Shown piece by piece: positions 1 to 64,000 of a stretch of 64,000 bases of DNA. Made by a program: the position numbers and the translations under genes. How positions within the stretch are numbered: position 1 is the first letter of the stretch; each line of letters opens with the position of its first letter. Source of the DNA: Ischnura elegans (lineage: Eukaryota; Arthropoda; Insecta; Odonata; Coenagrionidae); contig NC_060252.1 of the NCBI RefSeq assembly GCF_921293095.1, positions 81,860,866 through 81,924,865 of the forward strand, read 5' to 3'. The notes under the pieces are model-generated. The model was not told the DNA's origin and searched no databases. It saw only the letters and a program-made list of their open reading frames with translations.

Positions 1-1400
1 CGAATATAATTACTGATGCTGCGAGCTCCGCTCTCATCGGCGCGAGGGGGTTGTTTGAAACGTGCCGGGGAACGATATTGAGAAATTTATAACGGAAACT
101 TTTTTTATCAATAAATTTTTGAAGATTTTTCCATTTTTTTCGAAACTTGAAAGCATACAAATAAAAAACAGCAATTTATATAGTGCAATAGGGGTGCGAT
201 ACTTACCTCGATAGATCATATTCATTGTAAGATAAAAAGATCTTATTATTTTCAATACACCTGCTTACAAAAATGAAGCATCTTCGAAAATGTATTTATA
301 AAAAACGTTTTCATAATTAATTTCTCGATTTCATTCCCCTGCACGTTTCAAACAACGGGGTGTCCCTTGCGCCAATTAGAAGGGAGCTTGCACTGCACGT
401 GAAGTATATGGATATCGCAACCCAGATCGGTGCACACACCCGTTGCGTCTGACAGTAACTGCTATGGAGGGGGACGGTTTTGAGAACATTGAACTCTAGT
501 GTGTTTTGTAGTTTTAAAAACTGTAACCTTCTTTGATAAAGTTTACAACTTTATTGAAACTTTGCAAAAACAATAGGGTAGTTTCCTTCATCACAGAAAA
601 CGATAGGCATTGATTGCGATTCGTTACCCACCATTAGTGTATTCATAATACACAAATTATTTGGTTTTAGAAATACCGGTTTAGACGAATGGCAAGGCTC
701 AAATTTTATCCTCATTTGAAAAAGGCCAGATTGGCGCCCATGCGATTCCACTCCGCGTGACGTAACAGGGACCTAGTTTCTACTCGAGAGGATAGGAGTT
801 ATACATCGTCTGAGGTTACCAATGCATGCATGAGGCACAGAGCTCAGGGAAACATGTCTTAATAATCACCTATTAAAACTGGCTAAGGTCGGAAAGTTTT
901 CTTCGTTTGATAAGGTATTAATAAACCTTTTTTAAGCCAAGCGCTACCATTCAGCAAGGTACTCAGCTATCCGCTAGCATCCTGCGTCCTATCAGCGCTC
1001 AGAGCCTCGATCAAGGTCACTTCACAAGGAGAGAGGGGGAACCAGAAATGCGTCGCACGGACTTTCCTACTTACGCGTCGCGTTTTTGCGCGCTTGAAAA
1101 TTTTCACTTTTCATTTAATCGTGAAAAATAGATATCGTCATTTAAAAATCTAAAAGCGCGAAATACGTACTCCAGGAGTCTTTCGATTTAGGCAATAAAA
1201 AAAATAATAGGAAACCACCCTATTATGAAAACTTAGAAAGACTTTATTGCAAAGACTTAAGGAAATTATTTTTGTCATTTTTATTTATTTCATTTGGGTG
1301 TCACGCCCCCCCTGGACTTTCTCCACGCCCCCCCAGGGGAGCGCGCCCCCCAGTTTGGGAACCCCTGCTATAGAGGTTCCATGAACTATAATTCTCCTTG
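1..1400. other. Host intergenic DNA, no gene seen
   Basis: No open frame here looks like a conserved protein. The stretch at about 1300-1367 is GC-rich and ends in a sequence whose reverse complement reads CAGGGGTTCCCAAACT. That resembles the terminal inverted repeat of hAT transposons, so a solo hAT end or a related short element is likely. I did not find its partner end. The rest is unremarkable AT-rich DNA. Confidence 0.4.
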
Positions 1401-1404
1401 TATT

Positions 1405-2300
1405 TTATTCTCGCAGTGGAGATACCAGTATCAAATCTCGGATATTTTTGTCCCTTGAACGTCAGAATTGTTCTAGAAAGGGCATTTCCGAAGCCGGCTA
1501 TTAGTTTTTTTATGTTATGTCAGGATGTATTCTCGTAAATGGTACCATTAGAATTTGTTTATGTTTTTCCTCGCCATCTGCAGCTTTCGTGGTTGTTGAC
1601 TGTCCACTGAACGGCTGGCTAGGCGTTAGGTACCCCCTCCGCTTATCTTTTTTTTCGCTCAGTAACACGCCAGCACGCCAGGCTATGGCAAACGGAGGAT
1701 TGTGAAGGAGAGTCAGTAGCCTTTCCCGCCAGCTGAAACAGCTCAAGTCAAGTTGAGCAGCTTACAGGGATACCTCCTCATATGTTATTCTCGCCATGGA
1801 GATACAGGCCGGATTTTTGCCCCTGGGTGGTCAGATTCGTTCTAAAATGGACATTTTAGGAGCCGACTATTAGTGACGTATGTCATATCAGGAGGTATGC
1901 TCGTGAATGGTACCATTAGAATTTGTTTACGTTTTTGCGTCGCCATCAGCTGCTTTCGGGCTTGTTGACTGTCGTCTTTTCAACGCTGGCCTCTCGTAAT
2001 GCACCCTTCACGCTTTGCCTCCCTCTTTTGGATACCATGCCAGACAAAAGTGAACACAACATAGTGGAATGGGATGAAGAGTCGCCCGCCAATATCAACA
2101 GCTGATGTCAAGCGGGGCAACATACCTACAGGGATAACTCCTTACACGTTTATCTCGCTATGTGCAGAACCTAGCCTCAAATCTCTCAGTTTTTGTCCCT
2201 ATGATCTCAAATACGCTCTAGGACGGGATCTTCAAAGACGGCTTTCTTAGTAGTTTAATACATTTGGAGGTATTCTCGGAATTGGTAATGCTGCCACTGC
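1405..2300. repeat. Diverged direct repeats of about 370 bp
   Basis: Two clearly related segments follow each other: the same GGTACCATTAGAATTTGTTT stretch occurs at 1541 and 1909, a spacing of 368 bp. A third, more decayed copy starts near 2150 (shared segments around TATTCTCG and TGTCCC). The copies differ by many substitutions, so the array is old. Small open frames inside it look accidental. Confidence 0.6.
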
Positions 2301-2934
2301 TAAATGGATTATTGCAATAGTCTTTCATCCTCTCATTTCAACAATGAGAGTATTGATGTTAATTTCGGCAAGAAATATGTTGCAGCATCTTTATTTTTAT
2401 TAAATGATAAACTGAAGGTTAAATTCGAAGCTATTTTCATAGCGGGAAATCAATTAAGTAACTACATTTTAATGATTTTGTTAAGGGTGAAATATGTTTG
2501 CATTTCTGCCATTTCGACGCAAATCACTTACCTATTAGCTGATTTTAAGTTGCTTAGTTTCCCATTATTTCTTCTCCTTTGCTTTCTGCGTATATATTCA
2601 CTTGCCACTTAAGTGGAGAAAATAAAAAAATATAACTGATATTTAATTAAAAAGATAACTTAAGTATTTAAAATAGAACCAAGGATCATTAATGTAGTGA
2701 AAAACACCCTTTGCTTAATGAAACGCCAATCATAAGATTCTTTTTAATATATTAGTGAACCTTACCATATTTATTCTTTTATTTTCCATAAAAAATAAAC
2801 TGCCGAAAAAGGATTCTCATCAAGAAAGACACGATCCTTCATCTTCAATCAAAAGAGCTTCCGTATGATCCAATTTACCGGGGAGAAGAACACTGTGTTT
2901 CAAGCCTTTCAATACCTACTCGGCGGATTGCGAT
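2301..2934. other. AT-rich host DNA, nothing recognised
   Basis: This stretch lies between the diverged repeats and the first Polinton. I see no conserved open frame, RNA gene or transposon end in it. Confidence 0.4.
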
Positions 2935-2940
2935 GAAGGG
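2935..2940. repeat. Target site duplication, left, Polinton 1
   Basis: GAAGGG immediately precedes the element and recurs at 20421-20426. A perfect 6-bp duplication is the hallmark of Polinton integration. Confidence 0.93.
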
Positions 2941-3274
2941 AGTAGGTGAGAAATGGGCATTCTGGGGGAGTCATTGACCCCACTCATCCCACTCCCCCGT
3001 GACCTTGAACGTCTAGACTCTCCGCCCAACCCACCCCCACAAAATCGACGAACTCGTCAAGGTTAAAGTGGGACGGGAGGTTCCGCCCAACCCACCCCCA
3101 CGAAGTCGACGAACCAATCAAGGTTCAAGTGGTGTGGGGAACCTACCATATATAAGCGAGTACAGGAGGATGCGAGCTCATTCGTCGTCACCATGAACAC
3201 CAGAACAGCCGCTCTGCAGAGACATCCCGAGGCTTGCCTTGAGAATACCAATCTCCTGATGGAGAGGCAGTCAG
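2941..3274. repeat. Left terminal inverted repeat, Polinton 1
   Basis: This matches the reverse complement of 20087-20420. The outer 278 bp appear identical; the inner 50 bp carry substitutions. Two subterminal direct repeats lie inside (starts at 3022 and 3083, period 61 bp, each beginning CCGCCCAAC). The TIR also contains a TATA box and the first codons of the gene that is complete at the right end. Confidence 0.95.
3149..3155 (+). promoter_or_regulatory. TATA box in left TIR
   Basis: TATATAAG lies 38-44 bases before the ATG at 3193. The same box is present in mirror image at 20205-20212, where it faces the intact minus-strand gene. Each end of the element therefore carries an inward-facing promoter. 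Confidence 0.6.
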
Positions 3275-3303
3275 TACAATTGTATTGTGAATATTTCCTC
3301 TGA
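3193..3303 (+). pseudogene. Truncated 36-codon copy of the right-end gene
   Basis: The frame opens with MNTRTAAL, the start of the 185-aa protein encoded on the minus strand at 19611-20168. It follows that protein for about 25 residues, then diverges at the inner edge of the TIR and stops at 3301-3303. It exists because the TIR includes the promoter, start codon and 5' end of the right-end gene. It may be a by-product of TIR homogenisation. A translated 36-residue peptide is possible but there is no evidence for one. Confidence 0.7.
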
Positions 3304-3956
3304 AATATCAATTATCTATGTAACCACACATTGCTAAGGATATGTAATAAATGTGAAGGGAGAGGTAAGCAACTGATGTATTAAAATAATACTGTCACCC
3401 TCACACATCTGCATAATATCATGTTCACAATAAATAAATCTAGAAACTTTTTACGATTAAGATATTTTTCCTAATTTCATCTAGTTATAAATTAATAAAT
3501 TAATTAAAAAATGATGTGAGATGGAAGATATTTAATTGCCGTTTACGAAAAGTAAAAAATAAATTACATTTATATTCATATATAGAGTGGAAACAATTTA
3601 GTTCTTTTAATTCTGAAATTTTTCTGCCTCCTCATCAACATTGCCTAGCCTTTATCTAGTCAACTGGGATAATTGATCACTCGACAAATTATGTTTTAGA
3701 AAGATATAAGAATGTACTTTAAGTCAATACATTACACATGACGATAGTGTTGTAACTTATCACGAAAAATAAATTATAAAAATTATAAATGCACGAAAAT
3801 TCTGCAATTTAAATTTTCCCGCGTTCAAATATATATCATGCATGGGTTGGTATCTCAGTCAGCGATTGAATGTAATATTAGCGGTTGGTACGTAAGGGGT
3901 AAGACGTATAGTGGGGGAAATGAGGAGAAGTTGGGTGTTGGCCTCTTTAAGATTCG
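3304..3956. other. AT-rich noncoding stretch inside Polinton 1
   Basis: No credible gene is seen. The region lies between the truncated TIR gene and a plus-strand TATA promoter. Confidence 0.4.
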
Positions 3957-3964
3957 TATAAATA
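3957..3964 (+). promoter_or_regulatory. TATA box for a spliced leader exon
   Basis: TATAAATA lies about 30 bases before the inferred start of a short exon that ends at a strong splice donor (4071). No protein gene on the plus strand lies within the next 2.5 kb. The transcript probably splices to a downstream acceptor or is noncoding. Confidence 0.5.
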
Positions 3965-3989
3965 GCCGTGCAGCATACGCTGGAATCAC

Positions 3990-4070
3990 TTCACCTGGGC
4001 CTTCGGGCCCACCACCCTCCCCAAAGGGGGAGGACTGAGGACTTCGTTGGAATCACCAGTTGCAGCTCGG
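3990..4070 (+). other. Candidate leader exon with two GC-rich hairpins, donor at 4071
   Basis: The segment between the TATA box and the donor GTAAGTA (4071) can fold into two stem-loops. The first, 3996-4011, is a 6-bp stem closed by C(UUCG)G, the hyperstable tetraloop. The second, 4016-4033, is a 7-bp stem with loop AAAG. This is much more GC-rich than its surroundings. I infer a structured capped leader. The start is set only by distance from the TATA box. Confidence 0.45.
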
Positions 4071-4664
4071 GTAAGTACCTACTCTTCCTAATGAAGTACT
4101 GGTGGAACTTATCCGCCTATCTAGAGCTAAGCTCTCATAGCTATGCTCTTAAAGCTATGCTCTTAAAGCTATACTCATCAAGCTATGCTCATCAAGCATG
4201 TTACATAGCAACCTATAGCTTAATAGGTTGAGAATGATGAACGGATCTATATGCTATGCTAGCTAAGTGAATGCTATAAAATACTTAACCTATACTCATA
4301 AAGGTTGACAAAATATATACAGCTTGTATAGTTCAATCCCAGACTGTGTAGGGATAGCAGAAATGATTCCTTAACCTCCCCTTAACGTTGACCGATAATA
4401 TCAACCATAGAATAACTCGTATCTAGCCATGGTGTAGCCATGGTCTAGCCTAGGTCTAGGTCTAGGTCTAGGTCTAGGTCTAGGAATAATATAAAAAATT
4501 TTTTTTGAAAAATTTTTTTTTGAAATTTTTTTTTTTGAAATTTTTTTTTTTTTTTGATTTTTTTTTTTGCATTTTTTATATTTTTCCAAATCCGAGGAGA
4601 AAATTTGAGGGTTACATTGTTGATGAATAAGACAAGAATCAATCACTTAAGTTATCTTTATTTT
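4071..4664. other. Noncoding region with simple repeats
   Basis: It contains about five imperfect copies of a 14-bp motif around AGCTATGCTCTTAA (about 4136-4195), a (TCTAGG)n hexamer microsatellite at about 4448-4483, and long interrupted T tracts to about 4600. The T tracts lie downstream of the minus-strand gene that ends at 4665, so transcripts of that gene may run into A-rich sequence there. Confidence 0.55.
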
Positions 4665-5090
4665 TCAATTTTCAATTTTAATGATATTATCCACATCTAG
4701 GTAAATTGAAAATTTCTCTTCAAAGTAGTTGTATTCACTTATCTCCTTTTTTGTTAGTTTAAAGTATTTTGGGAGGAAGAGCTTCCTCTTCCTCCCATCG
4801 AACAGAAAATGTGCCACTAGTGCATCACCGTATTGCGTGTTTATGCTCTCTAAACTTTCCACCGGATATCTCATTTGTTTTACCAGCTTCTCCTTCTTCA
4901 CACACAAATTTTCCTCCTGACATCTCATCAGCGATGCAAACACTGGCGAGATGACGGAGGATGATGATCCGGCAGTGGAGGCGGATGCTGCTGCTGCTCT
5001 GCTGCTACCCTTACGGGACGTCACGGTCGCGTAAGTCAGTTCATGTGAGGTACCAGCAGCAGTGGTGGTAGTCGTCGGTTTAGTATTCAT
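4665..5090 (-). CDS. Small protein with RYGD...FLPK(R/Y) core, possible ssDNA-binding-like fold
   Basis: The 141-aa product has a low-complexity Thr/Ser/Ala N-terminus (about residues 1-50) and a C-terminal domain. That domain shares TQYGD (ETRYGD in the homolog), a Gly-rich turn and LFLPK with the 98-aa protein encoded at 35748-36044 in Polinton 2. The pattern of a short beta-rich domain is compatible with an OB-fold single-strand DNA-binding protein, which would suit a replicating DNA element, but that is inference. The ATG is preceded by a splice acceptor (TTTTATAG, three bases upstream) and a donor GTAAGTAAG, defining a possible 159-nt 5' UTR intron (5094-5252). The Polinton 2 homolog has the same arrangement, which supports this as a real gene. 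Confidence 0.65.
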   Translation of the reverse strand: MNTKPTTTTTAAGTSHELTYATVTSRKGSSRAAAASASTAGSSSSVISPVFASLMRCQEENLCVKKEKLVKQMRYPVESLESINTQYGDALVAHFLFDGRKRKLFLPKYFKLTKKEISEYNYFEEKFSIYLDVDNIIKIEN

Positions 5091-5314
5091 GGTCTATAAA
5101 ATAAAGCATAAGTTTGAATGTAATATTGTATCTCAGTAAGTATTTTTAAGAATTATCATATTATCATTTTTACTTGAAACTTGATGTATTGTCAATCTAT
5201 TACATCTGTATGATTCTCATATGAATGATATTAATAATATTTTCTTACTTACAATTTAGAAGGCTGGAACTATGGATTGGATTGCAGGAATCAACTGCGG
5301 CAATGGTAGAAGTC

Positions 5315-5610
5315 AACTGCAAGGTGTACGACGATGATGAGAACAATTGCAGGCTGGAAGTGCGGCGAAAGCAGGCTTGGAGTTGCGGTGACGACGGTCT
5401 AAGGCAAACTGCAAGGTGTACGACGATGATGAGAACAATTGCAGGCTGGAAGTGCGGCGAAAGCAGGCTTGGAGTTGCGGTGACGACGGTCTAAGGCAAA
5501 CTGCAAGGTGTACGACGATGATGAGAACAATTGCAGGCTGGAAGTGCGGCGAAAGCAGGCTTGGAGTTGCGGTGACGACGGTCTAAGGCAAACTGCAAGG
5601 TGTACCACGA
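5315..5610. repeat. Tandem repeat, 92-bp unit, about 3.2 copies
   Basis: Unit starts (AACTGCAAGG) occur at 5315, 5407, 5499 and 5591, exactly 92 bp apart, with nearly identical copies. The array lies in the predicted transcribed 5' leader of the minus-strand gene. Because 92 is not a multiple of three, an open frame across it reads differently in each copy, so it is unlikely to be coding. Confidence 0.9.
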
Positions 5611-5659
5611 CGGTGAGGACGACGGTAAGACGCTGTGATGCAACCTCGAAAAGGATCGT

Positions 5660-5668
5660 CTTATATAC
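5660..5668 (-). promoter_or_regulatory. TATA box for the minus-strand gene at 4665-5090
   Basis: On the minus strand this reads GTATATAAG. The homologous gene of Polinton 2 has the same octamer in the same place. A leader would run to the donor at 5252 and splice to the acceptor before the ATG at 5090. Confidence 0.5.
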
Positions 5669-5763
5669 AAAATCTTCGGGCAACTCACACCACACTTCAC
5701 CCTCATCCCACTCCCCTGTTCGCGGTAAGGTAAGTGCTATTTCATTTTTTATCTCAAGTCCGA

Positions 5764-6123
5764 TTCTCCTTGGAGCGTGTGTTAACCTTTAAAGCGAAGC
5801 GTCCTCAGCCAGTTAGCCTTGAGCTTTTTCACATCACGTACACCTGCTCGACTCTCCTTGAATTATACTCGTCCTCAATTTCTCCTTGGAGATGTGTTAA
5901 CCTTTCAAGCGAAGCGTCTGCAGCCAGTTAGCCTTGAGCTTTTTCACATCACGTACACCTGCTCGACTCTCCTTGAATTATACTCGTCCTCAATTTCTCC
6001 TTGGAGATGTGTTAACCTTTCAAGCGAAGCGTCTGCAGCCAGTTAGCCTTGAGCTTTTTCACATCACGTACACCTGCTCGACTCTCCTTGAATTATACTC
6101 GTCCTCAATTTCTCCTTGGAGCA
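5764..6123. repeat. Tandem repeat, 115-bp unit, three copies
   Basis: GTGTTAACCTTT occurs at 5779, 5894 and 6009, spacing 115 bp. The copies are almost identical and include CACATCACGTACACC. The array lies between a minus-strand TATA box (5660) and a plus-strand TATA box (6397). It occupies the same place as the 71-bp array of Polinton 2. An enhancer or replication role is possible. Confidence 0.9.
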
Positions 6124-6396
6124 TGCATTCACTTTAGCTTTGAAAATTCCTTCTTTAAATTTATTATCATTTTCTCACGTCAGCCACCTGCTCCAGCGTT
6201 CATAGTCTGTTCACCTCAAGTTCACCTTCAAGCATGTCTTCGCTCCGAGCAAAGCGCCTCCACCCATTAGCCTTGAACTTTTCCCACATCACGTTGCATA
6301 CACCAGCCTCCTTGGAGAGCGAATCAAGTCTTAACTGGATGATGTACCCACACTCCATCTCTCCAGAAATTTTTATTTTTTAACATCGGATGCGTT

Positions 6397-6404
6397 TATA
6401 AATA
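6397..6404 (+). promoter_or_regulatory. TATA box for main plus-strand transcript
   Basis: TATAAATA lies upstream of a noncoding stretch that ends at a splice donor, AG|GTAAGC (intron starting 6613). It is the nearest promoter-like sequence to the long plus-strand gene block. Confidence 0.55.
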
Positions 6405-6429
6405 CAGCAGCGTTTCCAAAGGAAAGTAC

Positions 6430-6612
6430 AGTTCTGATTTTTAACGATTAGCGTGCAGATCATAGTTCTTCATCTCCTTGCTTCTCAAGAGAAACGTTGT
6501 TCTCTATGTTCACGCTACTTGTGTCACACATCAGTACCGCATTTTGTAGCAGAGTGCACCATTTTGCTTCTTGGTCCAGTACCTATTCTTCAGTCTCTTC
6601 GCACTACTAGAG
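6430..6612 (+). other. Candidate shared 5' leader exon with donor at 6613
   Basis: This exon is inferred from the TATA box and the donor. Acceptors preceded by pyrimidine-rich or U-rich sequence lie just before four downstream ATGs: 6864 (ATG 6891), 7222 (ATG 7262), 11283 (ATG 11304) and 11613 (ATG 11622). Alternative splicing of one leader to these sites would give separate mRNAs for both BC-box-like proteins, the polymerase and the ATPase. Confidence 0.45.
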
Positions 6613-6890
6613 GTAAGCAATTATGAAGTCGTTACGTTTATTATGTATTCAACAAATTACAGACAGTATAATATATTTTGCAGAAATGAAAACGAATTTT
6701 GCACTTCCTTTAAGCTGTAGCCAAATTTCACATAATATTCTCTTGATGAATAACATTAAATTGATCTTGAAATATTACTTAAATGTTCTTCCCATTCAGA
6801 TATATATATTAATTGAGAAAGAAATAGTAAACACATTTTGATATGTTTTACTTTTCCATTGCAGTAAACTTAAAAAAGATCACATTTACA

Positions 6891-7175
6891 ATGAATACAT
6901 TGTTTCATTTATGCTTGGAAAAAATATCGAAAGTTATTGTTAGACAATCATATAGTATCACAAACAATGAAGATACACAAGGATATGTTTTTCATAGAGT
7001 AGTACAGAACAATACAGATAATATCATTATGATTTTTTGCCAGTCTTTACCAAGACATATATTCAATCTAGTGACATATCATGTTATTTTGGAGGAAGAA
7101 GCATATTTATTCGAAATGGGTTTTGATTGTGACAATGATCGTTATGAACACAACCATCAATTTCCATATATTTAG
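6891..7175 (+). CDS. Small BC-box-like protein (94 aa)
   Basis: The product begins MNTLFHLCLEKISKVIV. Residues TLFHLCLEKI fit the Elongin-BC-binding BC-box pattern (S/T)-L-x3-C-x3-(A/I/L/V) found in SOCS/VHL-box substrate receptors of Cullin-RING ubiquitin ligases. A SLPRHIF segment follows near residue 52. The rest is unrecognised. I chose ATG 6891 over the in-frame ATG at 6843 because a splice acceptor (TTTTCCATTGCAG, ending 6864) lies between them and because the BC-box then sits at the very N-terminus, as in the gene at 11304. Function is inferred from a short motif only. Confidence 0.55.
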   Translation: MNTLFHLCLEKISKVIVRQSYSITNNEDTQGYVFHRVVQNNTDNIIMIFCQSLPRHIFNLVTYHVILEEEAYLFEMGFDCDNDRYEHNHQFPYI

Positions 7176-7261
7176 AAAGTTATACTCATCAGTTATAATA
7201 TATAGCAATATTCTTATTTCAGGCTGTTTCACATTCAAACATACCTAAACGCAAACAAAAA

Positions 7262-10200
7262 ATGTCAACCAATCAAGAAATTTTTAATCAATTTAATTCT
7301 GGTTTCTTCCATTCAATTGAGGAATTAATTCAAGCGCATAATGATATTCACAATAATGTAATATTTAATAATGATTCTATAGATGATAAAATAACTTATC
7401 AAAATATGAAAAACTTAATAGATAATTTTAAAAACAGACAATATTGTAGAACTTGCGAAGAGTATTATTGCTTAAGTGATGAATTACCGCACGATAACAC
7501 AACCAACCATATACACAATCTTACTCAATCGTTAAACAATGAGGAAATTCTTAATTATTTTCAAGCTGGGGTCTATAATACGGAAGAAGAAATTGAGTTT
7601 GCCTTAACACGCATAAATGAAAGAATAATTTTTGAAAACGATGTAATTAATGATTTGGAAACTTTCAGAAATTTAAAAGCTAGATTAGACATTTTGAAAG
7701 GTCGACGATATTGTACTTATTGTGAAACCTTCTACAGCATTGATGAGGCTATGCCTCATGAGAACACCAATGAGCATAGGCATTATGTTACAGTTCAACT
7801 TGGTAGAGGTTTTAATCAAATACAATCCGCAATTCGGTCCAGACTTAAAACGTTTTGGATAACACCAGAGCAAAATAGCAGTATAGATGTTATTTCATTT
7901 CTAAACGATATTAAACAAAAATTATTTGAAAAACTTAACGAAGGAGTTATTGAAAACAATTCAATTAAATTTAATTTGGTGTTAATCTGTAAATTTCGTA
8001 AGAATGAAAAGGAAGAACTTGACACGGCATTTAAAACACCTAATACACGTGTTTTACTTATCGATATGATTGATGAAATAATAGATGAAGCGTTTTCCAA
8101 AATACTAAAGGAAAAATCTGAATTCCAAGCCAAAGGCTCTGGTTGGTCACTTTCTGAAGTGATTGGTTTGGAATTACGCATTAATAAATATAATCCACTT
8201 CGCGGATCTACATATATTGAATTACCGGCTAAAATAAAAAATACTAAATCAGTTGTAAATGTAAAGAATAATGATCGTTATTGTTTTAAGTATGCTATTT
8301 GGTCCAAAAACATTATAGATCATCCAAATCTTGTTTGGAATTACAATAATAATGAATTTCGAAACGCATATAATTGGGATTGTATCAAGTATCCGGTTGA
8401 TCCAAAGGACATCATCAAGTTTGAGAGGATGAATAATATTTCAATTAATCTCTTTGGTTTAGATGAAAAGAACAATGTGTATCCAATGAAAATAGTTGAT
8501 GAAGAATTAGATGATCATCGTGATTTGCTATACATCACAAACGATAAGACAGGACATTATTGCTGGGTTAAAAATTTCAATAAATTGATTAAATCGCAAA
8601 TTACAAAACATCACCACAGTATAAGTATTTGCAAACGTTGCTTTATACATTTTAGGGATATGACAAAATTTATGGAACATAAAGCTCTCTGTAAGGGAAC
8701 AGGTGTGCCTAGTAAAGTTATAATGCCAGATGAAGAAAACAAAATTTTAAAATTTACAAATTTGAATCGTTTTTTTCGCATACCCTATGTAATCTATGCA
8801 GACTTTGAATGTCTTTTAAAGGATGTTAGCACTTGTAATCCTTCACCAAAGGAATCCTTTACGAATGTTATTCAAACGCATGAACCATTTAGTTTCTGTT
8901 ATATGTTAGTTACACCAGATGGTTGTCAAAAACCGATTTTATATCGAGGACCATATGCAGCACGAGTATTCATTAACAGAATAAAAGACGAAGCAGTGAA
9001 AATTTATGAAATATATAAGAACACTATCCCAATAAATCCGCTGACTGAGGAAGAAGAAAGTATATTTCTTACCTCAGTGAATTGTCACATTTGTGAGAAA
9101 GAGTTAGGTAAAGATAGGGTCAAAGATCATGACCATTTGACAGGAAGGTATCGCGGTCCAGCACATAAACTATGTAACTTAAAGTATAAAATGCCAGACT
9201 TTTTACCCATATTTATACACAATTTGTCAGCCTACGATGGTCATTTCATTGTACGTGAGCTAGCCTATGATGAGAGAGAAATATTTGTAATACCAAGCAC
9301 TGAGGAAAAATACATTTCTTTTGCAAAAAAAATAGAAAAAAAATTTAAAATTCGATTCGTTGATACGTTTCGATTTATGTCTGCATCATTAGCTACACTT
9401 GTATCTAACTTGAGAAAATTTAAATTCACAAATGAAATATTTGGTGATTTAGCTCATATAATTACGCGAAAAGGTGTATATCCATATGATTACACCAATT
9501 GTGTTGAGAGACTTGATGATTGTTTTCTACCGAGTAAAGAAAAATTTTATAACAGATTAACTGATGAATGTATATCAGACGATGATTACACACATGCATT
9601 GAATGTATGGTCTTCCTTTAAGTGTAAAACGCTAGGTGATTATAGTGATGTATACCTAAAAAGTGACGTAACTCTTCTTGCAGATGTCTTTGAAAACTTT
9701 AGAAACATATGTATTGACACATATAAACTTGATCCATCATGGTACTATACTACTCCAGGCTTAAGTTTCGACGCAATGCTAAAGTATACAGACATCGAAT
9801 TGGAACTTTTAACTGATTATGATATGTTGTTTATGATTGAGAAAGGTATTCGAGGTGGAATATCACAGTGTTCTAAAAGATACTGCGAGGCTAACAATAG
9901 GTATATGACTAATTTTAAATCTGATTGTGAATCTAATTATTTAATATACCTAGATGCTAATAACTTGTATGGATGGGCATTGTCAAGACCACTTCCTCAC
10001 TCAAAGTTTAGGTGGTTAACTGACAAGGAAATAAATAATCTGATCGTTAAAAACATTCCAGATGATAGTCAAGTGGGATACATTTTAGAGGTTGATTTGT
10101 CATATCCAGATTCTCTTCATGATAATCATAATGATCTACCTCTTTGTCCGGAAAACAAAATTCCTCCCGGTGGAAAGCATAAAAAACTTTTAACAACACT

Positions 10201-11194
10201 AGAAAATAAAACTAAATATATAATTCATTATGTAAACCTTAAGCAGGCTCTTTCCCTAGGCATGAAACTCCTTAAAGTACATCGAGTAATTGAATTCAAT
10301 CAATCACCGTGGTTAAAGTCATATATTGATCTAAATACTGAAAAAAGAAAATCAGCATCCAACGATTTTGACAGAGATTTTTACAAATTGCTTTCTAATG
10401 CAATATACGGGAAAATGATGGAAGATGTTAGAAAAAGAATTCGATTAGAATTAGTAACAAGCGAAAAAAGATTAGATAAACTAATATCAAAATCTGAATT
10501 TTTGGATCGAACAATCTTTAGTAAGTCACTGGCAGCAGTTCACCTCAGAAGGACAAGCATTAAAATGAACAAACCAATTTCTACTGGATTTAGTGTATTA
10601 GAATTAAGTAAGACGTTGATGTATAATTTTCATTATCATGAAATGCTACCCAAATATGATAAAAACATCAAGTTATCTTACATGGATACTGACAGCTTTA
10701 TTTACGAAATAAAAACAGATGATGTATATAAAAATATACTAGAAAATTTAGAATCTTTCGATACGTCAAACTATTCCAAAGATCATCCTTGTTACTCAAT
10801 AATAAATAAAAAGGTGTTGGGGAAATTTAAAGATGAATGTGATGGAAATATTATGACTCATTTTATTGGTCTCAGAAGTAAACTTTATTCTTTCAAGGTT
10901 GACGGGAGTAAGGAGAAAAAGAAAGCTAAAGGTATAACAAAATGTGTAATAAATAAATGCTTATCTTTTAATGATTATTCAAAATGTTTATACGAAAATT
11001 TGACAGAATTTCGAAAAATGAACGTAATTAGAAGTAGGAAACATAAGATATTTACATTAGAAATGAATAAAGTCGCTTTAAACCCATTTGATGATAAAAG
11101 ATACATCTGTGAGGATGGTATCAATACTCTTGCTTGGGGGCATTATAGAATTCCTCAAAAACGTACACATGATGAGGCGTTTGGTAACACTTGA
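7262..11194 (+). CDS. POLB: Protein-primed family B DNA polymerase (pPolB)
   Basis: This 1310-aa enzyme replicates the element. Two Cys2-His zinc-finger-like repeats lie at about 62-85 (C62, C65, H77, H83) and 151-174. A third CxxC...HxxxC module is at 457-477. The 3'-5' exonuclease motifs are DFE (514-516), NLSAYDG (654-660) and YLKSDVTLLAD (798-808). Polymerase motifs are A, DANNLYGWA (898-906); B, NAIYGK (1046-1051); and C, MDTDS with D1142 and D1144. Between ExoI and ExoII is an endonuclease-VII-like zinc module (C608, C611, DHDH 622-625, H635, C638), known from Polinton polymerases. All catalytic residues are present. A splice acceptor ends at 7222, 40 bases before the ATG. The gene is more AT-rich than the capsid genes downstream. 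Its homolog in Polinton 2 is broken. Confidence 0.97.
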   Translation: MSTNQEIFNQFNSGFFHSIEELIQAHNDIHNNVIFNNDSIDDKITYQNMKNLIDNFKNRQYCRTCEEYYCLSDELPHDNTTNHIHNLTQSLNNEEILNYFQAGVYNTEEEIEFALTRINERIIFENDVINDLETFRNLKARLDILKGRRYCTYCETFYSIDEAMPHENTNEHRHYVTVQLGRGFNQIQSAIRSRLKTFWITPEQNSSIDVISFLNDIKQKLFEKLNEGVIENNSIKFNLVLICKFRKNEKEELDTAFKTPNTRVLLIDMIDEIIDEAFSKILKEKSEFQAKGSGWSLSEVIGLELRINKYNPLRGSTYIELPAKIKNTKSVVNVKNNDRYCFKYAIWSKNIIDHPNLVWNYNNNEFRNAYNWDCIKYPVDPKDIIKFERMNNISINLFGLDEKNNVYPMKIVDEELDDHRDLLYITNDKTGHYCWVKNFNKLIKSQITKHHHSISICKRCFIHFRDMTKFMEHKALCKGTGVPSKVIMPDEENKILKFTNLNRFFRIPYVIYADFECLLKDVSTCNPSPKESFTNVIQTHEPFSFCYMLVTPDGCQKPILYRGPYAARVFINRIKDEAVKIYEIYKNTIPINPLTEEEESIFLTSVNCHICEKELGKDRVKDHDHLTGRYRGPAHKLCNLKYKMPDFLPIFIHNLSAYDGHFIVRELAYDEREIFVIPSTEEKYISFAKKIEKKFKIRFVDTFRFMSASLATLVSNLRKFKFTNEIFGDLAHIITRKGVYPYDYTNCVERLDDCFLPSKEKFYNRLTDECISDDDYTHALNVWSSFKCKTLGDYSDVYLKSDVTLLADVFENFRNICIDTYKLDPSWYYTTPGLSFDAMLKYTDIELELLTDYDMLFMIEKGIRGGISQCSKRYCEANNRYMTNFKSDCESNYLIYLDANNLYGWALSRPLPHSKFRWLTDKEINNLIVKNIPDDSQVGYILEVDLSYPDSLHDNHNDLPLCPENKIPPGGKHKKLLTTLENKTKYIIHYVNLKQALSLGMKLLKVHRVIEFNQSPWLKSYIDLNTEKRKSASNDFDRDFYKLLSNAIYGKMMEDVRKRIRLELVTSEKRLDKLISKSEFLDRTIFSKSLAAVHLRRTSIKMNKPISTGFSVLELSKTLMYNFHYHEMLPKYDKNIKLSYMDTDSFIYEIKTDDVYKNILENLESFDTSNYSKDHPCYSIINKKVLGKFKDECDGNIMTHFIGLRSKLYSFKVDGSKEKKKAKGITKCVINKCLSFNDYSKCLYENLTEFRKMNVIRSRKHKIFTLEMNKVALNPFDDKRYICEDGINTLAWGHYRIPQKRTHDEAFGNT

Positions 11195-11303
11195 AATTGA
11201 TAGAACTAGTTTAAATATGATAAAAACATTTTTGTGTTACTTATAACATCATCATGTGTAATTTTTTTACTTTTTATTTTCAGTATTAACACACACGCAC
11301 ACA

Positions 11304-11543
11304 ATGAATAGCAATAATCCAAAAACCTTGTATCACCTCTGCATCGAATATATTTGTAATAATATATTCGATGTAGCATATAAAAGGATAATGGAGAGTG
11401 ACGAACCTATCGTGCGTCATCGCATTAAACCGAATGTTCAATGTCAAATTGAAACGGTAATGTGCGATGACGTATATCAGAGTTTACCAAACGAGGTATA
11501 TTTCGATTTAGAGGACGTCGCTCTAAGAAATTTTCGATATTAA
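11304..11543 (+). CDS. Small BC-box-like protein (79 aa)
   Basis: The protein begins MNSNNPKTLYHLCIEYI. TLYHLCIEYI fits the Elongin-BC BC-box pattern and resembles the start of the protein at 6891. Downstream is a SLPNEV segment (about residue 60) and no further recognised domain. The start is preceded by a strong splice acceptor (T-rich tract then CAG, ending 11283), 20 bases before the ATG. It sits between the polymerase and the packaging ATPase. A role in recruiting a host Cullin E3 ligase is inference; the short length also allows an unrelated helical protein. Confidence 0.55.
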   Translation: MNSNNPKTLYHLCIEYICNNIFDVAYKRIMESDEPIVRHRIKPNVQCQIETVMCDDVYQSLPNEVYFDLEDVALRNFRY

Positions 11544-11621
11544 TCAATATTTTGACTTTTTTTTTCTTCGTAAAAGTTTTATAAATGATAAAAAAGTAAT
11601 AAAAAATTTCCAGTGTTAATC

Positions 11622-12263
11622 ATGACGTTAACATGGAAACATCCTTTTACATGCATTTGTGCAGGTCCGTCAGGATGTGGGAAGACCACATTCGTAACAA
11701 GGTTTTTAGAGAACTTGAACTATATGTTAGATAGTCCCATACGTAAGATAATTTGGTGCTGTGCTCCAGGAAGTGAGCCTAAAATTCGATTACCTGTTCA
11801 CTTTTTCTCCGAAATACCACCTTTTGAAGAATTTGGTGGCAATCCAACATTATACATAATCGATGACTTGATGAGCGAGGGAGCCTACAGCAAAGATGTG
11901 TGTAAATTATTCACCAGAGGTTCACATCACTTTAACATTTCAGTGTTTTTGATCACGCAGAATATTTTCTATCAGAGCCCACAATCGAGAAATATATCAT
12001 TGAATACAAAGTATATTGTCGCGTTCAAAAACCCCAGAGATAAGTTACAATTTGGTCATTTAGCTAGGCAGGTCTATCCGGAAAAATCGGGGGAATTGGA
12101 GAGGGTATATAAGCAAGTTACGCAAGAACCATTCGGTTATTTGGTTCTAGATCTTGGTCAGGACACGGACGACAGATTCCGCTTTAGAACCAAAATTTTT
12201 CCCCAAGACGGGGCCACTGTCATTTACATGCCCCAACGCGATGAAAAGATTGAAGAACAATAA
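11622..12263 (+). CDS. ATP: A32-type genome-packaging ATPase (FtsK/HerA superfamily)
   Basis: The 213-aa protein has a P-loop GPSGCGKT at residues 15-22 and a Walker B strand TLYIIDD at 76-82. The downstream ITQNIF segment fits the sensor/Q motif of this family. It is the putative motor that packages Polinton DNA into capsids. The ATG at 11622 is preceded by a splice acceptor (AATTTCCAG, ending 11613), and an upstream GTG in frame is ignored. The 3' end overlaps the next gene (12241) by 23 bases. The Polinton 2 counterpart is at 40706-41344, with closely similar motifs. Confidence 0.93.
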   Translation: MTLTWKHPFTCICAGPSGCGKTTFVTRFLENLNYMLDSPIRKIIWCCAPGSEPKIRLPVHFFSEIPPFEEFGGNPTLYIIDDLMSEGAYSKDVCKLFTRGSHHFNISVFLITQNIFYQSPQSRNISLNTKYIVAFKNPRDKLQFGHLARQVYPEKSGELERVYKQVTQEPFGYLVLDLGQDTDDRFRFRTKIFPQDGATVIYMPQRDEKIEEQ

Positions 12264-12567
12264 ACACTTGCTCCACGTCCTAAAGTCTGCAAAGCCTAAA
12301 TTACGTACTGCCATATTGAATAGCTCGGACGAGGAGTTGATTAAAACAATTTGCGATTGTTGCCTCAATACTCTAAACGGAAATCATAAGATCGATAAGC
12401 GATTGAAACGAAAATTATCCAAGCATCGTAACACACTGAGAAAGTTGGTTGAACGGGGGACGAGTGTAAAAAGAAAACGAGCGCTTCTCGTACAAAAAGG
12501 AGGCTTTTTGCCATTACTACTGGGTTCGATTTTAAGCGGTGTGATCGGTAGCCTGCTGGGAAAATGA
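12241..12567 (+). CDS. Small basic protein with hydrophobic C-terminal QKGGFLP tail
   Basis: The 108-aa product is Lys/Arg-rich with a paired CDCC motif (about residues 40-43) and ends in a glycine-rich hydrophobic segment, FLPLLLGSILSGVIGSLLGK. The homolog in Polinton 2 (41365) has the same order but a frameshift. The junction QKGG|F resembles a viral cysteine-protease site, and the tail looks membrane-active. I suggest a minor virion protein processed by the adenain-like protease; this is inference. The start at 12241 overlaps the ATPase gene. The stop overlaps the next start as ATGA (12564-12567). Confidence 0.7.
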   Translation: MKRLKNNKHLLHVLKSAKPKLRTAILNSSDEELIKTICDCCLNTLNGNHKIDKRLKRKLSKHRNTLRKLVERGTSVKRKRALLVQKGGFLPLLLGSILSGVIGSLLGK

Positions 12568-13103
12568 GTTTGCATAAAATGCTCGTAGTGAGTCCCGAAG
12601 TCTTTGATCGAAGTCGTGCAAAGGCTAGGCTGAGTAAATTGGATAAGGAAATGAAACTTGTGTTAGCGAGTAAAAGGCTCAAGGATATTGACAAGTGGCA
12701 TTTGTATAAAAGGATACTCGATAAATATCTCGACTCAGTGTCAGACTTTAAATCCCCCATACACGTTCCAATAGTGAAACACACACCACCAACACAAGTA
12801 GTTGAGGGTAGCAATGCAATGAGAAGGCGGTTAGACGAAATTAAGAGGACAAATTCAGAGTTAGATTCGACATGGGCACGAATAAAGGAACAAATCGAAA
12901 GCGATTCTCCACCGAAAAAAATGAAGCGGATAATAGCAACTCCAAGAGAGCCAAGCACACCTCCAAGGGAGCCAAGCACACCTCCAAGGGCGCAAAGAAT
13001 ATCTCCAAAGGAGCGATGGACATCTCCGAGATCAATTCCAAGGCGAAGCAAGCGAAAAAGGGTACCAAAAATGTTCGGGGAAGAGTGGGACACGACGTAT
13101 TAG
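12564..13103 (+). CDS. Conserved Polinton protein with LDKEM helical domain and S/T-P tail
   Basis: The 179-aa protein has an N-terminal helical module, LSKLDKEMKLVL...DKWHLYKRILDKYL (about 24-57), followed by a charged linker and a tail rich in TPPRE and SP repeats plus an Arg/Lys cluster. The homolog in Polinton 2 (41708) carries the helical module twice. The S/T-P sites look like proline-directed kinase targets and the basic stretch like a nuclear localisation signal. The function of this family is not known to me. The start overlaps the preceding stop. The last 232 bases overlap the integrase frame if its longest start is used. Confidence 0.75.
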   Translation: MSLHKMLVVSPEVFDRSRAKARLSKLDKEMKLVLASKRLKDIDKWHLYKRILDKYLDSVSDFKSPIHVPIVKHTPPTQVVEGSNAMRRRLDEIKRTNSELDSTWARIKEQIESDSPPKKMKRIIATPREPSTPPREPSTPPRAQRISPKERWTSPRSIPRRSKRKRVPKMFGEEWDTTY

Positions 13104-14137
13104 CTAGCGTGTACAACAATCCCGCACATCCTGCTGGTTTTTCCACAGAACACAAATTAAATAAAGCGACTGGGATCCCGATAAAAACAATTCGCGAGTG
13201 GTTGGAATCTCAAGAAGCGTACACGCGTCACAAGCCGGCGAGAAAAAAGTTTGTTAGAAACCGTTACGAAGTAAACTACATAGATGAGTGTTGGCAATGT
13301 GATTTAAATGATTTGAGAAGTTTGAAAAAATACAACAATGGGTTCTGTTACATTTTAACCGTAATAGACATATTTTCCCGCTATGCGTGGGCAAGTCCTC
13401 TCAAGTCAAAAAGACCAGAGGAAATTATAGAAGCATTTAAGGTCATATTTCGCGAACGCAAACCATTGAAAATTCAGAGCGATAAGGGAGGGGAATTTGT
13501 TAATAGCAAGTTTAAAAGTTTTCTCTCGAATCAAGGAGTAAAGTTTTACACTACTAATAATCCCGAAATTAAGGCTAGCCTCGTGGAACGCTTTAATAGA
13601 ACTCTCAAGACAAAAATGTATAAATATTTTACAAAATACGCAACTTATAAATATATCGATGTGCTTCAGAAACTCATTAGATCATATAATGATAGCAGCC
13701 ATTCACGTATCGGGGTAGCTCCATCTCAAGTGAATGCAAAAAATGCATTTGTCATTGTCAGTCGGAGAAAAAGCTTAAGAAAGGTGAATGTAACATTCAA
13801 TAAGGATGATTACGTGAGAATCAGCAAAGAGAGGCTTCCGTTCGCCAAAGGATACACACCAAATTATACTAAGGAGATATTTCAAGTTTCAAACATTGAT
13901 CGAGCAAAACCAATACCGACGTATGAATTGAAAGATTTGAACGGGGAGGATATAAAAGGAGGTTTCTATGCAGAGGAATTAGTAAAAGTCAACGTGTCTC
14001 CCGACACGGAGTACAGGATTGAGAAAATTTTGAGACGTCGGGGGAGTGGTTCTAATTTAGAGTACTTTATCAAGTGGGACGGATACCCATCGTCTTTTAA
14101 CTCGTGGATTCGTGCTTCTTCCGTTCATAAGGTATGA
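12872..14137 (+). CDS. INT: Retrovirus-type DDE integrase with chromodomain
   Basis: The 421-aa protein has the rve catalytic core with D144 (WQCDLN), D204 (QSDKGGEF) and E239 (VERFN), a D-x34-E spacing. A C-terminal chromodomain follows (about 375-420: YRIEKIL...EYFIKWDGY...SW), expected to tether integration to chromatin marks. It inserts the element and produces the 6-bp duplication. The start is uncertain: 12872 gives a Lys-rich low-complexity N-terminus overlapping the upstream gene in another frame, and ATG 13016 is an alternative. Alignment to the Polinton 2 integrase begins only near residue 74. All catalytic residues are intact. Confidence 0.95.
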   Translation: MGTNKGTNRKRFSTEKNEADNSNSKRAKHTSKGAKHTSKGAKNISKGAMDISEINSKAKQAKKGTKNVRGRVGHDVLASVYNNPAHPAGFSTEHKLNKATGIPIKTIREWLESQEAYTRHKPARKKFVRNRYEVNYIDECWQCDLNDLRSLKKYNNGFCYILTVIDIFSRYAWASPLKSKRPEEIIEAFKVIFRERKPLKIQSDKGGEFVNSKFKSFLSNQGVKFYTTNNPEIKASLVERFNRTLKTKMYKYFTKYATYKYIDVLQKLIRSYNDSSHSRIGVAPSQVNAKNAFVIVSRRKSLRKVNVTFNKDDYVRISKERLPFAKGYTPNYTKEIFQVSNIDRAKPIPTYELKDLNGEDIKGGFYAEELVKVNVSPDTEYRIEKILRRRGSGSNLEYFIKWDGYPSSFNSWIRASSVHKV

Positions 14138-15219
14138 ATGAATTTTATCTCACACTCCCCAGCGACAGCTCGAGGGATTTTTTCCCGAGAAATACGATAG
14201 CTCATTATCGTACAAAGTTGAGTCATCGCATCGATTTAGACAATAACGAGTGGTATGTAGGTCTTGCTGAGATTTCCATTCCATCTATTGAGGTAAATAA
14301 AGCCCCCGAAGATACACCTGCTGAAATTTCTATTCCTCCTATTGAGGTAAAAAAAGCTCCCGAAGACACACCTACCGTTATCGATAACTTTACCCCAGCT
14401 TCTCGCGGAGCAGACGAATTGACTCCTAAGGATAATAGGACCCGGACTGAAGAGGGATTAGTTCGAGGGGATAAAGAAGTTATAAATGTGAAACTTCAAG
14501 ATGATTCATACTTTACAATTCCCATTGGTACTTATGACAGCATTGCGGTGGCATTTGCAAGGCCATACATTGCCTCCAGCGCACGAAAACAAACTTACAT
14601 TTCAAATGAAGTAATGCGCTATATTGATAGATTGAGTGTAAGGATTAATCAGGTTGGAGTTGATGAACGCATATTACCACGGTCTGTGCAAATTTCAGCG
14701 AGCGGAGTAAAATACTCATTGTCTCCAGGAACGTATGAATCGTTTACCAGCTTATTCAATAGAACTTTGTCAGGCTTTAGTGGAAAAGGCAAGGAAAAGA
14801 TAAAAAATGACCTATTGTTATTATCAGCTGTTCTTATTAGATTATCATTTAAAGATTCAACGTTGACAGATGATGAGCTAGCTGAAATCGTTGATGGGGC
14901 AAGAGCAGAGATTAGCGCTAAGGATAATATAGGAAAAAGAGAAAAAAGAGGTATTACAAACTCCTCAAAAAATCTTTACGTTTACACAGATATAGTGAAA
15001 CCTCAACTAGTCGGAGACACTGTGAGTCGTTGCATCCGCATCTTGAATTCGAAAATTGGAGAATATCAAACATTCAACCCTATTTACTATTACCCCGTCG
15101 AGAAAAACAATATCGAGAGTGTGGAAATTCTATTGAGTGATAAACTCGGAGAAGCGATTTCTTTTCATAGTGGGGAGCAAAGCTCTATAGTGGTGTTACA
15201 CTTTATAAAAAAGAATTGA
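14134..15219 (+). CDS. Minor capsid protein (penton-like, mCP)
   Basis: The protein (361 aa) begins MNEFYLTLPSDSSRDFFPRN, the characteristic start of the Polinton minor capsid (single-jelly-roll, penton) family, and ends with a conserved block DIVKPQLVGDTVSRCIRILN followed by PIYYYPVEKN. It is expected to occupy the capsid vertices. Compared with the 233-aa homolog in Polinton 2 it has a long central insertion. An 18-residue segment ending in KAPEDTP is duplicated (DNA repeat starts 14266 and 14320, 54 bp apart). The ATG overlaps the end of the integrase gene by four bases. The family assignment is from recalled sequence patterns, not a search. Confidence 0.8.
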   Translation: MNEFYLTLPSDSSRDFFPRNTIAHYRTKLSHRIDLDNNEWYVGLAEISIPSIEVNKAPEDTPAEISIPPIEVKKAPEDTPTVIDNFTPASRGADELTPKDNRTRTEEGLVRGDKEVINVKLQDDSYFTIPIGTYDSIAVAFARPYIASSARKQTYISNEVMRYIDRLSVRINQVGVDERILPRSVQISASGVKYSLSPGTYESFTSLFNRTLSGFSGKGKEKIKNDLLLLSAVLIRLSFKDSTLTDDELAEIVDGARAEISAKDNIGKREKRGITNSSKNLYVYTDIVKPQLVGDTVSRCIRILNSKIGEYQTFNPIYYYPVEKNNIESVEILLSDKLGEAISFHSGEQSSIVVLHFIKKN

Positions 15220-15248
15220 TTTACATTAGTGCATCATTTTACGACGAG

Positions 15249-15698
15249 ATGGCACCGACGATGGATCGATATTACAGCTATTATTCCAAGCAGGTGGGGG
15301 GAGAGATTGGGCCTTTGTATAGAGCCTCTTTTAGGGTGCAAAAGGGGAGGGGTATCGGGAGTTTCCTCGCTGGTCTCTGGCGATTCGCGAAACCTTTGCT
15401 TTTTAGTGGGCTTAAGACTGTTGGTAAGGAAGCCGCGAGCGCTGGGGCAGCAGCTCTCGGAGACCTTGGAACGAAACCGGTTAAGGAGATACTGCGCAGT
15501 AGAATAAACGAGGCTGGTCAGAACTTGAAACGAAAGGCTGAGGAAAAGATAAAAGGCATGTCTGGAGGCGGGTTGAGAATCGCGAAACGTCCAAGGCTTA
15601 ATAAAATAAAACATAGCGGTGGACGTAAAAAGCAACAGTCATCGAGAAGGCGAGGAGGAAAGAAGGTCGCTGGAGGAGGAGATATCTTTTCACGATAA
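15249..15698 (+). CDS. Basic virion core protein, adenovirus pX-like
   Basis: The 149-aa protein has a Tyr-rich N-terminus, a QVGGEIGPLY junction, an amphipathic GRGIGSFLAGLWRFAKPLL segment, a helical KEILRSRI...NLKRKAEEKI region and an Arg/Lys/Gly-rich tail. This layout matches the small pX-like core proteins of Polintons and adintoviruses. MSGG|GLRIAKRPR fits the adenain consensus (M/I/L)-x-G-G or (M/I/L)-x-G-x|G and precedes the basic tail. Likely roles are DNA condensation and membrane disruption after cleavage. I chose ATG 15249; an upstream TTG frame is ignored. The stop overlaps the ATG of the major capsid gene. Confidence 0.78.
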   Translation: MAPTMDRYYSYYSKQVGGEIGPLYRASFRVQKGRGIGSFLAGLWRFAKPLLFSGLKTVGKEAASAGAAALGDLGTKPVKEILRSRINEAGQNLKRKAEEKIKGMSGGGLRIAKRPRLNKIKHSGGRKKQQSSRRRGGKKVAGGGDIFSR

Positions 15699-16981
15699 TG
15701 GCTGAGCACATGCTGTCTTCGTTGGATTTATTTCAACCCAATCCTCCCGTCCAAAATAACATCTTAGCAAAAAGACTCGTATCCTATAAGCCCATTTCTT
15801 CGCTAGATAATCGGTCTGTCATAGAATTCCTTATCAAAGACTCTGGGGATGCGTACAAGGATTTGAATAGCATATATCTAAGACTTAAAGTGAAACTTTG
15901 TAAAAAAGACGGGAATGATTACGCTAGTTCTGACACGAATCAGCCAGGAGTAGTTAACAATATTTTGCACTCTCTCTTCGAACAGTGTAACGTTTATTTC
16001 AATGGGACGTTGGTCACTCCGTCGGAGGATAATTACCATTATAGGAGCTACTTGGAAAATTCTTTGAATTATGGTACTGATGCGAGCAGAACACATTTGC
16101 GAAATGTGGGTTGGGAACTGGATACGGGGGATGACATCAATAAGACAGATGCCTCAAATGCAGGTTTTAGCAAGCGTAAGGAGTGGTTCAATAATAGTGC
16201 CGAGGTAGAGTTGTATGGTAAATTGCATGTTGATGTATTCAATCAATCCGAACTGATGCTGGATCGAGTGGATATCGGTATAAGACTATTGTTATCTAAT
16301 CATGCTTTTTATCTTATGGGCGGAGATGGGCTATTGAAGATTTTAGACGCAACTTTATACGTTCAACATTTCGATATCAACCCATCCATTTTAGTTGCAC
16401 ACAATAAAATTTTAGCCAGTAATAATGCGAAATATCACTACAAACGTACCGAGTTGAAAACTTTTACCGTTCCTTCCGGTGGGCGAACTTTGAGCCTCGA
16501 CAATGCAATCGTGGGTCGAATACCTAATACAATTATTTTTGCAATGGTGGATAATGAAGCTTACGCTGGAGGTTTGAATAAGAATCCATTTGCTCTCTCT
16601 CACTATTCGCTCGAGAATTTTTCCCTCTTTGTGAACGGTGTGCAAATTCCTTCCGAGGGATTACAATGCAATTTTTCAAGTAAAAAGTATTGGGCACGTG
16701 CGTATGATACGATATTCTCAGGCAGTGGTATTAAGCATTACAATAGAGGTAATCAAATCACTTACGACATGTTTGGACACGGTTATTTTATGCTAATTTT
16801 TGATTTAACACCTGATGATTCTGGAAACGAGAATTATATAAGTCTTGGAGATAGAGGAGTTGTGAGAATAGAAGCGAGGTTTGAGAATGAATTATCGAGA
16901 ACGGTCACGTGTTTACTTTTCTCAGAGTATGATGCAACATTGGAAATTGATAAAAACAGAAACATTATCACAAACTTTTAG
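15698..16981 (+). CDS. Major capsid protein (double jelly-roll, hexon-like)
   Basis: The 427-aa product starts with SSLDLFQPNPPVQNNI and YKPISSLDNRSVIEFLI, then VNNILHSLFEQCNVYFNG. These are the recurrent patterns of the Polinton major capsid family (related to the C. elegans F54H12.2-type transposon protein). Length is normal for the family. The double jelly-roll fold is established for Polinton capsids by published structure-based comparison; I cannot verify it here. The counterpart in Polinton 2 is at 45184-46473. The start is set by the overlap TAATG with the core protein gene and by agreement with that homolog. Confidence 0.88.
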   Translation: MAEHMLSSLDLFQPNPPVQNNILAKRLVSYKPISSLDNRSVIEFLIKDSGDAYKDLNSIYLRLKVKLCKKDGNDYASSDTNQPGVVNNILHSLFEQCNVYFNGTLVTPSEDNYHYRSYLENSLNYGTDASRTHLRNVGWELDTGDDINKTDASNAGFSKRKEWFNNSAEVELYGKLHVDVFNQSELMLDRVDIGIRLLLSNHAFYLMGGDGLLKILDATLYVQHFDINPSILVAHNKILASNNAKYHYKRTELKTFTVPSGGRTLSLDNAIVGRIPNTIIFAMVDNEAYAGGLNKNPFALSHYSLENFSLFVNGVQIPSEGLQCNFSSKKYWARAYDTIFSGSGIKHYNRGNQITYDMFGHGYFMLIFDLTPDDSGNENYISLGDRGVVRIEARFENELSRTVTCLLFSEYDATLEIDKNRNIITNF

Positions 16982-16983
16982 TC

Positions 16984-17490
16984 ATGGATGGAATTCAAAT
17001 CAACAGGTTACTAAGACCACTCAATATATTCCGTGGAGTTTACGCATCCGATAGGTTACCGAAATCACCACGAAATGGAGTTTACATAATAAATTTAGAT
17101 CCATCTACATTGCCGGGTTCACACTGGGTTGCAGTCTGTTTACACAGTCATTTGGCCGAATATTTTGATTCGTACGGTCTACCTCCTTTTATCCCAAACA
17201 TTTTAAAATTTTTAAAACCATTCTCAGTCACTTGCAATCACATTCAAATCCAAAGCTTTCGTTCGGATATTTGCGGTGAATATTGTTGTCTCTATACTGC
17301 TAGTAAATCTTTAGGTCAACCACTACACAAATTCCTTAGACACTTTCATCACACCACCCCTCATCTCAACGACTGTCGAGTCCTGAAGCTGTTTCGACAA
17401 ACCTTCAACCAGCTGAGGTGGACCAAATGTCATCCCAGGGCTCAGCGGTGCTGTTCCCGAATAAATATGATGAGCAGAAGGAGGAGGTGA
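16984..17490 (+). CDS. PRO: Adenain-like cysteine protease (maturation protease)
   Basis: This 168-aa protease resembles the adenovirus maturation protease/Ulp1 group. The putative triad is H47 (GSHWVAV), D62 (EYFDSYG) and C97 (SDICGEYC), with an oxyanion glutamine at Q90, seven residues before the cysteine as in adenain. It probably processes the core and minor virion proteins, which carry GG motifs. The C-terminus is Cys/Arg-rich. The gene follows the capsid gene after two bases and precedes the accessory block. The Polinton 2 homolog has the equivalent residues H52, D68, Q97 and C104. Confidence 0.92.
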   Translation: MDGIQINRLLRPLNIFRGVYASDRLPKSPRNGVYIINLDPSTLPGSHWVAVCLHSHLAEYFDSYGLPPFIPNILKFLKPFSVTCNHIQIQSFRSDICGEYCCLYTASKSLGQPLHKFLRHFHHTTPHLNDCRVLKLFRQTFNQLRWTKCHPRAQRCCSRINMMSRRRR

Positions 17491-17515
17491 TTATTTGAGA
17501 AGAAGCAGTCTCAGA

Positions 17516-18043
17516 ATGCAGATCGTAGTATCTATAACTTTCAACCAAGGAGGAGTGACGGAGCTTGCAGCAGTTGATGTAGATTCAAACCGTCTATTTT
17601 GGGGCAGTTTCAAGAAACATGGAAAGCTCGTGGCTGGAGGAAAGAAACTTCGTTTTGCAGACCCCCTACAACGTGATGAGACTTCCTTTAACGAGGGATT
17701 CATATCTCACGTGGAACTTTCATCCACCTTGGAAGCTTTGACTGAGGGTGCAATGGCGCTTTATGCATACACTGAAGCAGAGTGTGAGTTCCTGACCGAT
17801 CTCACGGGGCGTACTTTCATCTCTCTCGAGAAAGAATTACACTGTCCTCCTCCCGAAAAATGCTCCTTTCCTGCCTATTCCTGCCTCAATCCTTGTCACA
17901 AGTTGCGCAATAGTACCTGCGCATTGAGAGATGCACATTCATTAGCGCAATGGTTTCAGTACAACCGTCTCAAGGCGGAAGTTGATCCATGCTCTGATGA
18001 CTGTTCCCCCACCCCTCCTCCATCGTCATCCTCCTCCTCTTAA
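17516..18043 (+). CDS. Conserved accessory protein with Cys-rich C-terminus
   Basis: The 175-aa protein is related to the product of 38778-39296 in Polinton 2 (shared GGKKL, SLEKEL, CLNPCHKLRNSTCALR). A beta-rich N-terminal part with TELAAVDVDSN leads to a cysteine/histidine cluster and a helix HSLAQW. The last third echoes the protein at 18767 (C...H...CA....LA.W), suggesting a distant common RNase H-like (DEDDh exonuclease) ancestry with altered catalytic residues; this is inference. The low-complexity tail is Pro/Ser-rich. ATG 17516 is used because the upstream frame has only a TTG and because the Polinton 2 homolog aligns from here. Confidence 0.7.
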   Translation: MQIVVSITFNQGGVTELAAVDVDSNRLFWGSFKKHGKLVAGGKKLRFADPLQRDETSFNEGFISHVELSSTLEALTEGAMALYAYTEAECEFLTDLTGRTFISLEKELHCPPPEKCSFPAYSCLNPCHKLRNSTCALRDAHSLAQWFQYNRLKAEVDPCSDDCSPTPPPSSSSSS

Positions 18044-18075
18044 GCAGTTTCATTGCTTGTCATACATCAGTCGTC

Positions 18076-18639
18076 ATGCAGACGTCGGAGACATCAGGAC
18101 CTTCACCGGTGAAAAGAAAGAGGCCCGTTGAACAACCCATTTCTGCTTCATTCCACGACTTTAAGAATTTAGTGCTTCAAACTGTGTATTACTTGAACAG
18201 TGGAAAGACAAAAAGTGTGTGTATTGGATACGATCCCAGCAGTGACTTTGAATCAGTCGTGCAATTTAATCAAGTTGGAAAGAAAAGTGTGATTGTTTCA
18301 CAAAGCGAGTGGAAAAGTATCTTGAACTGTGAAAAGGATGTTGCTTTGTTCTTTTACAAAGGAGAAAAGCATTTTTTAACTTCCTGTTTGACGTATGCAA
18401 ATTACTTTGGGAAGACGCATTTGGTTATTAAAAAGACTTTTAACTTAAAGGAAGATGAGTGGTTTGCATTTGTGAAACTCTTCAAGCTAATAGATCTTTT
18501 CCTCCAGAAACTGTCGGTTGGTCGTGACAAAGTGAGACATTTTCTCGCCACCAAACTAGCAAAGAACATCACAGATTGTGATTTTGAACGACTTGAATTA
18601 GAGATGGCACTCATAACATATGGTTTGGCTGATGAATAG
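18076..18639 (+). CDS. Uncharacterised Polinton accessory protein
   Basis: This 187-aa protein starts with a basic KRKRP cluster (possible nuclear signal). It contains a SVCIGYDPSSDFESVVQFNQ beta segment, a VIVSQSEWKSIL helix and a second EWFAFVKLFKLIDLF helix. The beta-beta-EW-helix pattern recurs in the 320-aa protein of Polinton 2 at the same relative place (47045). I do not recognise a characterised family; a single-strand nucleic-acid-binding (PC4-like) fold is conceivable but unproven. It lies between two exonuclease-like accessory genes. Confidence 0.65.
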   Translation: MQTSETSGPSPVKRKRPVEQPISASFHDFKNLVLQTVYYLNSGKTKSVCIGYDPSSDFESVVQFNQVGKKSVIVSQSEWKSILNCEKDVALFFYKGEKHFLTSCLTYANYFGKTHLVIKKTFNLKEDEWFAFVKLFKLIDLFLQKLSVGRDKVRHFLATKLAKNITDCDFERLELEMALITYGLADE

Positions 18640-18766
18640 CCTGTGTGTGAGTGAAAGGCTTTTTAACCTCTGGCACGAATGAGAGTTCTGTAAGTTAGAG
18701 AGTCTTGATGTAAGTTCAACCCCTGGCATTGGGTGTAAAAACCTTGTAAGTTGAACATACATCGCG

Positions 18767-19237
18767 ATGAGCGCCATTATCGAATTTCAAGGATTCTCGG
18801 ACAGCAAAGGAGATTTTATCGTCAAGGAGTTGGCAATCATTGCTGTACAGAATAAATGTTGTAATACGTGGTTATTTAAATTACCACCGAGACTGCTTTC
18901 TACAAAAGAGACATACTGGCTGAGAAATAACTATCACGGCTTGACTGAATATTCTGGAGACGTAGATTATCAGGATTTGGAGAGCATACTGTACAACTAT
19001 ACAAAGCAGTACAAAATACTATTCACCAAGGGTGCGCAAAAGGCGTCTTACTTAACCCGTTTTCTTCCCAAGGGAATTTGTGTGGTCAATCTGGAACTTT
19101 ATGGTTGTCCCTCGTTAAAAAGATTAACTACAAATGAGGGATGTTTAATTGAAAATCATATGGATGGAAATCAGCAGTGTGCTAGAAAGAATTGTTTTAA
19201 GCTGGCTGATTGGTGTGAAAAAAATAAAGTATGTTAG
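18767..19237 (+). CDS. Exonuclease-like (DEDDh-type?) accessory protein
   Basis: The 156-aa protein has the layout IIEFQGF...FIVKELAII (residues 4-25), then LFKLPP, NYHGL, a central FTKGAQKASYL and a Cys/His end CPSLKRL...CL.EN.....CA..NC..LADW. This is an arthropod transposon-associated family. The order matches the three DEDDh exonuclease motifs, but the first acidic pair reads E-x-Q and the last D is replaced, so it may be catalytically inactive. The homolog in Polinton 2 is at 47947-48525. The 3' end overlaps the next ATG by seven bases. Confidence 0.65.
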   Translation: MSAIIEFQGFSDSKGDFIVKELAIIAVQNKCCNTWLFKLPPRLLSTKETYWLRNNYHGLTEYSGDVDYQDLESILYNYTKQYKILFTKGAQKASYLTRFLPKGICVVNLELYGCPSLKRLTTNEGCLIENHMDGNQQCARKNCFKLADWCEKNKVC

Positions 19238-19506
19238 ATTTTATAGTAAATTGTATTGTTCCGTTTCTTTTCTTGGTCACGTTTTCTTTAATCATTTACA
19301 ATTTTGTGCAAATGAGAAGGTACGATTGCATTGTGGGATATTTACTAGAGTATGATTACTTAAATGAGAGTGCTGGAGGATTGTCAGCGCTCAGACATGC
19401 TGTTCAACTATTTCAAGAACAATATAACATTAGTGGAGGTGGTGATATGAACTATGAAACTGTGAATATGGTGAATAATATAACCAACTCATCCGTGTGT
19501 GGATGA
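19231..19506 (+). CDS. Membrane-anchored matrix metalloproteinase pro-domain only
   Basis: The 91-aa protein begins with a hydrophobic segment (residues 4-24: signal anchor or signal peptide) and then follows the MMP pro-domain of the Polinton 2 metalloprotease: YLLEYDYLN, AVQLFQEQYNISG, then N...VCG at the position of the cysteine switch PRCGVVD. The frame ends directly after Cys-Gly, so the catalytic and hemopexin domains are absent. It could be the stump of a lost MMP or a functional trans-acting propeptide that binds MMP zinc through its cysteine. The switch is degenerate (SSVCG instead of PRCG). An AATAAA lies just after the stop. It overlaps the preceding gene. Confidence 0.7.
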   Translation: MLDFIVNCIVPFLFLVTFSLIIYNFVQMRRYDCIVGYLLEYDYLNESAGGLSALRHAVQLFQEQYNISGGGDMNYETVNMVNNITNSSVCG

Positions 19507-19610
19507 TTATGTAAAATTTATTGTAATAAATATCTATTTATTTTTACCTTGGTCTTTTATTTTTTGAAGGATAAATCACAACAACAATTTAAATAGTAAG
19601 TTTTTTTTAT

Positions 19611-20168
19611 TCAATAAATATCCACATCTTTCTCAAGTTTAAGTATAAACTTCATTACATGCAGACGAGTACCTATAATAGCGTCCGTGGTACTGTATCT
19701 CACTTTTGATTGTATATGGTCCGTGTAACACACAGGTTTTGCACCATCAACACAATCACTTTGAATCATTCCTCCTCCTCCTCCCTTTGCCTTTAAATGG
19801 AATTGAGGTTGGTAGCACTCGTGCACATCCAACCAGATGATCGGGCGCTGCTCTTCCGCCAGGCGTCGCTTCCCCGGATCGGTAATGTTATCCTGACTGG
19901 TTACATTAAATCTCTCCACGATCGCCCCTGCTTCATTTCGGAAGCCGGAGAAAGTCACCTTCTGTCCAACCACTTCAATTTTCTTGTTCTGATGTCGGAA
20001 TACACAACAGTACTCCGCGTTAAAAAGTACCGTGAGCACAAAATCTGTGCCCCGATGAGGGATGTAGATGATGTAAGTATCCGAATCTGACTGCCTCTCC
20101 ACCACGAGCTCAGTACCCTCAAGGTAAGCCTCGGGATGTCTATGCAGAGCGGCTGTTCTGGTGTTCAT
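19611..20168 (-). CDS. Unrecognised right-end protein; promoter and 5' end inside the TIR
   Basis: The product is a 185-aa soluble protein with no signal peptide, a beta-rich N-terminal half (TYIIYIPHRGTDFVLTVLF), a GGGGG linker and a Cys-containing C-terminal part. I do not recognise it and see no homolog in Polinton 2. A TATATAAG box at 20205-20212 sits about 40 bases upstream. The first 27 codons, the leader and the promoter lie in the right TIR, so the left TIR carries a truncated copy (3193-3303). It converges on the MMP pro-domain gene, with AATAAA signals on both strands between them. Confidence 0.75.
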   Translation of the reverse strand: MNTRTAALHRHPEAYLEGTELVVERQSDSDTYIIYIPHRGTDFVLTVLFNAEYCCVFRHQNKKIEVVGQKVTFSGFRNEAGAIVERFNVTSQDNITDPGKRRLAEEQRPIIWLDVHECYQPQFHLKAKGGGGGMIQSDCVDGAKPVCYTDHIQSKVRYSTTDAIIGTRLHVMKFILKLEKDVDIY

Positions 20169-20420
20169 GGTGACGACGAATGAGCTCGCATCCTCCTGTA
20201 CTCGCTTATATATGGTAGGTTCCCCACACCACTTGAACCTTGATTGGTTCGTCGACTTCGTGGGGGTGGGTTGGGCGGAACCTCCCGTCCCACTTTAACC
20301 TTGACGAGTTCGTCGATTTTGTGGGGGTGGGTTGGGCGGAGAGTCTAGACGTTCAAGGTCACGGGGGAGTGGGATGAGTGGGGTCAATGACTCCCCCAGA
20401 ATGCCCATTTCTCACCTACT
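20087..20420. repeat. Right terminal inverted repeat, Polinton 1
   Basis: This is the reverse complement of 2941-3274. It contains the mirror-image subterminal 61-bp repeats and the promoter and first codons of the minus-strand gene. Confidence 0.95.
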
Positions 20421-20426
20421 GAAGGG
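20421..20426. repeat. Target site duplication, right, Polinton 1
   Basis: GAAGGG is identical to 2935-2940. Confidence 0.93.
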
Positions 20427-21447
20427 TTTTTGAGCCTCGGGAAGCTTGTGAGCTAGCTGGGGCTAGACTCCCAACTGACCAAATGGCGAACGTTAAAATG
20501 CCAATCTTTCGCTGAGTTTCAACGACGTTTTGAGTGCATAGAGCATGGAGTTCACACTCCGCACGGAAAATATCATTGCTAGGAAAGACTTTTGCCAACA
20601 ACATTAGCATCGGCTGCTCAGCAATTGCCGCCAAATCCTAATCACTACAACACGCTCTCTTTCGACTCCATTCTTTTTGAAAGTCTATCATTTTGGGCTT
20701 TTCACCGTAGTACGATGTAAATGCTTATCTCCTTTCAGGGAACTGGTACGCACCAAATAACTTATTCTTAGGATTTATTGATGCCTTTATTCGGGCGAGG
20801 TTGAGACTAAAAAGTCCTTTCTTCCGCTTAACACCTTACAGGGTAGTTTCATTTGTTTGATATTTTATGTGGTATAAGCGTAGCCTACGTTATTCATATA
20901 TATTCATGTATATAACGTAGGCTACGGTATAAGATTCGGAGGGAAGAACCACCGAGGCCTCAGGACAGTAGACAGTAGGCTTACCTTAGGTAGATGCATA
21001 AAAATTAAAGCAAATGTAAAAAGGCAACAATAATATTTATTGGGAATTAGCACAGTCTCTTATAAGAATAACATAAATTAGCAAACAAATCAGTGCAGTA
21101 TAAAATATTTCTTCAAAGAATTTCTTCATAGACTCCTGCATAAAAAGAGTGGAAAAACATGCAATTAGTTAACTTCATTTAAATTGTTTCAGATATGAAA
21201 GGAGAAGACAAATTTAGAAAATGCAAAAACGTTATGCGAAATGGTAAGACTTAACGAGTTTTAAACAACATAATCTTGGCATAAATATTTCTAATTAATA
21301 TGTAACAGTATACATTGTAGCACCCTCAAGAGGGTGGCTGCTAGTATGAGTCACCTAGTGGGCTTCAAGATGATAAACTTATCTCAGATGATGACTTATC
21401 GCAGTTAATGTTGTACCTCAATAGATATACAAGATTTGTATATTTTT

Positions 21448-21500
21448 TTATAATATTTCTTGGAGTTTTACATTGACCTAAACTCCAAGAAATATTATAA
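21448..21500. repeat. Perfect 21-bp inverted repeat with 11-nt loop
   Basis: The arms are 21448-21468 and 21480-21500 (TTATAATATTTCTTGGAGTTT and its exact complement). The DNA would form a clean RNA hairpin. Nothing else marks it as an RNA gene. Confidence 0.7.
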
Positions 21501-23133
21501 CATGTATTAAACAAGGTCAAGAATAGAAGAGGAAAAAAAAATAATAATTATACAAGATTTGAAAAAGAATTAGTCCAATTACGCATTTCTGACCATATTT
21601 AAAGACGTTAGACACAAAAATTTGAAGTCCGTCGCTTTCCGCAGCTTTAAGTTTTGAATTATTCCTAAAGTTGAAACTCTGAAGTAATGGAAGATGATAC
21701 TGTATTTGGTAATGTTTTTCCTACAATTGGGTAACCAATGCATGATAGCTCTGCGTGGGAATTAAATCCTCATCACCTAATGAGTCTTCATAGTTACCAT
21801 GGAAATCAAGAAAAAAAACGATGACAGCATTTTACTCATTCTTTACCTCAAGCACAGCGGATGTAATACGATTTTTACTTACGAGAAGTAAGCCTAAAAC
21901 GAACGCAAACCCGATATTATCATAAAATTTTGATATTTGGCGGGTTTTTCAAGGTGCATAATGGGCACTACCTGCATTAAATATGAATTATTTTAACACA
22001 AAAATTGGATTTTCAGAGAATAATTAACCAATCCAAAGTAGTAAAAAGTGTTTGCGTTACATTACCCCACTCCGAGTAATTACATCTTACATTACCCAAC
22101 TCCGAGTAATTGAGGAACGTCCGCAGTTTTTATTTTTTTTGCGGGAGAATCGATTTAACCAGTTTAACAATGTTTACATTTTCTGACGTCAAATGAAGTA
22201 TTCTGCATAGATAATAATTCCTGTCGATATCTCAAAGGTACGTCGAGTAGAGCGGAAATTATGGAAAAAGTACCATTTTGTCGACAATTTTCGCAACAAT
22301 GAACCTAAAAAGGAGTATTGGAGTAAAAACCAAACGTCCGTCCAGAAAAAGTACGAAATGTCCGCCTTTTCAATTTTCCCAGGAGGATCTATACAACCAG
22401 TTTGAAAAAGTATACGTTTTCTTACGTCAAATAAAATGCCTCATGTTCTTACAAAGTTTAAAGGAATTCGGTCAGCTCTAAGTGGATGTGTTAATAAAAA
22501 AAAATTAAATTTCGGTTACATTCAAGGATTTTATAATTTTTATCTCGGTAACCAGTCGTAGCACAAGCAGAAATCTTACCTAAATACAGTGGAGGACATT
22601 GAATGCATGTATAATAATTCTTTCCGTGGTCGATATCACAAAATTACGCTGAGGCCAGCAGAAATTACGGAAAAAAAATAAAAAAAATCCGTTAAATCTA
22701 TATTCGGACTTTTTTTCTCGCAACAATGTACGTAAAAAAACACTAAAAATCATAGGAATTTGTGGTGTGAGTCACCCTTCCCACTGTATATGTAAGGGAG
22801 GACACTTAAAGGGTCCGAGAGAGATTATCAAACACATTGGCTTTATTCCTTCCAGCAGTCGTAGGTCCTCTGCATCTCAGGAATACAGTACGGCAGTTGT
22901 TCAGTAGTAGAAGGTGATTTTGATATGGCCATACGGAGTAAAAACCAAAGGAACAATGGCAGAAAATATGAATGCGGATAGAAATATAAAGAAGTTATCA
23001 AGCAAAAAGTATAAACCTAGAAGAGAAATTGAAAGTGATCAATGGCTTTGAAAATCAAGAGTGTCAAAGCGATATTGCACGTTAGTTTAACTTCATGACG
23101 TCGACAGTCAACGCACTACCTATTATTCTGATT

Positions 23134-23415
23134 CAGGGCCGGTTCTAGACATTTTTCTAGCGTAAACGAACAATATTCCGCCCCCCCTCAAAAATAACCC
23201 GTGAGTTAGCAGGAATTCTCTCTGAAAATTTTAAAATAAATACAAATACTTTAAGAGTAAGGGTCGTAACTTAAATATTAGCGTGAACTAATGAAGTGCT
23301 TAATCTTAAATACTGAATGTGATATTTTTTGGACCTGAATACCAGCGCTTAAGCGCCCTCCTTTGCTTGGCTCCCAACGTGCCGCGTCCTTTGCTTACCG
23401 CCTCAACCGGCCCTG
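23134..23415. mobile_element. Non-autonomous hAT-like MITE (282 bp)
   Basis: The ends are CAGGGCCGGTT and AACCGGCCCTG, an 11-bp terminal inverted repeat. The 8-bp flanks TTCTGATT and ATCTGAAT agree at six of eight positions, as expected for an old hAT-type target duplication. It has no coding capacity. Confidence 0.6.
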
Positions 23416-26359
23416 ATCTGAATAAAGACGAAGTTAAAACGTCAGTGACATCAGCTACACCAACTTCAGCCAAGCGATCACCACGTATGCGAAGTTCATT
23501 GCTGTGAAAAAATGAAGAGACTTCTAATTACATGGATTTATCATAAACGGTCAAATGATGTTCCTCTATCACAGGCAGTTATTTGTGCAAATTCTGCGGC
23601 TTCATTTGAATATATTAAATAAGATGGGAGTGGTGATTGCTCCGAGACATTTAGTGGAAGCTCCGGTTGGTTCCAGAATTTTAAACGGCCAGCTGTTTAT
23701 TCAAAGCCTCATTAGTTGTTCTTATAAATGACATGAAAAGTAGATACAATTTACTCATCCAAATTTGTTAAAGGCTTACAATCAGTGTATGGGATAGGTG
23801 GACGCAGTTGATGAAGATATTGATAAATATTGAGATGAAAAGAAATAGTATTCCAGCCTACTGTTGTTCCGCTTTGAATTGGCGCAAAAAAATCTTGAAA
23901 ATCGCATGAAATAAGAAAGATAAAGCAAGTGGATATCCTAGAATCTCGTCACAGTGAGGAATATCGCTATTTTAAAAAACTATGATATTCCGTCTAATCC
24001 TGGAAGGGAAGAAATATCATCTCAAAGGCACAACCATTCATCCTTGATTCATCCCATGACCTCATACTTTGTCACACGATAATCATTCCAAACTTGCTCC
24101 ACCCAATGCAACTAAAATACCACTTGCTAATGCTATGGTGCACTTTTAAAATAATTTTCAACGCTCATCATGGATCTAAAAAAAGGAAAAAGTTCATTCA
24201 AAAGTAATCGTGATTTTCTAACATAGAAAAATAGTTTTTTGGTTTGAATCTCGTCCTAAGCAAATATTTTTAGAAAGGATTGTTGTATCATACAAGAATT
24301 CATACAATAAAAAGTGCATGATCGCCGAATTTTATATAGTTTAGTCTCCACTTCGGGACAAGGTCTTCATGACAAGAGTATGGTTCCACGGCCAAATTTT
24401 CTTCAAGGCAAGATAATATGAGTACTTGAGAGACAACTGGTTTCCTATGCGGTTGTTCTCCTCATTAGGAAATATACCCAGGGCCGGATCAAATGGGGGG
24501 CCTGATGGGCCTGGGCCCTTGGCCACCCTCCAAGAATAAGCCCTGCACCAGTATAGAGATAAATCTCACAAAAACGGAAAAAAGAAAAAAGCATCATGTA
24601 TGAAGGGATTCGAAGAGAAGAGGGTTTTTTTGTTATATGTAATCGTCAACGTGGCATCATCTCTGAATTTGTCGCACGAAAATCAAGGAAAGTGCCTGGA
24701 TTGTAATACATTAGTTACATTTGTATACAGTGATGGATCCAGGATAGGGTTAGGGAGGGGTGGGGGGTGGCTATTTAGGGGGCAACCTCCCAGCAGTAGT
24801 AGTGGTGCAAACAAAAAAAGTTATGCCTTGGACTCTTGACTGTCATTAGATGCATAATGAGCTGGCTTGCATAAGGGCCTGGCTGAGTGCTGTCAAGAGG
24901 TTAAATTGATCTATTAACTAATAATTGTTTAATTATCAAATCAGAGGATACAGAGACCGATGGGTTGCCTATATTCCGGCGTCCAGGAGCTTCCTCTACA
25001 GCCATAGCGTTGTCTTTCCAAAATCAAGGATGCTCACTGCCATTGATGCAGCAAGGGGGGTTTTGAGGGATAAAACCCCCCCAAAGCTCAGAGAAATATT
25101 TAAATTAAATCCATTTTACTTTATTACATTAAAATTATTTATAGAATAGTGTAAGGATATATATATAATATCCTTCAGAAAGCTGTAAAACTCACTATTC
25201 ATCCTATAATTTTTCTTGGGAGGGCCCACGCACTTCCCGCTTATTCCATACCCCCAGACACCCCAGTATTAGTTTTGCCTTAAACCCAGTGGCGGCTCGT
25301 GAGTCAAATGCTGGGGGGGGGCACTCCACCGGCGGGTCATAATTTTTTAATATTTCGTGTATTTTATTAAGTTTTTACGGCAATCTAGGAATTAAATTTT
25401 GTGATGCCATATGTTCCGTTTTTTTCAACAAAAATACCTAGTTTTCCTAATAAAGCTTGATTAATAACTACTTAATGCAGAAGACTCTCGGTCATACGGA
25501 TCGGCTTAGTCCGGACTCTAGATCATACTGATCAATGATCTTGAAGAATAAAAATATATTTGCTGCGATATTTTGCAAATACAAACGAAAATACGTAACT
25601 TTAGGTTTTAGCGCCTACATTCTTCGTGCGGATATGCCCGCATTGCACTTCTGTTGTTCGTTTTGCAATCATAATGCGTTATTTGTCAAATCTATACAAT
25701 ATTTGCAATGATTTAGGTAGCAATTTGTAACACCTGAGGAGGGGGGGGGGGTGTCACTGACTTCCACTAGGCAACAAACACTACGAGAATGCACGCGCTT
25801 TGCTATGGCAGATGTAGGCTTTGATTGCGGACGCCAGATTATACACCCGCCGCACAGTGGGCTGAAATCGAAAAAAGCTGGCCAAAAATCATATCTTCCA
25901 TATTTTTATAATTAGCTCGACGAAATTTTTCCTACTATTCATATTTGGGTTATATAACATGAATATAAAGACTTTTTGCCGAAAAATTGTTCCTGGGAAA
26001 TTTTTTAAACAAATTCGCGGAGACGAAAAAAAAGCAAAAATCGACTATTTGGACGGCCTCAGTTAAGAGGGAACTTTTAATTGAAATTAATAGTTAGGAA
26101 TAAAAAAGTAAGTAGTTTACCATGAAATTTAATAATTTAAATAACAATGTTCATACAAAATACATAAATTATTTTTTTAAACATTATTAATGATTTAGTC
26201 AACTAATTTTGCGTTAACACTTTGAAAGGACACACATAAGAAATCACCTAGCAAAAAATTTATACCATAAACCAAAATGCCACATAAAATTATTTATGAA
26301 CCATAATATATAAACATAAATATATAAAACATAAGAAAACATTAGGGATAAATTTACCA

Positions 26360-27245
26360 GCCCACTACCAGTTTTCATCGGATTCCCAGCCGTCACTGTC
26401 CTCATCAGAAGTTGGCTCCTCTAATACAAGTAAGTTTCGTATATCGATTGAAACATTTCTTTTAGCATATGTACCTACATACATAACTATTGGATATTAG
26501 ATAATCCGAAGTAAGGAGGAGCCTTCGGAAAAGATCTCCCATTTCTTCTAAGCGCAAAATTTTTCGCGTGTGGTGCGCTCCGAATCTTTTGATATCTTTG
26601 TGGACAGATTCCAAAGCCCTCCTAAGAAAATTGGCCAATTGGAAGCACTGCTACCTTGGTAAGTGATGCTGCATGAAACTGCACTTTGTGCACCGTGGGA
26701 GGCATGTAGTATCACGGATACATATCCACAAAAAGGGATGCAGTTTCTGAGCAGTACTCGCTGAAATTGGCGTAATCTATCTCAAGTCCAAATGTCAGAG
26801 CTTTTAAAATAAAGGCAAACCTTGAGATGAGTTCCTCGCTAATGCCTATTTAAAAAGGAAAAAAAGTCCTCACCAAATCCTTCTTCCAAAAATTTTTAAA
26901 TATTCATAACAAATTTTGGAATTAATAAATAAAAATCTATATAATATGATTTTTTGATGGTAAACATACCGGTAATTTCTGATGTTAGCTTAGGTTCAGA
27001 AAATACGTCGGGCTGTGTTCCCATCATTAGTCGTGCCTTGACCATGCTTTGACAAGGAGTCTCAAGAAGAGATTCATGCATATCTGTTGGGAGCGGTATA
27101 TCCTTCTCTAAACAACATCGAAATTTTACTACAAACCTGACACTGGTTCTCTTGCATTCTTTCCATATCTGGATATACCCATTGAAAACGTATTTATCCA
27201 TGACATTCTTCAACATTTCCTTTGTCTTCTCGTCTTTCAACAATT
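26360..27245 (-). pseudogene. Transposase-like coding remnants
   Basis: Minus-strand fragments in several frames can be read. One 115-aa open frame starts MLKDEKTKEMLKNVMDKY. A second fragment around 26530-26830 contains MPPTVHKVQFH, LPIGQF and HHTRKILRLEEM, a pattern I recall from uncharacterised arthropod transposon proteins. An acidic end, EEPTSDEDSDGWESDENW, lies near 26370. Stops and frame changes separate them. It is probably the decayed transposase of the surrounding 37-bp-TIR element. Confidence 0.5.
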
Positions 27246-28794
27246 TTAACTTATCTGAAAGATATTGAAGGGCAATTCACGTTTTGAAGACAGCGAATTT
27301 CCACTTTCATTAACAATAACGTCATGTATTTCTTTGCAGGTTACTTTCATGCGCTCCATTTTCTCTCATCCGAAATATTAACAATCTAAATCACCGCGTA
27401 AGGAATGCGAAATTAGAACATATTTCCCTTAACAATACACACGATCACAGAGATATTTTACTTGGAAAACGTACCTTTTTATCGTTCCGAGATATCCTTC
27501 ACTAGTGGTACTTAGTTCGGCCTCAACGCTGAAATGTCACGATATAGGGAAAAAAATCCTCGCTCTTCGCTTCCATAGCACAGGCACGCACATTCTTTCG
27601 CACTCACGAAGACAAAATGACTAATTTTCTCGGTAAAATTGTGGAAGAGAATAGTTTTCAACCAATTGGAGAGAAGCATTTGTGGAAAACCCCGTGCGAA
27701 GGGAAGCGATCCTCAACAGTGCAATAACTCTTTCATAGATCGAGGCAATAAAGCAATAAGCGGCATTTCTACAAAGGGACAGTTATGAAACGAGTACAGA
27801 ACTTCTTTAACGCCAGATAAGAATCATAACACGGTGGTTGGGTTTTCGGGTACAATAGGGATTAACGTGGTCGGCAGGGTAGTGCCCGCCGCCACTGTGC
27901 GGGCGGCGCTCCGCCACACGTGTGCCCTTTCCAGTGTCTGAGCTGATGGGAGTTATAAAAGGTCTAGAAGAGTACGGATAGCAGAATATGCAAGTGTGTA
28001 GTGTTAAGAACTGGGCTTTCCAAGAATTAATACATAATTATTTGCAGCCGCCCGCTTCCCGGGACAAGAATCTGACTTGCCGGCGCAATCGTTGAGTCCA
28101 AAGACTTATGAAGGAAATCGTAATGTGCCCTTGGAAAAATTGGAACAATAAGACTAATATGGCATGCTAAATGTATACAGAGTATATAAGAGTAGAAGAC
28201 AACTCTAATTTCGCCTCACTTTTGGCGAATTATCGTCGACTACAGCTAAGTCTGAACAAAGGTTAGCATCTAACCACCGCGTCGGGCGGTTGGACATTCA
28301 TGCACGTAACTTGATGGGAGAGGCGGGGTGGCAGATTGGGGCAGGATTTTTCAATTGATAACTAAAGTTGACACTTCATTTTATAACGTGGTGCTAAACA
28401 CTTTGTGAAGCAAAGTGAAAAACATCAAGTTTTTCTCTACATTATGCTAAGAATACGTGAAAAATAGGACATTTTAATTGTTTAAATAAAACTTATAAAT
28501 ATTATCGCTAGAATTAAAACTTTCACTACAATGGATTCTAAAAATGTCAATTTCTATTATGTAATGATTTAAATTTAGGCATTTTTAAACATAACGCAAC
28601 AGTAGAAAAAAACTTCCGTCAATTTTTTCAAAAAATGGGGAAAAAATTTTGCGATCATTTTTCATTAAATTGACAGATGTCTCCTGCTTTAAAAAAATTA
28701 GTTATAAATAAAATTATTTCAGTAATGTGGTCACTGATCATTCTATAAGTTGAAAATATATTAGTTTATTCCAAATTAAAAAGTGAAAAAAATC
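27246..28794. other. Noncoding right half of the decayed transposon
   Basis: No open frame or RNA gene is supported. A GC-rich patch near 27880-27930 contains GCCGCCACTG, the complement of the CAGTGGCGGC motif at about 25289. Because the second copy lies outside this transposon, they do not form a simple element. Confidence 0.4.
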
Positions 28795-29039
28795 ATTTTT
28801 GGCCAGCTTTTTTCGATTTCAGCCCACTGTGCGCCGGGCGGCGCAGCGATGTCAACTCACTCGTCGCTCTGCGCATTCTCGGACGACGTCCCAAGACTTC
28901 CATGAGACAAAACGTTAGACGCGTCATAGCACCAGCGGCCCCCACCACTACAACTCTCCATATAACTGCAAGGGGATGGATTGGGACGTTCTGGCCTGCG
29001 CCCCACGGCTACAAATACGAACTTCTCGCGCAATTTATT

Positions 29040-29045
29040 TTCGTG
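29040..29045. repeat. Target site duplication, left, Polinton 2
   Basis: TTCGTG precedes the element and recurs at 49056-49061. Confidence 0.93.
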
Positions 29046-29850
29046 AGTAGGGTGAAAAAAAGCGTCCTGCAGCACCTGCCATTTTTAATTACGCTCCGCC
29101 ATCTTTAATTACGCTATCACGTGACTTTTTAATCGACCGTCACTTGTTTTATTGATCGTCATTTGTTTCCCTTTCATCTTCTTTATCGTTATTCACCTAT
29201 TTCTATTTTCTCTGACATAATTTACTTTTACGCTTCTCATTTTGTTTTCTCTCGTCGTTTGTTTTACCAATAGCAAATGATTTTCGATCGTCATTTGTTT
29301 CCCTTTCATCTTCTTTATCGATATTCACCTATTTCTATTTTCTCTGACGTAATTTACTTTTACGCTTCTCATTTGTTTTCTCTCGTCGTTTGTTTTACCA
29401 ATAGCAAATGATTTTCGATCGTCATTTGTTTCCCTTTCATCTTCTTTATCGATATTCACCTATTTCTATTTTCTCTGACGTAATTTACTTTTTACGCTTC
29501 TCATTTTGTTTTCTCTCGTCGTTTGTTTTACCAATAGCAAATGATTTTCGATCGTCATTTGTTTCCCTTTCGTTTTCTTTATCGTTATTCACCTATTTCT
29601 ATTTTCTCTGACATAATTTACTTTTTACGCTTCTCATTTTGTTTTCTCTCGTCGTTTGTTTTTCCTAATATAAGATTTTCGATCGTCATCTTCTTTTCCC
29701 AAGCTGCTTCCCCCACTCCAACCCCGCCACCCTCTCCCTCCCCTTATCCGCTAGAGGTTCTGGGTTCGATAGGAAAGAGTTCGACAAATGAAAGGCAAAG
29801 AGGTGGTAGATATTTTTTATTTATTTCATGTATGCATGTTTACAAACATT
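29046..29850. repeat. Left terminal inverted repeat, Polinton 2
   Basis: It pairs with 48545-49055. The outer 130 bp match closely, and the inner part also matches (GGTTCTGGGT, TTTCATGTATGCATG/TTTACAAACA) with many changes. The left copy is about 300 bp longer because of a tandem expansion. A CACGTG box is at 29118-29123. The inner end contains AATAAA (minus strand, 29820-29825) for the MMP gene. Confidence 0.9.
29150..29690. repeat. Tandem repeat in left TIR, about 131-bp unit, four copies
   Basis: GATCGTCATTTG recurs at 29154, 29286, 29417 and 29550, with a further GATCGTCATC at 29681, giving periods of 131-133 bp. The right TIR has only one or two diverged units, so this is a one-sided expansion. 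Confidence 0.9.
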
Positions 29851-29859
29851 TTATAAATT

Positions 29860-31473
29860 TCAATTATCGATAATATTATCCATTCGGGAAACTATAGTTT
29901 TCAAGTCATTTGCTATGCTCGATAAATCTGAAGGGTAATTCTTGGGACATGGGATACCAAAGAGATTGAGATCATTTCTTCCAGCCCTCACCATAGTGTT
30001 ATTAAATTCACTGTATTCGTAAACATCTTTCTCTCTAAAAAAGTAGAGGATCCCATTAGTATGTCTAAATGCAGATTGTATACCTGTAGGTATCTGTGGC
30101 ATTAATTTCTTGTGACGAGCTTGACTCTTCGGTCTAAAAGTGCACTCATCCATTTCAACAATGAATTCCCCACTATGAAATATTAGTGTGCGGGCAGAGT
30201 ATGTATTAACAATTGCTTGAATTCTAGCGTTTCTAGGAAGGCCGGCGGATATAATATTCATAGGACGACCTTCAACTAGCTCCATTGTTGGATAATTAAC
30301 CATGTATATCAGGCCCTTGATAAATATTACAATTTCTCCACTAGGCCTGCGATAAAGAGCATCAAAACCATTGAAATCTTGCTCAGGTAAAAATGGTAAC
30401 CAATCTGTGATAAGCTGAGGGCCAACGATGTCTATTTTTTCAGTCACTTCCATATCCACATACCAAAACCATTTTTCATGAAATAAATACAGCAAATTAT
30501 TGATTATGAGTAACTGGCGTACATTATCAAGTTCACACAAAGTCGGACGGTGAGTATTATTTTTTGCAACATTCGGTTCTGCTCTGAATCTATCCTCCGG
30601 ATATTCAGGTGCTCCCTCAGCATCATCATCGTTCCCCTGAACTGGATCATCTTCCTTCTGAGGTTCCAAGGGTGGTCCATAGAGAAATTGAGCTGCTAGT
30701 ATATCATCTTCATGTAGTGTCAGACGGTAATCATAATGGTTATAATACGCAAACATCAGAGAATTCTCATAATTCGAATGTGTAATTCCTAGAGTGTGAC
30801 CAATTTCATGGAGAAGAACGGCGAGCAAACTGACTTGAAATTCAGGAAGTTCAGGATGATCCATTCCTAAGTACCACATTTCATCTTGATCGATGTGGAT
30901 TTCTAGTGGAATATCTCGACTTGATGGTAATTGTGCATGAGCTAATTTTCCACCAATCCCATCCAAAGGCGAAGAACAAAAATGTCTATTTAAATATTGT
31001 TTATGATTGTACCGTGTATTCATTATGAAGATATCCGGATGTTTAGGATCATGCTCGAACTTTAAATTAGCTGCTTGACTCCAAATTTCAAACGCTTTCC
31101 GAGCTAACTCCATGTACGTCGAGTTCACAAATCCATAATGCCATTTTATTATACCTTTATTCCATTTGTAATGGTATACAGAAAACGCAGGATCATCAAC
31201 AACTCCGCAGCGTGGTCTATTGGTTAAATTCAGAGTCATTTCATTCAATTCCCCATCTTTTGTAATGTTATAGTATTCTTGAAAAATTTCCAAAGCCTCT
31301 TTCAATTCCGTATGGTCAATGCTAGTAATTTCATTTTCGGTCACGTTCAAATATCCATACTGTCGAAGATATTCTGCTACGCAATACGTTTTATTGGTGT
31401 GGGTATTTTCACTGGATAACACCTTTTGTACAGCAAGCTCAGTTAAGAGCAAAAAGATATAGACTGCTCTCAT
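29860..31473 (-). CDS. Matrix metalloproteinase, secreted, with hemopexin domain (Polinton-borne)
   Basis: This intronless 537-aa protein has a signal peptide (1-20), an MMP pro-domain ending in the cysteine switch PRCGVVD (87-93), and a catalytic domain with the zinc site H222-E-x2-H226-x5-H232 and Met-turn M240. An acidic linker (270-300) leads to a hemopexin domain bounded by C313 and C509. No furin site separates pro-domain and catalytic domain. MMPs cut extracellular matrix; a viral copy could help spread through basement membranes, as proposed for the MMPs of some insect DNA viruses. It lies wholly inside Polinton 2, between TIR and polymerase gene, with its own TATA box and a poly(A) signal in the TIR. 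Absence of introns suggests capture through mRNA or long viral residence. Confidence 0.95.
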   Translation of the reverse strand: MRAVYIFLLLTELAVQKVLSSENTHTNKTYCVAEYLRQYGYLNVTENEITSIDHTELKEALEIFQEYYNITKDGELNEMTLNLTNRPRCGVVDDPAFSVYHYKWNKGIIKWHYGFVNSTYMELARKAFEIWSQAANLKFEHDPKHPDIFIMNTRYNHKQYLNRHFCSSPLDGIGGKLAHAQLPSSRDIPLEIHIDQDEMWYLGMDHPELPEFQVSLLAVLLHEIGHTLGITHSNYENSLMFAYYNHYDYRLTLHEDDILAAQFLYGPPLEPQKEDDPVQGNDDDAEGAPEYPEDRFRAEPNVAKNNTHRPTLCELDNVRQLLIINNLLYLFHEKWFWYVDMEVTEKIDIVGPQLITDWLPFLPEQDFNGFDALYRRPSGEIVIFIKGLIYMVNYPTMELVEGRPMNIISAGLPRNARIQAIVNTYSARTLIFHSGEFIVEMDECTFRPKSQARHKKLMPQIPTGIQSAFRHTNGILYFFREKDVYEYSEFNNTMVRAGRNDLNLFGIPCPKNYPSDLSSIANDLKTIVSRMDNIIDN

Positions 31474-31535
31474 TTCAGTGTGAAGCGTAGCACGTGAGGG
31501 AATGAAATGAGATTCACAATTTAATACGAACTGAA

Positions 31536-31542
31536 TTTATAC
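31536..31542 (-). promoter_or_regulatory. TATA box for the MMP gene
   Basis: On the minus strand this reads GTATAAA, about 65 bases before the MMP start codon and just after the polymerase stop. The MMP therefore appears to have its own promoter in the 74-bp gap. Confidence 0.55.
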
Positions 31543-31547
31543 ACTTT

Positions 31548-34500
31548 TCAACGATGAGGGAGGGGGAAGGCCTCATCATAAGTCCGTTTACGTGATTCTT
31601 CTCTTATCCTATAATCACCCCAGGCTAATGTCGTGATACCATCTCTACATATATAGCGTTTATCATCGTTTGCACTCAAGGCTACTTTATTTATTTTTAG
31701 AGTGTACATTTCATGTTTATTAGATCGTAAAATGTACATCTGTCGATACTCTACGGAATTATCGAGTAAACACTTTTCGTAATGTTCGAAATTAATAGAT
31801 TTTCGAATGACGGGCTTGGCAATACCTTTAGCCTTCTTCACTTCTTTAGCATTTTCCATACGATAGGAGTAAAGTTTGCTTCTCAAGCCGACAAAATTCG
31901 TCATAATGTCACCATTACATTCATCCTTCATCTTACCAACCACTTTTTTATTAAAATTTGAGAAACACTTGTGATCACAGGGATATGCAGATGTATCGTA
32001 CAGTTCTAAGTTTTCTTTCATGTCTTCGTATATGTCATTAGTCTCAACATCAATAATCATACCATCTGTATCCATTTGATTGAGCGATATCTTATTCCCA
32101 TACTTCACTTTAAGATGACCGTAAAAAAAATCGTACATTAGGGTTTTGCTTAGATCCAAAACTGCTTGTCCTGCATAAATTGGCTTCACCATTTTAATCG
32201 TTGACATTCTACTGTGAACAGCCACCAAATTTTCAGAAAATATAGTTCTATCTAAAAATCTCGAACTGGAGATCAATTTATTCAGTCTTTTTTCGTTACA
32301 CACCAATTCAAGGTTAATTCTTCTCCTTAAATTCTCCATCAGCTTACCAAATACACTATTTACCATAAGTTTGAAGAAATCCCTGTCAAAATCATTTTTT
32401 GCCAACTTCCGTTTTTCGGTATTAATGTTTATGTAAGGATCTAACCATCTCGATTGATCAAACTCGATCACTCGTCGAATTCTATTCAGCTTCAGACCAT
32501 ATCTAAGGGCTTGTTTTAAATTAACATAATGAATTACATATTTTTCTTTTGGCTCAAGTGTTGTCAATAATTTTCTGAATTTACCAGTAGGAGGTATTTT
32601 ATTTTCTGGACAAAATGGAAGATCCGAGTGAGTTTCATGTATATTATCGGGATAATCTAAATCAACCTCGAGAAAATATCCTTTAGGATTGTCATCTGAA
32701 ATATTCAAATTAAACTCTCGAATTTCCTCTTCACTAAGCCATTTAAAACTACCACGAGGAAGAGGTTGAGACATTGCCCACCCATAGAGATTGTTAGCAT
32801 CCAAATACAAAAGGTATCTATTAGGAATTGACGCATCATATTCCCTCATATATTTATTATTTGCCTTACTGTACCTCTTACAGCATTGACTAATACCTCC
32901 TCGTATTCCATTTTCTGTCATCAGCAGCATATCGTAATCAGTCATCAACTCGAGAGTCACCCCTGTATGCTTTAACATAGCATCAAACGCTAACCCCGGT
33001 GATGTATAATACCATGCAGGGTCAAGCTTATACGTTTCCATGCAAACATCCCGAAAATTTTCAAAAATATCGGATAAAATCGTAACATCTGTTTTCAGGT
33101 ATAAGTCGGAGTATTCACCGAGAGTCTGGCAATTGAATTCAAACCAAATTTTTTGAGCAAATTCATAATCGTCATCGCTTACTGTTTCTCCATTAATATG
33201 ACTATAAAATTTCTCCTTCGGTGGTAAACATTTTTCCTCTAACTTTTCCCAACTGTCAACATATTCGTATGGAAAAATTCCTTTCCTCGTAACAAGGTTC
33301 AACTTATCTCCATAAACTCGTTTTGTATGAATAAATTTCTCTCGGGGGAGATTGTCAGCTAATTTTGATAGGGTCGAAGCCATAAATCGAAAGGTATCCA
33401 CAAATCTAATGCTGAAATTGTTACCGATACTTTTGCTAAAAGATATATACTTTTCCTCAGAATTCGCTATGCAATTAATTTCTTTATTATCGTAACCTAA
33501 ATTTGGTACAATAAAATGAGCATTTAACCGCTTAGGTTATGAAAAAATACAGGGAGAAATTTGGGCATTTTAAACTTTAAATTACATTGTGAATGTAAAG
33601 CTGCTCTAAACTTTCCAGTCAAGTGACAATGATCTTGAACGCGGTCAGCACCCAATTCTTCTCCACAAAGATGACAATACTTAGCGGATTCAAATGCCTG
33701 TTTTTCTTCTTGTGTTAACGCAATCATCTGTACCGTATTTTGATACATATTTTGTACTAGTTCGGCTACCTCTTTGATCCAATTCATAAAAACTTTCGCA
33801 GCATCTCTCCCTCGATAAGAAATTGGTTCAAATTTTAGATTATTTGTACAAATTAGTAAAAAACAAAAAGACATTATTTCATGTTTTTCTATTGCACACG
33901 AATAAGAATGCTCATCATTCGAGCAACAATGTTGAACCTTCGGAAGTATTGACTCAAAATCGGCTACAACTATGGCAGGGACACGCATTGCACGACCAAC
34001 ATTTTTAAATTTCAACAATTTTTCATCATCTCCCGGCATAATTATTTTAGAAGGAGCATTTTTCATACAATCTAAACGATGTATTTCGAGTTTTTCATGC
34101 GTATGAAAATGACAGAAGCAGCGTTTGCAAACGTATATATAATTATGATTTTTCGTAATTTGTGAATGAAGCAATTTATTAAACGATTTAATCCAACAAT
34201 AATGTGATTTATTTTCTTTAACTAGATAAAGTAAATCTCTATGATCAGATAGTTCTTCATCCACAACTTTTAAAGGATACACGTTATTTTTCTCATCTAT
34301 ACCGAAAACATTAATAGAAATATTATTTTTTATTTCAAATTTACTAATATCTCTCAAAATAACCGGATATTTAATGCAATTCCAATCATACTTTGTTTCA
34401 AAATTTTTATCCTTAATATATTTTATAACTCTAGAGCATGAATATCTAGGTGCTGTTTCTGCCATGTATTTGGAATAAATCGCATATTTAAAGCAGTATA

Positions 34501-35464
34501 TATCATTATTCTTAACATTTATTACTGATTTGGTATCATAAATTCTCTTTGGGAGTTCGATGAAAGTGGATCCGCCCAGAGGACGATATTTATTTATTCG
34601 TAATTCTAAACCTGAAATTTCACGTAAAGTCCACCCTGATCCCTTTGCTTGATGTTCGGATTTTTCTTTTAGTAATTTAGCAAACAGATGCTCTACAATT
34701 TCATCTACATTGTCAGTCTCAAATATTCTAACATTTTCCGTTTTAAACCATCTTTCATCCGTAAGTTCCTCTTTAGAAAAATTACACTTGACCAAAACAT
34801 TGATTTTTACCGGAGAAGATTCCAATACATATTTAATTTTCTCAATGACCAGTAACCTGATATTATTCAGAAATGTGATTAAATCACTTCCCTCATCCAA
34901 CCCACTAACCCAGTAAGTCTTTAATCTATTTTTCGCTGCCGATTGAAATTCAACCATTCCCTTTACATTTCCTGCTCCAACTTGTCGTAAAACATGTCTT
35001 CTATGAACCTCACTACTCTCATGAGAGACTTTGTTACGAAAATATGTGTAACAAATTTCACATAGTTTATCTTCTATTGTATTAGCTCCAACACTAACAT
35101 GTCTTTGGTGTACTTCACTAGCTTCATGTGTAAGTCTATCTCTAAAATAAGTGTAACAAACTTCACAAAGTTTATCTTCTATCGCATTAGTTCCAACACT
35201 ACCTTGTAAAACATGTCTTTGGTGTACCTCACTAGCTTCATGTGCAAGTCTATCTCTAAAATAAGTGTAACAAATTTCACAAAGTTTATATTCTTCCGGA
35301 TTAACTCCAACACTATTCTGTAAAACATGTCTTTGATGAACGTCACTAGCTTCATGAGCAAGTCTATCTCTAAAATAAGTGAAACAAATGTCACAAAAAG
35401 TGTCCATGTTCTCAATGAATGTTATGTACACTGATGCTTCGCAATACCTAATCTTCTTATTCAC
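31548..35464 (-). pseudogene. POLB: Protein-primed family B DNA polymerase, frame-broken
   Basis: Two long minus-strand frames cover one polymerase. 33524-35464 (646 aa) holds the zinc fingers, the ExoI segment (VVADFES) and the endonuclease-VII-like module (CHLCGEEL...DHCHLTGKFR). It ends at a TAA (33524-33526) just after HNLSG, inside ExoII. 31548-33401 (617 aa) continues from DTFRFMAS through ExoIII (YLKTDVTILSD), motif A (DANNLYGWA), motif B (NSVFGK) and motif C (MDTDGM). The two parts are in different frames with about 120 bases between them; a single-base lesion in ExoII explains this. Motif C reads DTDG rather than DTDS. The start may be the internal ATG at 35407. Without both halves in one chain it should be inactive, unless the lesion is a sequencing error. 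Confidence 0.93.
35020..35405 (-). repeat. Four-fold tandem zinc-finger coding repeat in the polymerase N-terminus
   Basis: The unit, about 90-100 bp, encodes a C-x2-C finger with the pattern CEICYTYFRDRLAHEASEVH followed by QRHV. Four copies lie in a row (near residues 24, 61, 96 and 130). The neighbouring Polinton 1 polymerase has only two such fingers, much more diverged, so the array grew recently by tandem duplication. Confidence 0.85.
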
Positions 35465-35747
35465 TGCTAGATAATAAGCTACTTACCGTTATATATAAAC
35501 CAGAGCTCCGACCAGCAGGACGTAACAAGCAGGAAACCGGGGAAAGTGTTTTCTATTTATAATATTCTCTCAAGAAAAACTTATTCCTTCTCCAAATTAT
35601 TTCTTTTATTTTAAAAAGGTTTTTTTTACAACACAGTGATGTGAATAATCTGTAATTAAAGAAAGATCAAAATTTAAGTAAATATAATTAAACACAAAAA
35701 CCTAATTTAAAAAACAAAATTAAATAATATTAAATCATAGATACCTT
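35465..35747. promoter_or_regulatory. Polymerase promoter region, minus strand
   Basis: A TATA stretch, TTTATATATAAC on the minus strand (35488-35499), lies 25-35 bases before the first polymerase ATG and about 85 before ATG 35407. The remaining bases up to the 98-aa gene are AT-rich and noncoding. Confidence 0.5.
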
Positions 35748-36044
35748 TTAATCTTCCAAGGACAAACGCTCTCCGTCCCAGGTGAGCGTGAGAGGCTCCC
35801 CCTCCCCCCGGTTCACAGCATCCACCGCTTCCCTGTTGAAAACCTTTAAGTATCTTTTAGGGAGGAAGAGCCTCCCTCGCTGACCAGCACCCTCAATCAT
35901 TGCCGAAACCCCATCCCCATACCTAGTTTCAACCACCCATAGATATGTTATGGTATATCTAAAACCTACAACAAGGTTTTCTTTTTTTAGGAAGGGAGGG
36001 AGTTCCTTGTTCACCTTCTGAATTTTCCTTCTCAAGTTCTCCAT
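35748..36044 (-). CDS. Small protein with ETRYGD...LFLPKRY core, possible ssDNA-binding-like fold
   Basis: The 98-aa product is a homolog of the C-terminal domain of the protein at 4665-5090 (shared RYGD/QYGD, LFLPK). A beta-rich small domain of this kind suits an OB-fold, which would fit a replication protein, but I cannot show it. The ATG directly follows a splice acceptor (TTTTCTTTCTAG), and a donor CA|GTAAGT lies upstream, giving a 91-nt 5' UTR intron (36045-36135). The TATA box GTATATAAG is at 36230-36237. Presence in both elements with the same promoter and intron layout makes it a genuine core gene. Confidence 0.72.
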   Translation of the reverse strand: MENLRRKIQKVNKELPPFLKKENLVVGFRYTITYLWVVETRYGDGVSAMIEGAGQRGRLFLPKRYLKVFNREAVDAVNRGEGEPLTLTWDGERLSLED

Positions 36045-36135
36045 CTAGAAAGAAAATACATGTTAAGTATTAGGGAAATAATCGTATATAACGTTAAATA
36101 TATACATGTGAGGAAGAAAACTAAGCCCCACTTAC
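36045..36135 (-). other. Predicted 91-nt 5' UTR intron
   Basis: On the minus strand it begins GTAAGTGGGG and ends TTTTCTTTCTAG immediately before the ATG. Both sites fit the consensus well. The matching gene in Polinton 1 has a predicted 159-nt intron in the same position. Confidence 0.55.
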
Positions 36136-36229
36136 TGCGTTCGGTTTTGGATACTATATATTGGATCGCCTCTGATGTACTCTACCGCCGATCGAATTGA
36201 AGTGGTGAATTTGGAGGAAGATGCGAGCT

Positions 36230-36237
36230 CTTATATA
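36230..36237 (-). promoter_or_regulatory. TATA box for the 98-aa gene
   Basis: TATATAAG on the minus strand, followed by GAGCTCGCATC. The Polinton 1 TIR promoter has similar downstream bases in a different order (GCGAGT, GCGAGCTC). Confidence 0.5.
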
Positions 36238-36385
36238 CCTAAAAGAGGGGTAATACTTTCGAATCACTTAGGGGAAATAACTGGGAGTAGGTCGTAATCA
36301 TCCAAGGAGAACTGCACTAAGTGAGAGGATGACCTTCCAGTACCGAAGCATGAAGCAAGAGGTCTGAAAATGTCCTTGAGAGCTG

Positions 36386-36783
36386 CACGTGGTATTTATC
36401 CTTTCATCATCACTGCGGTGAACCACTGAGGCGGATATGGTAATCACAAGATGAATCAGCATTCATCAAGAGTGTTGGAAATTCCCTCAAGGGACGCACG
36501 TGTGGGTAATCTTTACCAAAGCCGAAGCTTGAGAAATGTTTTTTTTCGAGTAACACGACCTCGGCACGTGCGTGTTAGATGGTCACGGGGACGTGGGTGG
36601 GGCAGCGTAGTTTCTAAGTAAGAGGCTGACCTCGGCACGTGCGTGTTAGATGGTCACGGGGACGTGGGTGGGGCAGCGTAGTTTCTAAGTAAGAGGCTGA
36701 CCTCGGCACGTGCGTGTTAGATGGTCACGGGGACGTGGGTGGGGCAGCGTAGTTTCTAAGTAAGAGGCTGACCTCGGCACGTG
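36386..36783. promoter_or_regulatory. Cluster of six CACGTG boxes
   Basis: CACGTG occurs at 36386, 36497, 36565, 36636, 36707 and 36778. Three of them sit in the 71-bp repeats. The palindrome is a bHLH E-box, and its ACGTG half also fits HIF-type sites. The cluster lies between two divergent TATA promoters, so a host-factor-responsive enhancer is plausible. Confidence 0.5.
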
Positions 36784-36785
36784 TG
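36557..36785. repeat. Tandem repeat, 71-bp unit, about 3.2 copies
   Basis: GACCTCGGCACGTG starts at 36557, 36628, 36699 and 36770, 71 bp apart, with near-perfect copies. It occupies the same place, between divergent promoters, as the 115-bp array of Polinton 1, though the sequences are unrelated. Confidence 0.92.
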
Positions 36786-36951
36786 CGCTTAATAGCGGAG
36801 GAATTAGGGGATGATGTAATACCACTTGATATTCCAGAATTCCTAAAATTTTCCCTATTTCCGGTACCAACAGGTTCACTGGGGAAAACCTAAAATGGCG
36901 CCCTCGATGGTCTTTGAACCCCTTTACCCACCCTACTTGCGACACTATCCA

Positions 36952-36963
36952 TATATATATAAA
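36952..36963 (+). promoter_or_regulatory. TATA box for the 102-aa gene
   Basis: TATATATATAAA lies about 30-38 bases before the ATG at 36990. Confidence 0.5.
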
Positions 36964-36989
36964 TCGGGCGAAAATTCATTACAAAAATC

Positions 36990-37298
36990 ATGAACAGCCT
37001 TTTAGCACAGCCGGTGGGTTCTCTAACCCTTTGGAAAGAGATAGAGGAATTCATATTCAAATTAAAAGAAAAAGCAGACGAAGAATTTAAAAAAATCCTC
37101 CAAGAGGCGGAAATAAGTCCGGATCCGAGTGCTTTGCACAATGTCTGTGATCAATATGAAGCATTTTATGAGAGAGAAGTCTTTCAAAAATTAACTGAAG
37201 ATTCGTTAAAGTCAACTATAATAGAAAGGCTGCGTTATTTAAACAAAGATGTTTATGATTATTACATGAGAATTTACAATTGGTGTGATTATTATTAA
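36990..37298 (+). CDS. Small charged helical protein, unrecognised
   Basis: The 102-aa product is Glu/Lys-rich and predicted helical (WKEIEEFIFKLKEKADEEFK; YEAFYEREVFQKL) with an aromatic end (YDYYMRIYNWCDYY). I recognise no domain and see no homolog in Polinton 1. A TATA box is at the right distance and the frame fills the space to the dUTPase. Its location just downstream of the E-box array suggests an early or regulatory gene, but that is a guess. Confidence 0.55.
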   Translation: MNSLLAQPVGSLTLWKEIEEFIFKLKEKADEEFKKILQEAEISPDPSALHNVCDQYEAFYEREVFQKLTEDSLKSTIIERLRYLNKDVYDYYMRIYNWCDYY

Positions 37299-37495
37299 GC
37301 GATTAGTCACCATTATACACTCATATAGCGTCTCCCTGTTCACTCGCAGCACAAACGGCTTTGATAGATTAAAAGACGCATTCCCTATCCTAACTCACAC
37401 GCCGAAATCCAGTATCCGCCGCTATATACCTTGTTGGATATCTCAGGCAGGAGACCGAGCACAACAAACGGCTGTTTAATTACCTATTAAGAAAT

Positions 37496-37939
37496 ATGAG
37501 TCAGCAAAGGAATTACAAACTTAAATATAAGAAACTTACAGAAAACGCGCGTGATTTATACAAGGGTTCTACTAATGCTGCTGGTTTTGACCTTCGAAGC
37601 GCATATGACTACACCATTTCACCAGGAAGTCGTCTGTTAGTAAAAACAGATCTCCAAATTGAGCTGCCATGGGGGTGCTATGGGAGGATTGCCCCGAGAT
37701 CTGGTCTGGCCTTAAAATATGGAATAGATATTTCAGGGGGAGTACTGGATTTCGATTTTCGCGGAAATGTGTCAATTATAATTTGTAATAATAGTAGCGT
37801 CGTCTTTAAAATAAATGCTGGTGACAGAATCGCACAATTAATTTGTGAACAAATATTAAATCCTGATTTGGAAGAAGTGGATTATATGAATGAAACTGAG
37901 AGAGGATGTAAGGGATTCGGTTCGAGTGGAGAGAATTGA
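37496..37939 (+). CDS. DUT: dUTPase (trimeric family)
   Basis: The 147-aa protein hydrolyses dUTP to dUMP, protecting replicating DNA from uracil. All five motifs are present: AAGFDLRSA (28-36), PRSGLA (67-72), GVLDFDFRG (82-90, with catalytic D85), GDRIAQ (109-114) and RGCKGFGSSG (136-145). In motif 3 the usual tyrosine is replaced by Phe88. Length is normal and there is no signal peptide. It lies between the E-box promoter region and a converging minus-strand gene. I see no dUTPase in Polinton 1, so it is an optional cargo gene, probably taken from a host or another virus. Confidence 0.95.
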   Translation: MSQQRNYKLKYKKLTENARDLYKGSTNAAGFDLRSAYDYTISPGSRLLVKTDLQIELPWGCYGRIAPRSGLALKYGIDISGGVLDFDFRGNVSIIICNNSSVVFKINAGDRIAQLICEQILNPDLEEVDYMNETERGCKGFGSSGEN

Positions 37940-38098
37940 AAGAGTAGCCGCTAATTGTATGAAATTAAATTATTTGAATAATAATGTATAATATGATGTT
38001 TTTAAAAAATTAAAAAAATTATTTAAAAAAATTTATCTCTACTTTTTTTTTACCTAAAAAAATCTTTCAACCATAGAGAATACTAATTAAGAGAAATA

Positions 38099-38599
38099 TT
38101 AAAGAAATTGTGAAATATCTAGAATTTCCCCGTCTTCATTGAAAATGAACACTGTCCCGAACCCAAACGCCTGAGGACTCCCTACGTACAATGCAATTGC
38201 ACTCGGCATGTCCGTTACGAACCAAACCACTCCCCATGAACGCCCCGTCCCCGTGGGATCGAAATACGAGCCTGGGGGTAAACCGTATTGTTCAGCGGTA
38301 GCCGACAATTGTTCAGCGCTCAAAGGTGGTAGATTGTCCGCAACTGATAATAACAGTAAAACTGCATACGTACAATTATTTGTAGGAGTTCCATCATGTA
38401 TCTGGATCTCAAACGGTGGCATATCCAATAAGGCGGGGTCTTCATTCAAAACATTGTCCAATTCCTCCATTAAAATTTCAAAATCGAGATGAAGCAAATA
38501 GGTTTGTAATTCATCCAGCGACTCCTCTCCCATCTCTTCACTCGGGAATCTGTTTTCGCTATTTTCCAAAGGAATTCTGGAATGATCTAGTGGGACCAT
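38099..38599 (-). CDS. Unrecognised acidic protein
   Basis: The 166-aa product from ATG 38599 has an acidic N-terminal half (EEMGEESLDELQTYL, EELDNVLNEDP) and a C-terminal half that looks like a small alpha/beta domain (TYAVLLLLSVADN, WGVVWFVTDMPSAIALYVG, TVFIFNEDGEILDIS). I recognise no family. It shares a short divergent promoter with the gene at 38778: a minus-strand GTATAAA is at 38708-38714. An in-frame GTG upstream would extend it by 15 residues, but ATG 38599 is preferred. Confidence 0.65.
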   Translation of the reverse strand: MVPLDHSRIPLENSENRFPSEEMGEESLDELQTYLLHLDFEILMEELDNVLNEDPALLDMPPFEIQIHDGTPTNNCTYAVLLLLSVADNLPPLSAEQLSATAEQYGLPPGSYFDPTGTGRSWGVVWFVTDMPSAIALYVGSPQAFGFGTVFIFNEDGEILDISQFL

Positions 38600-38707
38600 T
38601 TTAATAAATTGGTTGAGGATGGGATGGGTTAGAAGCACACACACACAACTTCACTTAAGAGCGGTACACGGACTAACAAGGGTCGTTTTAAGCGCCGTTT
38701 TTATGAA

Positions 38708-38731
38708 TTTATACACAAGAGGTATATATAT
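38708..38731. promoter_or_regulatory. Back-to-back TATA boxes, divergent promoter
   Basis: GTATAAA faces left (38708-38714) and TATATATA faces right (38723-38731). They serve the genes starting at 38599 and 38778. The boxes are only about 10 bases apart. Confidence 0.55.
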
Positions 38732-38777
38732 CCACTAACAATAAACACCACTTCACTTGCCAGCGAGACACGTAATA

Positions 38778-39296
38778 ATGAGGCTCGTATTGAGTGCAGT
38801 TACTTCTAAGACGGGAGTGTTGGAATTGGCCGCGACTGATCTTGACACAAATAGCGTATTGTGGGTCACCTTTCAAAGAAATGCAAAGCTAGCAGTTGGT
38901 GGTAAAAAACTCCAATTTAAAAACCCACTTGAATGCGAGTCAACTTCATTCGAAAATGGTATGATACCTCATGCAGAAATTCTTCCAATCTTGGAGGCTG
39001 TGGTTGACGGTGCTACAGCGTTGTACGCATTCAGCGAGGTCGAGTGTAATTTCTTCTCCGAATTAACAAAACGCACTTTCATATGTTTGGAAAAAGAACT
39101 TAATTGTCCGGCGCCGGAATTATGTTCTTTTGAGACAATAGGATGTTTAAATCCTTGCCATAAGTTACGTAATAGTACTTGTGCGTTAAGAAATGCTTAC
39201 TCACTCGCAAAGTGGATGCGATACAATCTTCTGAGTAATGACGTCAACGCCTGTCACCATTCTGATGCATGCATTTCCAGCGCACTTCCTACATAA
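38778..39296 (+). CDS. Conserved accessory protein with Cys-rich C-terminus
   Basis: The 172-aa protein is the counterpart of 17516-18043: LELAATDLDTNS, VGGKKLQF, ICLEKELNCP and CLNPCHKLRNSTCALR recur with the same spacing. The invariant cysteine/histidine block suggests zinc binding or a structural site. In Polinton 1 the gene lies after the protease; here it sits upstream of the ATPase, so the gene moved within the element lineage. Function is unknown; a degenerate RNase H-like fold is possible. ATG 38778 matches the homolog's start. Confidence 0.7.
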   Translation: MRLVLSAVTSKTGVLELAATDLDTNSVLWVTFQRNAKLAVGGKKLQFKNPLECESTSFENGMIPHAEILPILEAVVDGATALYAFSEVECNFFSELTKRTFICLEKELNCPAPELCSFETIGCLNPCHKLRNSTCALRNAYSLAKWMRYNLLSNDVNACHHSDACISSALPT

Positions 39297-39355
39297 TGGG
39301 TGGGGATGGAATATCAGCGAAAACAAGGTTAAGAAAGGATGGAAAGTTATGCACC

Positions 39356-39362
39356 TATAAAT
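39356..39362 (+). promoter_or_regulatory. TATA box for the 253-aa gene
   Basis: TATAAAT lies about 40 bases before ATG 39400. Confidence 0.45.
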
Positions 39363-39399
39363 GGACTGAATCGTTCCTTCACAGCAATATACGATCATC

Positions 39400-40161
39400 A
39401 TGTATTCTCTGCAGACGCTGTGTATCAGAACAGTCAGAGGTTGGAGTGGTACAGGCAGAGAGGCGGATCTAATAGAAATTGCCGAGTTATTAAGAAACTA
39501 CTATCCGCATCTGTTTAAAGAGTTGATGCGGACAGATATTGATAAAGGTGTACAAGAAATGAACCCGTCAGCGCTGACACATTTCAGCTACTTGTTAGCC
39601 AGAGGAAAAACAGTTGCAAATATAATTTTCCGAAGAGATTTTACTCTCTCGGAATACTTTGGGATAAGAGATTTAAGATATTTTGATGGACAAATTGTGA
39701 TAATGCTAAGGGGAAGAACACCGATACACATAAAGTTCAAGCATTTTGTTAAAAACAAAAGGAATGGCCGACGTGAATTACTCTGCCCTATGTGTTTTTA
39801 TCCAGTGCTAGATAAATGCAAAGATATAACAAGTTTTGTTAAAAGTTATTCTGCAGATACTTTTAGTGTTGTTGAAAAAAGTATTTTAGTTAGAGATCCA
39901 GTCAAAATAGTATCGTGTTTAAGTAGTTGGTGTGAAAACTGCTGTATAAGATCGCTGTTTTCTGACATACATCCAGTCGATTATTGTATACCCAGTTGTG
40001 GAACAGAGGAGGTAACTGATTTTATGTATGTCAACGATGTCAAGATAATTGAATCGAGGTTAAAGAGATTCAATTATAAAAGTTATTTTAACGACCATTC
40101 AGTATTTAAAAGACTGAAAATGTTCCCGTACATGCTGACGGATAGTGAAGATAGTGATTGA
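39400..40161 (+). CDS. BC-box-like protein with Cys-rich zinc-like motifs (253 aa)
   Basis: The protein begins MYSLQTLCIRTV, which fits the BC-box pattern S-L-x3-C-x3-V at the very N-terminus, as in the two small Polinton 1 proteins. After a helical stretch (LIEIAELLRNYYPHLFKEL) there is a CPMC pair (about residues 129-132) and a later CENCC cluster, possibly one or two zinc sites, then an acidic end (DSEDSD). I do not recognise the main domain. A virus-encoded substrate receptor for a Cullin ligase is a testable idea, not a finding. Confidence 0.6.
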   Translation: MYSLQTLCIRTVRGWSGTGREADLIEIAELLRNYYPHLFKELMRTDIDKGVQEMNPSALTHFSYLLARGKTVANIIFRRDFTLSEYFGIRDLRYFDGQIVIMLRGRTPIHIKFKHFVKNKRNGRRELLCPMCFYPVLDKCKDITSFVKSYSADTFSVVEKSILVRDPVKIVSCLSSWCENCCIRSLFSDIHPVDYCIPSCGTEEVTDFMYVNDVKIIESRLKRFNYKSYFNDHSVFKRLKMFPYMLTDSEDSD

Positions 40162-40705
40162 GAAAACAGTAAAAATAATTGTGAAATCTTTTGAGATATA
40201 GTGAAGATCATTGTTAAATTTTTTTTTTAAAATCTATTGATCATCTCTGTTGTTGTAAAAAAAATATTTATAATTATTGTAATCTATTAATTGCTTTTTT
40301 GTATTGTTAAATTCTTTTAAATCTATTGATCATCTCTGTTGTACCAATATTTATAATTATTGTAATCTATTAATTGCTTTGATTTTTTGTAATATACTAA
40401 TTGTTTTTTGTTTTTTTTTTCAAAAAATATATTTTTTATAACAGTAAATCTATTGGTTCTGTTTAATAACTAATGATACCATATTGTGAAAAAAAAACAT
40501 TGATATATTTTCTAACAATATATATATTTATTATCCTCTATTAATGTTTTCATATCATAAAAATTAATAATAAATGAAAATAAATTTGATATAAGTGTTT
40601 TTTTAAATTCAAGCAATCCATTACAGCGGATAACATTTATAATTAAATGAATCTACTATAATAAAGCATTTAAGTAGGTCCCGTCAACGTGGTGAGAGTG
40701 TTTAG
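40162..40705. other. AT-rich noncoding spacer with diverged direct repeats
   Basis: A segment beginning ATCTATTGATCATCTCTGTTG recurs about 89 bp apart (near 40230 and 40320), followed by shared ATTTATAATTATTGTAATCTATTAATTG. No gene is visible. It separates the accessory block from the ATPase-to-capsid block and might hold a promoter; a weak acceptor-like TTTAG directly precedes the ATPase ATG. Confidence 0.5.
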
Positions 40706-41344
40706 ATGTCTTTGAAATGGAAACATCCATTCACGTGCATTTGTGCTGGTCCGTCTGGTTGTGGGAAAACAAATTTTGTTTTGCGATTCCTAAAAAATTT
40801 ACCGCATTTAGTTGAAGGGAATATATCCAAGATAATATGGTGTTCTACACCAAATAGTCAACCATTAATTAAAGGCGTAAATTTTTTAAACGAACTCCCC
40901 GAAAGTTTCATCAACCCACAAAAGACACCAACTTTATATATAATTGATGATTTAATGCATGACTCTTTTAACAACAATAAGGTTAGCGAATTATTTACAA
41001 AGGGATCGCATCATTGCAATATTTCGATAATTTTAATAAGTCAAAATATTTTCTATCGTTCCCCATTTTCACGCACGATATCTCTTAACGCAAAATATAT
41101 TGTTTGCTTCAGAAATATCCGAGATCGATCACAATTTAGATATTTAGCGAGTCAAGTCTATCCTCAAGATTCTAAAGCTCTCAGTGAGGTATATATGCAG
41201 GTTACCTCAAAACCTTACACTTATTTACTCTTAGACTTTGCTCAGGAAACTGACGATCGGTTGAGATTCAGAACTCATATCTTTCCTGAAGAGATCACTG
41301 AAGTTTACACCCCATTAAAGCTTATGGAAGAAAAAACTTTGTAA
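40706..41344 (+). CDS. ATP: A32-type genome-packaging ATPase
   Basis: The 212-aa protein has Walker A GPSGCGKT (residues 14-21), Walker B TLYIIDD (about 78-84) and a Q-motif region ISQNIF. It is closely similar to 11622-12263 throughout (KWKHPFTCICAGPSGCGKT at the start). It opens the rightward structural block of Polinton 2 and is intact. Confidence 0.93.
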   Translation: MSLKWKHPFTCICAGPSGCGKTNFVLRFLKNLPHLVEGNISKIIWCSTPNSQPLIKGVNFLNELPESFINPQKTPTLYIIDDLMHDSFNNNKVSELFTKGSHHCNISIILISQNIFYRSPFSRTISLNAKYIVCFRNIRDRSQFRYLASQVYPQDSKALSEVYMQVTSKPYTYLLLDFAQETDDRLRFRTHIFPEEITEVYTPLKLMEEKTL

Positions 41345-41364
41345 AACAAAAAAAATTCGTAAAT

Positions 41365-41702
41365 ATGAGAAAAAATAAATTGGAAAGATTAAAGCGAAAT
41401 AAAGGTGTCTTGAAGGAATTAAGTCGAGCTAGTCCACAAAGAAGAAGGAAGATAATTGAAGCAGGAAATTCAGACCTCATTAAAACATTAAGCGAGTGTT
41501 GTAAAAATATTATTAATGGTAACGTTAATATAAGCCCGAAGTCTAAGAAGAAATTGACCAGATTTAAGAAGGCTATTAGAGAAATAGCTTGCTATAAAGT
41601 ACCCCTGAAAAAAAGCGGAGATTATTGAGTCAAAAAGGGGGATTTTTACCAGTCTTATTGGGTTCTCTGCTTAGTGGTTTAATAGGTAGTTTCATTAAAT
41701 AA
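41365..41702 (+). pseudogene. Small basic virion-type protein, frameshifted before its hydrophobic tail
   Basis: The first frame (41365-41628, 87 aa) matches the N-terminal part of 12241-12567, including the CCKN position of CDCC. It then stops, while the conserved QKGGFLP hydrophobic tail continues in the -1 frame to a stop at 41700-41702. The switch falls at a run of seven A residues (about 41608-41614). Either one base was lost or gained, or the ribosome is meant to slip there. The heptamer does not fit the classic X-XXY-YYZ site exactly because the base before the run is G. I call it broken with moderate confidence. Confidence 0.7.
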
Positions 41703-41707
41703 TTAAT

Positions 41708-42778
41708 ATGAGTTTTCAAAAGTTCCTGTTGGTGAATCCGGACGATATCGTGAAATCCGAAAATTTAACTGAGCAATTATCTAAATTAGACAAGGAAATG
41801 CATTCTGTTTTACTACGAAAGGACTTAGAGGATTCACAGAAATGGCATCACTATAGGAGAATTTTAGATGCGTACCTAGAAAATGTTTCAGAGAGTAAAC
41901 GTGACGATTTTTTACCTCCACTTGATTTAGTAAACGTTCTTTCTCCTCCAAAAAGCAATGATTTTAATGGGAAATCGAAGGAAGGTAAGCAAAAAAAAAA
42001 AAAGCTGGAGTCTGTTAAAAGAGGAAAACGAGTGTTTAATATTCCTAGTGATGGGGTTATTAGTAAATTAGGCAATGGAAATAATAATACTCCGAATTTG
42101 GATAAAGAAATGCGGAGGATTTTAGACCGTAAAGACATCCCAGACTCTCTGAAATGGCAATACTATAAGAGATTACTTAATTCGTATTTAGAAAACAATT
42201 CGAAATCTAAGGATAGCATTCCTCTCGCGGATCTTAAGACGGTTAGAACTCCAGAGGAAAGAATTAATACACCCAAGGCTGAAAAAATCAACGATTTAAA
42301 GAATAAAGGAAGAAACATATTGAAAAATTATACAGAAATTGAAGACCGATGGGGAAAAAGCCAAGAAAGAGGGGAGGAGAAGATGGAGGAGATATTGAAC
42401 GAACTGGAAGAAAAACTTCGGGACGAAGAGGTGGAAAAGAAAGACGTGGGAATAAAACACGAATTAGACGAATTATCACAAGAGGAACAAATGGACTTTA
42501 CGGATCTAGAAGTATCACCAGCAGCTCCGAGGAGAGGAAGTCGAAAACGAGTAAAAAAGGTACCATATTCACCGTCAACTCCGAGGAAGAAGAAGAAAAG
42601 GGCTGTATCACTAGACAACAAAGAAGGAAAGAAAATAACAATGTCCCCGAAAACTCCAAGGAAGACATCAGACGACGAAGGAGATCGTCGAAAACAGGAG
42701 AGAAAAAAAAAACACCTCCATCAAACCCCAAGAAAAAAAGGAAGAAAGGAATTACGGAGAGAGAGATTCCATGGTTGA
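41708..42778 (+). CDS. Conserved LDKEM-domain protein, duplicated module and S/T-P tail
   Basis: The 356-aa homolog of 12564-13103 is twice as long. The helical module occurs twice: LSKLDKEMHSVLL...KWHHYRRILDAYLEN (about 24-60) and LDKEMRRILD...KWQYYKRLLNSYLEN (about 131-163). A highly charged Glu/Lys region follows, then SPSTPRKKKK, SPKTPRK and QTPRKK repeats typical of proline-directed phosphorylation or DNA-binding tails. Its stop lies inside the integrase start (42771-42778). The function of the family is unknown to me. Confidence 0.78.
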   Translation: MSFQKFLLVNPDDIVKSENLTEQLSKLDKEMHSVLLRKDLEDSQKWHHYRRILDAYLENVSESKRDDFLPPLDLVNVLSPPKSNDFNGKSKEGKQKKKKLESVKRGKRVFNIPSDGVISKLGNGNNNTPNLDKEMRRILDRKDIPDSLKWQYYKRLLNSYLENNSKSKDSIPLADLKTVRTPEERINTPKAEKINDLKNKGRNILKNYTEIEDRWGKSQERGEEKMEEILNELEEKLRDEEVEKKDVGIKHELDELSQEEQMDFTDLEVSPAAPRRGSRKRVKKVPYSPSTPRKKKKRAVSLDNKEGKKITMSPKTPRKTSDDEGDRRKQERKKKHLHQTPRKKGRKELRRERFHG

Positions 42779-43850
42779 GTCATCCTTAAGCAAAATCTTT
42801 TTCGACCCTTCCAATCCAGCTAGTTTTTCGACTAGAGATGCTCTATGGGCTGCATCGGGAAAAAAATTCTCAAAGGAAAACGTACAAAAATGGTTAGAGT
42901 CACAAGATAGCTATACACTTCACAAACCGATTAGAAAAAGATTTCGTAGAAATCATTACGAAGTGTCATACATCGATGAAACTTGGCAGTGTGATCTAAA
43001 TGATATGAGATCTCTGAAAAAATATAATAATGGCTATCAATATCTTCTTACGGTGATAGACCTCTTTTCAAAATATGCATGGGCTAAACCCTTAAAAAAT
43101 AAGAAACCTGAAAGTGTGATACATGCTTTTCGCTCGATTTTTAACAAACGAAAACCATTGAAAATTCAAAGTGACAAAGGTGGTGAATTTGTTAACATTA
43201 AATTCAAAAAATTTCTCGACGAGCGAGGAGTTAAATTCTTTTCCACAAATAATCCCGACATAAAAGCCTCCATTGTGGAAAGGTTTAACAGAACGTTGAA
43301 AAGTAAAATGTATAAATATTTTACAAAAAATAACACTTATAATTACGTGAGTGTGCTCCCGAAGCTACTCAAAGGATACAATGATCGAAAGCATTCCAGT
43401 ATTGGAATTGCTCCTTCTCAAGTAAACGAATCGAGTGCATTTTCAACGGCTGTGTATCAGTCGAGAAGACGACTTAAGCAAGATGATGGCGGTAGGAAAT
43501 TTGAGATTGGTGACCATGTTCGTATTAGCAAGGAAAAGTTGCCATTCGCTAAAGGTTACACACCGAATTATTCTACAGAAATATTTAAAGTGAAATCCAT
43601 TTCAAGGGATTTTCTCATACCCACATATAAATTGGAAGATTTAAATGGTGAAGAAATACGAGGTTCTTTTTACGGAAAAGAGTTAGTACGAAGTAGAATA
43701 ACTGATAATACTGAATTCAAAATTGAAAGGGTTTTAAAACGGAGAGGAAAAGGTGCTAAGCTGGAATATTTCGTTAAATGGAAGGGTTACGACGACAGTT
43801 TCAACAGTTGGATATTAGCTTCCACTGTGAAAAGATTGCTTAACAATTAA
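42771..43850 (+). CDS. INT: Retrovirus-type DDE integrase with chromodomain
   Basis: The 359-aa enzyme has catalytic D75 (WQCDLN), D135 (QSDKGGEF) and E170 (IVERFN), spacing D-x34-E. Its C-terminal chromodomain is at about 310-355 (FKIERVL...EYFVKWKGY...SW). The close match to the Polinton 1 integrase begins near residue 10, so this shorter start is probably the ancestral one. All catalytic residues are intact. The start overlaps the preceding stop. Confidence 0.95.
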   Translation: MVESSLSKIFFDPSNPASFSTRDALWAASGKKFSKENVQKWLESQDSYTLHKPIRKRFRRNHYEVSYIDETWQCDLNDMRSLKKYNNGYQYLLTVIDLFSKYAWAKPLKNKKPESVIHAFRSIFNKRKPLKIQSDKGGEFVNIKFKKFLDERGVKFFSTNNPDIKASIVERFNRTLKSKMYKYFTKNNTYNYVSVLPKLLKGYNDRKHSSIGIAPSQVNESSAFSTAVYQSRRRLKQDDGGRKFEIGDHVRISKEKLPFAKGYTPNYSTEIFKVKSISRDFLIPTYKLEDLNGEEIRGSFYGKELVRSRITDNTEFKIERVLKRRGKGAKLEYFVKWKGYDDSFNSWILASTVKRLLNN

Positions 43851-43856
43851 GCTAAT

Positions 43857-44558
43857 ATGAATGATTTTTATATCACACTACTTAGCGACAGTTCGGCAAA
43901 ATTTTACCCAGACAATTCGATCGCTCATTTTCGCACAAAACTTGCTCGGAGAATCACTCTCAGTGAAAGAGAAAAATGGGTTGTTGGGTTAGTGGAAATA
44001 TCATTACCACGCGTTAGCGCACCAGTGAGCAATAAGGTGTCTATTCGAATGCTCAACAACGAGCATGAAATCACGTTAACGAAACCAAGATATACATTGT
44101 CTTCATTGTTCAGTGAACTTCGAGAATCCATACCTGAAGACAGGCTATTAGAATATGATATCGAAATAGCAAATTTGGATAAAGGTGATGGTATTTCTGA
44201 AGATGCGGTAATCCTTTCACCTAGTAAGGCATTGCCAACGTCTTTATCTGACTCGGTAGAGATCAAAAGGAAAGAACCACCAAAAATCAAGGAAGAGGAA
44301 TACGTTGGAATCGTATTTGTTTATAACGATCTCGTGAAACCGCAATTTATAGGCGACACGATGAGTAGATGTTTAAGAGTCATTAACATTGGAAGGGGTA
44401 GACATCAAGTATTTCAACAACCGTATTATGTCCCTGTTGAACGGATGGAATTTGATAGTATTGAGATATTTCTGGGAGATAAAATGGGTCTATCATACCC
44501 TTTTGAATCGAGCATCGAACCTGCAAGATTGATTCTTCACTTTAAAAAAAAGGAATAA
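43857..44558 (+). CDS. Minor capsid protein (penton-like, mCP)
   Basis: The 233-aa protein starts MNDFYITLLSDSSAKFYPDN and ends with NDLVKPQFIGDTMSRCLRVIN and PYYVPVER, the same termini as the Polinton 1 mCP. It lacks the long central insertion and the KAPEDTP repeat of that copy. It is likely the capsid vertex subunit. The frame is intact and is followed by the core protein gene after 27 bases. Confidence 0.8.
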   Translation: MNDFYITLLSDSSAKFYPDNSIAHFRTKLARRITLSEREKWVVGLVEISLPRVSAPVSNKVSIRMLNNEHEITLTKPRYTLSSLFSELRESIPEDRLLEYDIEIANLDKGDGISEDAVILSPSKALPTSLSDSVEIKRKEPPKIKEEEYVGIVFVYNDLVKPQFIGDTMSRCLRVINIGRGRHQVFQQPYYVPVERMEFDSIEIFLGDKMGLSYPFESSIEPARLILHFKKKE

Positions 44559-44585
44559 TTTTCATAAAGTTCAGTTCCCATCAAG

Positions 44586-45119
44586 ATGTCTACGGATGTA
44601 GATCGATACTTGAAATATTACATTTCAAGACAAAAAGGTGGTGAGATTGGTCCCATTTATCGAGCCAGTCAATATAGACAGAAAGGGAACGGATTAGGGA
44701 GTTTTTTTAGCGGGCTTTGGCGATCCGTGAGACCTCTTTTCACTAGCGGTTTGAAAGCAGTTGGGGAGGAGGCTGTGAAATCAGGAATTGGTGCCCTCAC
44801 AGATATCGGTACAAAGCCTGGAAAGGAAATTTTAAAAACTCGTCTTAAGGAGGCGGGTAGTAATTTAAAAAGACGTGCCGAAGACAAAATGGAAAGAATG
44901 GTGGGGGCTGGTCTACGCACGGCAAAGAGACCACGTAAAAAAGCGGCTGTGAATGCAATTCCAATCGTTAAAAAGAAGAGAAAGGTTAAAAAGGTGAAGA
45001 GAATAAAACGAAATCCCATCTCAAAGAAGAAGAAGAAAATTAGAAGACCAGTAAGGAGAAGGAAAGGACGTGGGAAAAAACAGCGAGGTGCTGGCATAAG
45101 GGATATATTTTCATTATAA
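44586..45119 (+). CDS. Basic virion core protein, adenovirus pX-like
   Basis: The 177-aa counterpart of 15249-15698 has RQKGGEIGPIYRAS near the N-terminus, an amphipathic GNGLGSFFSGLWRSVRPLF segment and a helical NLKRRAEDKMERM region. MVGA|GLRTAKRPR, which fits the adenain form (M/I/L)-x-G-x|G, is followed by a very Lys/Arg-rich tail. Cleavage would release the basic tail or the membrane-active part. Both GG sites are conserved with Polinton 1. Confidence 0.78.
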   Translation: MSTDVDRYLKYYISRQKGGEIGPIYRASQYRQKGNGLGSFFSGLWRSVRPLFTSGLKAVGEEAVKSGIGALTDIGTKPGKEILKTRLKEAGSNLKRRAEDKMERMVGAGLRTAKRPRKKAAVNAIPIVKKKRKVKKVKRIKRNPISKKKKKIRRPVRRRKGRGKKQRGAGIRDIFSL

Positions 45120-45183
45120 TACAAATCCAATGAAATATTATATTAGTCTTTCGGCTGGGACGGTGGAAGGTACATCAACGAAA

Positions 45184-46473
45184 ATGACGCAGGTTATCCC
45201 CTCGTCTTTGGATATATTTTCTCGTCGTCCCATCCAAGCTAGTATTCTAGGCCACCGAATAGTTGCATACAAACCAGTGACTGCCCTAGATACCTACTCA
45301 GAATTAAAATTTTCCATCAAAGGAAACGGTGATAGATATATAGACTTGAACGATATATCCCTGAATATTAAGCTCAAAATCTTGAATGGAAACAAATCGT
45401 TCGTGAGTGGTCAAGAGCAACCAGGAATTGTAAATAACATACTCCATTCTCTTTTTGAAAATTGCAATGTGTATCTGAATGGGCGAAGAGTGACAACGTC
45501 GGAACATTACGCCTACCGTAGTTATTTGGAAAATCTGCTTAATTATGGTACGGACGCCGCACGTACGCACTTGCAGTGTATCGGTTGGGTACTTGATAAT
45601 GGAGAAGATTTAGATAGTCTTGAAACAAATACAGGATTAAAAACTAGGAAAGAAATGTTTGAAAATAGCAACCTTATAGAACTGGAAGGGAAACTACATG
45701 CAGACGTACTCCATCAATCCAGGCTACTTCTAAACAACGTTGACGTAGACATTGAACTGTCTTTTGCAAAACCTACATTCTTTCTAATGGATAAACCAGA
45801 CGGAGAAGGAGTTCTGAAAATTGAAGATGCCACACTTTACGCAACTCATTATGACCTTGATCATTCCGTTCTAGTTGCACATGCAAAAATACTCTCAGAC
45901 GGAATGTCTAGTATTTTACCTTATAAACGTGTTGAAATGAAATCATTCACGATTCCTGCGAATAGCAGCATGTTTAACAATGATAACTTAATTTTAGGCC
46001 GGATCCCGAATTTACTTCTAGCCGTTATGATAGAGGATAATGCATTCCTCGGAAAAAGAAATAAAAATCCATTCAATTTTCGTCACTTTAGCCTGTATAA
46101 CTGTTCTGTTTTTGTCGATGATCAAGAATATCCGTGTGGAGGAATTGAAACAGACTTCGATACAGTACAAAAAAAGTTTTGCACACGTGCTTATAGACAG
46201 CTTTTCTCCGCACTGGGATTACACCATGCCGATGGCGGGAACCAAATTACGTTACAAATGTTTCAACATGGATACTTTGTGCTAGCATGGAATCTCACTC
46301 GTGATGCTTCCGTGAGTGAAAATCACGTTTCACTATCTCGCATGGGGAATTTACGATTACATGGTAAATTTAAAAAACCCCTCGAGCACGCAGTGACAGT
46401 TCTTACTTATGCCGAGTACGATTCTGAAATTTTAATAAATAAAAACAGGGAAGTCACCTTAAATTGGACATAA
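45184..46473 (+). CDS. Major capsid protein (double jelly-roll, hexon-like)
   Basis: The 429-aa product has SSLDIFSRRPIQASILGHRI, YKPVTALDTYSELKFSI and VNNILHSLFENCNVYLNG, matching the Polinton 1 capsid along its length. I prefer ATG 45184 (MTQVIPSSLDIF) over the in-frame ATG 45130 because the homolog starts the same distance before SLDLF. The frame is intact. Confidence 0.87.
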   Translation: MTQVIPSSLDIFSRRPIQASILGHRIVAYKPVTALDTYSELKFSIKGNGDRYIDLNDISLNIKLKILNGNKSFVSGQEQPGIVNNILHSLFENCNVYLNGRRVTTSEHYAYRSYLENLLNYGTDAARTHLQCIGWVLDNGEDLDSLETNTGLKTRKEMFENSNLIELEGKLHADVLHQSRLLLNNVDVDIELSFAKPTFFLMDKPDGEGVLKIEDATLYATHYDLDHSVLVAHAKILSDGMSSILPYKRVEMKSFTIPANSSMFNNDNLILGRIPNLLLAVMIEDNAFLGKRNKNPFNFRHFSLYNCSVFVDDQEYPCGGIETDFDTVQKKFCTRAYRQLFSALGLHHADGGNQITLQMFQHGYFVLAWNLTRDASVSENHVSLSRMGNLRLHGKFKKPLEHAVTVLTYAEYDSEILINKNREVTLNWT

Positions 46474-46495
46474 GCAATTAGGCACTGCGAGCATT

Positions 46496-47032
46496 ATGGA
46501 TACAAATGGAATTATAAGAGCTCTCACGAGTAATCGAAATACGCGAGCATTTTTTCGAGGAGTTTTCGCATCCGATATTATTAAGAAAATCAACATCAAA
46601 CCTGGATTATATATAATCAATTTTGATCCTTCTACACGTCCTGGAATTCATTGGGTTGCTATTCATGTGATAAATCTCAGACGCGCGGAATATTTCGACT
46701 CATACGCGCTGCCTCCTTTCGTACCCGATATACTAGTTTTTCTTCGTCGCTTTTCCTCGGTAAAGAAAAATAGTAAGCGGTTGCAAAATTTCAAATCTGA
46801 TTTATGCGGGGAGTACTGCTGTTTGTATGCGTACTTCAAGTCAATAAATCGTACGCTGACCCAATTCACCCGGCTATTTCCCCACCCCGAGCTTAATGAT
46901 TGTAAAGTGACCTCGATCTTTTCTCGCGTGTTTGGACGTGGACGGATAAATCGCAAATGTAATCCAAGGTCTCAATCTTGCTGCGCATTAGTAGAGACAA
47001 GTACTTGGAGAAATAGGTTGCGTAAATTGTGA
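46496..47032 (+). CDS. PRO: Adenain-like cysteine protease (maturation protease)
   Basis: The 178-aa protein has H52 (GIHWVAI), D68 (EYFDSYA), Q97 and C104 (SDLCGEYC), with a Q-to-C distance of seven as in adenain. The gene follows the capsid gene as in Polinton 1. The C-terminus contains a Cys/Arg-rich patch (CNPRSQSCC). It is expected to cleave the core protein at GG sites. Confidence 0.92.
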   Translation: MDTNGIIRALTSNRNTRAFFRGVFASDIIKKINIKPGLYIINFDPSTRPGIHWVAIHVINLRRAEYFDSYALPPFVPDILVFLRRFSSVKKNSKRLQNFKSDLCGEYCCLYAYFKSINRTLTQFTRLFPHPELNDCKVTSIFSRVFGRGRINRKCNPRSQSCCALVETSTWRNRLRKL

Positions 47033-47044
47033 AAACGATTAGTC

Positions 47045-48007
47045 ATGATGCAGTCTTCCAGGAAAGAAGTCACGCTCTCCTCGAACGGAGTGAAACTCGT
47101 GGATGGTCTTACGCTACCTAAAGATATTACCAAGGAAAAGTCTTGCAAGCCATCTTCGAGAAAGCGGAAGATGAGTAGAGAAACGGAAAAGGGAAGTAAA
47201 CAAAATAATATGAATAAGGGAGAGAAAAAGAAGATATCACCCGATGAATCAGTCTGTATCCAGGTACCTACCGGATTGGACGTGCCGTCAACGTCACTCG
47301 TGTTAACCCGAGAAAAGGGAAAGAATCCTAGAAAAAATTATTCGAGGAAGATAGAAAAAAAAACCAGTCGTTTACAACACATAAAATCCTCGATAAAATT
47401 ACCCTCACCCTTGGAGGATTATAAAGTATTATACTGCCTTGGTGCTTCACTTGGTGGTAAAAAAAATCTTCGCATCGGTTGGGGGCTAAGCGGTGGACGA
47501 GCATTTGCGAGAATATCGGATGACTCTGATGTAATTGATCTATTTAACAACGACCTCTACCTTCTTAAACATAACAAACATCACATCACGGAATATTTAA
47601 ATTCTGGTGCAGTCATTCCAGAATTCCCTAACGGAGTAGCCAATCCTATTTTCTCCGTCTCATTTCAGAAATATTTTGAAATTAATTACGCTGTGTTTTC
47701 CATTCAAGGAAAAGAAACAGTTGCATTAAATAAAGAGGAATGGCATGTTCTCGCAAATATGCTAGACAATGTGATACTCGCTGTGGATTTAGTGGATCAA
47801 AATCAGATGGATTTGGAACAATACTTCCTACCTTTCGAGCATGCAGCTCGGAGATTGGGTATAGAGGATATGAAGATTATATTCGGAGTGGAGCAAACAA
47901 TCATTGCCACAACATATTTTCCCCTAGACCCGATGTATGTGGAAGGATGGGCAAAGCTATTATCGACTTCCAAGCATGTGTTCAAGGACAAGAAAAACTG
48001 TTTGTGA
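47045..48007 (+). CDS. Uncharacterised accessory protein, positional homolog of 18076-18639
   Basis: The 320-aa product has a long Lys/Ser-rich N-terminus (about 1-130) with nuclear-signal-like KRK clusters. Two beta-rich units follow: NLRIGWGLSGGRAFARIS and NYAVFSIQGKETVALNKEEW, each leading into helices. The VxLNKEEW helix echoes VSQSEW of the Polinton 1 protein. I recognise no known family. The last 61 bases overlap the next gene in another frame. Confidence 0.62.
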   Translation: MMQSSRKEVTLSSNGVKLVDGLTLPKDITKEKSCKPSSRKRKMSRETEKGSKQNNMNKGEKKKISPDESVCIQVPTGLDVPSTSLVLTREKGKNPRKNYSRKIEKKTSRLQHIKSSIKLPSPLEDYKVLYCLGASLGGKKNLRIGWGLSGGRAFARISDDSDVIDLFNNDLYLLKHNKHHITEYLNSGAVIPEFPNGVANPIFSVSFQKYFEINYAVFSIQGKETVALNKEEWHVLANMLDNVILAVDLVDQNQMDLEQYFLPFEHAARRLGIEDMKIIFGVEQTIIATTYFPLDPMYVEGWAKLLSTSKHVFKDKKNCL

Positions 48008-48525
48008 TACGTGAATTGGCAATAAAAGATTTAGATTCCGGTCGAGGAAAGTCGTGGGTTTTTAAACTTCCACCAATTTTTGATAACAGTCGAGAAAATT
48101 ATTGGCTTGTTAATCACTACCATGGAATTGACCATGGGTTGGGAAATGTACCATATTATCTTTTAAATGATATTATCGAGAATGAAACAATGAAATATAA
48201 TTTAATCTTTGCCAAAGGATTAGAAAAATCAGTTGCGATATCCACGCTCATTAATCGCCCCGTTATAGAGCTGGAAAGATTTATTAACGTGCCTAGCCTC
48301 AAAACGCTTCCAGAAGCAGAAGGGGTAATGTGTAGTCTCCGTGTTCATCAGACAAAAAAGTATGCGTGTGCAGTAAAAAATTGTGAAAAATTACAGAGAT
48401 GGATTAACGAAAATATTGGTGTTAGAAAATTGGATAAATTGTTGCAGGAGATGAAAATCCATGTATCATCAGTATCACCCATGAATTGTAAAAGAAAATT
48501 AGTATTAGATGGTGATTGTTGTTAA
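47947..48525 (+). CDS. Exonuclease-like (DEDDh-type?) accessory protein
   Basis: The 192-aa protein has IIDFQACVQ, FVIRELAIKDL, FKLPP, NHYHGI, FAKGLEKSV, PSLKTL and a Cys/His end (MCSLRVHQ...CAVKNCEKLQRW), parallel to 18767-19237. The first motif is D-x-Q where an active exonuclease would have D-x-E, so activity is doubtful. ATG 47947 lies inside the preceding gene and matches the homolog start. The transcript ends at AATAAA (48566-48571) within the right TIR. Confidence 0.65.
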   Translation: MGKAIIDFQACVQGQEKLFVIRELAIKDLDSGRGKSWVFKLPPIFDNSRENYWLVNHYHGIDHGLGNVPYYLLNDIIENETMKYNLIFAKGLEKSVAISTLINRPVIELERFINVPSLKTLPEAEGVMCSLRVHQTKKYACAVKNCEKLQRWINENIGVRKLDKLLQEMKIHVSSVSPMNCKRKLVLDGDCC

Positions 48526-48544
48526 TTTATGTATAGTGTCACTG

Positions 48545-49055
48545 TTTGTAAACTTGCATGCATGAAATAAAAAACAAAAAAAATTATCTAACACCTCTAT
48601 CTCTTTCATTTGACGAATTATTTCCTATCGGACCCAGAACCTCCATCGATTAAGGGGAGGGGGGACGATGATGGGGGGTGGAGGGGAAGCAACTTGGGGA
48701 AAGAAAATGACGGTCGAAAATCTTGTGATATTGGGAAAACAAACGAGAAGTGGAGGGGTAAATAATTGAATAGCGAAAATAGATAAAAGACAAAAGAGAA
48801 ACAAGTTAAGATCAATAAAACAAGTGCCAGTCTATATATTAGGAAAATAAACGAAAGGAGAAATAGTAAATAACGTCAGAGAGAGCAAATGATAAGCGAA
48901 AATAGATGAATAACGATACGAATACGAAAGGGAAACAAATGACGATCAATAAAACAAGTGACGGTCGATTAAAAAGTCACGTGATAGCGTAATTAAAGAT
49001 GGTGGAGCGTAATTAAAAATGGCAGGTGCTGCAGGACGCTTTTTTTCACCCTACT
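48545..49055. repeat. Right terminal inverted repeat, Polinton 2
   Basis: This is the reverse complement of the left TIR with point changes and without most of the 131-bp expansion. It contains the poly(A) signal of the last plus-strand gene, while the left copy serves the MMP gene. A CACGTG box is conserved near 48979. Confidence 0.9.
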
Positions 49056-49061
49056 TTCGTG
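49056..49061. repeat. Target site duplication, right, Polinton 2
   Basis: TTCGTG is identical to 29040-29045. Confidence 0.93.
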
Positions 49062-51276
49062 TTTTGCCTACACTTTCGATGTATGCGACTGAAAAAACAC
49101 TGATTAATTAGATGTATAATTATAAATTAATGGATATTTTTTTTTTTTTACTTTTTCAAATATTTGGGAGGGGCGGCGTCCGAGAGTCCTTATGGGCAAG
49201 CCGCCACTGCTTAAACCTCTCCCAGCCTTAATTCCTAGCTGCACCCCTGCTGACCGCCCTCTTAAACCTTTGGTGATGAACCTTATAGTTTCATGTCTCA
49301 TCCCCGCTCTCAAAACTTGAGTTGGCTACCATTGATTACTACTTGCAGTGCCACAATATTTGTCCATGTAGTATATTTTCTAATACTGTTTTTATTTTTG
49401 AAAACTCCTAAAATATAGTTTTACATTCTCCCAGGACAATATTTAAAGTTGACCTTAATCGATAAAATAAAACAAGTAGGGATCTTTACTCGCTCGCAAA
49501 CCAATGCGGAAATTGGCGCAGTGGACAACAGGATATTTTTGTGCGGAAAGGAAAAGGTTATCAAAGAAAATACTTATTAATGATAACATTAAAATTTTGA
49601 TACTTCTTTGTGAGAATTCAATCCAATGGAAATGCTTTCTTTTTCTCGAATATTCACTTTCTCGAATTAGTGGACACAAACATAGTGAATCAATACAATC
49701 GGAAGAACCACAAAAAATCCATGATTAATGGAAGGCGTCCAAAAAATAAATTCCTATGCAACGATTGCAGTCTAATTCATTATATTTTTTCAATATTATG
49801 GCATTTGCCTATTTTTTCTTTTGGAATTGATTCTTTACGTACCTACTATTTGTTTCATTGCATGCAATGCCATTACCTTGAGATTTTCCCCAGGCACTAA
49901 AAATTATTTATGCATATGAATTTAGCAACGAAGTATATGATTAAAATATTAATTAGCTATCCTTAATGTACAGGCATGGTGTTCTAGTTAACTCTTTAAG
50001 TTAAGTTAGTCTCAACTGGTCTCAACAGTGGGCAGGCATAGGGTACCCGACTGCCCATGGTGACGTAATTAGGGGGAGCGACCAAACGCCCTAATTTCCG
50101 TTTAATTGGGGGTCCCCCGGTAGGAGGGCGACACAACAGTAGTTTGTCCGGGTAAGTATTTTACCTTGAGCCAGCCCTGACAGTGGTCGTCAAAAAAGAA
50201 AGTGCTGTAGGTCAATGAAGTCATCCGGCAGTCTCTCACTTTAATCATAGAGATATCAAGCTACCTACGCTTCCCCGCCGGTAAACATAATGAACGTAAA
50301 TACCACATGCTACAATGTTGCGGCATTATAGCGAGAAGAAAATCTCATTGAGTAAAGACATAAAAGATCTCCCCAGTGGATTTTCGAATTCGCGCTGTAC
50401 TCAGTGCCGAGCCGCCACAGGCGCTGCTCGCGGCGACTGCCCTGACATCTTGAGGTATTCGCTAGCATCTTACTAGTGAGCGCAGCCGCGCCGCGCACTG
50501 GCTGCGCAAACACTTACTGCATTAATGTTAATTTCGCCACTTTAACATAAACAAGAATGAACCATGTGAGACTTGTGCACAAGACCGACGAGGATTAGCT
50601 GAGAAGCGGTGACCAGCTCGTCATGAACTCCGTCAACTTAACTGGTATAGCAGTTATAATGCCGTCGATTTTTCAACGGATCTAAAAAACGGAAAGATAA
50701 TCTTTTTTAATTCTTTTTCAATTGACAAGAATATAACGTGGTGAACGATCCGATATCTTAGGAAGCTTGAAAATTGTAATCGTTGTAATCGTGCAGTTTG
50801 CATTCATCGTCTTTTTGTGTTCCGAGGGCCTACACCAAAACCTTCGGTTAGTTAAGAGGGTTGCATACCCTCAAGGCGCTTCTAAAGGAGCGTATTGCCC
50901 CTTCCACGAAATCGACATTAATCCTTCCTACACGCAGCTACCTTTACTGAAGAAGAAAGGTCAACAATGTGCACAGCACAACAATAAGTCTTGGCAGCGG
51001 CACACATTTACACTATACGCCCTTCCGAAGCTATATTTTTCGATAGGTAGTGGCGTAAAGCCCAGTTTTGTGGGAGCCGCCTTCTTTGGGGCTGGCGATT
51101 GTGGACTCTTCATTGCTACGTCATCGTGTTTGTTGACGTAACGCGCGTAATCGTGTTGCTATTACCACTAGCACAGTTTATTTTGGTTATACATTGGCAG
51201 TGAAATGGAAACATAATCGATGTTTCCGTTGCCATTTTGAAGGTTTTACGTGCCAGTATTATTCTCTAGTTGAAAA
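49062..51276. other. Host intergenic DNA upstream of TRIR
   Basis: No conserved gene is seen. A GC-rich transposon-end-like stretch (AGCCGCCACTG... ) lies at about 49190-49210, and GC-rich patches at about 50030-50160 and 50390-50520. A 124-codon frame at 50767-51141 has a hydrophobic start, but only a TTG start codon and no recognised domain. The last 100 bases probably hold the TRIR promoter. Confidence 0.4.
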
Positions 51277-51762
51277 ATGTCGTCGTCAGACAGTGAGAAT
51301 TCCAACTCCGGCGTCTTTGATGTTGAAGTGACTCAAATGACTGAGAAGTGTGCTGAGAAGGGACCAAGGAACATATTTAAGAACGACGGAAGTTTTCTTA
51401 AAATATTTCAGCAACTCCAACGCGAAGAACAGTCAGATAGTCACCCCAAGGCTTCGGAGTTACCTATTCCTTCGGCAGAAACATCACCTACTACTCCAAA
51501 ACTTCTGTCAAAACCTCCAGTTTCTGAAGACTGTGAAAGTGAAAAGGAGCTCGCCAAAAAGAAGCCTCTGGTGGGTTTAGTTGGTAAAAGACGAGGGGGT
51601 AGAGTATTGCCCACTGGTGTAGTCAAGAAGCAGCGTAAAAATAAACCTATTAAAGTGAATGAATCCTCGACGTCGCAGTGGTCGCAATATATGGATGAAG
51701 TCCGTAAATATAAGGAGTTCGCTTGTGAGGAAGAAGGAAAAAGGATACCGTTAGTGAAATGA
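51277..51762 (+). CDS. TRIR: TRIR homolog (telomerase RNA component interacting RNase)
   Basis: The 161-aa intronless product matches the metazoan TRIR/C19orf43 family in order. It has NIFKNDGSFLKIFQQLQREE (about 29-49; the family has an NLFANDGSFLELF-type block), then VGLVGKRRGGRVLPTGVVKKQ (about 101-120), and a C-terminal W-x-x-YM-x-EV-x-KYK...PLVK block (about 136-161). The N-terminus is Ser/acidic and the middle is disordered. Human TRIR is reported as a nuclear exoribonuclease linked to telomerase RNA; the role of the insect gene is unknown. This is a host gene, 2.2 kb right of Polinton 2. Confidence 0.85.
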   Translation: MSSSDSENSNSGVFDVEVTQMTEKCAEKGPRNIFKNDGSFLKIFQQLQREEQSDSHPKASELPIPSAETSPTTPKLLSKPPVSEDCESEKELAKKKPLVGLVGKRRGGRVLPTGVVKKQRKNKPIKVNESSTSQWSQYMDEVRKYKEFACEEEGKRIPLVK

Positions 51763-54700
51763 GACAAAAAGATTGTGACTTTCATGTGTGACTAATCGGT
51801 TGCATGGCATTGCTATGAATGGAATAATCAGTACTTATCAGGGAAGGTATGGATAGAAATTAAGATCTTTCAATCAACCGAGAGGTAGCTAAGTCTTGAT
51901 GTGAAACTTCTTTGCCCTAAAATTATGTGTTTCATAGCATTGTTTGGTTCACCCGTAAAGCCTTTGAGTTTTGAATCTGCTAAATATAATCAAACTTTCC
52001 AATATGTTTTTGCATAAAAATTGATATTTTTATAAAAACAAAATTACATAAATGTCCTTTCTTATTGAATTTGGGGTAATGTGGTGCTTTGTGGTAACTG
52101 AAAATTATTTTTAGAGATGTGGTTCACCATGTAAAAAGCACACATGTCATTAGTTCAAGGTGCTTGAAGATCTCAAGTTTTCCGGTACATAATGTTAGCC
52201 ATGGGTTCTGATCAATGAGAAAATATCTGTGAATGTGTCTCATTTCCTTTATTTTAACAATATAAAAAAGCAACATGAGGAAAACTGTTTTGTTTCCAGT
52301 TTGCTGCATTGATCTTACATCCCAGCCTTTTTTTTTATAAATAGTTTTCTCAGTGGGTGAGCACCCTAACACAAATTCCTCAGTTGCTTATTTCTGCACT
52401 CACTAATTAAAAAGTTAAAAATGTAAAATTTTATTTGCTCTGCCATTCAACCAGTTTTGAATTTTAAGCCTAAGTTTCCAACTACACGAATAAAACTTTC
52501 ATTCATATGCTAGTTTTTGGGTTGTATAATTCTCTAGTAATATTATAAGCATTTATGTTATAATTTTAAAAAATTTCTTAATTCAATTTATTATTCCTAG
52601 AAATTTTTCTATCAAGTGGAGTGGGTGGGGCACAAATGCCACCCGAGCACTGGCAAATGCTTTAGATATAAGCTCGTTATACTCATAGCTGCACTCCTCC
52701 AGCAGGCTTTTGGCACAATAATTGCCAACTTTATTTTATTTTTTATTTTATTCTCAAACCACCGGATACAGCTCTTATTGGCCATTTTACACCGGGGTGT
52801 TCAACAAATGTAACAAGTAAACGTGCACAAACGACCATGCCCTGGACCGGGGAAACCTACCCAGGCGGGACTCGAACCCGCGACCTCTTGTTTGGCAGGG
52901 GAGAACGTTACCCCACCACCACCGAGGCCGGCAAACTTATTTGTGAAACATTCTAAATGTTTCATTATGTGGGAATATCAGCATTTGAAAATTTATAATA
53001 TGTCTGTGACTGTTTTTATGAGTTAGATCTAGAGGGACTTCATGATAGAGGCAAAAGTGACAAAATGGAAGTTAATTTGCAAGAAAGAGATGATGGCATG
53101 CCCCTCAGATATCTGTCCCATTGCCATCGTGAGATGGTTGTCCAAAGTTCTTCATTTCCAGAAAGCAAATATGGAATTAGCAGATGAGCCTTCTGCGGAA
53201 TTATTTCAGTGTTGGAGCGAGAGTTTTATTTAAAAGGCGATTATTCCATTTGCAAATATTGTAAAATTTCCAATTGAAGCACTAAAATGTTAAATCGGGG
53301 ATAACTGTTTAAATATTGATATAAAATAGACTTTATCTACTTACTGACTGTGAAACTACAGAGCTGGGGCTAAGACTTTAGCATATGTAAATCCTCGGGT
53401 TTTCCTGATCATGTAACCTTGTCCACAGAACGCATGAATTACACTCACTATATTATCCTGGCAAAAGTCTTACCAGACTACTACATTAGAATGCACTACC
53501 AATTTCCCATTAAAAATAACTGATTTGAATGGTGAATTTCAAACAATAAATGATCTATGGACAGGAAACAGCTGGCTCCCAGTGAAGAAAATCAATTAAA
53601 AAATTCACTTATTTGTCAGTTCAGAAATGGGGGTTCTTAATGCGTGAGGGTATGGGGTTTTGCGATGATAAAATTTTTAAGGATTGCACGAGTAATTATT
53701 TGCATAATTATCCAAATAATTAGTTTATGTCTTATTCTTATTCGTACTTCATGTGAAGCAGAATTTAAGAAAAGTAAGTCAAATGCATGCACCTATGTTT
53801 AGTATTCTCTTTTTATAAAAGCCTTTGCCCAACCTAAATGTTGTGTTTTCGAACACAACCTCACGGAAACTTACTCTTTGGGACTTAAATTCACCTTTTA
53901 TCTGGCAAGGAATGCATTGTAAAGCTACATTAAAAATTTTTGTAGTATTTATTCAGTGATTCCCTACATAGAATCCTATAATGTATTGAGTCAATCTATG
54001 ATAAGTTCACAATGGATGAAAGTAGGCTGCCCAAACATATTTTTGTGGATATCAGCAAGATGATTTTGCCTTACCTGTGCATCAAAGGAAGTGGCATCCT
54101 ACAGACATCTCTTAACTCAAGCACTCTATTGAGAGATGATGTGCGTAATATTTTGGCTAGAATAATTTGGCTCCTTCTTTCCTTTGGAATGTAATTGAGT
54201 CGAATGATTTTTTATGGCAATCTTCTCTTGTTGTACATATCTATCTTAGCACATGCACTCTTACTACACCCATGGACATTTTTACGTGTAATGGAAGGTT
54301 TGGGAAGCAACTCTCAGATAATTTAAGGTAATAACCCAAAATCAAAATCTGATTAGATCAATCCATAGATGTGAAAAAGGATTTCAAGGCGATAAATATT
54401 CAACATGTAGCAACTAAGTCATAAATTAAAAGTAATGACTATTTAAAAGCTATGTCAAGTAGTAAAACGTGTGAAATTATACTATACTAGCAGGCCACCC
54501 GCCGTTGCTAAGGAAGGATAGTGCATAGAGAAGGGGCAAACATGGAATTAATGGTCACATTTATTTACTCCTGGAGTGTGTCAAGAGTGTGTGCCTACCC
54601 AGCAGGATGTCAAACAACAGAAACTATGCCGATATAAAAAACAGTGATGAGAAAACAATGCAAAGGACGTGCAGACCGCAACCAAAAGTAGCACTCCGGG

Positions 54701-56029
54701 GTTCATTAGCATGAGTTAGACCTATGTTCTTTGGTTGCAATAGGGGCAGCCATATGGAACTGCATAGTGGACAGACATGCTCTTTTATATACATAGATAT
54801 AGATAGATTGTACATATAGATAGAGTGATGTAGCGTGGGGATGATTACGCACGTGGTAAATGAATTCCATCACCAATTATGCATAATAGGGTTTATTTTG
54901 CTTCGTTTGCATAGCACAGACAAGCTCTACAGTATCGACATCTAAACCCTTCTCGTCCAGACTGTCATGGCCTCGCTCCCCTTCCCTCTTGGCGTCCTCC
55001 TTACCCAACGCTCTCTTGTGGCCGTTGGTGGAAAAACAATTGCAACGCCTTCTGCTTGTCCGCCACAAGTGACGTAAGTATAGGGGATGGAGGGGCTTGG
55101 GAGGGGGACCCCCCCCCCAGGCAATGGGGGTTCCGGAAAATTATTTGAAAAATCTAAAGCCTGGAAATACATTTAATATAATTTTGGTGTTTAAACTTTA
55201 AGCAGATGCAGTTATTATATGCCAAATATAGACAATAGTTTTCAATAATTTGTCTGAGACTTTGGGAAGGATCTATCCCCTCATCCCCCCAACAGTTACG
55301 TAACTGTTAGATAGATAGATGCAGCATAGAAGTGTAATTTACAAAGATTGCAGCATTAACAAAGTAAGTATAGCTTGTAATAGGCAAGGAGATCTGAAAA
55401 ATGGAGTTTCTGAAACTGAAAAAAAAAAAAAAATTGTTATCTACACAAAGCATATGGCTGTTTAATATAATAAAACTTCGAAAAAGAGGTTGGAGAACAA
55501 GCACTACTCACCACTTCTATTTTCTGCCACTGCTTACAGTAAATTGGTTTTTGTGGTATCTCAAATGTAGTCTTCTTATTTTAAAATCACTGATTCTAAT
55601 TCACTGGTGACTTGCCTTAGGAATGAATATATGTATTCTGTTATTTCTTACCCTTTTGTTCATTTTAACTCCGTTGTCCTTTTGTTATTGTTGTGCTGTT
55701 CTGTTCAGAAAAAAACATTTGCTGTCTGATTTCTAGCTAGTCTTCAGTTCAGAAATGGTTTCTTTCATTATTCAGCATGAAGGAGCCTGCTGGTATCTTG
55801 TGCTTGCTAGTGACGTGAATATCTGTGTGTATGAAAATATGAGGCATGAAAATCATCAGAACCACTATATGCTGAGGGCTGAAACACTTCACTCACTGCT
55901 CAGGGTCTACGACTTAGCTGCACTCCAGAGAAAAAAAAGAGGATAATAATTCTGACCAAATAAATCCCAAAAGAGCTCAAAGCAAGCAATTGAAGAGAGT
56001 CCTTAGGTAGCCATTTCAAGCTGACATAC
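51763..56029. other. Host intergenic DNA, scattered repeats
   Basis: No supported gene is seen. Items: the TRIR 3' UTR (to roughly 52050), a tRNA-like SINE fragment at 52858-52932, a GATA-type microsatellite around 54790-54830, and a GC-rich patch with a run of C at about 55090-55120. Small open frames have no conserved features. Confidence 0.4.
52858..52932 (-). repeat. tRNA-derived SINE head
   Basis: On the minus strand the segment reads like a degraded tRNA: GGTGGTGGTGGGGTAAC resembles box A, and GGTTCGAGTCC is a perfect Pol III box B. About 75 nt long, it is embedded in nonconserved DNA. Confidence 0.6.
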
Positions 56030-56269
56030 TCGTATAATGAGTACATCCTGCAGATTTACGATGAAAAATTTACTGGTAGTCCAAGGAGGAAGTACCTCAA
56101 TGCTTTGTGCATGCTGTTTAGGAAGAACTCAATGGCTATGAAGTAATTACTAAGCATAGGTTCACAATACATTCCTAACCAGATAAATGGGCATAATATC
56201 TTACTCATGCATCAGTACACAAGAAAAATACTAAATTATCCCATATTTGACAATTTCCATGAGAAAAAC

Positions 56270-56345
56270 TTCCCTTGGACTGGGAATCGAACCATGGACC
56301 TTTGGCTTTCTGGGCCTCTGCGCAGACCATGCTTTCCAGAATCTT
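56270..56345 (-). repeat. tRNA-like SINE fragment
   Basis: On the minus strand GGTTCGATTCC (box B) is preceded at tRNA-like distance by GGTCTGCGCAGAGG. A partial related copy may lie near 56520-56570. It has no other function visible. Confidence 0.45.
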
Positions 56346-56968
56346 TAATTACAAAGGCATTTTTACAGAGGCTCATGGTACTAGATGTAAGGGATGCTAG
56401 GGAGAAATTACTTCGTTGAAGTCCTTTCTCCCTTGCATTGCCATCCTTGATAGACCGCGGGATCTTAACATCTAGATCATGAGCCTCAGTAAAATTGCAA
56501 TGGGAAATAAAGAACCTGGGAAGTGTAGTGGTCTGCACATAGCCCCAGAAAGACAGAGGTCCATGCATTTTCTGGTTTCTTCATTTTCTTAGATCAAAGT
56601 GCAAGATACAGCCTTATCACCAGTGAATGACACTCAAATTCCAAAAGACGTTGGTAGGGTGATCAGAAGAAACAAAATTGGCGAACAATTTATCAATTAA
56701 GGTTAGAGTTCAGAAGGAATAAGAGCAGTAAAACAGTCGTCATAAAATATACTGCTGCTGTTGAGGTTATCTTGTTCAAAGATAAGAGTCTCAAAATCAA
56801 GAACTATAAAAGGCACTGAAAAATTAGCAAAAGATCAGTAAAACAGTCATCATAAAATATATTGCTGCCATTGAGGTAATCTTGTTCAAAGATCAAGAAC
56901 TATAAAAGGCACTGGAAATTTTCCAGCTAATATTTCTCTCAGTCACCATTACATCAGGAAAGGCAAAT

Positions 56969-57037
56969 ATGTCAAAAAATTTCCCTCCATCACTTTTAAT
57001 GCCATGGTTAGCATCCTGCAGATGTTCGATAAAATAG
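56969..57037 (+). pseudogene. Decayed copy of lectin exon 1 start
   Basis: ATG at 56969 opens a 22-codon frame beginning MSKNFPPSLLMPWLA, matching MSKTFLPSFLMPWLA of the true gene at 57563. It then diverges and stops at TAG. The TATAAAAGG box upstream is also conserved. It is a remnant of tandem duplication. Confidence 0.7.
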
Positions 57038-57493
57038 CTACTGGTAGTCCACAGACGAGTAACGAGTACCTCACTGCCCTGCGTTGGAAGTCCTCAATAA
57101 ATACAAAATAATTACGGAGCGTAAGTTCACAAGGCATTCCTAATCATATACAAGGTTATAATATCTAATTCATGCATCATTCCACAGGATAAATACTGCA
57201 CTATCCCACCTTTGTGTGATACTAGAACAGCTACGTTCATTTTTTCACAACAAATAGGCATTTTCCGGTTTCTTCATTTTCATTGGTCAAAGTGCAACAT
57301 ACATATCACCAGGATATGACACACATCTTCCAAAGACATTGATAGGGTGATCAGAATAAACAAAATTGGCAAACAATTTATCAATAAATAGGTTAGAGAT
57401 CAGAAGGACTAAGATCAGTGAAACTGTCATCATAAAATACACTGCTGCTATTGAGTTTAACTTGCTCCAAGATAGTGTCTTAATATCAAAAGC

Positions 57494-57500
57494 TATAAAA
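57494..57500 (+). promoter_or_regulatory. TATA box of the lectin gene
   Basis: TATAAAA followed by GG lies 63 bases before the start codon at 57563. The box is duplicated upstream with the decayed exon copy. Confidence 0.6.
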
Positions 57501-57562
57501 GGAATTGGAAAATTCCCAGTAAATATTCCTCTTGAGTCGCCGTTCAATCCGAAAAGGCAAAC

Positions 57563-60500
57563 ATGTCAAAAACATTCCTTCCATCATTTTTAATGCCATG
57601 GTTAGCATTCCTCATCACATTTCAAGATGCATCTGGTGTGGACTACAACAAAACCATTTCCCTGGTGGTATCAAGTAGACAGAACCAAACAGGCCACTCC
57701 ATTGCACAAGCGGTGGTGAATACTGAGGGAGGTAGTGCCCCAAAGCACTGGAGGATGAACATGCATCAATCAAACTCCGAGCATCAAGGAATTCAGTCAT
57801 TCCAGTTGGTGACCACATTAGTAGGTAAGTTGCTTAATTTTGATTTTCTCTCAGTATCACGTGCTACCCTGCCAAAAATATCCAAGGACACCCATCAAAA
57901 TCTATCCATGACAATAGGTATAACTGCCAGTGACAATCAACTTTTTACCGAATGGATAACCATTAACTTGATGGATGGATGAAATGGATAACCATATGAT
58001 AAGTGGAGGTTTAACTTGATAAAGAGGTTCACTATATAAAGGTTTGCCTATAAATTTACCTGTAAACCTGACGGGACCGTAGGAGTGGTATGAAGTATGG
58101 AGGTTTATGATGTAAAGAGGTATACTACATAGAGGTTTTACTGTACTTTCGTATTCCATGATTGTTCCTGTGATTGATAACTTTTAAAGTTAAACCGATA
58201 CAAAATAAAATGGATAAATACCATGAATAAAAAAACAACCTATTGCATTGAATTTACTTGAAAATATCCTCTACCAAAAAATAAAATTCGTTCCTGTGAG
58301 TAAATGGGAAAAACGAGCAAAAATTTGCACTTCATAATGGAAGCATGTATTTTTTTACAAGTATCACTAGAGGCATTAATACATCAAAGTCAGATTCAAA
58401 TAAAGAGAAACGACTGAAATACGAGAACAAAGTGTACGTAATTTCTCACAATTAAAAAAAAAACAACTTTCTTATTCTTAGGCAATATCTTCAGCTACTT
58501 AAGAAGATTGATCAGCCTCCCAATTAACTTATAAAGAAGTTTCAACTTCAAATCCCAAAGATTTAACTTAAGGGTGGTAATGGATTCGCACCAGTTTTCC
58601 ATTTTCCCCCCGACTTCTTCCTGTTTTCCAGTCTGAATTTTTACAATTTCCCTGGCTATATGTACGAAAAGAAAGTCATAGAAAGTGATTTTCCCGAAAA
58701 AATTTGTAAAATAAAATCTTAAGTAGAATTGTAGTCATCCAGTGTCAATTTGGCAGTACAGTAGGTACCTTATACTTTGGGACATATTTTATGGTCTAAC
58801 ATAAATAGAAGCATTTTAGGTAATAACCACAAACTCAAAATGTTAACCAAAACTATGAAGAGCACTTGGACTTTAAAAAATATGGAATTGTTAACTCACC
58901 GTTCTTTTAAAATTATGTATTATTATTTTTTTTTGCTCTCCCAAGTTAGGGATACCTTATTTGGGATCAGGGATGCTGACTTACAAAAAATATTGGGGGG
59001 ACCCAAACCGGGGATCTTGCCCCTGGAAATTTTATAAGAAGTGAGTTTTAATTTTTTTAAGTATTTTAGAAGAGTCATATGATCAACATCAGAATATTGA
59101 TATCTCAACATCTGTACACTGGGGAACATCGACAAGCCTGACACATTTTTTCCTCACACCCATAATGGATTTTTGAGGGGGCTCAGGCCCCATGGAGTCG
59201 GCGCCGCTGTTTGGGATACCCTTTACTCGGGACACCATTGTTTTCTAATGCCTGTACCTTATTAAGACTAAAATACTCTAACTTGGGACACTGTATGTAG
59301 TTAGTTTTTTATTTACATTTAACAGTAACAAAATTTATCTTCAGAAACACACGAACTTGAGAAAAAGTGTGATGTGTAAATCAATACTACTCTTTGAAGA
59401 CAGTTTGATTACGCAATAATAGATACCACTCTGAGCACTCACACTGTTTGGTAGCTGATCTGAAAAAGTACCCTTTTTTCCCAAGTTAGATCCCTGTCGT
59501 TAAACTCCTGCCTTAGGTTCATTTTTGACCTTTGCAGGGACGTCCATAGTACACCATATTACATGCATCTAGGATGGCTCAATGTCAAACACCATAGAGA
59601 ATACCTTCTGGGATCCTTTTTGTTTGTCCTATATAAAAACAAATCACCGAGGTATCTGTATGATTTATTCCTTGATTGTCCCTCTGTCTCTACAATGTAT
59701 GTAATGAAAGAATGCAATAAATCAATATGTACTACTTTTTGAAGACAGTATGATTATGCAACGATAGAGTACTCTGAGCACTAATACTGTTTACATTATG
59801 GTAGCCGACCTGACAAAGTAAAAAGTCCTATTTTGTCCAAAGAATGGGCTACTGGTTTCACTGCATGTCACCATGCCTGGACGACAACAAAATGAATGCA
59901 GCAACACTTCGGACATTCAACCATGATTTTCATCCTTTTTTCCATGTTTAGAGTTTTTTTCTTTGCCATAAAATAATTTCCCTCACATTACCATTGTTTC
60001 CAGTCACAATTTTTATTTCCCTGACTCGTAGGTATGAATTCTCTAAGTATGTAATCATTTGACAAATATTGAAGAATTACATTGTCTGTGCGGTTGAAAT
60101 CCCTGAATCTGAGACTGCTTCTTAAGCTAAAAATCAACTACATACATATTTCCTGTTTAATATTTTTCCATTTCAGCACCACCACCGCTCCCATCTGACT
60201 ACGAGCTATTCCCAGGAGTTGGATATTACAAATTCCACACAGCTACTGCCAATGGTTTTGAAGATGCATCTTCGAAGTGCGCTATGGAAGGAGGTCATTT
60301 AGCCATTGTCAACTCAGAAGCTGAGCATCAAGTATTACAAACTATGTTCGCAAGGTATCCAGAGAGGGAATTGAAAACCGCTTGGGCTTTTGTAGGCTTT
60401 CATGATAGAGAGAAAGAAGGAGAATATGTGACAATTTTTGGTGAGTACATTTGAGACTGGTATCTAACACTTTGAGTGCCGGTCACTAATTTTAAAGCCC

Positions 60501-62535
60501 TCATGAAAAATCCAGTCATTTTTACATACATACAGTCATACATTAAAAAAAAATTATATCCACACTATATTTAAACGATGTGCACTTCAATGAAAATGAA
60601 CTTTGCACTTACTTATGAATGAGTTGAATAAAAATTATTGCTAACTTTTAAATGTATCATTTAACAATGAAAACCTACTGTTTTTGAAAAATAAAAAGTT
60701 CAACGAATGAAGTACAGCCATAAAATGCATTATAATTTGACTTTTCGTCCTCAAGACATTAAGAGAATGCTTTTTCCATTGAGCAGTTGCTTTTTGAAAT
60801 AATAGAACCATTAAGCAGGAAACTGGAGCAATAGCATGTGCGAAATATTACGGTTTCATGCACACAAAGCCAATAAATTAGAAAGATGTAATACAGGGTT
60901 TGTATAAAAAGTAACCAGACTGAGCTATTGACGCCCAGGTAAAGCGTGCGCAAACTGGTTGTTGGTGCTATAATGGTGGTGGAGGATCAAGGGAAGGGTA
61001 GCGTGCCCGAGTCAGTTGCCTGCAGATGCTTCGAGGGTTAGCATCATGCGAGAGTGCAGTGCGTGTTCAGTTACCTCGCCAGAGTGAAAATGGAGGGTAC
61101 CATCGAGCAACGAGTTAACATAAAATTTTGTGTCAAACTCAAGAAAACGCCTACGGAAACTCTTCAAATGATCAATGAGGTTTACGGTGAGGACGCTGTA
61201 TTCAGAAATGAAGTCTTCCACTAGCGAAAGAATTTCCACAGCGAGGGCCGCGATGATGTCCACGATGGACAGTGTACCGGACATCCATCAACTAGTCACA
61301 CAGACCCAAATTCTCAAAAAGTGCGTGATGTGTTGAACGCCGACCCTCGTCTGAGCTTCCGAACAATCGCAGAACAAGTCAGAATTGATAAGATGACCGT
61401 TCACGATATTGTTAAGAACGATCTGGGCATGAGGAAGATCTGCGAAGCTGCAACAATGCACCATCACACACCTGCCTGCTTGTCACCGAGGAATTGGCCA
61501 AATCTTTGAGGGTGACGTTGCCTCAGTCTCCCTACAGCCCGGAAACGGCACAACTGGACTTCTTCCAATCCCCTAAGATCAAGAAAGTACTGAAGGGGAC
61601 GCAGTTTGGGACTCTGGAAGCCGTTCACCTCCCTACAATGAGGTCTCTAGACGCCTTACAGGTTGTCGACTTCCAGGGGGCTTACGAGCACTGGAAAATC
61701 CGGTACTAAAGGTTTATTGACTCCGATGGGGACTACTTTGAAGATTTCCATAGGAAAACTGTAAAAATTTTGCCAATAAAAATGTGTTTTGTGAGCTCAG
61801 TCTGGTTAGTTTTTATACAAACCCTGTATTACATCCATGGCAATCTTCAGTAAGATTTACAGGATGTAATATTATGTCCACGGCACGCAAAGCATTATCA
61901 TCGCAGAGCATTAATACACTTAGAGAATATAAAATGAATGAAGGGTGAGACTGAGACTGACCTGTCACAGACCCTGGGGAATAAGGTTGTAGCATCCATC
62001 ATAATTCATATCATGAACTGAAGCACCACTTTTTGCCCAAGTGACCCTACAGGGAAATAATTTTTTTTCAAAATCCGCTTCCTACTATTTTTATAAATAG
62101 GTAGTCTCACTTTATCACTATGATGGCCTAATTAGAATATTTAGCTCTTGAATCGGTGCTGTCTTCCGTTAAATTCTAACTGGATTCCTCTATACTTAAA
62201 AACTCGTCTTAAATGCCAGAACATACAGTATTCCTTTTGGATATTGATTATTAAATTGAACTCTAAATTATATATATCTATCATTTGATTTTAAGAGTTC
62301 ATTTTTTGAGTCGCTAATCCAAAGTAAAATACGTCCATTTTTTTCCCTTTCCATAGGCCAACCTCTGCAATCTACGGGATTCACAAGATGGTCACATCCT
62401 AATCAGCCTGATGACTATAAAGGTGCTGAAAACTGTGGTAGTGTTCATCGTAATGGAGGCCTTAATGACATAGCATGCGGAGGGCATTATCCATTTTTCT
62501 GTGAATATGACCTTTCTTGGGCAGAGCACTTATAG
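57563..62535 (+). CDS. C-type lectin, hemolymph LPS-binding protein-like (three exons)
   Basis: Exon 1 is 57563-57824, exon 2 60177-60440, exon 3 62357-62535. Splice sites are GTAAGT / TTTCAG and GTGAGT / CCATAG, both phase 1, giving about 235 aa. Exon 1 encodes a signal peptide (about 1-25) and a domain with NQTGHSIAQ. Exons 2 and 3 encode a C-type lectin fold: YELFPGVGYYKFH, CAMEGGHLAIVNSEAE, WAFVGFHD, QPD (galactose-type motif), ENCG, LNDIAC and FFCEYD. This is a secreted insect pattern-recognition lectin of the kind found in hemolymph. Intron 2 contains a mariner remnant. A poly(A) signal is near 62793. Confidence 0.88.
60891..61829 (+). mobile_element. Mariner element, internally deleted
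   Basis: Inverted ends of about 35 bp, ATACAGGGTTTGTATAAAAA and its complement, are flanked by TA. The transposase frame begins at 61090 (MEGTIEQRVNIKFCVKL) but stops after 44 codons. It resumes in other frames: KVRDVLNADPRLSFRTIAEQ, then directly the C-terminal part with PQSPYSPE and PKIKKVLKGT. The central catalytic region is missing, so this 0.94-kb copy cannot move by itself. It lies in intron 2 of the lectin gene. Confidence 0.88.
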
Positions 62536-62989
62536 CTTTTCCCCCAGTGTTAAAACAAAAGAAATATATTCAGTTATGGAAAGTCAAGATATTTAATCTA
62601 ACTCTTATTCTTAAAAAATACAACAAAAGCTGGTTCAAAATGATAATTATAATACATAATGGACATTTTCTTAGTCGTCAGTGTGTTTGTAAAAAACTGT
62701 AACTTTCTATTCTCATTAAATATGACATTACTACAAAAATTCCAATTAAATTACTTACTAGTTTCCACATGAAATTTATATCATAATACAGGAATAAAAT
62801 GTATTTACGTTCATGTAATATGTAATGAAAGACAGATGCTTCCACCCAAATTTAAGTTATAGTATTGGGAAAAAAAACTAGCTGCAGTGAAACCATGATA
62901 GGTTAAGTACATAATCAAATTTGAATTGACACTGGGATTTTAATTTTGACATGGATATAAGCAAAATCCACAAATTCAGATAAATAAGG
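62536..62989 (+). other. Lectin 3' UTR and intergenic DNA
   Basis: The region holds the probable 3' UTR, with AATAAA at about 62793, then AT-rich sequence. Nothing else is recognised. Confidence 0.5.
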
Positions 62990-63092
62990 GATAATCAAAG
63001 CACTGAAGGAACAAGTGACTTTGTACGCAGTCACGCGCACGGGTGCAAAGTTAAATACACCAAAGGATGAAGTTCGCCATGAAAAAATATTT

Positions 63093-63166
63093 GACTTAGC
63101 CGGGATTCGAACCCGGATCTCCCGATTGCCGGTCAGGCGTGCTACCAGTTACACCACCAAGCCATC
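63093..63166 (-). repeat. tRNA-like sequence in the 320-bp repeat, copy 1
   Basis: Read on the minus strand it has box A (TGGTGTAACTGGTAG), box B (GGTTCGAATCC) and an anticodon arm CCTGA-CCGGCAA-TCGGG. The loop would give GGC by position, but position 33 is C instead of U and the acceptor stem does not pair well. It is therefore a tRNA-derived Pol III unit rather than a functional tRNA. Confidence 0.6.
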
Positions 63167-63412
63167 TTCTCAGAGCGAACTTCGGGATGGGTTTTACCGA
63201 ACAAGATGTTGACGTCACAAGTCCACACTGTGGCACATGTGGCGAGGGTCGTGCTTACTAAGCCACTGTCGGGGAGAAAAACCCTTATTTTCCGCTGGTC
63301 TGCGGCGACGATTTTCAAAGCACTGAAGGAACAAGTGACTTTGTACGTAGTCACGCGCACGGGTGCAAAGTTAAATACACCAAAGGATGAAGTTCACCAT
63401 GAAAAAATATTT

Positions 63413-63486
63413 GACTTAGCCGGGATTCGAACCCGGATCTCCCGATTGCCGGTCAGGCGTGCTACCAGTTACACCACCAAGCCATC
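63413..63486 (-). repeat. tRNA-like sequence in the 320-bp repeat, copy 2
   Basis: Identical in the core to copy 1, shifted by exactly 320 bp. Confidence 0.6.
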
Positions 63487-63732
63487 TTCTCAAAGCGAAC
63501 TTCGGGATGGGTTTTACCGAACAAGATGTTGACGTCACAAGTCCACACTGTGGCACATGTGGCGAGGGTCGTGCTTACTAAGCCACTGTCGGGGAGAAAA
63601 ACCCTTATTTTCCGCTGGTCTGCGGCGACGATTTTCAAAGCACTGAAGGAACAAGTGACTTTGTACGTAGTCACGCGCACGGGTGCAAAGTTAAATACAC
63701 CAAAGGATGAAGTTCACCATGAAAAAATATTT

Positions 63733-63806
63733 GACTTAGCCGGGATTCGAACCCGGATCTCCCGATTGCCGGTCAGGCGTGCTACCAGTTACACCACCAA
63801 GCCATC
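63733..63806 (-). repeat. tRNA-like sequence in the 320-bp repeat, copy 3
   Basis: Identical in the core to copies 1 and 2, shifted by 320 bp. Confidence 0.6.
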
Positions 63807-64000
63807 TTCTCAGAGCGAACTTCGGGATGGGTTTTACCGAACAAGATGTTGACGTCACAAGTCCACACTGTGGCACATGTGGCGAGGGTCGTGCTTACTA
63901 AGCCACTGTCGGGGAGAAAAACCCTTATTTTCCGCTGGTCTGCGGCGACGATTTTCAAAGCACTGAAGGAACAAGTGACTTTGTACGCAGTCACGCGCAC

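Follow-up and report, generated by a model that had tools for sequence, protein, structure and literature searches.

Gene D and the element that carries it

The question raised by this locus is whether a short open reading frame that resembles the pro-domain of an MMP, and ends without a catalytic domain, is a gene in its own right or the remains of an MMP, and what its product might do in the former case. The window, a stretch of 64,000 nucleotides from Ischnura elegans, contains two virus-like elements, Polinton 1 (2941–20420) and Polinton 2 (29046–49055). The frame, here termed gene D, is located near the right end of Polinton 1, and Polinton 2 carries a full MMP (Table 1). Long terminal inverted repeats (TIRs) of 334 bp and an rve integrase, which are among the characteristic features of Polinton/Maverick (adintovirus-like) elements, are both present in Polinton 1. 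The names Polinton and adintovirus rest on gene content and on a deposited protein (P0013) annotated as "collagenase [Ladona dragonfly adintovirus]". PolB, capsid and protease are putative labels, assigned from motifs and gene order; PolB had no match in Pfam or PDB sequence searches, the capsid and protease frames had none in Pfam, and the capsid frame matched none of the phage records. Gene E gave no Pfam match above the cut-off, and its start falls within the right TIR. In Polinton 2, the PolB-like frame (31548–35464, minus strand) is broken between 33401 and 33524, in contrast to the intact MMP frame and several further intact frames.

Table 1. Features of gene D, of Polinton 1 and of the MMP of Polinton 2 (positions in the window).
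Feature	Position	Strand	Remarks
Left TIR of Polinton 1	2941..3274	+	
Integrase, rve and chromodomain	12872..14137	+	Pfam
Probable maturation protease	16984..17490	+	label from Polinton gene order
Gene A, function unassigned	17495..18043	+	homologue in Polinton 2 at 38757–39296
Gene B, function unassigned	18076..18639	+	
Gene C	18767..19237	+	shares ATGTTAG with the start of D
Gene D, stand-alone MMP-type pro-domain	19231..19506	+	91 aa, ATG to TGA
N-terminal hydrophobic (membrane) segment of D, ~residues 4–26	19240..19308	+	Kyte-Doolittle; extent read by eye
Pro-domain part of D, residues 32–91	19324..19503	+	homology, dN/dS
Cys33 of D	19327..19329	+	47/47 copies
Sequon N45-E-S of D	19363..19371	+	sequon in 45/47 copies
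Sequon N66-I-S of D	19426..19434	+	47/47 copies
Sequon N83-x-T of D	19477..19485	+	47/47 copies
Sequon N86-S-S of D	19486..19494	+	46/47 copies
Cys90 of D, aligned with MMP switch Cys	19498..19500	+	46/47 copies
AATAAA, possible polyadenylation signal 3' of D	19525..19530	+	read in sequence
Gene E, convergent with D	19611..20168	-	
Right TIR of Polinton 1	20087..20420	-	
Full MMP of Polinton 2	29860..31473	-	Pfam Peptidase_M10, Hemopexin, PG_binding_1

The D protein ends in SSVCG, directly followed by TGA. A first-pass annotation had described a clean stand-alone frame with a hydrophobic N-terminus and a downstream AATAAA, all of which are seen. The best 19-residue Kyte-Doolittle mean is 2.58, for the segment starting at residue 4, and RR or RQ directly follows the hydrophobic stretch. 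The four sequons of D are kept in both of the subfamilies described below, and N83 and N86 sit immediately N-terminal to Cys90. When the window copy was shuffled 20000 times, four or more sequons arose by chance in 41 cases; for another copy (L022) the figure was 80 of 20000. The overlap between C and D (ATGTTAG, 19231–19237) is present in 42 of the 47 copies analyzed and would fit translation by a stop-restart mechanism. A frameshift fusion of C and D was also considered, given an A-rich stretch 5' of the overlap, but the minus-one frame stops at once (read by eye).

Homology to MMP pro-domains

The proposed match between the 91-residue protein and the pro-domain of the Polinton 2 MMP is borne out by three comparisons. 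BLASTP aligns the two with 36% identity over 64 columns (E 2e-11); the Smith-Waterman score is 109, whereas 2000 shufflings of residues 32–91 reached 58 at most; and hhalign relates the D family to the MMP family with a probability of 98.1% (P 1e-13). By these measures, residues 33–91 of D share ancestry with the Polinton MMP pro-domain. The MMP-type features YLxEYxYLN and FQExYNI are retained. The Pfam family PG_binding_1 (PF01471) recognizes 18 of 23 D members at E values up to 1 (best 9.6e-5), the window copy not being among them, and by fold match MMP pro-domains are not separable from other peptidoglycan-binding-type domains. One alignment was set aside because it matched the C-terminal end of D to cysteines of the hemopexin domain, and its "invariant C90" is not used here. 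Cys33, which precedes helix 1, is common to the Polinton 2 MMP, P0003 and the Ladona MMP, and is absent from P0004, P0006 and P0007.

A relative of 64 residues, encoded on a 760-bp ENA contig, is 81% identical to D over 70% of the query and has the same C-terminal ending. Chance is excluded by this relative together with at least 114 places in the same genome that match D. A profile search for further short relatives returned only P0001 among 2042 candidates, a PDB sequence search with the D family gave no match, and viral contigs scanned with D, gene C and the MMP contained no relatives.

Relation to full-length MMPs

The frame of D ends at residue 91 and carries no catalytic or Ig-like domain. 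The only HExxHxxGxxH motif in the window belongs to the Polinton 2 MMP (30810, minus strand), and none is found in D. A hidden catalytic domain was sought from 19507 to the right end of Polinton 1 with 36 MMPs (P0002–P0037) and rejected; the search gave one match at chance level (E 3.6) and one alignment, with P0018 (E 0.005), that begins in D and passes the stop. Thus no remnant of a catalytic domain follows 19506, a point on which the first-pass annotation had made its reading depend. For one element of subfamily 2, the 4.8 kb at its left end were searched with the MMP set as well, and nothing scored below E 0.3; this region holds one dUTPase-like frame (by eye) and another short frame. Left ends were covered for this element and for Polinton 1.

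The genome contains at least 82 MMP stretches, some of them pieces of one copy, which range from near-identical to about 38% identity and represent several lineages; 28 are full-length, 98–100% identical and free of stops. In all nine MMP loci examined (~2.5 kb of flank each), the MMP adjoins PolB and no gene C is found in the flank, so that D does not resemble an MMP cut short in place. Among the places listed, the window holds the only D and MMP less than 40 kb apart, and this pair is split over two separate elements. C-terminal MMP pieces (residues 199–537 or 300–537, mostly with one TAG) form inverted pairs ~10–13 kb apart, in which the partner is another piece or a full MMP (for example C2:107277269 with C2:107290184, and C2:98816681 with C2:98828501). 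These pairs look as if the end of the MMP lay inside long terminal repeats.

Copies of D and selective constraint

A search of the 1.72 Gb assembly, in which the counts of D and MMP places are lower bounds, listed at least 150 matches. By hand count, 114 are D places, two are additional pieces belonging to such places, and 34 are pro-domains of MMPs. The 114 places fall into two subfamilies, ~27 resembling the window copy (72–100% identity) and 87 mostly 65–68% identical to it. In 109 of the 114 the matched stretch contains no stop; one of the 109 extends only over residues 28–69, and its second piece has a stop. Forty-seven of the at least 114 D places, including the window copy, were retrieved whole, as the 20 best and a hand-picked spread; L040 and L046, broken or partial, are left out of this number. 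Forty of the 47 are open from the ATG with no inner stop, and 46 have TGA after codon 91, a count that includes copies with inner stops or lacking the ATG. The stop of the window copy is therefore not peculiar to it.

Between the subfamilies, NG86 dN/dS was 0.159–0.314 in 25 pairs (five of 22 intact copies against five of 18). For three pairs, the bootstrap upper bounds were 0.42–0.62 over the whole frame and 0.36–0.53 over residues 32–91, where the ratio was 0.14–0.25. For residues 1–31 the ratio was 0.37–0.44 with upper bounds of 1.29–2.11; as these exceed 1, constraint is not demonstrated for the hydrophobic segment alone. YN00 gave a weaker result than NG86, 0.471 for one pair. Within subfamilies the ratio was higher (0.39–0.91 in eight pairs), as expected if young insertions drift. 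With three subfamily-2 copies, the values were 0.215–0.250 for D, 0.17–0.22 for the protease, 0.10 for A, 0.17–0.33 for B, 0.14–0.16 for C and 0.38–0.41 for E; with a closer copy (L044) they were higher, 0.51 for D and 0.18–0.85 for the other genes. Between subfamilies D thus falls within the span of the protease and A–C, and E has the highest ratio of the six genes compared.

Gene order around D is common to both subfamilies. The protease, A, B, C and E accompany D in 23 of 29 loci; in the remaining six, some genes farther from D are missing, one of the six having been retrieved from the start of D only. At the level of sequence comparison, these results show that D is maintained by purifying selection as a regular gene between C and E of a damselfly Polinton lineage; that the frame is maintained had been suspected in the first-pass annotation.

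The same annotation had named a decayed MMP stump as the alternative. Such a stump would account for the loss of PR before the CG and for the absence of catalytic and hemopexin domains, and the ratios within subfamilies would suit it. We nevertheless consider it very improbable and reject it, because the stop lies at the same place in nearly all copies over two subfamilies, dN/dS between subfamilies is below neutral and the gene order is conserved. The stop-free matched stretches in the great majority of the places listed, and the position of all nine MMPs beside PolB and none beside gene C, argue in the same direction.

The cysteine switch

The cysteine switch of MMPs has the consensus PRCG[VN]PD. 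In D the corresponding stretch reads SVCG-stop, with no PR before the CG and no residue after it. The frame had been said to end exactly at the Cys-Gly of the switch; its CG does align there, but the surrounding motif is missing and the spacing is altered. Among the 47 copies, 42 end in CG, four in CS or CE and one in YI. The distance from the helix-2 Phe to the switch Cys is 29 residues in D, compared to 25 in 27 of the 29 MMPs in which the switch could be read (20 and 26 in the other two; it was not readable in seven of the set of 36), which places Cys90 four residues too far from helix 2. An RCGxxD motif together with an MMP's own pro-domain is found in 28 of the 36 MMPs listed. The loop between helices 1 and 2, in which the activating cut of human MMPs lies, has 16 residues in D and 17–24 in 26 of 28 MMP rows, the remaining two having 16 and 14 (the latter a search artefact). 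A textbook cysteine switch is absent from the predicted protein, it is doubtful that Cys90 reaches the zinc, and glycans on N83 and N86 would hinder entry into the catalytic cleft.

Possible function of D

The reading that we favor, with a probability of roughly 0.4, is that D may be a membrane-anchored pro-domain that acts in trans, most likely by docking on MMPs of rival elements or of the host. D would be a small membrane protein of type II that passes through the secretory pathway, with its four conserved sequons outside; a secretory fate is suggested by the sequons, since they are conserved in both subfamilies and rare in shuffles. By the positive-inside rule, positively charged residues flanking a membrane segment tend to mark its cytosolic side, and the RR or RQ after the hydrophobic segment therefore favors a cytosolic C-terminus, against a type II topology. 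Through its pro-domain fold, D might dock in trans on MMP catalytic domains and retain these MMPs inside the cell or on the cell surface, docking of the fold or retention being likelier than a classical cysteine switch. The likeliest targets would be the secreted MMPs of other Polinton lineages, present in dozens of copies in the same genome, or host MMPs. Possible targets do exist in the MMP stretches of the genome, and among the places listed D and MMPs lie in different elements. The short loop between helices 1 and 2 and the stand-alone propeptide inhibitors of other protease classes (see below) also speak for this reading; the position of SUB1-ProM beside subtilisin-like genes, which has no parallel in D, speaks against it. 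The more specific proposal, that D is a natural membrane-anchored antagonist by which MMP-less Polintons act in trans on MMP-bearing rivals or on host MMPs, is tentative and on balance doubtful.

The old pro-domain fold could also have been put to structural use, D serving as a minor glycosylated component of virions or of the infected-cell membrane, with a putative Cys33–Cys90 disulfide. The location of D after the protease-like frame, A, B and C, its 7-base overlap with C, and the conservation of both cysteines and the sequons are consistent with such a role. We regard it as a strong competitor of the favored reading, although less probable; against it, a mere scaffold would hardly seem to require YLxEYxYLN and FQExYNI, both of which are retained, and the disulfide is a guess. 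Nearly as strong a competitor is a function without any contact with MMPs, in which the anchored pro-domain would bind other membrane proteins and retain them in the ER, be they receptors or channels of the host or proteins brought in by incoming elements; its hydrophobic N-terminus and missing inhibitory motif recall MMP-23 as portrayed in PMC4272770. Against this, the searches connected D with pro-domains of Polinton-type MMPs and with a single short protein. Finally, D could help rather than hinder, as a chaperone or membrane tether for the MMP zymogens of other elements or of the host. According to PMC6993865, propeptides assist the folding of most subtilases, which for MMPs is an analogy; as the MMPs concerned mostly bring their own pro-domain with RCGxxD, this role appears quite improbable. 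Docking in trans on MMPs thus remains the preferred reading.

Comparison with known systems

The closest counterparts of D are the pro-domains of Polinton/adintovirus MMPs (PF01471; Polinton 2, P0003 and the Ladona protein P0013), which resemble it in residues 33–91 and in having sequons; several of them also share the Cys before helix 1. Compared to these MMPs, D lacks catalytic and hemopexin domains and has a longer hydrophobic N-terminus, an incomplete switch with a spacing four residues longer, and a short loop between helices 1 and 2. That MMPs of this kind had been noticed before is evident from the deposited Ladona protein. No adintovirus title dealing with an odonate element with an MMP was present among the matches listed, and no MMP term occurred in the adintovirus texts searched. 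TIMPs would be like D in blocking MMPs in trans, if the favored reading is right; their fold and mechanism are unrelated to D.

MMP-23 is described in PMC4272770 as a membrane-anchored MMP whose pro-domain lacks an inhibitory sequence and may regulate the surface expression of Kv1.3, with which it may interact. By this description D and the MMP-23 pro-domain share the lack of an inhibitory sequence and membrane anchorage, which for D is predicted from hydropathy; however, MMP-23 retains its catalytic domain and D has none.

Protease propeptides made as separate proteins are known from other classes of protease. Stand-alone propeptide-like inhibitors are reported of cysteine proteases (cathepsins; PMC4089206) and of the malaria subtilase SUB1, the latter being SUB1-ProM, which adjoins subtilisin-like genes (PMC6993865). 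Like CTLA-2alpha, crammer and BCPI (MEROPS I29) and SUB1-ProM, D is a protease-propeptide homologue encoded by a conserved gene of its own. Those proteins act on other protease classes and their inhibition has been measured, whereas the role of D is read here from its sequence; D differs further in its hydrophobic N-terminus, its virus-like carrier element and the lack of a cognate protease beside it. Stand-alone propeptides are thus known for cysteine and serine proteases, and none was found for MMPs in the protein search (proteins of ~50–159 residues) or among the open-licence literature matches listed. Should D act in trans, nature would have provided an MMP blocker encoded by a gene, and virus-like elements sharing a genome would be seen to be in conflict through a protease and its antiprotease. 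In the other case, D still is a clear example of the safety domain of a zymogen that has become a gene in its own right.
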